IMG/VR virus record: IMGVR_UViG_3300028840_001859
Location: 1 to 28,474 of that record
Source: a virus
DNA length: 28,474 bases
Reading direction: 5' to 3' (one strand)
The notes beneath the pieces are model-generated. The model was not told where the DNA came from. It saw only the letters and a list, made by a program, of their open reading frames with translations, and did not search any database. The translations under genes and the position numbers were made by a program. The stretch's first letter is position 1; each line of letters starts with the position of its first letter. Below, one piece after another: positions 1 to 28,474 of this stretch.

Positions 1-63
1 CGTCGGAGGCGCCGAAAAATGACACAGGGAGGCGCTCGTAAGTGCTTTAATTTATTAGGATAA
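1..63 (+). other. Open tail of a possible upstream gene
   Basis: Frame 1 is open from the first base to a TAA at 61-63 and encodes about 20 residues beginning with a run of arginines. It could be the C-terminus of a gene cut by the window edge. If the window is circular it would join in frame to the open gene at 28271-28474. A short internal ATG at 19 would give only 14 residues and is not convincing as a gene. Nothing else is recognisable before the terminase gene. Confidence 0.3.
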
Positions 64-65
64 AT

Positions 66-563
66 TTGGGGGTTGACGGTTTGGAGCTAATCAGTGCTAC
101 GAAATATGCGAAAAAAAGAGGCTGCGCGCCCGCCCTGATCTCTCAATGGTGCCGAGAGGGAAGACTCAAGGACGCCGCAGAAAAAGCCCCGGATGGTTGG
201 CGCTGGCTTATAGACGCTGACAAGGCCGATGCCATCCTTGACTCCAGCCTTGACCCTGGCCAGAGAAAGCAGCCCGACGTAGACACTTCCGGAGAGCCGT
301 CATTTAGAGACGCCCGCGCCCTTAAGGAACTATACGCCGCCAAGCTAAAGCGCTTAGAGTATGAGAAAAAGCGCAAGACGTTGGTTGAGGTTGAGGACGT
401 TAAGCAAGAGTACTTTCAGGAAGCCCGCGCCCTCAGAGACGCTTTCCTTCAGATCCCAGATCGCCTGGCCGCAAGCCTCGCCACCATGACCGACGAGCAT
501 GAAGTATACCAAACGCTTCGAGATGAGTTAAACGCCATTCTCGCGAGGCTATCCGATGCTTGA
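66..563 (+). CDS. Terminase small subunit (Nu1-like)
   Basis: Likely the DNA-recognition subunit of the packaging motor, which binds the packaging site and hands phage DNA to the large subunit. The 165-residue protein starts with a helix-turn-helix-like segment (about residues 9-45, with a Q-W-C recognition-helix look and a W-R-W wing) as in lambda Nu1. A charged helical region rich in K, R and E (about 80-125) and a C-terminal helical part follow, of the kind used for oligomerisation and large-subunit contact. The start is TTG at 66, with AGGA five bases upstream; there is no nearby ATG in frame. It overlaps the large subunit gene by 8 bases. The assignment rests on the fold-like pattern plus position. 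Confidence 0.75.
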   Translation: MGVDGLELISATKYAKKRGCAPALISQWCREGRLKDAAEKAPDGWRWLIDADKADAILDSSLDPGQRKQPDVDTSGEPSFRDARALKELYAAKLKRLEYEKKRKTLVEVEDVKQEYFQEARALRDAFLQIPDRLAASLATMTDEHEVYQTLRDELNAILARLSDA

Positions 564-2178
564 TAGCCGCGCCATATTTCGCCAAGCTTGGCGCGATGGA
601 TTAACGCCAGATCCAGATATGCTCCTTTCCGATTGGGCCGACGCTCATAGAATGCTGCCCAAGGAGGCGAGCAAGGAGCCGGGGCCATATCGGTGCGAGC
701 GCACGCCGTATCTTGTCGAACCGATGGACACCTTAAGCCCGATGGACCCGACAAACCATGTTGTCGTGATCAAGGGCACGCAGTTAGGCTGGACCACGAT
801 CGGAGAAAACTTGCTCTTCATGGTTGCGCATCTCTACCCAGCGCCTTGCCTTGTCCTATTGCCCACCTTGGACTTGCTAAAACGCTTCTCGCAAAACCGC
901 ATATCACCAGCGCTCAAGGAGATGCAATGCTTGAAGAGCAAGATAGCTCCACCACGCAAGCGAGACAGCGGAAACACTGTGGACACCAAGCGCTTCCCTG
1001 GCGGCTTTTGGCGCTTCGCAACTTCCAACAGCGCGCCCGCCCTCCGCTCAGATCCTATCCGATTTCTTATCCTTGATGACAGAGACGGTTTTGACATCGA
1101 TGTCAATGGGGAGGGCGAACCGGGGAACATTGCCAAGCGTAGGACAGACACCTTTGCACGCTCGAAAAAGATATACGAGAACTCAACCCCAACGGACAAG
1201 CAGACATCTAGAATACTTCGCTCTTGGGAGATCTCATCACAGGCTGAGTATTATATCCCCTGCCCTATTTGTTCCAAGCACTTCAAAATGGGAAAGAGCA
1301 ATTGGGAACAAATGAAGTTCAAAATTTCATCCGATGGCACAATAGACCCTACTTCGGTATATTGGGAGTGTGAGCATTGCAAGGGCGCTATCCACGAGCA
1401 CCACAAAACGGAGATTCTTCGTCAGGGCTATTGGTTGCACTCATACCCAACGAGGCCGATAAAAGGGTTTAAGCTTCCCTCGCTATATTCCCCGATAGGC
1501 TGGCTATCATGGGTGCAAGTGTGTCAAGAGTATATCGAGGCCGTGGCCGATCTTAAAGCACATGACCCGAGCGCCATGAAGACTTGGGAAAATACCCGAA
1601 TGGCTGAAGCCTGGGAAGAAAAGCTAAAGGGCGCTGAGGCTATGGGGTTATACAACAGGCGCGAGGATTACGGGCCAACGGTGCCAATGGGGGGCTTGGT
1701 TTTGACCGCTGCCGTTGACGTCCAAGACGACCGGTTAGAAGTGGGCGTTATCGCCTGGGGTAAAGGCTATGAGAACTGGGGCATAGACTATCAAACGCTC
1801 GAAGGATCGACAGTCAAGCGTGAAGTGTGGGCAAAACTCCACGAATATTTGCAAAAGAGATTTGAGCACGAGAGCGGCATCAAGCTCAAGATACAAATGA
1901 CCGCCATTGACAGTGGGTACAATACCGAGGAAGTATACTCATTCTGTGGGCCAAGGCGCGCCACGGGTGTCATTGCCGTTAAGGGGGCGACGCCGACATC
2001 CGTGGCCGCGCTACCGATTGTCGGCCCTCCAAAAGAGGCCGATTATGGCGCTATCAGATACCCGGTTGGCACCAATGCAGCTAAAGACGCTTGGGCGCGC
2101 TGGCTAACAGTAACCGAGGCCGGCCCCAAGGCTTGTCATTTTCCTCTTACTTTCCGCCTGAGTTTTTTGGTATGCTAA
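556..2178 (+). CDS. Terminase large subunit, GpA family (main frame)
   Basis: ATP-driven DNA packaging motor and nuclease of the lambda gpA type. Visible in order: P-loop KGTQLGWT at residues 73-80; Walker B region FLILDD at 170-175, where the family usually has DE; a zinc ribbon with C236, C239, C272 and C275; and an RNase H-like nuclease with D388 (AVDVQDD) and D452 (AIDSGYN). The frame stops at 2178 after about 540 residues, just past a HFP motif. The conserved family C-terminus (LTAEK, then NEALD) continues in the -1 frame to 2459. Either one base has been gained or lost around 2146-2160, or ribosomes shift frame. The third expected nuclease aspartate lies in the shifted part, so this product alone would probably lack a complete nuclease. 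Confidence 0.9.
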   Translation: MLDSRAIFRQAWRDGLTPDPDMLLSDWADAHRMLPKEASKEPGPYRCERTPYLVEPMDTLSPMDPTNHVVVIKGTQLGWTTIGENLLFMVAHLYPAPCLVLLPTLDLLKRFSQNRISPALKEMQCLKSKIAPPRKRDSGNTVDTKRFPGGFWRFATSNSAPALRSDPIRFLILDDRDGFDIDVNGEGEPGNIAKRRTDTFARSKKIYENSTPTDKQTSRILRSWEISSQAEYYIPCPICSKHFKMGKSNWEQMKFKISSDGTIDPTSVYWECEHCKGAIHEHHKTEILRQGYWLHSYPTRPIKGFKLPSLYSPIGWLSWVQVCQEYIEAVADLKAHDPSAMKTWENTRMAEAWEEKLKGAEAMGLYNRREDYGPTVPMGGLVLTAAVDVQDDRLEVGVIAWGKGYENWGIDYQTLEGSTVKREVWAKLHEYLQKRFEHESGIKLKIQMTAIDSGYNTEEVYSFCGPRRATGVIAVKGATPTSVAALPIVGPPKEADYGAIRYPVGTNAAKDAWARWLTVTEAGPKACHFPLTFRLSFLVC

Positions 2179-2459
2179 CAGCCGAGAAGGTGAGAACGCG
2201 CATCGTAAAGGGATATAGCGTGCGCGAGTGGGTGCTGGTTAATAGCCACGCACGCAATGAGGCCTTGGACATTTGGGTTTATAACCTGGCAGCCATTAAG
2301 ATTTTAAGGCCGAACTTTACAGCCATTGAAAGGAAAATTGCAAGTATGCGGCAATCAGATCCCGATGAGCCTGAAAAAAAAGAAAAGCCAAAAGCCATAA
2401 AACGCAAGCGCACCAAGCGAAAAAGGAAACACCGTGGCGGCAATGCTTGGGGGGGGTAA
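2148..2459 (+). CDS. Terminase large subunit, C-terminal part in the -1 frame
   Basis: This frame carries on the GpA-type terminase. It encodes YFPPEFFGMLTAEK, then VKGYSVREW, then NEALDIWVYNLAA, the order expected at the end of this family, followed by a strongly basic tail rich in K and R. The aspartate of NEALD is the expected third metal ligand of the nuclease. The first in-frame ATG is at 2172 but has no clear ribosome binding site, so separate translation seems unlikely. Because the EFF motif just upstream is also in this frame, the break most probably lies between about 2146 and 2160. It ends 3 bases before the next gene. It may be a sequencing indel, a true mutation or programmed frameshifting. 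Confidence 0.75.
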   Translation, partial: YFPPEFFGMLTAEKVRTRIVKGYSVREWVLVNSHARNEALDIWVYNLAAIKILRPNFTAIERKIASMRQSDPDEPEKKEKPKAIKRKRTKRKRKHRGGNAWGG

Positions 2460-2462
2460 ACA

Positions 2463-2714
2463 ATGGCGAGAACGTTAGCCGATGAAAGAAAATACTGCGA
2501 GGATATGATTGAGGCATTAAGCGCCACGCTCGAAGGGCGCGCCGGATCTGATATCACTCAATATCAAGTCGGAGGGCAGTTGATTACTAAAATGCCTGTT
2601 AAAGACTTGATCTACTACCGGGGCTATTTTACCTCAAGGTTACAACAAATTAAGCAACGCGAGCGAGCGCAAAAAGGACAAGCAACAGGCCGCTTGATTC
2701 GGTGCAAATTTTGA
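2463..2714 (+). CDS. gpW-like head-tail connector
   Basis: An 83-residue protein between terminase and portal, the place where lambda-like phages encode gpW. In that family the protein binds the filled head and lets tail-joining proteins attach. The pattern fits: an N-terminal helix (residues 1-25), a short beta hairpin with YQVGGQLITKM (about 34-44), and a second helix with DLIYYRGYFTSRLQQ, then a basic tail. ATG at 2463 follows the terminase stop almost directly. The end overlaps the portal start at 2702 by 13 bases, suggesting coupled translation. Confidence 0.7.
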   Translation: MARTLADERKYCEDMIEALSATLEGRAGSDITQYQVGGQLITKMPVKDLIYYRGYFTSRLQQIKQRERAQKGQATGRLIRCKF

Positions 2715-4207
2715 AGAGCAAATTTTATGGAGGGGTTGACCTAACGCCCCAGATAAAGCCAAGGGTAAAGAAGCTACGCAAGCGCCGATACGATGGCGCG
2801 ACAATTGACCGTTTCTCCTCCGATTGGGTAGCAGGTCAAAGCCGCTCGCCATCCTTTGAGATCCTGCCATATCTGACAACCATGATAACGCGCTCTCGTG
2901 ATCTGGCACAGAATAACGACTATGTGAAAGGCTTTATAAAGCGCGTTAAAACCCAGCTAATACCCGCTCATGGCAGGCACCAAGGCATGAGACTCCAATC
3001 AAGGGCTATGGATAATGGCGAACTTTTAGAGCAAGAAAACGCCACCATCGAGGCCGCGTGGAGTCGTTTTTCAAGGCTTGGCCATTGCGACGTAACACGC
3101 CTAATGACTATGGCCGACATTATAGCCATAGCAGCGCAAACGCTCGTTAGAGATGGCGCTGTTTTTGTCCGGAGGTTAACGGGCTTCGGTAATGATGACT
3201 ACTTTGCGGTACAGCTCCTGGAAGTGGATTACCTCGATTTTGAGCTAACACTTGACCTTGGGGGCGGGCGTAAAATCATTGGAGGGGTTGAGCTTGATGA
3301 ATGGGGCGCGCCGGTCAACTATTATTTTCTGCAAAATCATCCTGGCTCAAGCCTCCAGGGGTATAAACGAGACGCGCACAAGATAATCCCAGCGCGAGAA
3401 CTTATCTATCTTGGCGTTCAAGACGCGCCCGAGCAATACCACTACGCGCCGTGGTTTCATGCCTCGCTTATACGCATGAGGATGCTTGGAAAGTATGAAG
3501 AGTCAGAAGCCATAGCCTCCAGAATAGCCGCCAATAAGATGGGGTTTTATACGACACAGGAGGGTGTAAGCTATACTGGCGACGACTTGACCGACATCGA
3601 CACAGACGAAGTGTTAGAGGATGAGGGGCCGGACTTCTTAACCCAAGCCGAACCGGGCGTACTTGAAGAATTACCTCCTGGCGTTGGTTTCGCTACATTT
3701 GACCCGCAGCATCCCTCTAAAACTTTCGCCGATTTCTGCCGGCATATGTTGAGAGGCGTAAGCGCTGGACAGAATGTCTCATACATTAATTTTGCAAGCG
3801 ATCTAAGAGAGGCTAATTTTGCAAGCATGAGGCAGGGAGAGCTCTCCGAGCGTGATATGTGGATGTTGTTTCAGGCGTGGATAGGCTACCGGCTGATGAA
3901 TGAAATTTTTGAGCCATGGCTATTGATCCAAATGCTATCTGGCCGCTTGCCATACAGGGTTGAAGACTTCGGCAAGCTAAACCGCCCTTACTGGCAGGGT
4001 AAGCGCTGGGCGTGGATTGATCCATTGAAGGATGCCAAGGCCGCTGACGTTGCCATCACTAATCGAACCAAGACGCCTGGCGACGTAATAGAAGAGGGCG
4101 GAGGAGACTTTGACGAAACAATGGCAAAATGGAAAAGACAATTGCCAGTGTTAAATGAATTATTCGGAGGAAACTATGAAACTAATGACTCGAAAGGTCA
4201 GTCTTAA
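2702..4207 (+). CDS. Portal protein, lambda gpB family
   Basis: Forms the ring at one head vertex through which DNA enters and to which the tail is joined. The 501-residue length and order of segments fit the lambda-type portal family. There is an early region with DWVAGQSRSP and SRDLAQNNDYVKGF, a central segment with VDYLDFEL and an EWGAPVNYYF motif, and a late SYINFASDLREANFASMRQGELSERD helix that is typical for these portals. The start is GTG at 2702 inside the gpW-like gene. The end overlaps the capsid gene start at 4176. Confidence 0.92.
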   Translation: MQILKSKFYGGVDLTPQIKPRVKKLRKRRYDGATIDRFSSDWVAGQSRSPSFEILPYLTTMITRSRDLAQNNDYVKGFIKRVKTQLIPAHGRHQGMRLQSRAMDNGELLEQENATIEAAWSRFSRLGHCDVTRLMTMADIIAIAAQTLVRDGAVFVRRLTGFGNDDYFAVQLLEVDYLDFELTLDLGGGRKIIGGVELDEWGAPVNYYFLQNHPGSSLQGYKRDAHKIIPARELIYLGVQDAPEQYHYAPWFHASLIRMRMLGKYEESEAIASRIAANKMGFYTTQEGVSYTGDDLTDIDTDEVLEDEGPDFLTQAEPGVLEELPPGVGFATFDPQHPSKTFADFCRHMLRGVSAGQNVSYINFASDLREANFASMRQGELSERDMWMLFQAWIGYRLMNEIFEPWLLIQMLSGRLPYRVEDFGKLNRPYWQGKRWAWIDPLKDAKAADVAITNRTKTPGDVIEEGGGDFDETMAKWKRQLPVLNELFGGNYETNDSKGQS

Positions 4208-6095
4208 CAGGCCGAAGACCTTAAACGCCGACGCCCGAAGCGTTGAAGTTGTCGGAGCTACTCAAGCGCCAGTTAGGGTTTGGGACTGGGATAGAGGGGC
4301 AATTGATGAAGTGCTCCTGATAAAGGGCGTACAATTGCCAAAAACAAAGCAAGTACCCTTGCTCGATAGCCATAACCGATGGGATACAGAGGATGTAATT
4401 GGCTCATATCGCGACATAAAAAAGAGTGGTGAAGAGCTTACGGGCACGGTGTTTTTCAGCGAACTAGCGGAGAAACAGTGGAAACTTGTTAATGAAGGGC
4501 ACTTGACAGACTTCTCAGTTGGGTACGTAAGAGAAGAAAAGCGCTGGCTCGATGAGGGTGAAAAGTGGAAAACAGGGGGGCAAGAGTTTAACGGCCCTCT
4601 CATGGTTGTTACTAAATGGACACTAAAGGAGCTTTCAGCATGTCCTATCGGGGCCGACGCTGGCGCTAAAGCCAGAGCGGAGCCGGCAGGCATTGACAAG
4701 CGGATAGACGACAAACTTAAACAAGCGCTAAAAGAGCGCGGGGAGGAAAAAATGAAACCTGAAGACAAAGAGACAAGAGACACTCCGGTTGTCGATGTTG
4801 ACCAAGTGAAAGCGACGGCCATAGAAAACGAGCGGGCACGAATCGCAGAGATTAACGCCATCGAGAGCGCTTGCTCAGATAGCGCGAACCTTCGAGAGGC
4901 CGCAGACAAAGCAATAGCCAACGGCGACGATGCAGAGAGCTTCCGGAGAACAGCGTTCGAGGAAGTACTCCGGCAGAACGACGCCAAGCCTGTTGAGAAG
5001 AAAAACGCCGACATTGGTATGTCGCGAAAGGAGATCGAGGGCTATTCCATCCTTCGGGCCATCGCTGCCCACGCGGATAAGGACTGGAGCAACGCTGGCC
5101 TTGAGCGCGAGGCATCGCAAGCTGCAGAGAAAGAGCTTAAACGCTCGCCAAGGGGCTTTTTCATCCCGAGCGACGTGCTGACAGCGCGGAATCCATTCGG
5201 GCACTATAGCGAGCGCGAATTATCAACGCTCAACACTGGCCAATACCTCGTTGATACAGATGTCCTTTACAGCTCATTTATTGAGTTGCTGGAAAACCGG
5301 ATGCTTGTACGGCAATTGGGCGCTACTGTACTTACTGGCTTGGTTGGTGACATCGCCATCCCGAAAGAGACTGGCGCACCAACAATGTATTGGATCGGCG
5401 AAAACAAGGACATAGACGCAGAGAGCGCGCCGACCCTTGGCCAGATTGGATTTACTCCGAAGACCGGCGCGGCATACACGGACTTGAGCCGGAAGCTCAT
5501 CCTTCAATCGAGCATCTCCGTTGAGGCATACACGAGGATGAGACTTCAAAAGACCGTGGCTCTGGGTATCGACTACGCCGCGCTGCACGGTACGGGGTTG
5601 GAGAATATGCCGCGAGGAATTGAGCATACACCTGGAATCAATACCGTTGCCATAGGTGCCAACGGTGGCGCTATGACATGGGCCAAGGCCGTCGAGTTTG
5701 AGACGAGCGTTTCCGCTGATAACGCTGATATTGGTACAATGAACTTCCTGACCAACGCCCGAGCGCGTGGCCACATGAAGACCACTGCCAAAGAGAGCGG
5801 CTACCCGGTCTATATCTGGGAGGGAATGCAGGTCAACGGATATAACGCCTTTGTTTCCAATCAGGTGAGGGGCGATTATGCAAAGGGCACGCATACTGAT
5901 GAGGATTTGTGCGCGGCTTTCTTTGGCAATTGGGCACAGTTGATTATCGCTCAATGGTCAGGGATGGATGTCTTGACAGATCCCTATACCCTGGCGACAA
6001 GCGGCCAAGTGCGGGTGCTGCTTTTCACCGACGTTGACACCAACGTATCACAGCCAACCGCTTTCGCCTTCTGTAGCGATATCGAAGCTGACTAA
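4176..6095 (+). CDS. Prohead protease fused to major capsid protein
   Basis: One reading frame joins two head proteins. Residues 1 to about 175 resemble the HK97-type (S78/U35-like) prohead protease, with the expected His in LLDSHNR (H66) and Ser in DFSVGY (S114). A charged, helical, scaffold-like stretch follows (about 190-285), then an HK97-fold major capsid protein from about residue 320, with FIPSDV, TGQYLV, LLENRMLVRQLG and LTDPYTLATSGQVRV. In the family the protease trims the scaffold-like domain during maturation. I chose ATG 4176 because GGAGG sits 5 bases upstream; an in-frame ATG at 4155 has no such site. Protease-capsid fusions are known, but here a second start at 4752 would allow excess capsid protein to be made. 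Confidence 0.9.
   Translation: MKLMTRKVSLNRPKTLNADARSVEVVGATQAPVRVWDWDRGAIDEVLLIKGVQLPKTKQVPLLDSHNRWDTEDVIGSYRDIKKSGEELTGTVFFSELAEKQWKLVNEGHLTDFSVGYVREEKRWLDEGEKWKTGGQEFNGPLMVVTKWTLKELSACPIGADAGAKARAEPAGIDKRIDDKLKQALKERGEEKMKPEDKETRDTPVVDVDQVKATAIENERARIAEINAIESACSDSANLREAADKAIANGDDAESFRRTAFEEVLRQNDAKPVEKKNADIGMSRKEIEGYSILRAIAAHADKDWSNAGLEREASQAAEKELKRSPRGFFIPSDVLTARNPFGHYSERELSTLNTGQYLVDTDVLYSSFIELLENRMLVRQLGATVLTGLVGDIAIPKETGAPTMYWIGENKDIDAESAPTLGQIGFTPKTGAAYTDLSRKLILQSSISVEAYTRMRLQKTVALGIDYAALHGTGLENMPRGIEHTPGINTVAIGANGGAMTWAKAVEFETSVSADNADIGTMNFLTNARARGHMKTTAKESGYPVYIWEGMQVNGYNAFVSNQVRGDYAKGTHTDEDLCAAFFGNWAQLIIAQWSGMDVLTDPYTLATSGQVRVLLFTDVDTNVSQPTAFAFCSDIEAD
4741..4754 (+). promoter_or_regulatory. 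Internal ribosome binding site inside the protease-capsid gene
   Basis: GGGAGG followed by AAAAAA and ATG lies at the boundary between the protease and scaffold-capsid parts. It matches the Shine-Dalgarno consensus as well as the sites of the stand-alone genes nearby, with suitable spacing. Confidence 0.6.
4752..6095 (+). CDS. Nested major capsid protein from an internal start
   Basis: An in-frame ATG at 4752 has an excellent ribosome binding site (GGGAGG at 4741-4746, then an A run). Starting here gives a 447-residue product with no protease residues: a charged helical N-terminal region (about residues 1-95) like the HK97 delta domain, then the whole capsid fold. Capsid subunits are needed in hundreds of copies and protease in few, so two products from one gene make sense, comparable in logic to lambda C/Nu3. 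This is inferred from sequence only; the full-length fusion could still be made and cleaved instead. Confidence 0.55.
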   Translation: MKPEDKETRDTPVVDVDQVKATAIENERARIAEINAIESACSDSANLREAADKAIANGDDAESFRRTAFEEVLRQNDAKPVEKKNADIGMSRKEIEGYSILRAIAAHADKDWSNAGLEREASQAAEKELKRSPRGFFIPSDVLTARNPFGHYSERELSTLNTGQYLVDTDVLYSSFIELLENRMLVRQLGATVLTGLVGDIAIPKETGAPTMYWIGENKDIDAESAPTLGQIGFTPKTGAAYTDLSRKLILQSSISVEAYTRMRLQKTVALGIDYAALHGTGLENMPRGIEHTPGINTVAIGANGGAMTWAKAVEFETSVSADNADIGTMNFLTNARARGHMKTTAKESGYPVYIWEGMQVNGYNAFVSNQVRGDYAKGTHTDEDLCAAFFGNWAQLIIAQWSGMDVLTDPYTLATSGQVRVLLFTDVDTNVSQPTAFAFCSDIEAD

Positions 6096-6102
6096 AAAAA
6101 AC

Positions 6103-6121
6103 TGGGGGCGCTATGCCCCCA
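6103..6121. terminator. Hairpin after the capsid gene
   Basis: TGGGGGC and GCCCCCA form a perfect 7-bp stem with a 5-base loop. On the + strand it is followed by ATAAAAAGGAGG, the next gene's ribosome binding site, so it lacks a U tract. On the - strand it is followed by a run of eight T. It could therefore stop antisense transcription, or protect or separate the capsid mRNA end. Confidence 0.45.
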
Positions 6122-6139
6122 TAAAAAGGAGGTAATAAA

Positions 6140-6520
6140 ATGCCGACAATCAGAGAATTAAGCGGGAATGTAGATCCGAGAACGCTTTACTGTGACACGC
6201 CCTCAGCGGCCTTTCTTGGCGCGGCGCTGACTATCCCAAAAGGTGCCTATGGTATTATGTATGGAATTGTAGCCGGGGCTGATGACGAAGCCGTTGTCGC
6301 CAAGGTTACAGAGTGTGACACCGTTGGTGGAACATATACTGACATCACTGGCGCGACGTTTGCGCTTGATGACACCTTGACCGGAAGCTCTCGCCTTTAC
6401 ACTTGTTTTGTTAAGTCAAATCAAGAGTTTCAAAAGGTATCGGTGACGAGCACGCCAACAGGCGGCCTTGAATACGTTGTCTTCGCGCTCATTCATGGTC
6501 AGAAAGAAGTGCCAGTCTAA
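6140..6520 (+). CDS. Possible head decoration protein
   Basis: A 126-residue protein of unknown family. Hydrophobic and beta-prone segments alternate with glycine- and threonine-rich turns, and there are no membrane segments. It lies directly after the major capsid gene behind a strong ribosome binding site (GGAGG, 6128-6132), where many phages encode a capsid decoration or cement protein. That role is inferred from position and the beta-rich look only. The end overlaps the next gene by one base (TAATG). Confidence 0.5.
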   Translation: MPTIRELSGNVDPRTLYCDTPSAAFLGAALTIPKGAYGIMYGIVAGADDEAVVAKVTECDTVGGTYTDITGATFALDDTLTGSSRLYTCFVKSNQEFQKVSVTSTPTGGLEYVVFALIHGQKEVPV

Positions 6521-6834
6521 TGGCAATCAATATTCAATCTATGGTTGATGCCGACACGGCTGCTATTATTGGCTCTGGTGGTGAAGTGGCAGAGGAGATC
6601 GCTTACAATGCCGCCACCATCTGGGCCATAGTCGTGCGAAACAAGGAGATTGAGAAACAAGTTGGCTTGGTGATATCAGACGCCACGGTCTATGCCAAAA
6701 AGTCAGATATCGCCAATCCTTCCGGTGCCGATAAACTTGTAATTGATGGTATCAACTATAGGGTTGGATCAATCGACGATTATTCGCCGAGTATCTGGGC
6801 GATAGAAACGAATAAGTGGTTGGGAGATGCCTGA
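6520..6834 (+). CDS. Head-tail joining protein (stopper-like, gpFII-like)
   Basis: The 104-residue protein has the length and layout of lambda gpFII-type joining proteins. It has a helical start, a middle strand region, and the ending D-K-L-V-I-D-G-I-N-Y-R-V-G-S-I, a strand pattern common to this group. In that family the protein seals the portal channel and docks the tail. It starts in the stop codon of the previous gene and overlaps the next by 8 bases. The order after the capsid gene agrees. The identification is by pattern, not by a catalytic motif. Confidence 0.6.
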   Translation: MAINIQSMVDADTAAIIGSGGEVAEEIAYNAATIWAIVVRNKEIEKQVGLVISDATVYAKKSDIANPSGADKLVIDGINYRVGSIDDYSPSIWAIETNKWLGDA

Positions 6835-7291
6835 TACCAAAAGAGAGACAATAGCTCAAGAAGTGGTGGCCTTGCTAGAGTTAATCACTGGGGCGTCGTT
6901 TGATCCGCCTATCGGTGATAATGTCATCCGCTCTGACTTCGTGGGGCTTGACGTAAACATGCCAGGAATAGCCGTGGCGCTTGGTGTTGAGGAGGTAACG
7001 AGGATATATCGGAAAGAAGAGATAAAACTGCCGGTTATCATCACAGCCTCAGCGCCCTATGACACAAGCGCTGACCGTGTAGCACAAGCGGAGATCATCT
7101 CAAAGCAGGCCGAGACAATGCTGGGCTATGTAAGGGCCGCTATGGTTGGCCCTTGGTCAACGCCAGAGGCTTGCCATTATGCCAGGGGGGGTATAGAGGA
7201 TTACCCAGATCCACGGCAAGGGGCCACGGCGGTTGTCGTCCTGCTCGAATATCATTTTACATACAAAACGGGGCTTCATGACCCGTACTAA
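6827..7291 (+). CDS. Tail terminator-like protein
   Basis: A 154-residue protein placed between the head-tail joining protein and the tail tube, where siphoviruses encode the tail terminator (lambda gpU or gpZ). It has a long N-terminal helix, a P-G-I-A-V-A-L-G strand, then K-L-P-V-I-I-T-A-S-A and a final strand V-V-V-L-L-E-Y-H-F-T-Y. This is the mixed alpha/beta pattern of gpU-like proteins, which cap the tube at the correct length. I cannot decide between terminator and completion protein. Confidence 0.55.
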   Translation: MPDTKRETIAQEVVALLELITGASFDPPIGDNVIRSDFVGLDVNMPGIAVALGVEEVTRIYRKEEIKLPVIITASAPYDTSADRVAQAEIISKQAETMLGYVRAAMVGPWSTPEACHYARGGIEDYPDPRQGATAVVVLLEYHFTYKTGLHDPY

Positions 7292-7305
7292 AGGAGGGCT
7301 TAAAA

Positions 7306-8316
7306 ATGGCTAAAACTGCCGGTAATGCGTTGATTCAATACGAATCTAACGCGGTAGGGGTTACGGAGGAGATGACGAGCACAGACGACACAACGTTCGT
7401 CTCAACTGCGTCCGTATGGTCGAAAAAATCAGGGCTTGAGCCGGTTATCATGCCCGATGGTATCGTAACGGGGTATAACCTCTTATCCCCTGGCACGGCC
7501 AATGATGACGTAGACGTATCCGCGTTTACAGCATACATTGGTGGCGCGCTTAGAAGTGTTAGCGCCGACACCGTTGCTATCACTCGCGCGAGTACCGACA
7601 CGCATATTGTCAATTCGATTATCTGCGATAATGCTGGCGCGTTGACAGCGATTCAGGGCACAGAGGGCACAAGTTTCTCAACTACCCGAGGGGCCGCTGG
7701 GGGGCCACCATTGATCACGGTGGGCCAGATTGAAGTGGGGCAGGTCAAGACAAGCGCCCAAGCGGCGGCTGTTATCGTGGCGTCTGAGATCGCGCAGAAT
7801 CCCTCGAATGGAGAGCAGGAGAGATACGACGTTCCAGTATTCGAGGTTAACGCGCTTGGCGATGGCAATACCGCTGATAGTGCCGCCAAGACGAACGCCT
7901 ATGTCGAGTTCTCCTCGGCGCTGCCATCGATCCATGTCGGGAGTATCGCAAAAGATGTTTATTGCACGGTTTACGAACCGGACTTTACGGACATCGAGGA
8001 AAGCTCAGATTTTGTACCTGCTGAGGAGGTTCCAAGCGTAAGCTCAAAGCAGATCTACAGAAAGACCACGGCGAGCGCTTCTTTCACACTTGGCGCGGGC
8101 ACATTCAAAATCTACTTTGAAAACCCGATTGGCCATCCATTGAAAAAGCTTAATAAAGAGAACCTTGTCTTTAAGTTTTTCCCGGATGAGAACTCTGCCG
8201 AGTACTCATTAACACAAGGCGTTGTGGGGTTTAGCTCCACATACCCGGTTGACGATGACATGGCGGCTGATGTCACAATCGGCGCAACACAAGCAACGGT
8301 TGGTTTTGATTCTTGA
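7306..8316 (+). CDS. Major tail protein (tail tube)
   Basis: A 336-residue, threonine- and serine-rich, beta-rich protein with no membrane segments. Position between tail terminator and terminator hairpin, the strong ribosome binding site (GGAGGG, 8 bases before ATG 7306), and the size fit a tail tube subunit that stacks in rings around the tape measure. It ends with a strand-rich segment and D-V-T-I-G-A-T-Q-A-T-V-G-F-D. A GC-rich hairpin plus T run follows. The call is by context and composition; no family signature is certain. Confidence 0.65.
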   Translation: MAKTAGNALIQYESNAVGVTEEMTSTDDTTFVSTASVWSKKSGLEPVIMPDGIVTGYNLLSPGTANDDVDVSAFTAYIGGALRSVSADTVAITRASTDTHIVNSIICDNAGALTAIQGTEGTSFSTTRGAAGGPPLITVGQIEVGQVKTSAQAAAVIVASEIAQNPSNGEQERYDVPVFEVNALGDGNTADSAAKTNAYVEFSSALPSIHVGSIAKDVYCTVYEPDFTDIEESSDFVPAEEVPSVSSKQIYRKTTASASFTLGAGTFKIYFENPIGHPLKKLNKENLVFKFFPDENSAEYSLTQGVVGFSSTYPVDDDMAADVTIGATQATVGFDS

Positions 8317-8320
8317 TAAT

Positions 8321-8342
8321 GGGGGGCACGCGCCCCCCTTTT
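8321..8342 (+). terminator. Intrinsic terminator after the tail tube gene
   Basis: GGGGGGC and GCCCCCC form a perfect 7-bp stem with a 4-base loop (ACGC), followed directly by TTTT. This is a classical intrinsic terminator, 4 bases after the tail tube stop and 10 bases before the next gene's ATG. It could be partial, giving more tail tube mRNA than downstream mRNA, or be read through by an antiterminated polymerase. Confidence 0.7.
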
Positions 8343-8352
8343 AGGGGTGATT

Positions 8353-10779
8353 ATGTCGGGCATTGTTGGATTGCCTCAAGTGTTGAGGAGGCTACAAGAC
8401 CTTAAGGACGTTGAGGAGATAGCGGTTGAAAAGAATGGCTATGCTTATGTGTTGGACTGGGCCACAAGAGCTTTTGTGCTTGCTGATGTCTCAATAGACC
8501 TTAGTCATATAGCTGATAATTATATTCCTGTTGTTGACGCTGCTAAAACCCTCCAGCAATCACTATTGCAATCAACGACGAGCGCGGTGTCAATCTATGA
8601 TGGTGCTACGCTAAAGACAAACCTCCCTTTAGATGGTGGTTATTACTCTTGGGGCGGGGGTCATTTATTTTCGGCTGACACTTCTACTACTTGGCGGCAA
8701 GCGGCTGGTATACTCGCTCAATTTTGGCAAACGCCAGACGCTAGTAGGGCCGGGGAATATAAAATATTTTGTTCGGATTATTTAAGCGGCGTCACATCTG
8801 CAAGGTTTCGTTCGAGCGGCACGCCACATCCGACAATTCCGGCCATATGCTATCCTGAGTCGTGGCTTTATGGTCATGTAAATATTGATAATGGGTTGAT
8901 ATTCAACCAGACTCCTGATGACGATTTATTGCCACTCGCTCCCGGTGTTTTAAAATGGAATATTGATCACGACACTTTATCAATGGGGCTCAATAGCAAT
9001 GTAACGCTTGATTTGGGTCAAGAATTACATATGCCGAAATGTAAAGCAGGGGAAGCTTTAGTTGATGGAGATGTTGTTTATATTAGTGGGGCTACAGGCC
9101 CACATGCAATTGTCTCTAAAGCTAAAGCTGACAGCTTTGCAACAGCATGGGTATCAGGGGTAGCCACTGAAAGTGCAAGCACTAATGATTTTGTTAAAAT
9201 AACAACTTACGGCGCTATCCATAATATGGATACTTCGGCATTTTCCGAAGGAGATATCTTATATTTATCCGAAACAACTGCGGGGGCTTTAACAACTACA
9301 CGGCCCGTTGCACCAAATATAGCCTCATTTGTCGGGTTTTGCACTTACTCACATGCTAACAATGGTATTATCATTGTCCGGCCAGACCTTATTAATAAAA
9401 TTCAACGAGCGAGTGATGTTTACATTGATACACTTGTTGATGGTCAAATTTTAAAATGGGTAAGTGCTAATGGTCGTTTTGAAAATGCGGATAATACCCC
9501 AAGCTTTACACTTAATGAAAACACTATACCTCATGTAGAGTCAAACGCACTTGTTGACAGTTCGCTTTATTGGGGTGAAACCGCTAAGACACTCACATTC
9601 GCAAATGACACAAGTGTGCAGGAGCGTAATGCCTTAATTATAAATCCTTATTTTTATGAAACGACCGACGCAAGTTTTAAAAGTGTATCGTTGTTTAAAG
9701 CCACGGATTATAATGAACCAACCGGGCGTGATGTCCTTGGGTTGATATCGAATGGATCGTTTGCGGCTGTTGAAGCATATGAGCGACTTGCAATAAAAAA
9801 TTCATATGGCGCATCGAATTATTTGACATTTCAATCAAGTGGAAGCGTTATTACCAACGGAACATTTAAAGTTAATGGAAACACTATTTTAGGTGGCTTG
9901 GACAATGCAGCACTTAACATAAATGGCGAGACAAATCATATAGTTGGCCGCCGAAGTTATGACCTTGAAATATATCCATATGATAGGGTCGGAAGTGACG
10001 ACCCTACTGATAAAATTATTATCCGAGGACAAGAAGCCACAACCAACTTGACGCCAGTGAACACAACAGGCGGGCCGATAGAATTGTTAGGCGGCGAAGG
10101 TGCCGCAAATGGCAATGGCGATGGCGGTTACATACATTTAAGGGGCGGGCCACCAACCGGAACCGGCGCACGTGGTGAAATTGCTTTTGGAGATAAATCA
10201 GGTGGCAATTATACCAAAGTTGAAGATGATGGAACATTGGTTTTTAATGGTGACGCTACTACTTGGGAAGATGCCAATATCGGTGGTTTAACTCTTTCCG
10301 GCCCGGCTGTATCTATCCCTGACATTGTTGAATTTTTAGATAATACAGGCACTGCTACCGGGATCTACACAAGAGGATTTGCACCTGGGGAAAAGGGGAG
10401 TGGTGTTTTAGAAATACCTCATAGCTATAAAAACGGTTCAGATATTTATTTCCACATCCACATTGGTGGTAACGATGCTCCAACCGGCACTGATAAAATA
10501 AAATTTGAGCTGATTTATAGTATTGTCGGCGATGACGAAACGCTACCACCAGCAACAACAGTTTCTGTTGAATTTGACTATGATACTCAATACGAGCGAG
10601 TCTCGCACAATTTTCCAACTATCAGCGGAACCGGTATAAGCATGGGCGATCAACTTGCATTTACAATAACCCGCGTTGCCGCAAGTGCTGATGAATATTT
10701 AGGAGATGCGTTGTTGTACACAACAGGCTTCCATTATGAATCAGATACCAATGGCAGCAGACAAGTAACGACGAAATGA
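8353..10779 (+). CDS. Large fibre-like virion protein
   Basis: An 808-residue protein. About residues 223-346 form a glycine- and valine-rich repeat-like domain with G-E-A-L-V-D-G-D-V-V-Y-I-S-G and a later E-G-D-I-L-Y-L-S-E-T. I recognise this pattern from many environmental phage structural proteins. The C-terminal part (about 640-808) has S-D-I-Y-F-H-I-H-I-G-G and a beta-rich end, like surface-exposed appendages. It is probably a tail fibre or head-exposed adhesin. ATG 8353 follows AGGGG; a GTG at 8347 is also in frame. The gene is visibly richer in A and T than the head genes and sits between tube and chaperone, an odd place for a siphovirus fibre, suggesting later acquisition. Confidence 0.6.
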   Translation: MSGIVGLPQVLRRLQDLKDVEEIAVEKNGYAYVLDWATRAFVLADVSIDLSHIADNYIPVVDAAKTLQQSLLQSTTSAVSIYDGATLKTNLPLDGGYYSWGGGHLFSADTSTTWRQAAGILAQFWQTPDASRAGEYKIFCSDYLSGVTSARFRSSGTPHPTIPAICYPESWLYGHVNIDNGLIFNQTPDDDLLPLAPGVLKWNIDHDTLSMGLNSNVTLDLGQELHMPKCKAGEALVDGDVVYISGATGPHAIVSKAKADSFATAWVSGVATESASTNDFVKITTYGAIHNMDTSAFSEGDILYLSETTAGALTTTRPVAPNIASFVGFCTYSHANNGIIIVRPDLINKIQRASDVYIDTLVDGQILKWVSANGRFENADNTPSFTLNENTIPHVESNALVDSSLYWGETAKTLTFANDTSVQERNALIINPYFYETTDASFKSVSLFKATDYNEPTGRDVLGLISNGSFAAVEAYERLAIKNSYGASNYLTFQSSGSVITNGTFKVNGNTILGGLDNAALNINGETNHIVGRRSYDLEIYPYDRVGSDDPTDKIIIRGQEATTNLTPVNTTGGPIELLGGEGAANGNGDGGYIHLRGGPPTGTGARGEIAFGDKSGGNYTKVEDDGTLVFNGDATTWEDANIGGLTLSGPAVSIPDIVEFLDNTGTATGIYTRGFAPGEKGSGVLEIPHSYKNGSDIYFHIHIGGNDAPTGTDKIKFELIYSIVGDDETLPPATTVSVEFDYDTQYERVSHNFPTISGTGISMGDQLAFTITRVAASADEYLGDALLYTTGFHYESDTNGSRQVTTK

Positions 10780-11024
10780 AGTGGAAACCGGTAGACATAG
10801 TGGCATTAATAATAGCAATAACAATTTGTTGTTGCTTATTGGTTGCTATATTAATGCCGGTTATTACCGGAGAACCAAGTACGGAAAAGCGGTCTGAATT
10901 ATTAACAAATGTATTTTTATCATTTGTATCTATTGTTTCAATGTATATCGGTGCAAAAGTAACAAGTAATAGAAAAGAAAAAAAGGAGAAGGAAAATGGC
11001 ATACACAGACAATCAAACTCTTAA
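10776..11024 (+). CDS. Small membrane protein with two transmembrane segments
   Basis: An 82-residue protein with hydrophobic stretches at about residues 7-31 (with three cysteines in a row) and 44-63, then a very basic tail (R-K-E-K-K-E-K-E). It starts inside the stop of the fibre gene (ATGA) and is AT-rich like it, so the two probably arrived together. Two membrane segments and a charged tail would suit a holin or host-surface modifier, but I see no family signature. Confidence is high that it is a gene, low for role. Confidence 0.6.
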   Translation: MKWKPVDIVALIIAITICCCLLVAILMPVITGEPSTEKRSELLTNVFLSFVSIVSMYIGAKVTSNRKEKKEKENGIHRQSNS

Positions 11025-11289
11025 TTTTTTAACTCAGCTCGAAGACATCCTTTTAATGCAATCCGAATTTGCTGAGCAATGGGCAGTGCTTTATGATGAG
11101 TGGCAAAGAAATGGCATTTCAGGCAGTGTGACTCAAGAGTTACTCGATGCATCGAAGTATGCTGGCATGGCCCCGACAACAGTGACAACGGCGGTTAGCG
11201 CTGGCGAAAGCATGCACGCAACATTGACAGCGGCTGGTGACTTTCTTGCATGGCTTCAACAGATTCAGATGTATTGTAAAAACCTATAA
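10996..11289 (+). CDS. Unknown small phage protein
   Basis: A 97-residue, mainly helical protein with no membrane segment. It starts within the preceding gene, behind a clear ribosome binding site (AAGGAGAAGG before ATG 10996). It has a helix rich in Q, E and W near the N-terminus (E-Q-W-A-V-L-Y-D-E-W) and a C-terminal helix (F-L-A-W-L-Q-Q-I-Q-M). I do not recognise the family. Its place among structural genes suggests a virion or assembly role. Confidence 0.55.
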   Translation: MAYTDNQTLNFLTQLEDILLMQSEFAEQWAVLYDEWQRNGISGSVTQELLDASKYAGMAPTTVTTAVSAGESMHATLTAAGDFLAWLQQIQMYCKNL

Positions 11290-11298
11290 GGGGGCGCT

Positions 11299-12159
11299 AT
11301 GGCGTATTCCATACCCTTCACCATATCGGCTGGCGTTGATAACGCCGGATTAACCGACGTTTTTGCTGTGCTACTTGACAGCTCCATGACTCCGGTAGGT
11401 GTGCCTCAAGCGATGGTTGAGAATGATACAGGCTTTTATGGCTGCGTGCTCGATATCGCCAACGATGACTTTAAGGGCTTTGTCAAGGCGTATTCATTGG
11501 CAGCCCCAGCCGATACGCTTGGCTTCGGTGGAGTAGACCCAACGCTTAGAGACATCCAGATAACTGTTGACGGTATTAGCGGCATACCCGGCACTTATAG
11601 TACGACGCTCCAGTTTTACGAAACGAGCACAACAGTTCCAATACCTGATGTTGAATTCACGGTTTCAATAAGTGGCGCTGTGATCACGTTCGGCCAAGCC
11701 GATGTAACTGGGGAAAAAACGGTCTTCCTCGATGCGGCTACATACACGCTTGAGTTAAAGCGCACAGGCGTGGCGTTCAATGTCGAGACGCTTACCGTCA
11801 CCGATGACAATACCCATATTTACTATGGTACGCCGGCGACCACAGATCCACCTATCGCGGCCGATGAGTGCCATGTATATGTGGATATCAGGGGGCAGAG
11901 TAGTGGCGTTATACCAACAAGTGTTGTGGCCAAGGCAAAGATAATTGAACTACCTCATGAGAGCGGAGATCAATTTTTCTCGGGCGAAGATTACGACGCG
12001 GATTATGATAGCGTTATAGGGCGCTTATCCTGGCGTATCGTGCGAGGGGCCAAGGCTGAATTCAGGTTGCCAAATTGGTATAACCTCAACGGCACGGCGA
12101 CCATTCCAGACTTATCGGATATCAGTCTTCAAGACCTATTGGAACAATATGGAGAATAG
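11299..12159 (+). CDS. Beta-rich structural protein with Ig/CarboxypepD-like domain
   Basis: A 286-residue protein. The N-terminal part (to about 95) is beta-rich. Residues about 100-175 look like a carboxypeptidase-regulatory/Ig-like beta sandwich, with P-I-P-D-V-E-F-T-V and D-A-A-T-Y-T-L-E-L-K-R, a module often displayed on phage surfaces and thought to bind carbohydrates. The C-terminus (I-P-D-L-S-D-I-S-L-Q-D-L-L) matches endings seen in fibre or baseplate proteins. It directly precedes the tail chaperone gene. Exact placement in the virion is not known. Confidence 0.55.
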   Translation: MAYSIPFTISAGVDNAGLTDVFAVLLDSSMTPVGVPQAMVENDTGFYGCVLDIANDDFKGFVKAYSLAAPADTLGFGGVDPTLRDIQITVDGISGIPGTYSTTLQFYETSTTVPIPDVEFTVSISGAVITFGQADVTGEKTVFLDAATYTLELKRTGVAFNVETLTVTDDNTHIYYGTPATTDPPIAADECHVYVDIRGQSSGVIPTSVVAKAKIIELPHESGDQFFSGEDYDADYDSVIGRLSWRIVRGAKAEFRLPNWYNLNGTATIPDLSDISLQDLLEQYGE

Positions 12160-12621
12160 ATGAGCTTTTATGATGACATGCGGAAGAGACAATACGAGGA
12201 GCGGCGCGACATTGTAGCGCTCAAAGCATTTGAGGGTGAGGATCTGGAATATCATATCCGCGCTCTGAATGCCGAGGATTTGGCGAGAGTCGAGAATGAG
12301 GCGTCGTTATCCAAGTCTGTTAGTTCAATCGTTGACGTGGCCGCTGCGGCCATTGGAGGGGATGAAGAAGCCCGAACTCAAGTTGTAAAAGAGCTTTTGG
12401 GTATGGGTGAAAAGGTGCCCGCCCAATTGATCCGAGAATATGCAATAGTGCAATATGGCAGCATCGCGCCCAATGAACCAAAGAATAGACAGGATGTCGT
12501 TAAGTTTGCCAGGGTTCACCCAATTGAATTTAAAATTATCATGAGGGCTATCTTGGAACTAACCGGAAAGGGGGCCGTGGCAAAAAAAAAGCCCGAAGCC
12601 TCTGGAGCCAAGGAGAAATAA
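12160..12621 (+). CDS. Tail assembly chaperone G
   Basis: A 153-residue protein directly before the tape measure gene, the position of lambda gene G. It is helical, with a charged start, and carries an A9 run near its 3' end. In lambda-like phages G and its frameshifted form GT coat the tape measure and recruit tube subunits. The ATG follows the preceding stop directly. The in-frame end (A-K-K-K-P-E-A-S-G-A-K-E-K) is made when no shift occurs at the slippery site. Confidence 0.85.
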   Translation: MSFYDDMRKRQYEERRDIVALKAFEGEDLEYHIRALNAEDLARVENEASLSKSVSSIVDVAAAAIGGDEEARTQVVKELLGMGEKVPAQLIREYAIVQYGSIAPNEPKNRQDVVKFARVHPIEFKIIMRAILELTGKGAVAKKKPEASGAKEK

Positions 12622-12776
12622 AAACCGATATGCTCCTAGCGCATAAATTCAACAAGCCCCTATACGAAATAAGGCCCGATTTATTACCGCCCTTCATGAC
12701 CGACACCGAGCGGGAAATGTGGGGTATCTTCTCGGATTGGATAAATAAAAATGGCCGACATCACAAAAACGCTTGA
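12160..12776 (+). CDS. Tail assembly chaperone GT by -1 frameshift
   Basis: A -1 slip at A_AAA_AAG (12585-12591) leaves the G frame after residue 144 and adds 61 residues, ending at TGA 12774-12776. The added part includes P-L-Y-E-I-R-P-D-L-L-P and T-D-T-E-R-E-M-W-G-I-F, which looks like a real T domain and fills the otherwise empty space between G and the tape measure. Total length would be 205 residues. The T part overlaps the tape measure start by 26 bases. An in-frame ATG at 12630 lacks a ribosome binding site, which also favours the fusion. The frame and site are seen in the sequence; the function follows from the lambda G/GT pattern. Confidence 0.85.
12582..12591 (+). promoter_or_regulatory. 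Programmed -1 frameshift site A_AAA_AAG
   Basis: Nine A followed by G, read as GCA AAA AAA AAG in the G frame. This gives both A_AAA_AAA and A_AAA_AAG, among the most slippery heptamers in bacteria. The downstream -1 frame stays open for 61 codons. Confidence 0.85.
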
Positions 12777-15360
12777 GATCATATTTGAGGGCGACGATCA
12801 GCTAACTAAGGTTACTAAGGGCATTGCCAAAAGCTTCGAGGGCATAGACGACCTGGCGGGGCCATTGGCCGACATCGCAAATAGTGTGCTCGCCATAGAC
12901 GCCGCCCTGGCAGCCGTGGCCATATCTATCGGCATGATGCAGGAGGAGATAGCCGCTGGTAGCGCCAAGCTTGAGACAACCCTCGATATCTCCGGAGAGA
13001 TGGCAGACGCCATTGTCAACGCTGGAAAAGAGCTTTTTGCGCTCAACTTTGGCGAGTCGATCACCGAGAATGTCAACGTTATGCAGGATGCTTTCCAAAA
13101 GCTTGGAGATATTGGCGTTGATGCCCTCTCTGATGTCGCTAAAAACGCGCTATCAATAAAGGATGCTTTTGGGGCTGAGACACAACAGACAATTGGCGCG
13201 GTGCGAACGCTTGTCGAAAAATTCGGGCTAACTAATAAAGAGGCGTTTGATTTCATAACCGCTGGCTTTCAGCGCGGCCTCGACTCATCCGGCGATTTTT
13301 TAGAATCCATCACAGAGTATTCAACTCAGTTTGGATCAAGCAGAGAGGAAGCAGGCAGGCTTTTTAGCGTGTTAGAGAGTGGTCTTGCTGATGGGATCCT
13401 AGGCACTGACAAGGCCGCCGACGCATTTAAAGAGCTTAATATTCGCCTACGCGATGGCTCAACATCAACGGCGGAAGCCCTAAAGAGTATCGGTATAAAT
13501 AGTGAAACATTTTTGAGGCAGGTATCAACGGGCGCGACATCGACATCAGAGGCGTTTGAGATCGTGCTTGAAGCGCTCCGGAATACTAACGATGAATCGA
13601 CCGTATTACAGGCGGGCGCTGCCCTCCTTGGCACTCAATTTGAAGACCTCGGCGCAAAAGCAGCCTTGAGCATTGACTCGACCAAGACCAAACTCGAAGA
13701 CTTGACCGGGGCCACAGAGGATCTGTCAAAGCAGTATGACACCTTTGGCAATAACATCCAAACCGCCTTTAGACGCTTGACTACAGAACTTGCCGACATA
13801 CCCATATTTGAGGGGCTGAAAGAAAAAGCCAACGCGGCCCTTAAGGACGTAGCCGAGAACCTTCCAGACGCCTTTGATAATGTGGATTGGTCGGGCTTGA
13901 CACGCTCACTCGATGACATAGCCGTTGCCATATCAGAGCTTTTTGGTGATATCGACATCACGAGCATAGAGGGATTGCAGGAGATCATACAGCGAGCTAT
14001 CGACTCCATAACATCCATTATCGACGTTACCAAGGGCATGGTTGAGGCGTTCAAGCCTGTTGTTGATATCATGCTTGCTACTGCCGATGCTTTCAACTCT
14101 ATGAGTGGCGAATCCAAGGAAATGGTCGGGAACCTCCTCGGCGTGGCTCAACAGATAGTAGTTTTTGGCGGCGCTGTTACTGGTGTGCTTGGTGGCGTTA
14201 AGGCTCTATCCACGGCCTTTGGTGGCCTTGGCACTGCATCAAGCGCGGTTGTTGGGGTAGCTGGCAAGGCTGGCCTGTTGGGGATAAGCGCAGCCGCTGG
14301 GGCCGCCGCCGGAACTTTACTCCGTGAATATGTGCCTGCCGTTGATAAGGGCGCTCAGTCGGTTTTAGGTTGGGCTGATAGCCTCCTTGATTTCTCTGGT
14401 ACTCAAGGGCGCGCCAATGAGAGCGTTGAGGAGGCACAAGCCAGGATACGCCGCGAAGTAGAGGAGATGCGGAAGCTCCGAGAAGCCACCAAGCAAACTG
14501 GGGAGAGCCTCGATCAGCTAAACGAAAAAGGGACTATAGAGCTAAAAGTAGAGTCTAAGGTTGATCAAGATTTAGACGAATTTTTTGGTGATATAGACGA
14601 GTTTTCGGCTGGCTTCGAGGTGCCCGTTGGGATGTCGCTAGATGAGTTTAAAAAAGGTGTCGATGAAATAACGGAATTTACGGCCTTGACTCATACGGCA
14701 AATGTTGAAGCCGAGGTTGATGAACAGAGCGTTGAATGGGTTACAGGGATCATTGAGGAGGAGCTTCCAGATGGTACGCGCTTTTTCACATATCAGCCGG
14801 AGCTTGATACGAATTCTGTTAATGATGTTAAGGAGGAGCTTGAGGAAAAAATACCTCCAGAGCAAAAACTCAAATACTCAACAGAGCTTGAGATAGCTCA
14901 ACTTGAGCAAGAAACCGAGCGAATTAAATCCATGCTCGATTTTAAGGCAAAGGTTGACGTTGCCGAAATAGAAGCAGCTGCCAAGCGCGCCGAGGTAGCA
15001 TTCGGCTCAATCAATGAAACCATTGGGAGCACTGGAGATTTAATCGGCTCATTGTTCGGAGACCTGGAGGCTTTTCTCGGCAAGGATGCAACGTCAAGCC
15101 AGATCCGGAGGGCTATCCTTGAGCAGTTGGAAAAGGAGAACGAATACCGCGCCGAGGCCTTGAGGCTCCAATCTGATCTGACTGAGGCGCAAATAGCCTA
15201 CTTTGAAAGCCGAAACCGGGCGATACAGAAGGGGCAGCCGTTAATTAATATAACAGCCGGAAACCTTGAACCGGCGCTTGAGCTTATTTTTATTAACATC
15301 TTGGAGCTATGCCAGATCCGCGCAGCGGAAGAGGGCATAGAAACGCTGATAGGCTTATGA
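12751..15360 (+). CDS. Tail tape measure protein
   Basis: The longest protein here (869 residues) sets tail length and is ejected with the DNA. Residues about 70-310 are helical, with F-G-L-T-N-K-E-A-F-D-F-I-T-A-G-F-Q and a following S-G-D-F-L-E-S-I-T-E-Y, a pattern I recognise from tape measure proteins. A hydrophobic, glycine/alanine-rich segment lies at about 456-523, as expected for a part that may enter the host membrane. The rest is charged helices. At about 0.15 nm per residue the tail would be near 130 nm, an estimate from known phages. There is no strong ribosome binding site before ATG 12751, so translation is probably coupled to the GT reading. Confidence 0.93.
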   Translation: MADITKTLEIIFEGDDQLTKVTKGIAKSFEGIDDLAGPLADIANSVLAIDAALAAVAISIGMMQEEIAAGSAKLETTLDISGEMADAIVNAGKELFALNFGESITENVNVMQDAFQKLGDIGVDALSDVAKNALSIKDAFGAETQQTIGAVRTLVEKFGLTNKEAFDFITAGFQRGLDSSGDFLESITEYSTQFGSSREEAGRLFSVLESGLADGILGTDKAADAFKELNIRLRDGSTSTAEALKSIGINSETFLRQVSTGATSTSEAFEIVLEALRNTNDESTVLQAGAALLGTQFEDLGAKAALSIDSTKTKLEDLTGATEDLSKQYDTFGNNIQTAFRRLTTELADIPIFEGLKEKANAALKDVAENLPDAFDNVDWSGLTRSLDDIAVAISELFGDIDITSIEGLQEIIQRAIDSITSIIDVTKGMVEAFKPVVDIMLATADAFNSMSGESKEMVGNLLGVAQQIVVFGGAVTGVLGGVKALSTAFGGLGTASSAVVGVAGKAGLLGISAAAGAAAGTLLREYVPAVDKGAQSVLGWADSLLDFSGTQGRANESVEEAQARIRREVEEMRKLREATKQTGESLDQLNEKGTIELKVESKVDQDLDEFFGDIDEFSAGFEVPVGMSLDEFKKGVDEITEFTALTHTANVEAEVDEQSVEWVTGIIEEELPDGTRFFTYQPELDTNSVNDVKEELEEKIPPEQKLKYSTELEIAQLEQETERIKSMLDFKAKVDVAEIEAAAKRAEVAFGSINETIGSTGDLIGSLFGDLEAFLGKDATSSQIRRAILEQLEKENEYRAEALRLQSDLTEAQIAYFESRNRAIQKGQPLINITAGNLEPALELIFINILELCQIRAAEEGIETLIGL

Positions 15361-15695
15361 TCGCGACAATAAACCCAACAACGTATTTGGATGGCGGGGC
15401 GCTACAATTCGAGGTATCGCCGAACTCTGATATTTTCACAAGAACTGTCAGGGCGACACGCTCGCCAACGCTTGACGGTGGCGCTATCATCAATCATATG
15501 GGATATTCAAGCGGAGATATACGGCTTGCATATGTCGCAGTGTTGAGTCAAGAATGTGTTGACGCCTTGCTTGATTTGATTGCTAATGAAACCGCGTTTA
15601 CTACCTCAAGCGTAGCAGGTTTTTATCATGGTGTCATTGAATCAATAGCCGAGGCCGACGATGGCTATGAAATTATATTCTTGGTGGCCGAATGA
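15357..15695 (+). CDS. Minor tail protein
   Basis: A small protein of 112 residues directly after the tape measure, in the place of the first tail-tip proteins. It is beta-rich, with Y-L-D-G-G-A-L-Q-F-E-V and G-F-Y-H-G-V-I-E-S-I-A-E. I chose ATG 15357 because it overlaps the tape measure stop as ATGA, the usual join here; an in-frame ATG at 15309 would add 16 residues. Similar size and place suggest a distal-tail or adaptor role, but I do not recognise a family. Confidence 0.65.
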   Translation: MIATINPTTYLDGGALQFEVSPNSDIFTRTVRATRSPTLDGGAIINHMGYSSGDIRLAYVAVLSQECVDALLDLIANETAFTTSSVAGFYHGVIESIAEADDGYEIIFLVAE

Positions 15696-16825
15696 TTTAC
15701 GCTCACACTTTTAGGGCATGGATAACTGGGGCTGAGTCAGATCCTCCTCTCGATGATATAGAAATTCCAATCTCATCATGCTCAATTAGGCGGTATGAAT
15801 CGAGCTTGAGCGCGTCTATTGTTACGCCCTCCATTGAATATGGAGATGCCATCGAAGCGAGAACGACCGGTAATCTGGTTATTAAGTGGTATCTAAACGG
15901 CGTGGAAATTGAGGAATTTTGCTCGGTTCCGATCACAGGACTATCTATAGCCGAGGGCGCTCGAAACATATCTACAACCGTTTACGGTAAGCTTGATGAT
16001 CCAACATACACGCCAGGTGCGGAGGTGATGGCACTTGGTGTTACTCAGTCGCGGTATGACAGCGACAAGGCCGAGGTATCGTTGACGCTCGCAACAGTGA
16101 TTCAAGGGCTTGTCCCTGGCGTTATGGTGTCGCATGATGGTATCAGCCGGGAATTAATATCGGCTCAAATAGAGTGCAGCCACTTAACCATGTCGATGAT
16201 TTTGACCGTTGACGCCACGACAATTCCAGTGCCTCCTCCTGTTCAAGTCATTTGTGATACTTCTGGGTATTGTAACGACCGCGCGACGGATCCTTTGGTT
16301 TATGATCCATCGTATAGTGAGTCAATACGGCTTGGTTTTGTTTACTCGGTTCCTCCTGGCATGGATAGATATACGGCTTTTGTTTTTGCGGAGAATGCTG
16401 GAATTGTCATCGGAACGCTCGATACGGTGACACTTACTTTCCCTGGCGGAACTTGGAGCTATTCAAGCTCTGATTATTTCGAGTATGACATCAAGGTCAA
16501 AATCTATTGTGCTGCCGTTGACAGCGCGTCAATCCCTGCCGATAGAGAGGAGCTTTTAGCAACGCCAAAAACGAGCGCGTTTGCTCAGTGGCATTATGAC
16601 CCGCAAGACTACCCGCAATATACCCCCTTGCCGACTCCGGATCTGAGCGCGCCATTGCAAGAATTGATTGACAGGCCAGGTTATACCTCCTCAAGCAACA
16701 TTATGTTTATCCTTCAATCTGATGAGTATCCTGGAGGGGGCATAACGCGCTGGACATATACGCTCATTCAGCATCCACCTACCGCTCAAGATTGGCCAGT
16801 TGAGCTTGATGTGTCCTATAAATGA
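15692..16825 (+). CDS. Tail-tip protein, 377 residues
   Basis: Joined by ATGA to the gene before. The protein is beta-rich throughout. The first 150 residues (Y-A-H-T-F-R-A-W-I-T-G, then S-L-S-A-S-I-V-T-P) look like the domain that begins many tail hub proteins. The middle and end are rich in S, T, P and Y, as in exposed tail-tip domains. It probably forms part of the tail tip complex with the next two proteins. The exact role cannot be read from the sequence. Confidence 0.6.
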   Translation: MIYAHTFRAWITGAESDPPLDDIEIPISSCSIRRYESSLSASIVTPSIEYGDAIEARTTGNLVIKWYLNGVEIEEFCSVPITGLSIAEGARNISTTVYGKLDDPTYTPGAEVMALGVTQSRYDSDKAEVSLTLATVIQGLVPGVMVSHDGISRELISAQIECSHLTMSMILTVDATTIPVPPPVQVICDTSGYCNDRATDPLVYDPSYSESIRLGFVYSVPPGMDRYTAFVFAENAGIVIGTLDTVTLTFPGGTWSYSSSDYFEYDIKVKIYCAAVDSASIPADREELLATPKTSAFAQWHYDPQDYPQYTPLPTPDLSAPLQELIDRPGYTSSSNIMFILQSDEYPGGGITRWTYTLIQHPPTAQDWPVELDVSYK

Positions 16826-17301
16826 TGTATTCATTATCAATAGGGGGCACGCTCGCGCCCCTGTTTTCGTTCTCGTGGGTATTTAAAGCGGGCGCTCTAT
16901 GCGTCCTAACTGCCGAGATCCCCGACGCCACCATAGCCGAGGCCATAACCATCGGCGACACCGTTATACTTGAGCGCAACGCCGTAGAGATCGCCAACGC
17001 CACGCTTGATAGGTTTGTCACGACAGAGAATAAGGAGGGGGCCAAGCTCAATATATCAGCATCGGTTGAAGGGGCTTATACTCCCCTACCCTATACATAT
17101 GAGCTTGAGGGTGTGCTATATCGGCAGGCTGGCAGTTCTCAAGGGCTTTGGACATATCGCCTTAAAGAGATTGACCCTATCTTGACGCCAGGTTCAACGG
17201 TCAACTATATTGATCATACGTTTTTGGTTGAGTCGATAACCTATGAGGTCAGGGCCAATTATGAACAAATGGTGATTGCCGAGGCCGTGGAGGCGCCCTA
17301 A
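16822..17301 (+). CDS. Tail-tip protein, 159 residues
   Basis: Starts inside the previous stop (ATGATG, so 16822 or 16825) and ends one base into the next gene. It is beta-rich, with an early L-S-I-G-G-T-L-A-P-L and an R-N-A-V-E-I-A-N-A-T-L-D strand pair. The C-terminal half has Y-T-Y-E-L-E-G-V-L-Y-R-Q. Tight coupling to both neighbours suggests fixed-ratio tail-tip assembly. I do not recognise a family. Confidence 0.6.
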   Translation: MMYSLSIGGTLAPLFSFSWVFKAGALCVLTAEIPDATIAEAITIGDTVILERNAVEIANATLDRFVTTENKEGAKLNISASVEGAYTPLPYTYELEGVLYRQAGSSQGLWTYRLKEIDPILTPGSTVNYIDHTFLVESITYEVRANYEQMVIAEAVEAP

Positions 17302-19013
17302 TGGGTAAAGCTGTTATAAAGGGGCCACTTGGTGGTGGTGAGTATCTTGTTGATATCAAGCTTGATAGTGGGTTTATAGACTCTCAAGTTACCTTTATCC
17401 CTAACAAAATAGCCGCGTTTGAGCTTAAGCGGGCAGCCGTTAAGGCCGAACTTGACGACCTTCTGCTATTCCATCCTGAGGAACGCGAAAAGATTGCAGA
17501 ACTAAAAGCCCGCCTATTAATGATCGGAATGCAGATAGCTCAACTGAATATCATCTATAGGCGATACTCCGAGATTGACACAAGCATTGAGGCCCGAATG
17601 TGGTGCGCTGACTATACGCTCGATCTTGCCATAGGTCTTGAGGTCGGTACTGCTGACATACCTAATCAGAGGCAATTACAGAACATTATGCCAGGGTATG
17701 ATGGAAACGCCGCATATTCAGGCTCAAGGGATGGCATATCACGGCCAGCGCTCGCGAGCGGGCCAGCAAACCTTTATTATAATTGGGCGATATTGCCGGG
17801 ATGGCAGAGGCACAAACCTCTATATCGGTATGGGACCATAACGGAAATAGATTTCGATAACGATCTATGCTCGCTCGATGTTGAGCCAGCGGTGTCTACA
17901 GAGCAAGCCATTAATGTCAATATTTGGCATAGTCTCTCCGAAGTGCCGATAGTCTATATGGATTGCAACGCAGATGCTTTCCAGGTTGGCGATAGGGTCT
18001 TGATTAATTTTGAGGCTCAAGACTGGACAAGTCCAAAGGTTATAGGGTTTGCCTCAAACCCGAAAGAGTGCCGGCAGATCTGGGAGCCGTTTAATGTGGA
18101 TGATGGTATTCAGGCGTTGCACGAATGGGAGCTTTACTACCATTGGTTTTCACCTGGGGCAGGTGGAGACATATGCCCAACTACGCGTCCTGAAAATAAT
18201 TATTACTATGTCGTGCGTAATGATATTACATCCATATCCGGCAACGTGCTTGAGACTGGAGACGATAGCTATATATCAAAGCCTGTTTATTATGTGATTA
18301 ACTCCGAGTGGCAATCGGCTCCAAGGGACGAAACTCAAGAATGTATTGATTGTGTCGGTGATCCGGATAGGCAAGTGATCGAACAAAAGGAAATTATGGG
18401 GCTCATGTGGGCAGCCAGTGACGATGATCCGCCTGTAGATTTGAGCGTAACGCCATGGATACATTTAAAGATGACTATTGGGCATGAGTGGGAGTCTGTT
18501 ACATATCAGGGATTGAGGCGGCTATCTATTGGTTTAAATTGCTCCGGCTATGAGATCCCAAGGGAGGAAGAGTTCGGATTGAAAGACTATCCAGGACCAC
18601 ATTTGGATGGCGGGGCGCTATTTTGGTTAATTATGGAAGAAGGCTACGAATGTTTAAAATATAACGCGCCTCAATTTTTCCCTCTTCCTGGAATTAAGCG
18701 TTATGATCCTATAAATAGTAGATGGCTAGCCTATGACCCGAGAATAAACTGGGTGCCTGATTATACAGTTGAGTGGACTGGGGGGGGATGGAATACCAAT
18801 AAGTGCTATGAATTGCAAATGGAATGGCCACAGTATGCCGGCAGGTTTGAAACCGTTTTTGACGCTAGAAATTATCCATTATCAAGCCCCTTGAGCCTGA
18901 TCACTTTCTCTTGGTATGCTTCAACAGCCTGCCAACGGATAACGCTATTTGTTGATACCATAGATTTTTATCCCGAGCTACCTGAGAGGTTTGACCGGAC
19001 ATGGTTCAATTAA
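17301..19013 (+). CDS. Tail-tip or baseplate hub protein, 570 residues
   Basis: The largest tail-tip protein. After a small N-terminal beta domain (G-G-G-E-Y-L-V-D-I-K-L) comes a helical hairpin (about residues 35-90, charged and leucine-rich). A beta domain follows with Y-R-Y-G-T-I-T-E-I-D-F-D-N-D-L-C-S-L-D-V (about 175-195) and G-D-R-V-L-I-N-F (about 229-236), like OB-fold-type hub domains. The C-terminal half is rich in W, Y and P, which suits a host-contact region. Whether it punctures, binds the receptor or only scaffolds is unknown. Confidence 0.6.
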   Translation: MGKAVIKGPLGGGEYLVDIKLDSGFIDSQVTFIPNKIAAFELKRAAVKAELDDLLLFHPEEREKIAELKARLLMIGMQIAQLNIIYRRYSEIDTSIEARMWCADYTLDLAIGLEVGTADIPNQRQLQNIMPGYDGNAAYSGSRDGISRPALASGPANLYYNWAILPGWQRHKPLYRYGTITEIDFDNDLCSLDVEPAVSTEQAINVNIWHSLSEVPIVYMDCNADAFQVGDRVLINFEAQDWTSPKVIGFASNPKECRQIWEPFNVDDGIQALHEWELYYHWFSPGAGGDICPTTRPENNYYYVVRNDITSISGNVLETGDDSYISKPVYYVINSEWQSAPRDETQECIDCVGDPDRQVIEQKEIMGLMWAASDDDPPVDLSVTPWIHLKMTIGHEWESVTYQGLRRLSIGLNCSGYEIPREEEFGLKDYPGPHLDGGALFWLIMEEGYECLKYNAPQFFPLPGIKRYDPINSRWLAYDPRINWVPDYTVEWTGGGWNTNKCYELQMEWPQYAGRFETVFDARNYPLSSPLSLITFSWYASTACQRITLFVDTIDFYPELPERFDRTWFN

Positions 19014-19345
19014 TCCTTGGGGTACACGATGAGCTATTCATTATGATAGCGCTCGCCATCTTTGGGGGCATGGCGCGCCACGCCTACAAGATAATAAAGG
19101 ATGATTGCCATAAGCCACCATTTCTACTTGTGGGAATGTGTCAGCTATTTTTAAGCGTTTTTACGGGTATTATCGCCTATATGATATCATGCCATTATGA
19201 TATGAGGTTATTATTGCAGGGGCCATTAGTAATGGCCGCTGGCTACTCGGCCACGGAGCTTGTTGAGCTTGGGCACCTTAAACTTTTAAAGCGCTTTAGG
19301 AGGCTTGGCGATGATAACGACAATAGGAGTAATAGCGATAATTAA
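19001..19345 (+). CDS. Holin, LydA-like (phage holin superfamily III)
   Basis: A 114-residue protein with about three membrane segments (near residues 11-24, 40-63 and 70-88) and a basic, hydrophilic C-terminus. A first helix with G-G-M-A-R-H-A-Y-K, a second with C-Q-L-F-L-S-V-F-T-G-I-I-A, and a glycine-containing third helix with T-E-L-V-E-L form the layout I know from LydA-type holins. Such proteins open the inner membrane at lysis. It overlaps the tail-tip gene. No endolysin is recognised next to it. Confidence 0.7.
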   Translation: MVQLILGVHDELFIMIALAIFGGMARHAYKIIKDDCHKPPFLLVGMCQLFLSVFTGIIAYMISCHYDMRLLLQGPLVMAAGYSATELVELGHLKLLKRFRRLGDDNDNRSNSDN

Positions 19346-19670
19346 TATTTTCTATGGTCTATGGATTAGCCATCGCGCGGAGGAAATCTATGTCAACGCA
19401 GATCCGGAAGACAAAGAACATATGAGAAAGCGGGCCGCGTCGTTAAGCGTCAATCAATTGTATATCATGGTTTGCATTGGGTTGAATGTCGTCATGTTTT
19501 TATCGGTGGTAGCGATCTACAAGCTTGAAGCCATCGAGGGCGCTTATTTAATACTGGCGCTTGATGTTATCTTTAGTCAGATTATTACGGCCTTGTCGAT
19601 TGAATGTACGCGGAGGCGGCTTGACCGGGGGTTGATGGTGAGAGAGGGGCGCGAGGAGAGCGCCCCATAG
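19311..19670 (+). CDS. Membrane protein, possible second holin or antiholin
   Basis: Three hydrophobic segments at about residues 2-17, 49-68 and 74-94, and an Arg-rich C-terminus (C-T-R-R-R-L-D-R-G). It overlaps the holin gene by 35 bases. ATG 19311 has TTAGGAGG in front; an in-frame TTG at 19305 is less likely. Two membrane proteins side by side in a lysis region often are a holin and antiholin pair, which is my inference from position. Confidence 0.55.
   Translation: MITTIGVIAIINIFYGLWISHRAEEIYVNADPEDKEHMRKRAASLSVNQLYIMVCIGLNVVMFLSVVAIYKLEAIEGAYLILALDVIFSQIITALSIECTRRRLDRGLMVREGREESAP
19646..19666. terminator. Hairpin at the convergent gene ends
   Basis: GGGGCGC and GCGCCCC form a perfect 7-bp stem with a 7-base loop just before the 19670 stop. 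There is no T run on either side, so it is not a classical terminator. Its place between two converging operons suggests it pauses or separates transcription from both directions. Confidence 0.4.
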
Positions 19671-19674
19671 GTTG

Positions 19675-19845
19675 TCACTCATCCCTTGTCGAAATGATTG
19701 GCTTTTGGTGCTCGATTGGTGGCGCTTGTGACTCAAGGATGAGGTCGGATAGTTCTATTAATAGATCTTTGGTTTGATTGTTAATCTCTGGCGCTCCATA
19801 TCTTACCTTGAATTGAAACTCATCTATTTTCTTTTGTAGGCTCAT
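19675..19845 (-). CDS. Small unknown protein, last gene of the leftward operon
   Basis: A 56-residue protein: a charged N-terminal helix (M-S-L-Q-K-K-I-D-E-F-Q), then a leucine-rich helix (D-L-L-I-E-L-S-D-L-I-L-E). The start overlaps the stop of the upstream gene as TGATG, and GGAGG lies 4 bases ahead. It ends 5 bases from the convergent membrane-protein gene. The family is unknown. The gene is supported by coupling, ribosome binding site and an uninterrupted frame. Confidence 0.6.
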   Translation of the reverse strand: MSLQKKIDEFQFKVRYGAPEINNQTKDLLIELSDLILESQAPPIEHQKPIISTRDE

Positions 19846-20213
19846 CACTCCTCCACGCCAGATAAGGCTCTTAAAATAGCTATTACTGACTTTATGTCAT
19901 ATTGAAGGCTTGTCTCAATCGCAGTGCACGTCACCACGGTGCGCACGCGCACGGAGATTTCTGGGTTATTGGTGGTGTCAAGTTCAACGTTTCCTTGCTC
20001 ATCTGGATAGAAAATGCCGGCCATTGGTGGCGTATCAACGAAGTCGAGAGTTGCGGCGTCAACCTCATATGTGAGCACTTGGCACTTGACGCCAGGGCTT
20101 GAATGAACCTCAACTTGAGGCGTGGTTAATCTAACGAGATCCGCGCTTGCTATGGTTGGCGCGAAAATCAAAATAATTAAAAGTCTAATTCCCATTTTGT
20201 ATATAGCTCCCAT
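19845..20213 (-). CDS. Exported protein with signal peptide
   Basis: The N-terminus has a basic start, a hydrophobic core (L-L-I-I-L-I-F-A-P-T) and A-S-A before D, a typical Sec signal peptide. The mature part, about 98 residues, is beta-rich with two cysteines (one in K-C-Q-V-L, one in T-C-T-A) that could form a disulfide in the periplasm. It could start at 20213 or at the second ATG at 20195, which has GGGAG upstream. It overlaps genes on both sides within the leftward operon. Function unknown; an exported early product could alter the host envelope. Confidence 0.6.
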   Translation of the reverse strand: MGAIYKMGIRLLIILIFAPTIASADLVRLTTPQVEVHSSPGVKCQVLTYEVDAATLDFVDTPPMAGIFYPDEQGNVELDTTNNPEISVRVRTVVTCTAIETSLQYDIKSVIAILRALSGVEE

Positions 20214-20521
20214 GCGTCTTGTAGTTTCCCCCGTGTTATTTTAATGTGTTTCAGGTGGCCTTGTCTATCTTCATAGGTCACTGGCCGACCAATTAAAAGA
20301 TGGGTAAATTGATAGTTTTTGGCGTTGTCGCCATCATATAAAAAGCGCCAATCTTTTGACGCTGAAATCTGGATACCTGTTCTATCTTCAAAATACTTGA
20401 TAAAGCGCTTATCATCGAGATTATACGAATACTCATCTATTTTGAGTAATACGTCCAATCTATTGCAAAGCATCTTAGGGAATGGCCTCTGCCATCCTGT
20501 TTGCTCATGGATTGTTTTCAC
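20177..20521 (-). CDS. Unknown protein in the leftward operon
   Basis: A 114-residue protein with a hydrophilic, aromatic-rich sequence (D-W-R-F-L-Y-D-G-D, Y-E-D-R-Q-G-H-L-K). It begins with GTG at 20521 as GTGA across the stop of the gene before, with GGAGG just upstream. I see no membrane segment or known motif. Tight overlap with both neighbours supports it as part of one transcript from the leftward promoter. Confidence 0.6.
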   Translation of the reverse strand: MKTIHEQTGWQRPFPKMLCNRLDVLLKIDEYSYNLDDKRFIKYFEDRTGIQISASKDWRFLYDGDNAKNYQFTHLLIGRPVTYEDRQGHLKHIKITRGKLQDAWELYTKWELDF

Positions 20522-20805
20522 TCATCCTCCTCGGCTTCGGTGTGGTCTTCCTCTTCGTTTTTTACCCATTTTCCCGATTCACTTATCCTCCACTCTTCGC
20601 CATACGGGCCACACCATGATGCTTGATCATAATAAACATGTCTATATATGATTGTATCATCCTCGTCTAAATCAGGGCATTCTGAATTCCCGTACCATTG
20701 TGCCGGGTCGCCGTCGATATAGCCAATTGTTGTTGAACCATCGGTGGAAATAATTTCAACTTCTAATTTTTCACCATATTTATTTTCGATTTTGTAATCA
20801 GCCAT
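20518..20805 (-). CDS. Acidic small protein
   Basis: A 95-residue protein, very acidic, especially at the C-terminus (E-E-E-D-H-T-E-A-E-E-D-E). The middle is rich in Y, W and G (Q-W-Y-G-N-S, W-C-G-P-Y-G-E-E-W). The start at 20805 is chosen for its AAGGAG site; a longer frame to 20862 has none and would run into the next gene. Small acidic early phage proteins sometimes mimic DNA to block host defence, but there is no family evidence here. Confidence 0.6.
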   Translation of the reverse strand: MADYKIENKYGEKLEVEIISTDGSTTIGYIDGDPAQWYGNSECPDLDEDDTIIYRHVYYDQASWCGPYGEEWRISESGKWVKNEEEDHTEAEEDE

Positions 20806-20816
20806 TTTTTTCTCCT

Positions 20817-20978
20817 TTATGCCCTTTCTGACATAATTTCTTTTATAGCATTTTCTTCCCATGTCGTTGCTGGGCGATTGCCAGCCATCGCGGCAATTAG
20901 ATCATTTGTTATCATGTCAACATAATGAGGGGCTTGAGTTCTTTTTACATAGTCTTTTATGTGCTCTGGTAATGTCAT
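20817..20978 (-). CDS. First gene of the leftward operon, small unknown protein
   Basis: A 53-residue protein with M-T-L-P-E-H-I-K-D-Y-V-K-R and two later helices. AGGAG lies 7 bases before ATG 20978, and the gene is about 25 bases downstream of the predicted transcript start from the leftward promoter. The family is unknown. Confidence 0.6.
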   Translation of the reverse strand: MTLPEHIKDYVKRTQAPHYVDMITNDLIAAMAGNRPATTWEENAIKEIMSERA

Positions 20979-21010
20979 TTTTTTCTCCTGTTTTCGTTAG
21001 TGTTAAGCTC

Positions 21011-21039
21011 TTTATATATCGCGCTTTGCGATAAGTCAA
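21011..21039 (-). promoter_or_regulatory. Leftward promoter with operator in its spacer
   Basis: On the - strand TTGACT (-35, 21039-21034), a 17-base spacer and TATAAA (-10, 21016-21011) form a near-consensus sigma-70 promoter. The spacer is exactly operator O1, so a bound repressor would directly block polymerase. It drives the five small genes downstream. Confidence 0.75.
21017..21033. promoter_or_regulatory. Operator O1
   Basis: TATCGC-GCTTT-GCGATA, a perfect inverted repeat with 6-bp arms. It fills the leftward promoter spacer. Confidence 0.75.
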
Positions 21040-21048
21040 GTATTATTT

Positions 21049-21065
21049 TATCGCAAACTGCGAAA
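21049..21065. promoter_or_regulatory. Operator O2
   Basis: TATCGC-AAACT-GCGAAA, same 17-bp design as O1 with one mismatch in the right arm. It lies between the two promoters, 7 bases upstream of the rightward -35. Confidence 0.7.
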
Positions 21066-21072
21066 AAAATTG

Positions 21073-21102
21073 TTGACACGTCATAGGCTAAAATGGTTTA
21101 AA
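21073..21102 (+). promoter_or_regulatory. Rightward promoter
   Basis: TTGACA at 21073-21078 is a consensus -35. A weaker -10 (TTTAAA, 21097-21102, 18-base spacer) follows, with O3 beginning 2 bases later, covering the predicted start site. It would transcribe the regulator and recombination genes. Confidence 0.6.
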
Positions 21103-21103
21103 A

Positions 21104-21120
21104 TATCGCAACTGGCGAAA
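21104..21120. promoter_or_regulatory. Operator O3
   Basis: TATCGC-AACTG-GCGAAA, matching O2 in both arms. It covers the likely transcription start of the rightward promoter, so binding there would repress the regulator's own operon. Confidence 0.7.
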
Positions 21121-21141
21121 ACACCAAAAAGGAGGGAGACA

Positions 21142-21348
21142 TTGGCAACTCAAATAGAACTATCAAAGGCGTCTGGCATTGGCCAAGGACACCTATCAGA
21201 TATATTAAGGGGCGTTAAGCCCATTGGCAGGGAGACGGCTCAAAAGCTTGAAAGGTTTACCCAGATCCGCTGGGTAGAGTTTTTGGACATGGGGGCCGAC
21301 GAAGTGAAAAAAGCAATGGAGGAGGCGTATAAAAATGCCACTGATTAG
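21142..21348 (+). CDS. Cro/repressor-like helix-turn-helix regulator
   Basis: A 68-residue DNA-binding protein. Residues 3-12 and 15-24 form a helix-turn-helix with the pattern S-G-I-G-Q-G-H-L-S-D-I-L-R-G, typical of Cro/CI-like proteins. I take the TTG at 21142 as start because GGAGG lies 6 bases ahead. The frame is open back to a TTG at 21070, which would supply a first helix, but that codon is upstream of the predicted transcript start and lacks a ribosome binding site. It most probably binds the three 17-bp operators directly upstream and controls both divergent operons. No separate CI-like repressor is seen in the window. Confidence 0.75.
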   Translation: MATQIELSKASGIGQGHLSDILRGVKPIGRETAQKLERFTQIRWVEFLDMGADEVKKAMEEAYKNATD

Positions 21349-22126
21349 GGATCTGCCAAACAAAGAATATCATGCCAAGCCAGGTTTAAGCTCATCTGGC
21401 CTTGGATCACTGGCAAAGTCGCCAGCGCATTACCTGGCGAGCAAAGAAGATCAAGAGGAAACCAAGGCGCTCAAATTTGGCACGGCTTTCCATACCTATG
21501 TATTGGAGCCGGAAAAGTTTCAGGCAGAGATAGCCGTAGCTCCAAAAGTGGATAGACGAACCAAGGCCGGAAAAACAGCATGGATCGAATTCGTTGGTAG
21601 CGCTGCCGACAAAACCATCATAGATGAGGAGGATATGGAAACCATAAAGCGCATGGGCGAAAGCGTTTACGCTCATCCCGAAGCCATGCGTTTGCTCGAT
21701 GCCGAGGGTTTTGTGGAGGTTTCGTGCTTTTGGGATGATTATACACTTGGCGCGCCGTGCAAATGCCGCCCAGATAAGCTCAATGCTGGTGGTGCTTGTA
21801 TAGATCTAAAGAGCACGGAGGATGCCAGCCAACGGGCTTTTGCGCGCTCATGTGGTCAATATAACTATATTAAGCGCGCCGCGTTTTATCTTCGAGGCTT
21901 GAGCCAAGTAACGGGGTACCCACATACCGAATTTTATTTTATCGCCGTAGAGAAAAAAGCGCCATATGGCACGATGGTTTATCAAGTGCCACGAGTTTAC
22001 CTCGACATTGCAGCCGAGGAACTCGACGCGCTAATAGCCCTCTATGGCCGCTGCATTAAAGATGACCTCTGGCCCGGTTATCTGCCGGAAGTCGAACAAT
22101 TAACCATGCCCGCATGGGCACTATAA
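21335..22126 (+). CDS. RecE-like exonuclease (PD-(D/E)XK)
   Basis: A 263-residue nuclease of the exodeoxyribonuclease VIII/RecE type, which degrades one strand of double-stranded DNA to leave a 3' overhang for a partner annealing protein. Visible motifs: F-G-T-A-F-H (about 48-53), R-P-D-K-L (D147), I-D-L-K-S-T (D157, K159) and the following Q-Y-N-Y-I-K helix (Q175), all standard for this fold. The ATG at 21335 has GGAGG upstream and overlaps the regulator gene by 14 bases. The RecT-like gene follows. Confidence 0.85.
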   Translation: MPLIRDLPNKEYHAKPGLSSSGLGSLAKSPAHYLASKEDQEETKALKFGTAFHTYVLEPEKFQAEIAVAPKVDRRTKAGKTAWIEFVGSAADKTIIDEEDMETIKRMGESVYAHPEAMRLLDAEGFVEVSCFWDDYTLGAPCKCRPDKLNAGGACIDLKSTEDASQRAFARSCGQYNYIKRAAFYLRGLSQVTGYPHTEFYFIAVEKKAPYGTMVYQVPRVYLDIAAEELDALIALYGRCIKDDLWPGYLPEVEQLTMPAWAL

Positions 22127-22137
22127 AAGGAGCGACT

Positions 22138-23622
22138 ATGAACGAATTAACGACAACAGCCCCCACAAAGGCACTTTCTAACATGCTGTTTGATCACAAC
22201 GCTTTTGAGCATGTCCACAGGGTGGCGGAGATATTCTCGAAGTCAAACTATGTCCCGACTGAATTCCAAAACAACCTTGGTAACTGTATTATCGCGCTCG
22301 ATTACGCTGGGCGTCTTGGCTTGCATCCCCTGATGCTTATGCAAGGTATGGTTTTGGTGCACGGCAAGCCCGCGCTTGAAGGGCGCGTTATCAAGGCCAT
22401 ACTCAACGCCTCCGGATTGTTTGGTCCGGTGCGCTATGAGATTAGAGGCGACATCACGAGGTATGATAACAACGATGATGATGGCTGTAGAGCTTATGCC
22501 GAGCATAGGGCCCTAGGAGAAACGCTCTATGGTTCATGGATAACTTGGCGCGTTGTGATGGCTGAAGGTTGGTATGGCAAGAATGGGAGCAAGTGGAAAA
22601 CGATGCCCGAACAGATGTTCAAATATAGAGCTATCTCATGGTTCGTAAAATCGGAAGCGCCGGAGGTTTTACTCGGGATGCAGACTTCGGAGGAGCTTAG
22701 AGACATTACGCCTATGGTAAAGCGTGGAGAGACATTCGTGGCAGAAGCTCAAGAGAAAATAGAGCAAGCCGAGCCGGTTTATGTCGTGGAGGATGCTACC
22801 AAATTGACAGATAAAATTGATGGTATGCCAGGTCAACCCCTGGCCGAGGTTAAAACAGAGAGCGCCCCCCCTATCGAAGAAAAAGCCGCGCCTAAAGAGG
22901 GGCAAGCGCCCGAAGAGGAGCAAGCGCCAGAGGAAGCCGAGCCACTTAAAAAGCAAGACTTTCTCTCAATGCGTCAAAATTTTACAGAGGAGTGGATCAA
23001 CGCCAATGAGGAGCGGATCAAGGTATCGGAGCCGGATGTCATTGTCGCGCTGATTAAAAAAGCGCGGCGGATGATAGATAAGGATTACGAACTGCCGTGG
23101 GAAAAGGAGGAAACCACCAAGGCTCAAGAGGAAGCCAAGCCCGATGAGGAAGCCAAGCCCGATGAAGCCCCTAAGACATTTGGTTCGGATCCTAATATCA
23201 TGGGACAAGTCAAGGTCATGGTGGCTGAGCGTGGCTATGATATCGAGGGGTTAAAAAGCGCTATGGCGTCTTATCACGTTCTCGAACGCGGCAAGCCAGT
23301 ACGCTACCCTTTTCAGGGCAAAAGCTCCAGAGATTTCTTGGTAGAAGACTTTAAGCACTGGGAACCTTTTCTTGATAGCATTGCGGATGCCCACGCCATC
23401 ATGATGCAGGTTGAGGCCGATGACGAAAATTATCCGGGCTGGACTGACCATATCCGCGTTGTTATGCGCAATGAGGAGGTCATGGGTAAGGATAAGGCCG
23501 TGAGCCGGGCGCGCCATTGGTACACGTTAACCAACGCCACTATAAAGGCCGTTGATAAGCATTATAAAGATTGGCTGAGGGGCTATAGCGAGCAACTTAA
23601 CGGCGACGACGAGCAATTCTAA
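22138..23622 (+). CDS. RecT-like single-strand annealing protein
   Basis: Pairs with the RecE-like exonuclease to anneal complementary strands. The N-terminal 200 residues fit the RecT family: I-A-L-D-Y-A-G-R-L-G-L-H-P, Q-G-M-V-L-V-H-G-K-P-A-L and a later M-F-K-Y-R-A-I-S-W-F. A long linker (about 225-345) is rich in E, P and K, with near repeats of E-E-A-K-P-D. A C-terminal domain of about 145 residues, with H-W-E-P-F and D-W-L-R-G-Y, is unusual for RecT proteins, which are usually near 270 residues; total length here is 494. I chose ATG 22138 for its AAGGAG site over an in-frame ATG at 22114. Confidence 0.85.
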   Translation: MNELTTTAPTKALSNMLFDHNAFEHVHRVAEIFSKSNYVPTEFQNNLGNCIIALDYAGRLGLHPLMLMQGMVLVHGKPALEGRVIKAILNASGLFGPVRYEIRGDITRYDNNDDDGCRAYAEHRALGETLYGSWITWRVVMAEGWYGKNGSKWKTMPEQMFKYRAISWFVKSEAPEVLLGMQTSEELRDITPMVKRGETFVAEAQEKIEQAEPVYVVEDATKLTDKIDGMPGQPLAEVKTESAPPIEEKAAPKEGQAPEEEQAPEEAEPLKKQDFLSMRQNFTEEWINANEERIKVSEPDVIVALIKKARRMIDKDYELPWEKEETTKAQEEAKPDEEAKPDEAPKTFGSDPNIMGQVKVMVAERGYDIEGLKSAMASYHVLERGKPVRYPFQGKSSRDFLVEDFKHWEPFLDSIADAHAIMMQVEADDENYPGWTDHIRVVMRNEEVMGKDKAVSRARHWYTLTNATIKAVDKHYKDWLRGYSEQLNGDDEQF

Positions 23623-23798
23623 TGGAAGTGATATTAACTGAAGATCGCCATGACGATATTTTGGCCAATGTGAAAAATATCCGAGTGGCGCTCGGAAAAC
23701 TCGTGGCCTGTAGCCCGGAAGAAAAAGAGCAATTTAATACGATACGCGCCAACCTTGGGCGCATCATAACAACCTTAGAAGGAGGGCTAAAAATATGA
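23622..23798 (+). CDS. Small helical protein after RecT
   Basis: A 58-residue protein starting in the RecT-like stop (TAATG) and ending in the next gene's start (ATGA). It has two charged helices (D-D-I-L-A-N-V-K-N-I-R and E-E-K-E-Q-F-N-T-I-R). Coupling on both sides supports it as a real gene. The family is unknown. Confidence 0.6.
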   Translation: MEVILTEDRHDDILANVKNIRVALGKLVACSPEEKEQFNTIRANLGRIITTLEGGLKI

Positions 23799-24151
23799 GG
23801 GATCGTGACAAGAAGACAGCAGGCTTGATTGTTTTTTTTGTGGCTTCGGTTTTGCTTGTGGCTGCTATCATGTCATGTGAGACGATATCAAAGATGAGCG
23901 ATGAGGAGCGCTTGGCGACGGCTGGCAAGGCGCTTGAGGCGGTTAAAACTGCCGCCGAGCTTTATGACATGCTCAAGGGTAAAAGTACGATTGAGATGCA
24001 GTTGGCGCTTGGAGAGGCGGACAATATGGTCACGGCTCAAGCTCGAGGGAATACAGATCCGGAGCCGGTGAGATATTGGCGCTATGGCGATAATGTTATT
24101 TATAGTCAGGGGGGCGTTGTTATCGACGTTAGAGAAGCATATGGAGATTAA
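23795..24151 (+). CDS. BamE/SmpA-like lipoprotein
   Basis: A 118-residue protein with a basic start, a hydrophobic segment (about residues 9-27) and cysteine 28 in I-M-S-C, a plausible lipobox. The C-terminal part has L-A-L-G-E-A-D and W-R-Y-G-D-N-V-I-Y-S with a final strand, the pattern of the small BamE/SmpA/OmlA fold. It may sit in the host envelope; a role in superinfection exclusion is possible but only inferred. GGAGGG lies 8 bases before the ATG. Confidence 0.6.
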   Translation: MRDRDKKTAGLIVFFVASVLLVAAIMSCETISKMSDEERLATAGKALEAVKTAAELYDMLKGKSTIEMQLALGEADNMVTAQARGNTDPEPVRYWRYGDNVIYSQGGVVIDVREAYGD

Positions 24152-24320
24152 GGGTTTTGTGTATCGGGACAAGAGGAAGCAGGACGGAGGCGTAAAGCTT
24201 TACGCTTTCTATGATGCTGATATGGAGAGCGTTGAGGTTGACGCGCCCTATGGCCCCTTTGAACTGGCCGAAGCCCTTGAGCTTATGGCCGAGAAACTAA
24301 GGAGGGTTGTCAATGAATGA
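24141..24320 (+). CDS. Small unknown protein
   Basis: A 59-residue protein, M-E-I-K-G-F-V-Y-R-D, with a beta-rich first half and a leucine-rich C-terminal helix (A-L-E-L-M-A-E-K-L-R). It starts inside the preceding gene; the in-frame frame extends upstream to 24084, but that start would lie wholly in the other gene. No known family. Its place between tightly packed early genes supports expression. Confidence 0.5.
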   Translation: MEIKGFVYRDKRKQDGGVKLYAFYDADMESVEVDAPYGPFELAEALELMAEKLRRVVNE

Positions 24321-24486
24321 GCGAAAAAAGGAGATGATTGAGGTATGCTTTCGGAGCGCCGGCGTTAAGTTCACTGATTCGGGCGTTATTTCCTCAATTG
24401 ACGACTTTTGGGAGGGCGTGGCGCGAGCGCTGAGGCACCATGATGGTGAGGATCTGGCCAGTATTTTCGGCCAAAAGGAGGGTTGA
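24313..24486 (+). CDS. Small unknown protein
   Basis: A 57-residue protein (start M-N-E-R-K-K-E, end F-G-Q-K-E-G) behind a GGAGGG site 6 bases before its ATG. The start overlaps the preceding stop region and its own stop overlaps the nuclease start as TGATG. It is charged and helical, with no motif I recognise. Confidence 0.6.
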   Translation: MNERKKEMIEVCFRSAGVKFTDSGVISSIDDFWEGVARALRHHDGEDLASIFGQKEG

Positions 24487-24833
24487 TGAGACGCTTTAAA
24501 CGCCCAGAACCAAAAGAGGCGGAGTTAACGCGGGCCGTTAGGGACATGCTGAAAAGTTTAAAGATATTCCATTTTAAGCACTGGGCCGGCCCGATGACAT
24601 CGCCAAAGGGCATATCGGATATATTGGGATGCTACAAGGGCCGGATGATCGCCATCGAACTTAAAAAGCCAGGGTGGAAGCCACCAAAACCAACCTCTAA
24701 AGCCTATAAGCATTACCGCCACCAAGCCGATTTTATTGACGCAGTCAGGCGCGCGGGTGGCGTTGCTTTTTTCGCCCAGTCAATTGATGACGTTATTGAT
24801 GGCTTAGGGGTTCGGGATAGATTTTTATTTTGA
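24486..24833 (+). CDS. VRR-NUC domain nuclease
   Basis: A 115-residue protein consisting almost wholly of a VRR-NUC fold, a small PD-(D/E)XK nuclease common in phages near recombination genes. The motif K-G-I-S-D-I-L-G (D45) is followed by I-A-I-E-L-K-K-P (E58, K60) and a later H-Q-A-D-F (Q80), the expected catalytic pattern. It may resolve branched DNA. ATG 24486 overlaps the stop of the preceding gene. A cassette array begins 22 bases after its stop. Confidence 0.85.
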   Translation: MRRFKRPEPKEAELTRAVRDMLKSLKIFHFKHWAGPMTSPKGISDILGCYKGRMIAIELKKPGWKPPKPTSKAYKHYRHQADFIDAVRRAGGVAFFAQSIDDVIDGLGVRDRFLF

Positions 24834-24886
24834 TGTTTTCCACTTATTACACTGTTATGCCAAAAAATCGTGAATGGAGTTAAATA

Positions 24887-25096
24887 ATGAGCGAGATCGA
24901 ACAATTAAAAAACAGAATCGATGACAGCGGTATGGATGGTGTTTTAACCGAGCATATCAGAGATGATTATGAACCTGCGGGGCAGATGATGATTAATCAG
25001 CTAACAGATTCAGGCGAATATGTTCAAAGAAAAACACCAGCCCACAGTTTTAATCAAAAATGGAGAATATTTAAAAAAGAATTCAAGCCATATTAA
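24887..25096 (+). CDS. Cassette 1 gene, unknown
   Basis: A 69-residue hydrophilic protein with I-E-Q-L-K-N-R-I-D-D at the start and N-Q-K-W-R-I-F-K-K-E near the end. It starts 32 bases into the cassette behind a GGAG site and stops 2 bases before attC1. I do not recognise a family. The cassette has no promoter of its own that I can see, so it would be read from the phage operon. Confidence 0.55.
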   Translation: MSEIEQLKNRIDDSGMDGVLTEHIRDDYEPAGQMMINQLTDSGEYVQRKTPAHSFNQKWRIFKKEFKPY

Positions 25097-25098
25097 TG

Positions 25099-25156
25099 GC
25101 ATAACAAGCCAATCCAGCGGATGCGCTACCGCGCACCGCTGATATGAACGTTAAAC
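25099..25156 (+). repeat. attC1 recombination site
   Basis: Inverse core GCATAAC (25099-25105), core GTTAAAC (25150-25156). Between them CAGCGG-AT-GCGC pairs with GCGC-A-CCGCTG (25115-25141) with uneven unpaired bases, as required for a folded attC. Confidence 0.8.
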
Positions 25157-25173
25157 GCAAAAGGAATATATCT

Positions 25174-25359
25174 ATGAGAAGGTTAGCTCTGACAAAAAAC
25201 GACTTAGCCAGGGTGATAATTCAGGCGCTTTATAAAATGCCGAAACTCCCGCCAGCGGATCACCCTAAAGTTTTGAATATGGCTAAACGGAAAAAAGTAG
25301 ATTTAATAACGCCACACAGAAACGCAGTTAAAATAATTCAGTGTGAAATGCGCGTTTAA
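25174..25359 (+). CDS. Cassette 2 gene, basic small protein
   Basis: A 61-residue, strongly basic protein (M-R-R-L-A-L-T-K-N-D-L, M-A-K-R-K-K-V-D). ATG 25174 has AAGGAA 7 bases ahead; an in-frame ATG at 25144 lies before the cassette start, inside attC1. The stop lies inside the inverse core of attC2. It might bind nucleic acid, judging from charge alone. Confidence 0.55.
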   Translation: MRRLALTKNDLARVIIQALYKMPKLPPADHPKVLNMAKRKKVDLITPHRNAVKIIQCEMRV

Positions 25360-25482
25360 CAAGGTTATTTGAGCGGATTGCTAAAGTTTGCGGGCATTTG
25401 GTTATCGGGTAATAGCCCCGATAAAAAGCTAGCGAAGACACTGCCAGTCATATGGCCGCAACCGCTCACCAACACGTTCATT
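25354..25482 (+). repeat. attC2 recombination site, long type
   Basis: Inverse core GTTTAAC (25354-25360), core GTTCATT (25476-25482). GAGCGG (25371-25376) pairs with CCGCTC (25462-25467). An inner perfect hairpin TTATCGGG/CCCGATAA lies at 25402-25424. At about 129 bases it is similar in length to long chromosomal-integron sites. The space 25360-25498 holds no gene. Confidence 0.7.
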
Positions 25483-25498
25483 TTCTTAGGAGGCAATT

Positions 25499-25729
25499 AT
25501 GAATTTTGAATTATGGTGGCACGAAAATAAACACTCAATAATTGTAGATGGTGTGAAAAACAGGATAATCAGGCATGCCGCAAAGGCGGCGTGGGCTGCT
25601 TCCGCGAACCATCACGAAAATGAACAAGCAGCCAAAGCGGATGCGCAACCCGAACCGTGTTTCACTTGTGGCGGAACTGATTTAAAAATCACCTGTAATG
25701 AATGCGGTGCATGGGACCACACCGCTTAA
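25499..25729 (+). CDS. Cassette 3 gene, zinc-ribbon-like protein
   Basis: A 76-residue protein. The N-terminus is aromatic and charged (M-N-F-E-L-W-W-H-E-N-K), with an alanine-rich helix as in small accessory proteins of many phages. The C-terminus has C-F-T-C-G-G and C-N-E-C-G, a likely zinc ribbon. AGGAGG lies 7 bases before ATG 25499. The 3' end overlaps a degenerate attC. Confidence 0.6.
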   Translation: MNFELWWHENKHSIIVDGVKNRIIRHAAKAAWAASANHHENEQAAKADAQPEPCFTCGGTDLKITCNECGAWDHTA

Positions 25730-25742
25730 CGAAGCGTTATAA
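25697..25742 (+). repeat. attC3, degenerate site
   Basis: Inverse core AATGAAT (25697-25703, inside the gene), arms GCGGTG and CACCGC, and core GTTATAA (25736-25742). It is shorter than the others, and the inverse core lacks the AAC normally conserved. It may be decayed or recombined. Confidence 0.45.
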
Positions 25743-25766
25743 CCCTTAAAAAACACAGGTATCAAT

Positions 25767-26489
25767 ATGAACAATTATTTATCATTCGGCGGCGGGGTGA
25801 ACTCAGTAGCTCTTCATTTGCTGATGCTTAAAGAAAAGGTAGATTTTGAGGCTATCTTTATCGATCATGCTACAGACTGGCCGGAAACCTATACATACTT
25901 AGGCATGTTCCAAGAATGGCTAAAAAATGAAGGTCATAAGAGCATAACTGTACTAAAACCAAATGTTGAAGGGTTTTCTTCGTTATACGATTATTTGTGG
26001 CATTATAAAATGATACCGTCTTTCAGACTGCGTTTTTGCACCGATAAATTCAAGGTGCGCGTGGTGCAACAATATGTATCAACGCCATGTTTTATGATGC
26101 TTGGCATTGATGCAGGGGAGAAAAAAAGGGCGAAGATATCTATTAAAAATGGAATAGAAAACAGATTTCCATTGATCGAGTATGACATTGATCGAGATGG
26201 ATGCAAAAAAATAATCAAAGACCATGGCTTGCCCATCCCTATTAAGTCAGGTTGTTACATTTGTCCATTTCAACGGGTCATACAATGGCGTGATCTGAGG
26301 AGGAACAAACCGGACTTGTTTTGCAAGGCGAGAAAATTAGAAGAAAGAGCAACCCGCTTCAGGGTAGAAAGAGGTAAAACGCCTGTAAATATTTCGGCAT
26401 CAAACAAAAAACTAAGTCTGTTGGTTGGTGAAGACCAAATGACCTTATTTAAGCAAGACGAATACCCACCATGCCAATGCGGGTTATAA
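25767..26489 (+). CDS. Cassette 4 gene, PAPS-reductase/alpha-hydrolase-like protein
   Basis: A 240-residue protein of the adenine nucleotide alpha hydrolase (PP-loop, PAPS reductase-like) group. S-F-G-G-G-V-N-S (residues 6-13) is the PP-loop, here with V-N-S where classical members have K-D-S. F-C-T-D-K-F-K (C91) and K-S-G-C-Y-I-C-P-F (C163, C166) are conserved-looking in phage members, and C-Q-C (C236, C238) is at the end. Related phage proteins are common next to DNA-modification genes, so a role in sulfur or nucleotide modification of DNA is possible but inferred. The stop lies within the inverse core of attC4. Confidence 0.75.
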   Translation: MNNYLSFGGGVNSVALHLLMLKEKVDFEAIFIDHATDWPETYTYLGMFQEWLKNEGHKSITVLKPNVEGFSSLYDYLWHYKMIPSFRLRFCTDKFKVRVVQQYVSTPCFMMLGIDAGEKKRAKISIKNGIENRFPLIEYDIDRDGCKKIIKDHGLPIPIKSGCYICPFQRVIQWRDLRRNKPDLFCKARKLEERATRFRVERGKTPVNISASNKKLSLLVGEDQMTLFKQDEYPPCQCGL

Positions 26490-26550
26490 CAAGAAAATAA
26501 ACACGGAACGGGCCAAACAGCCGGCCCGTCCGGTTATCTAAACGTTATAT
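26484..26550 (+). repeat. attC4 recombination site
   Basis: Inverse core TTATAAC (26484-26490), core GTTATAT (26544-26550). ACGGGCC (26508-26514) pairs perfectly with GGCCCGT (26523-26529). Confidence 0.8.
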
Positions 26551-26553
26551 CGT

Positions 26554-26997
26554 ATGCTAAATTTGCAGCCAATAACATATAAAGAAGCCTGCCATTTCAT
26601 AGCCGAGAACCATAGGCATCACTTACCGCCCCAAGGCTGGAAATATGGCATCGCCGTCAATGATGGTGCGGGAAAAATAGTTGGTGTCATTACCATAGGC
26701 CGTCCGGTAGCTCGCCATTATGATAACGGGTACACACTTGAAGTTACTAGATGCTGCACCGATGGGACAAAAAACGCATGTTCAAAGCTGTATTCAGCAG
26801 CATGGCGAGCTGCAAGGGCTTTAGGTTATAAGCGCCTCATAACATACATACTAAAAACAGAGACAGGCGCATCTATAAAGGCGTCAGGCTGGAAACTTGT
26901 TGGTGAGGCCGGAGGTGGCTCATGGTCGAGAAAAACAAGACCACGAATAGATACAGCACCAACAGGGCAAAAGCTACTTTTCGATATAACAAGCTAA
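26554..26997 (+). CDS. Cassette 5 gene, XF1762 family (Mom/GNAT-like)
   Basis: A 147-residue protein that I recognise as the XF1762 family, with H-R-H-H-L-P-P-Q-G-W-K (20-30), G-V-I-T-I-G-R-P-V-A-R (44-54), L-E-V-T-R-C-C-T-D-G-T-K-N-A-C-S (62-77) and A-S-G-W-K-L-V-G (110-117). The family has an acetyltransferase-like fold and is often compared with phage Mu Mom, which modifies adenines to resist restriction. ATG 26554 is only 9 bases after the cassette start and has no ribosome binding site. The 3' end covers an inverse core (CGATATAAC, 26982-26990). Confidence 0.75.
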   Translation: MLNLQPITYKEACHFIAENHRHHLPPQGWKYGIAVNDGAGKIVGVITIGRPVARHYDNGYTLEVTRCCTDGTKNACSKLYSAAWRAARALGYKRLITYILKTETGASIKASGWKLVGEAGGGSWSRKTRPRIDTAPTGQKLLFDITS

Positions 26998-27086
26998 TTA
27001 AGCAGATCCCTGTTTCTGATGAGTTCTACAATAAAATACGTGGGGATTGCGAGAGTGACGAGTGGTATACAAATTTAAACACATAA
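26922..27086 (+). CDS. Overlapping small gene in cassette 5
   Basis: A 54-residue basic protein (M-V-E-K-N-K-T-T-N-R at the start, E-W-Y-T-N-L-N-T at the end) in a different frame from the XF1762-like gene, overlapping it by 76 bases. A strong GGAGG lies 6 bases before its ATG, and its stop sits in the inverse core ACATAAC of attC5. These make it likely to be real. The family is unknown. Confidence 0.55.
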   Translation: MVEKNKTTNRYSTNRAKATFRYNKLIKQIPVSDEFYNKIRGDCESDEWYTNLNT

Positions 27087-27143
27087 CAAAGCGCTGAACC
27101 GGGATGCCAAAAAGCGTGGCGCTCGTTAGCTTCAGCGTTATGC
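27081..27143 (+). repeat. attC5 recombination site
   Basis: Inverse core ACATAAC (27081-27087), core GTTATGC (27137-27143). CGCTGAA (27092-27098) pairs with TTCAGCG (27131-27137). A longer alternative site is possible from 26984, where AAGCTAA (26991-26997) pairs with TTAGCTT (27126-27132). Either way the array ends here. Confidence 0.75.
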
Positions 27144-27157
27144 ATAAAGGAGTCAAA

Positions 27158-27403
27158 ATGAGGCAAGCAAGGCCAAGTGATGTACGTTGGAGCACTGCCA
27201 ACGAAATCACGTTTATCAGGAAATTAGGGAGTCATGTAAACCCTTTATACTATCCATACAACTCGGCGAAGGTTAGTCGAATGACGTTACTTAATGGATA
27301 TATTGAGGGCGCAAAGCTACGGGATGACTGGGGGCATATCAATTCAAAGGCGTGCATTGCATACGCTAAAAACGAGCTTTTACGGCTAAAGGAGGAGGGA
27401 TGA
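27158..27403 (+). CDS. Unknown phage protein after the array
   Basis: An 81-residue protein. It has M-R-Q-A-R-P-S-D at the start, a Y-Y-P-Y-N-S-A-K-V-S-R middle and a charged C-terminal helix. AAGGAG lies 6 bases before ATG 27158, and its stop overlaps the next gene as ATGA, so it belongs to the phage backbone operon. The in-frame extension to 27104 runs through attC5 and is not used. The family is unknown. Confidence 0.6.
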   Translation: MRQARPSDVRWSTANEITFIRKLGSHVNPLYYPYNSAKVSRMTLLNGYIEGAKLRDDWGHINSKACIAYAKNELLRLKEEG

Positions 27404-27807
27404 GCAACTACAAAATGTACTGGCTAATATCGATAGCATGCGCAATCGCTAGCCTTGTTCTCGCGTTTAATGATGTTAGTTGGGCGCTGTTCGATAGCGC
27501 CGAGGAGAAAGCCGCCGCCGAGGTCGCCATCATGAACGCCAAGACCGACAACGAGATCAAGCTTCAACGGGCTTATGAGGATCTATATCAAGCCAGGATG
27601 CTGCTGGCGTCAATGGGTGTCAAGGAGGCGTCAAGCGGGCCGCCTTGGTGGTTCTGGCTATGGTCAATTATCGCCATTATCGCGGGCGCTGTTATCGCTT
27701 TAATTTGGGTAGCGTCAAGGCGTAATCAAGGCCGCCAAGTACCAGTAAATAGTAGTGAATACTTGTTAATCCCAAGAGAAAAATTATACGAAATAGAGGG
27801 GAGATAA
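27400..27807 (+). CDS. Membrane protein with coiled-coil middle
   Basis: A 135-residue protein with membrane segments at about residues 5-24 and 84-107. Between them lies a charged helical stretch (A-A-A-E-V-A-I-M-N-A-K, then L-Q-R-A-Y-E-D-L-Y-Q-A-R) likely to form a coiled coil. The second segment starts with P-P-W-W-F-W-L-W and ends at R-R. It could be a spanin-like or envelope protein, but I see no family match. It starts at ATGA over the previous stop. Confidence 0.6.
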   Translation: MSNYKMYWLISIACAIASLVLAFNDVSWALFDSAEEKAAAEVAIMNAKTDNEIKLQRAYEDLYQARMLLASMGVKEASSGPPWWFWLWSIIAIIAGAVIALIWVASRRNQGRQVPVNSSEYLLIPREKLYEIEGR

Positions 27808-27809
27808 TT

Positions 27810-28268
27810 ATGCTTGAAACTATTTTTGCAATCGTTATTAGCGGTATAGTTTTGAATGATTTGGCAGGTGGGGCAATTGAGCCAACAAAACCACTATCCG
27901 ACAAGACGAAAGAGAAACAAGAAATAATGACATTTCTTGAGCCAAAACTAACAAAGGGGCTATTTGGTGGTACATATGGCAAGGTGAAGGCTAGGGTCGA
28001 TGAATACTACCGAATCAAGCCTGAAAATATACGTATCCGCCACGTTTTTAACCTATGCCTTTTTATCGTTGATATAATTGATGATGATCAATGGTTAATA
28101 GATCGCGCGAAAGAGCACGATAAGCCAATTAATAAGGCTCAAGCAAATGAGCCAACAATGCCAGGTGTGCCGAATTTTAATAGTCCTGATTTTCAGGCGG
28201 GCTATTCGATGGGATGGCAACAAGCCATGATTCAAAACCAAGCGCCAAAAATGATACAAGGAGGTTAA
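27810..28268 (+). CDS. Unknown protein with N-terminal hydrophobic helix
   Basis: A 152-residue protein. A hydrophobic start (about residues 3-20) may be a membrane anchor. A basic, soluble middle follows, then a C-terminus rich in Q, P and M (P-D-F-Q-A-G-Y-S-M-G-W-Q-Q). It lies 2 bases after the preceding membrane-protein gene and 2 bases before the next. I do not recognise the family. Confidence 0.6.
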   Translation: MLETIFAIVISGIVLNDLAGGAIEPTKPLSDKTKEKQEIMTFLEPKLTKGLFGGTYGKVKARVDEYYRIKPENIRIRHVFNLCLFIVDIIDDDQWLIDRAKEHDKPINKAQANEPTMPGVPNFNSPDFQAGYSMGWQQAMIQNQAPKMIQGG

Positions 28269-28270
28269 TT

Positions 28271-28474
28271 ATGGAAGATAAAATGGGAGAAATATTTATA
28301 TTCGGTGTCCTTTGTGTCGTCGTGCTCGCTGTGTTTATGTCGATAGCGTGCGATATTTTGGAAAAAGTCAAACCACGGCCCCAAAAAACAGCCCCCCCCA
28401 TGCTGCCCACAATGCAATCCCCCCAAATGACTACCCATAGCGCGCCAATGTACCCTTATGTACAACAGCCTCAA
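28271..28474 (+). CDS. Membrane protein, cut by the window end
   Basis: Sixty-eight codons are present and the frame is still open at the last base. There is one hydrophobic segment (about residues 8-27), possibly with cysteine 27 as a lipid site (M-S-I-A-C), then a Pro- and Met-rich tail. AAGGAGG lies upstream of ATG 28271. A run of eight C near 28390 is a place where an indel could hide. It may continue at 1-63 if the window is circular. Confidence 0.6.
   Translation, partial: MEDKMGEIFIFGVLCVVVLAVFMSIACDILEKVKPRPQKTAPPMLPTMQSPQMTTHSAPMYPYVQQPQ

What the first reader, a model, noticed from the sequence alone, without database searches (positions are those of the whole stretch)
21011..21120. 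Three-operator switch with O1 filling a promoter spacer
Three 17-bp sites (TATCGC-N5-GCGAWA) lie at 21017, 21049 and 21104. O1 is exactly the 17-base spacer of TTGACT-TATAAA on the - strand, and O3 covers the start of the rightward promoter beginning TTGACA. The small HTH protein encoded next is the obvious ligand. One small regulator apparently controls both operons, with no CI-like partner seen, which differs from a two-protein lambda switch.
Basis: partly seen in the sequence, partly recalled or inferred. Interest (0 to 1): 0.7.

Follow-up and report, generated by a model that had tools for sequence, protein, structure and literature searches.

The report
Three-site phage early-promoter switch
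A phage DNA fragment carries three matched binding sites between two back-to-back promoters, beside a gene for a small Cro-like DNA-binding protein that probably shuts off both promoters; this is a neat but largely ordinary phage switch, and whether it truly lacks a second repressor cannot be told because the genome is incomplete.

Summary
Three TATCGC-N5-GCGAWA sites lie at 21017, 21049 and 21104; about 0.01 such sites are expected per window, and the next-best place scores 12 bits against 22.6-23.4. O1 is precisely the 17-nt spacer of TTGACT/TATAAA on the minus strand. O3 begins just after a plausible extended -10 of the rightward promoter. The adjacent 68-aa protein is a lambda-repressor-fold HTH (PF01381, E=2.4e-7). 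Independent support that it is the ligand: one of only four viral contigs found by a two-operator DNA scan carries, at those operators, an HTH protein with nearly the same recognition helix (GQGYLSE versus GQGHLSD), and two further relatives of that protein keep TATCGC...GCGATA upstream. However, the other three contigs have the same triple motif between divergent Arc-like genes, so the motif alone does not name the ligand. Most likely this is a Cro-type autorepressor that closes the leftward promoter first and its own promoter later. 'No CI partner' is not established: the record is a 28.5-kb fragment. Operator within the promoter spacer is known architecture (lambda OR1/PR). Oddities: the protein starts at helix 2, lacking canonical helix 1, and has no close homologue in the collections searched.

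The parts
21017..21033 (.). O1, perfect 17-bp palindrome TATCGCGCTTTGCGATA; fills the spacer of the leftward promoter
21049..21065 (.). O2, TATCGCAAACTGCGAAA; between the two -35 boxes (9 and 7 bp away)
21104..21120 (.). O3, TATCGCAACTGGCGAAA; covers the inferred rightward start
21011..21039 (-). leftward promoter TTGACT-N17-TATAAA, the spacer being exactly O1
   Evidence: consensus match only
21073..21102 (+). rightward promoter TTGACA (21073-21078), extended -10 TGGTTTAAA (21094-21102)
   Evidence: consensus match only
21130..21135 (+). Shine-Dalgarno AGGAGG for the HTH gene
21142..21348 (+). gene for a 68-aa HTH protein (TTG start), PF01381 HTH_3; starts at helix 2 of the fold
21335..22126 (+). 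exonuclease VIII-like gene (phrog_412, E=3e-86; PF12684), second gene of the rightward operon
22114..23622 (+). RecT-like annealing protein gene (phrog_561, E=5e-54)
20817..20978 (-). first gene of the leftward operon, 53-aa three-helix protein of unknown family
19675..20805 (-). four further small leftward ORFs (95, 114, 122 and 57 aa), no known family

Best explanation
This is the early control region of a lambda-type tailed phage. Two divergent sigma-70-type promoters drive a leftward operon of small genes and a rightward operon that starts with a Cro-like HTH protein and continues with exonuclease and RecT genes. The 68-aa protein, as a dimer, binds O1, O2 and O3. O1, the perfect palindrome, fills the leftward promoter spacer, so occupancy blocks RNA polymerase there. 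O3 covers the rightward start, so at higher level the protein limits its own operon. O2, centred about 52 bp upstream of both inferred starts, strengthens occupancy or hinders both polymerases. The result is Cro logic: the leftward operon is shut first, then the early rightward operon is throttled. Sites, promoter matches and protein family are shown; binding, order of affinity and direction of effect are inferred.
For: Exact, isolated three-site cluster. Exact overlap of O1 with a promoter spacer. HTH_3 family and structural alignment with SinR, P22 c2 and 434 Cro. First gene of the operon, before exo and recT. Scanning 2.9 million viral contigs for paired sites gave four loci; in L006 the sites overlap the start of an HTH protein sharing IGQG[HY]LS[DE] and are the only two exact sites in its 39-kb record. 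Relatives L019 and L020 (68% and 60% identical to the L006 protein, helices SQGYLCD and AQGHLSE) also carry the motif upstream, the L020 copy with a 4-bp centre, while 15 other XRE proteins with other recognition helices do not.
Against: No binding or transcript data. The motif is also used, in triplicate, beside Arc-like RHH genes in other phages. L006, L019 and L020 are related to each other, so they are not independent cases, and their proteins are longer; L006 has further HTH genes elsewhere in its record. The 68-aa protein lacks helix 1 of the fold, and four of five structure models are poor. The rightward -10 is weak.
Confidence: 0.7

Rival explanations
1. Classical two-protein switch: a CI-type repressor encoded in the missing part of the genome, or by one of the unassigned leftward genes, binds the same three operators and the 68-aa protein is its Cro.
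For: Three operators between divergent promoters is the lambda and N15 plan (PMC4488713). The record is a fragment. The first leftward product is a small helical protein of unknown family.
Against: In lambda-like maps CI is the first leftward gene (own knowledge); here none of the five leftward products matches a regulator family, and the 53-aa first product gives no credible PDB fold match. No S24, integrase, phrog_4 or second HTH_3 match in 28.5 kb.
Confidence: 0.3
2. The sites are read by a protein other than the neighbouring HTH, for example an Arc-like ribbon-helix-helix protein encoded elsewhere or by the host.
For: Three other viral contigs have the same motif in triplicate between divergent Arc-like genes.
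Against: No Arc-like match among the leftward products, and the 53-aa product is predicted all-helical without a strand. An HTH with a matching recognition helix co-occurs with the motif elsewhere.
Confidence: 0.1
3. Autoregulated XRE antitoxin-type gene rather than a phage developmental switch.
For: Distant relatives of the L006 protein are RelE/HipB-type antitoxins; weak HigA match of the 68-aa protein.
Against: No toxin-like gene next to the 68-aa gene; the following gene is an exonuclease VIII-like early gene in the same operon.
Confidence: 0.07

Closest known systems
Lambda OR/PR-PRM with Cro
   Same: Three 17-bp operators between divergent promoters; operator inside a promoter spacer (OR1 in PR); small HTH protein first in the rightward early operon; TATC half-site ends (own knowledge).
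   Different: Half-site TATCGC instead of TATCACC; larger spacing (32 and 55 instead of 23-24); no CI seen at the leftward position; HTH sequence starts at helix 2.
Telomere phages N15, phiKO2 and PY54 immB (PMC4488713, PMC4997575)
   Same: Divergent early promoters with three operators (one in PY54) and a Cro that represses.
   Different: They have a prophage repressor CI/CB opposite cro; here the opposite operon has no recognisable repressor.
XRE regulator of viral contig IMGVR_UViG_3300022554_000316 (L006/L018)
   Same: Recognition helix GAIGQGYLSEL and two TATCGC-N5-GCGATA sites at its own start.
   Different: Longer (up to 124 aa), complete HTH_3 profile, not followed by exo/recT in the stretch read; other HTH genes in the same phage.
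Triple TATCGC sites with Arc-like genes (L004, L005, L007)
   Same: Nearly the same operator, three copies, divergent genes.
   Different: Ribbon-helix-helix (PF03869) regulators, not HTH.

Membership tests
Lambda-type Cro/CI operator region | multiple similar ~17-bp dyad operators between divergent promoters | tested here: met
Lambda-type Cro/CI operator region | operators overlap promoter elements | tested here: met
   O1 exact spacer; O3 at the inferred start (consensus only)
Lambda-type Cro/CI operator region | small HTH protein encoded first in the rightward early operon | tested here: met
Lambda-type Cro/CI operator region | divergently encoded CI repressor | tested here: inconclusive
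   none found in the fragment; genome incomplete
Lambda-type Cro/CI operator region | the proteins bind the operators | not testable with these tools
   needs gel shift or footprinting
Lambda-repressor-like HTH (HTH_3, PF01381) | score above the curated cut-off | tested here: met
   31.1 bits against a cut-off of 23
Lambda-repressor-like HTH (HTH_3, PF01381) | complete domain including helix 1 | tested here: not met
   profile positions 11-54 only; residue 1 aligns to residue 14 of SinR and 434 Cro

The most novel reading that the evidence does not exclude
A single small HTH protein, lacking the usual first helix of the fold, is the only repressor of both early operons in a phage with no CI, so that a strictly lytic phage uses a Cro-only timer.
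Probability: 0.25. Interest if true: 0.45.

Novelty: new member of a known kind. Interest (0 to 1): 0.28.

Why it matters
It gives a compact, testable operator set for an uncharacterised HTH protein and ties a recognition helix (QG[HY]LS[DE]) to a half-site (TATCGC). If the phage really has no CI, it would be a clean example of a Cro-only early timer. The finding that Arc-like genes sit beside the same motif warns against naming a regulator from its operator.

Tried and rejected
Close homologues of the 68-aa protein: none in viral contigs, plasmids, phages or a scan of genome contigs; the one genome hit, L016, does not look like a regulator by its reading frame. A phylum-wide search around that genome was empty and uninformative. 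An N-terminal extension to supply helix 1: the in-frame upstream codons run through O3 and the Shine-Dalgarno and lack helix-1 hydrophobics; only TTG at 21070/21073 precede, upstream of the inferred start. Homologues of the first leftward protein: none in viral contigs, and only E>1 matches in phages, inside a longer unrelated gene. Fold of the 53-aa protein: no significant PDB match, and for the HTH protein Foldseek gave nothing at E<=0.001. Extending the genome to the right: no overlapping contig. Rfam and tRNA scans of the window: nothing; no notable RNA structure in the leader. Literature searches found no report of this operator.

Full report
Observation. The three sites are exactly where stated and are the only exact matches in the whole 28,474-base record. 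A weight matrix separates them from the rest of the window by 10 bits, and an order-2 Markov model expects 0.01 exact sites per window. Allowing any half-site, three such palindromes within 110 bp arise about once in 100 simulated windows. O1 is exactly the 17-nt spacer of TTGACT/TATAAA on the minus strand. The rightward promoter has TTGACA at 21073 and a weaker, extended -10 (TGGTTTAAA) with an 18-nt spacer; O3 starts one base after it, so it covers the inferred start rather than the hexamers. O2 lies between the two -35 boxes, and its centre is about 52 bp from each inferred start (arithmetic from the sequence; starts are inferred).

Surroundings. The record is a linear viral contig. It begins at a small-terminase-like ORF, and an independent contig, L014, 99.9% identical over 6.7 kb, starts at window base 5, which suggests a real genome end such as cos (inference). 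Large ORFs, including a lambda-type terminase, run rightward to about 19.7 kb. Five small leftward ORFs of unknown family follow, then the switch, then the HTH gene, an exonuclease VIII-like gene and a RecT-like gene. The map is collinear with lambda (own knowledge), and the HTH gene is in the cro position. The last ORF runs off the right end, so the genome is incomplete.

The protein. The 68-aa product (TTG start, AGGAGG six bases before) matches HTH_3 above its cut-off, but only from profile position 11. The best AlphaFold2 model (pLDDT 89, other models 54-61; single sequence) aligns from residue 1 to residue 14 of SinR and 434 Cro and residue 18 of P22 c2, Z about 4-5. So helix 1 of the fold is absent from the encoded protein, and the upstream in-frame codons do not supply it. 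How the domain is completed, perhaps by the C-terminal helix 52-67, is unknown.

Ligand test. A scan of 2.9 million viral contigs for two such operators close together returned four loci. In L006 the two operators lie at and just upstream of the probable start of an HTH protein whose helix reads GAIGQGYLSEL against GIGQGHLSDIL here, 43% identity over 40 residues. They are the only exact sites in that record. Two relatives, L019 and L020 (SQGYLCD, AQGHLSE), also carry AATCGCTGCTAGCGATA and TATCGCTAAAGCGATA upstream, the half-sites being kept while the centre changes. Fifteen other XRE proteins, mostly more distant, with different recognition helices have no 11/12 match upstream; one (L033) has an 11/12 match downstream of its gene. 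This supports the neighbouring HTH as the ligand. The caution is that L004, L005 and L007 carry the same motif three times between divergent Arc-like (PF03869) genes, so the operator sequence seems to have been reached by two unrelated folds.

Mechanism. The perfect palindrome O1 blocks the leftward promoter and the imperfect O3 blocks the rightward start. If affinity follows symmetry, the protein shuts the leftward operon first and itself later, as lambda Cro does. This ordering is inference.

Absence of CI. No second HTH_3, S24 peptidase, integrase or phrog_4 match was found, and the first leftward product is a 53-aa three-helix protein with no fold match of note. Because the record is a fragment, this does not show that the phage lacks CI. 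An operator in a promoter spacer is also part of lambda's own design (own knowledge), and N15-type phages show the same divergent plan (PMC4488713).

Verdict. A real, clean operator set of a known kind with a new half-site and an unusual, truncated HTH protein.

Noticed in passing
L004:5885-5960; L005:1305-1381; L007:12096-12174: Three TATCGC-N5-GCGATA operators between divergent Arc-like ribbon-helix-helix genes in three viral contigs, the same motif as here with an unrelated fold.
   Followed up: partly
window 1-6724: An independent contig (L014) begins at window base 5 and is 99.9% identical, suggesting the window's left end is a true genome end (possibly cos).
   Followed up: partly
window 21142-21348: The HTH protein begins at helix 2 of the lambda-repressor fold; helix 1 is not encoded upstream in frame.
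   Followed up: partly
window 26554-26997 and 25767-26489: Mom-like DNA modification gene (phrog_1384, E=3e-39) and PAPS-reductase-like gene (phrog_424, E=9e-33) in the rightward operon, possibly a DNA modification or anti-defence set.
   Followed up: no
window 24483-24833: Small endonuclease or Holliday-junction-resolvase-like protein (phrog_93, E=3e-15).
   Followed up: no

Follow-up and report, generated by a model that had tools for sequence, protein, structure and literature searches.

Setting of the array in the phage record

Integron gene cassettes are mobile units by which genes pass between bacteria. In a 28,474-base record, IMGVR_UViG_3300028840_001859, small genes lie between phage genes, which raises the question of whether these are integron cassettes and, if so, how they reached this place. 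The analysis covered the entire stretch, here called the window, which may be an incomplete record, and which the neighbouring genes identify as a tailed-phage contig. The initial annotation had described five head-to-tail cassettes at 24855-27137 between phage genes and, as listed in Table 1, all five were recovered at these positions. It had also noticed no integron integrase, and searches of the possibly incomplete record agreed, giving no match to TIGR02249, PF00589 or PF00239; the intI gene of a complete integron likewise had no match in the record. A CALIN is a group of two or more attC sites lying near one another, with no integron integrase in the vicinity. Here, three attC sites were detected by a covariance model and four by a structural scan, and neither TIGR02249 nor PF00589 was matched. 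The locus is thus very probably a phage-borne CALIN, without its own integrase, located in an intergenic gap of the rightward early region.

The array ORFs are on the same strand as the adjoining phage genes, and the exonuclease VIII and RecT-like genes upstream share this + strand. Based on the integron crossover rules, the final G of the left junction would be part of the presumed target. A scan of 24300-27500 gave 4 promoter matches, fewer than in shuffles (6.4). Base composition was considered as an indication of foreign origin and rejected, since the GC content of the array (42.3%) falls inside the range of the background windows (41.0-53.3%) and is uninformative either way.

Table 1. Features of the array and its surroundings (window positions; slash, junction; z, fold z)
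Feature	Position	Strand	Evidence
Exonuclease VIII and RecT-like genes, upstream of array	21335..23622	+	phrog_412 3e-86, phrog_561 5.2e-54
Endonuclease / Holliday-junction-resolvase-like phage gene, left flank	24483..24833	+	phrog_93 3.4e-15
Left junction, ...ACACTG/TTATGCC...	24848..24854	+	sequence
Cassette 1, ORF 24887-25096 (69 aa), without known family	24855..25150	+	9-base start/R'' match (GTT at 24854, core ending 25105)
attC1	25097..25156	+	CM 27.2 bits (best in window); structure score 34.9; z -4.25
Cassette 2, ORF 25144-25359 or from 25174, without known family	25151..25476	+	9-base match (GTT at 25150, core ending 25360)
attC2, long variable loop	25352..25482	+	structure score 28.2; z -2.06
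Cassette 3, ORF 25499-25729 (76 aa)	25477..25736	+	10-base match (GTT at 25476, core ending 25625)
attC3, overlaps end of cassette 3 ORF	25616..25742	+	structure score 18.3; z -1.06
Cassette 4, ORF 25767-26489 (240 aa), PAPS-reductase-like	25737..26544	+	phrog_424 8.9e-33; 10-base match (GTT at 25736, core ending 26490)
attC4	26481..26550	+	CM 22.8 bits; structure score 36.5; z -3.34
Cassette 5, ORF 26554-26997 (147 aa), Mom-like DNA modification protein	26545..27137	+	phrog_1384 3.4e-39; 9-base match (GTT at 26544, core ending 26990, displaced R'')
R'' core matching cassette 5 start over 9 bases, own L'/R' half not visible	26982..26990	+	
attC5, structurally best last site	27081..27143	+	CM 20.9 bits; structure score 30.7; z -1.39
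Right junction, after G/, TTATGCATAAAGGAGTCAAA	27138..27157	+	sequence
Right-flank ORF, without known family	27158..27403	+	Pfam/PHROG searches

Detection of attC sites

The sites were located with two custom-built tools, a structural scan and a covariance model (CM R1), for which eight attC sites from phages TJE1 and M16-3 served as the training set. The model found attC1, attC4 and attC5 in a stretch of 2.1 kb, with E values no worse than 0.0072, and these ranked first to third in the window, with the next place at 14.8 bits. With this model, the covariance check proposed in the initial annotation succeeded for these three sites and failed for attC2, where only 25354-25370 scored (8.9 bits), and for attC3 (8.6 bits on a piece). 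In the held-out Vibrio phage Va_90-11-286_p16, the model gave 15 matches with an E value of 5 or less, the lowest-scoring at 14.7 bits; every one lies on the + strand at 28873-41004, on the right-hand side of the annotated integrase (27091-28053). In P12002L (L059) it returned nothing at E 5 or better, and over the initial 50 kb of H101 (L081) just one weak place, scoring 15.1 bits; since attC sites have been reported in both phages (Qi et al., PMC9892861), the model misses some attC sites. Rfam had no family at gathering score anywhere in the window.

When both strands of the window were scanned for structure, only attC1, attC2, attC4 and attC5 scored at least 28.2, followed by a place at 27.5. 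The same scan recovered the left-end sites of TJE1, with linked starts in two of three, and placed two of the seven linked Vibrio phage sites on the - strand, whereas the covariance model had put all of its matches on the + strand. When the 2.4 kb region was randomised 5000 times by dinucleotide shuffling, a site at or above 28.2 was absent from 4913 of the shuffles, 86 contained one, one contained two, and none contained more. Chance sites were commoner in real DNA: 71 other loci, scanned over 1,097,274 strand-bases, contained 28, of which the highest scored 35.0. Of 786 overlapping windows of 2400 bases (step 1200; 76 loci, these 71 plus L001-L003, L005 and L006), 748 lacked any such site, 31 contained a single one and 7 contained two, and none had more. 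Lone sites of this score are thus not rare in other phage DNA, and for this reason the case rests on the cluster together with the matches described below. The structure score of attC3 is not above chance by itself; it is the weakest site, and its support comes mainly from the 10-base match. Folding, also proposed as a check, gave the z values of Table 1; for attC3 and attC5, the minimum-energy folds did not stand out clearly from those of shuffles.

Extrahelical bases on the R''-L'' arm and an unpaired central spacer are described as attC features (PMC2727003), and both were present here, with two single bulges on this arm in attC1, three in attC4 and attC5, and one in attC2 and attC3. Forcing the bulges onto the opposite arm lowered the scores of attC1 (to 18.4), attC2 (20.2), attC3 (15.3) and attC5 (14.2), and attC4 gave way to an overlapping place that scored 19.0; a stretch outside the sites, 26300-26430, rose from 17.1 to 22.6. 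The uneven unpaired bases noticed in the initial annotation thus sit on the R''-L'' arm.

Complementarity between cassette starts and R'' cores

For each cassette, we determined the longest perfect match between its start and a downstream ...AAC core. As the initial annotation had claimed for four of five cassettes, the starts of cassettes 1-4 are complementary to their own R'' (9, 9, 10 and 10 bases), that of cassette 3 lying inside its ORF. The window contains 4981 GTT...AAC pairs 100-800 bases apart, and nine of these match over at least 9 bases, five being the cassettes and four lying elsewhere in the phage. Both ends of cassettes 2, 3 and 4 are sites chosen by the scan, without use of the matches, and these still matched over 9, 10 and 10 bases. 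The linkage filter flagged only attC1, attC2 and attC4; attC5 did not pass. The matches mark units that were once circular. At the R'' that is best by structure (AAC ending 27087), the start of cassette 5 matches over 5 bases only, and because its 9-base match falls at a displaced R'', this cassette is probably a fusion rather than a clean unit. The Mom-like ORF is followed by a remnant with attC5 at its end. Taken together, the agreement between a separately trained covariance model, the arm asymmetry and the start/R'' matches, in phage surroundings, supports the integron-cassette origin proposed initially.

Genes carried by the cassettes

The less usual aspect of the array is that cassettes 4 and 5 carry phage-type genes, PAPS-reductase-like and Mom-like, respectively. 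Their products also matched PF01507 (5.8e-4) and PF25680 Mom (8e-5), in each case below the cut-off of the family. The cassette 1 ORF had no Pfam or PHROG match at E 0.1, and a tblastn search of plasmids and phages gave nothing at E 0.01. The cassette 3 ORF, in which two CxxC pairs were seen by eye, gave only weak Pfam and PHROG matches, none over a curated cut-off. The idea that relatives of the PAPS-like and Mom-like genes are cassettes elsewhere was unsupported: in 71 loci with such relatives (548,637 bases) there was no covariance-model match at E 0.2 or better, and none of the 71 passed the linkage filter. Unlinked structural-scan sites occurred in 16 of the 71. None of the loci examined matched the PAPS-like and Mom-like proteins together, and none matched cassettes 1-3.

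Route of acquisition

Like the initial annotation, we infer delivery by a host integrase. In an integron-bearing host, IntI would act on the folded bottom strands of circular cassettes and recombine these into a G/TTATGC site that separates two genes of the phage; cassettes arriving later would be added by attC x attC recombination. The last cassette may have lost an internal stretch, so that the R'' of the Mom cassette became fused to an attC that belonged to a different cassette. The cassettes would be transcribed along with the phage operon, and Mom-type DNA modification by cassette 5 could help the phage genome to escape restriction. Such cassette-by-cassette loading by host IntI seems moderately probable. 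Possible, if rather unlikely, is that illegitimate or homologous recombination moved the entire block at once out of a chromosomal integron, which would still make it a phage CALIN and disputes only the route, not the nature of the sites. Vibrio phages carry a subset of the host chromosomal array, and it has been proposed that recombination, either homologous or illegitimate, acts off-target at motifs resembling GTTRRRY (both in Qi et al., PMC9892861); however, the left end of our array coincides precisely with the start of a cassette that has a 9-base match, 20 bases past the stop of the intact endonuclease-like ORF. The right end is uninformative on the route, because a cassette start is recognisable only through its own R''.

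The predicted uninterrupted site ACACTG/TTATGCATAAAGG (19 bases) had no exact match in viral contigs, and no close relative covers the region; insertion is therefore not demonstrated by comparison. A search with the terminase gave a near-identical contig (L005), 99.9% over 6721 bases, which covers only 5-6724 of the window and falls short of the array, and one further, distant match (L006). Near-relative searches with RecT and with ORF 27810-28268 found none, and the endonuclease led to three contigs (L001-L003), whose examined stretches match no other window protein tested. The DNA of 24300-27500 had short and weak matches in two phage records (each 5% of the query, 69-71%), both confined to the Mom-like cassette. 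The origin of the record in IMG/VR, and a sole near-identical contig that does not extend to the array, would fit an assembly error that joined part of an integron to phage DNA. Such a chimaera is nevertheless improbable: the junctions lie between read-through ORFs, with a ribosome-binding-like GGAG at the right junction ahead of the right-flank ORF, and cassettes 4 and 5 encode phage-type families. It is very unlikely that the hairpins are terminators or attenuators between small phage genes that merely resemble attC: lone attC-like stems do arise by chance in other phage DNA, and four terminator-like sites lie in 24300-27500 (3.9 expected from shuffles), one on the - strand inside attC4, but terminators leave unexplained the 9-10-base matches between unit starts and cores near their ends, the cores and stems found by the covariance model, and the one-arm bulges.

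Relation to known integrons

Qi et al. 2023 (PMC9892861) report 17 CALINs in phages and attC sites of virulent phages that work with IntI1. The array is accordingly a further example of a kind published in 2023, and not unprecedented. As described there, Tetrasphaera TJE1, Pseudoalteromonas H101/PH101, Polaribacter P12002L and MW202573 likewise have an integrase-less attC cluster in a phage. The cargo is DNA-modifying in both, with DNA methyltransferases in the published phage CALINs and a Mom-like gene here, but in our array this gene has a PAPS-reductase-like neighbour, the attC sites range in length from about 58 to 129 bases, and the final cassette is a probable fusion. The integrons of the temperate Vibrio phage Va_90-11-286_p16 and Shewanella phage M16-3 follow the same start/R'' logic in their attC arrays, but these have an annotated integron integrase, whereas none was found in this record. 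Sedentary chromosomal and mobile class 1 integrons share the attC architecture and cassette units (PMC2727003), while our array resides in a phage, no intI was found and no attI was recognised.

A clean integrase-less cassette array is thus added to the few reported in phages, with a cargo suggesting that the phage itself benefits, through DNA modification that counters restriction. Should host integrases load phage genomes, integrons would be a two-way exchange point between bacteria and viruses, and phage cassettes a testable route of cassette spread. A more far-reaching idea, which we consider doubtful, is that some phages keep a pool of cassettes with phage-type genes, such as those for Mom-like modification enzymes, reshuffled by whichever integron integrase is present in the infected host. 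Arrays of attC sites also occur in other phage-gene-bearing contigs of IMG/VR, and in one of these, L097, the genes are mostly antisense to attC. If the idea is true, anti-restriction genes would be exchanged between phages and hosts by way of the integron of the host, and these arrays, L097 included, would be further cases of such a pool.

A head-to-tail array among phage genes

The array comprises five units on the plus strand, head to tail, bordered on the left by an endonuclease-like ORF and on the right by a further ORF (see the table). The initial annotation had reported five cassettes between phage genes, with paired cores in four and no visible integron integrase; this reading is correct and the cassette array is real. 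Pfam and PHROG profile searches and phage comparison identified genes for the small and large terminase, portal, tape measure, exonuclease VIII and RecT, the capsid gene product carries a PF05065 domain, and the large terminase is closest, among the phage records compared, to that of Wolbachia phage WO (42% identity). There was no match to PF00589, TIGR02249 or PF00239 in the analysed sequence, all 28,474 bases of an IMG/VR virus record that may be a fragment.

Features of the window and measurements on the five cassettes
Feature	Position	attC site	Start/R'' match (bases)	Structure score	Score, bulges on other arm	Bottom-strand fold z	R1 bits (E)
Cassette 1	24855-25150	25097-25156	9	34.9	18.4	-4.25	27.2 (0.00023)
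Cassette 2	25151-25476	25352-25482	9	28.2	20.2	-2.06	8.9, fragments
Cassette 3	25477-25736	25616-25742	10	18.3	15.3	-1.06	8.6, fragments
Cassette 4	25737-26544	26481-26550	10	36.5	19.0, overlapping place	-3.34	22.8 (0.0024)
Cassette 5	26545-27137	27081-27143	9, at 26982-26990	30.7	14.2	-1.39	20.9 (0.0072)
Left border ORF, end	24833
Right border ORF, start	27158
Plus-strand ORFs taken as genes	21070-28268
Minus-strand ORF block	19675-20978
Tested minus-strand ORFs	19845-20213, 20177-20521, 20518-20862
Large terminase	556-2459

For every GTT in the region, the longest perfect downstream reverse complement was sought and the match lengths were measured. The paired cores of cassettes 1 to 4 were recovered, that of cassette 3 within its own ORF. 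The window contains 4981 GTT...AAC pairs with a spacing of 100-800 bases; nine of them match over at least 9 bases, namely the five of the cassettes and four elsewhere. In cassette 5 the match lies shortly before the Mom-like ORF ends, and the structurally best R'' (end 27087) matches the cassette start over 5 bases. Since a displaced R'' is here followed by an unrelated attC, this suggests a deletion that joined two cassettes, and the last cassette is probably fused.

Structure of the attC sites

The scan of both strands required a stem carrying single unpaired bases in its R''-L'' arm, set between AAC on one side and GTT on the other, each separated from it by a spacer. attC1, attC2, attC4 and attC5 were the four top-scoring places of the window (next, 27.5), and attC3 was not set apart by structure. 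The scores dropped when bulges were confined to the other arm. When the array region was dinucleotide-shuffled 5000 times, one site of at least 28.2 occurred in 86 of the shuffles, two in 1 and more in none. Chance sites are commoner in real DNA: 71 other loci, holding relatives of the cassette 4 and 5 proteins, gave 28 such sites in 1,097,274 strand-bases (best, 35.0), and of 786 windows of 2400 bases from these and five other loci, seven held two and none held more. A scan with linked starts of 81 sequences flagged the known arrays of TJE1, M16-3 and the Vibrio phage Va_90-11-286_p16, attC1, attC2 and attC4 of the window, and one weak place in L001, a contig with an endonuclease match; P12002L was not flagged. 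Judged by the bottom-strand single-strand z-scores, folding energy alone favours attC1 and attC4, and weakly attC2, but not attC3 or attC5.

A home-made covariance model, R1, was trained on an alignment of eight attC sites, three from phage TJE1 and five from phage M16-3, with the structure set by hand, and was run on the window with filters off. attC1, attC4 and attC5 ranked first to third, and attC2 and attC3 were at chance level; the fourth-best place (14.8 bits) was on the opposite strand. The alignment covered mainly R boxes and spacers in attC5, and the L stem as well in attC4. Among held-out records, at E up to 5, R1 found 15 places in the integron region of the Vibrio phage, all on one strand. 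MW202573 yielded a single place (20.9 bits), the first 50 kb of H101 a single weak one, and P12002L nothing; some attC sites are missed by R1. Taken together, attC1, attC4 and attC5 are well supported, with good support for attC2 and modest support for attC3.

Cargo and origin of the array

The cargo is the interesting part of the array. Cassettes 1-3 matched no Pfam or PHROG family above cut-off. Cassette 4 encodes a PAPS-reductase-like protein (phrog_424) and cassette 5 a Mom-like protein (phrog_1384), each with a Pfam match under the curated cut-off. Relatives were found on 13 viral contigs for the former, and on 50 viral and 8 genome contigs for the latter. No R1 match at E 0.2 or better occurred in the 71 loci with these relatives; in these stretches the two gene families do not occur as cassettes, so their cassette form in the window is the exception, and phage genes may have been turned into cassettes. 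Since all ORFs taken as genes around the array run on the plus strand, phage transcription can read it.

The array is very probably a phage-borne CALIN, that is, an attC cluster without integrase. Given standard integron crossover at G|TT, the uninterrupted site would have been ACACTG|TTATGCATAAAGG, lying between two phage genes; viral_contigs contains no exact match to it, which speaks neither for nor against the prediction. Loot et al. (2024) is reportedly a paper on attG sites. Qi et al. 2023 (PMC9892861) describe 17 CALINs in 10,705 screened phage genomes, recombination of virulent-phage attC sites with attI1 via IntI1 (5/6), and phage cassettes that include DNA methyltransferases; the window array is therefore a further case of a known phenomenon. 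A literature search, with most subscription papers and bioRxiv preprints outside its reach, turned up no further publication centred on CALINs in phages. Complete integrons can mobilise CALINs in trans, according to PMC11389934. We lean towards acquisition cassette by cassette through a host integrase; capture of the array en bloc seems rather unlikely.

attC-like sites in other contigs

One degenerate attC pattern retrieved 22 viral contigs, a set thereby preselected for attC-like ends, of which 12 had R1 matches at E 0.5 or better. A loose linkage filter was passed by five (L083, L088, L097, L099 and L104), and by a stricter count sites were linked to each other in two, L097 and L104. PHROG phage-type genes were present on L097 and, with one or two proteins each, on L083, L088, L098, L099, L102 and L104. 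L102 carries RecT, L088 another annealing protein, L083 a helicase and L099 a replication initiator; L097 carries a RecE-like exonuclease, an endolysin and ten linked attC sites at 3600-7260. All ten R1 matches of L097 are on the minus strand. At seven of its ten linked sites an ORF of at least 50 aa ends that runs against the attC orientation, and at one of these seven a same-strand ORF ends as well. ORF orientation in L104 is split (3 and 3 of 7 linked sites), and at the two linked sites counted in the window the ORFs stand in the usual relation to attC orientation.

Other features of the record

A block of small minus-strand ORFs separates the structural and early regions, and the three tested had no PHROG match at E 0.01. 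The large terminase ORF is 540 codons long, with what seems to be the rest of its C-terminal part in another frame; that of L005, another IMG/VR record 99.9% identical to window 1-6724, is unbroken over 634 codons. L005 begins at window base 5, perhaps because the genome ends there or because the assembly broke off.
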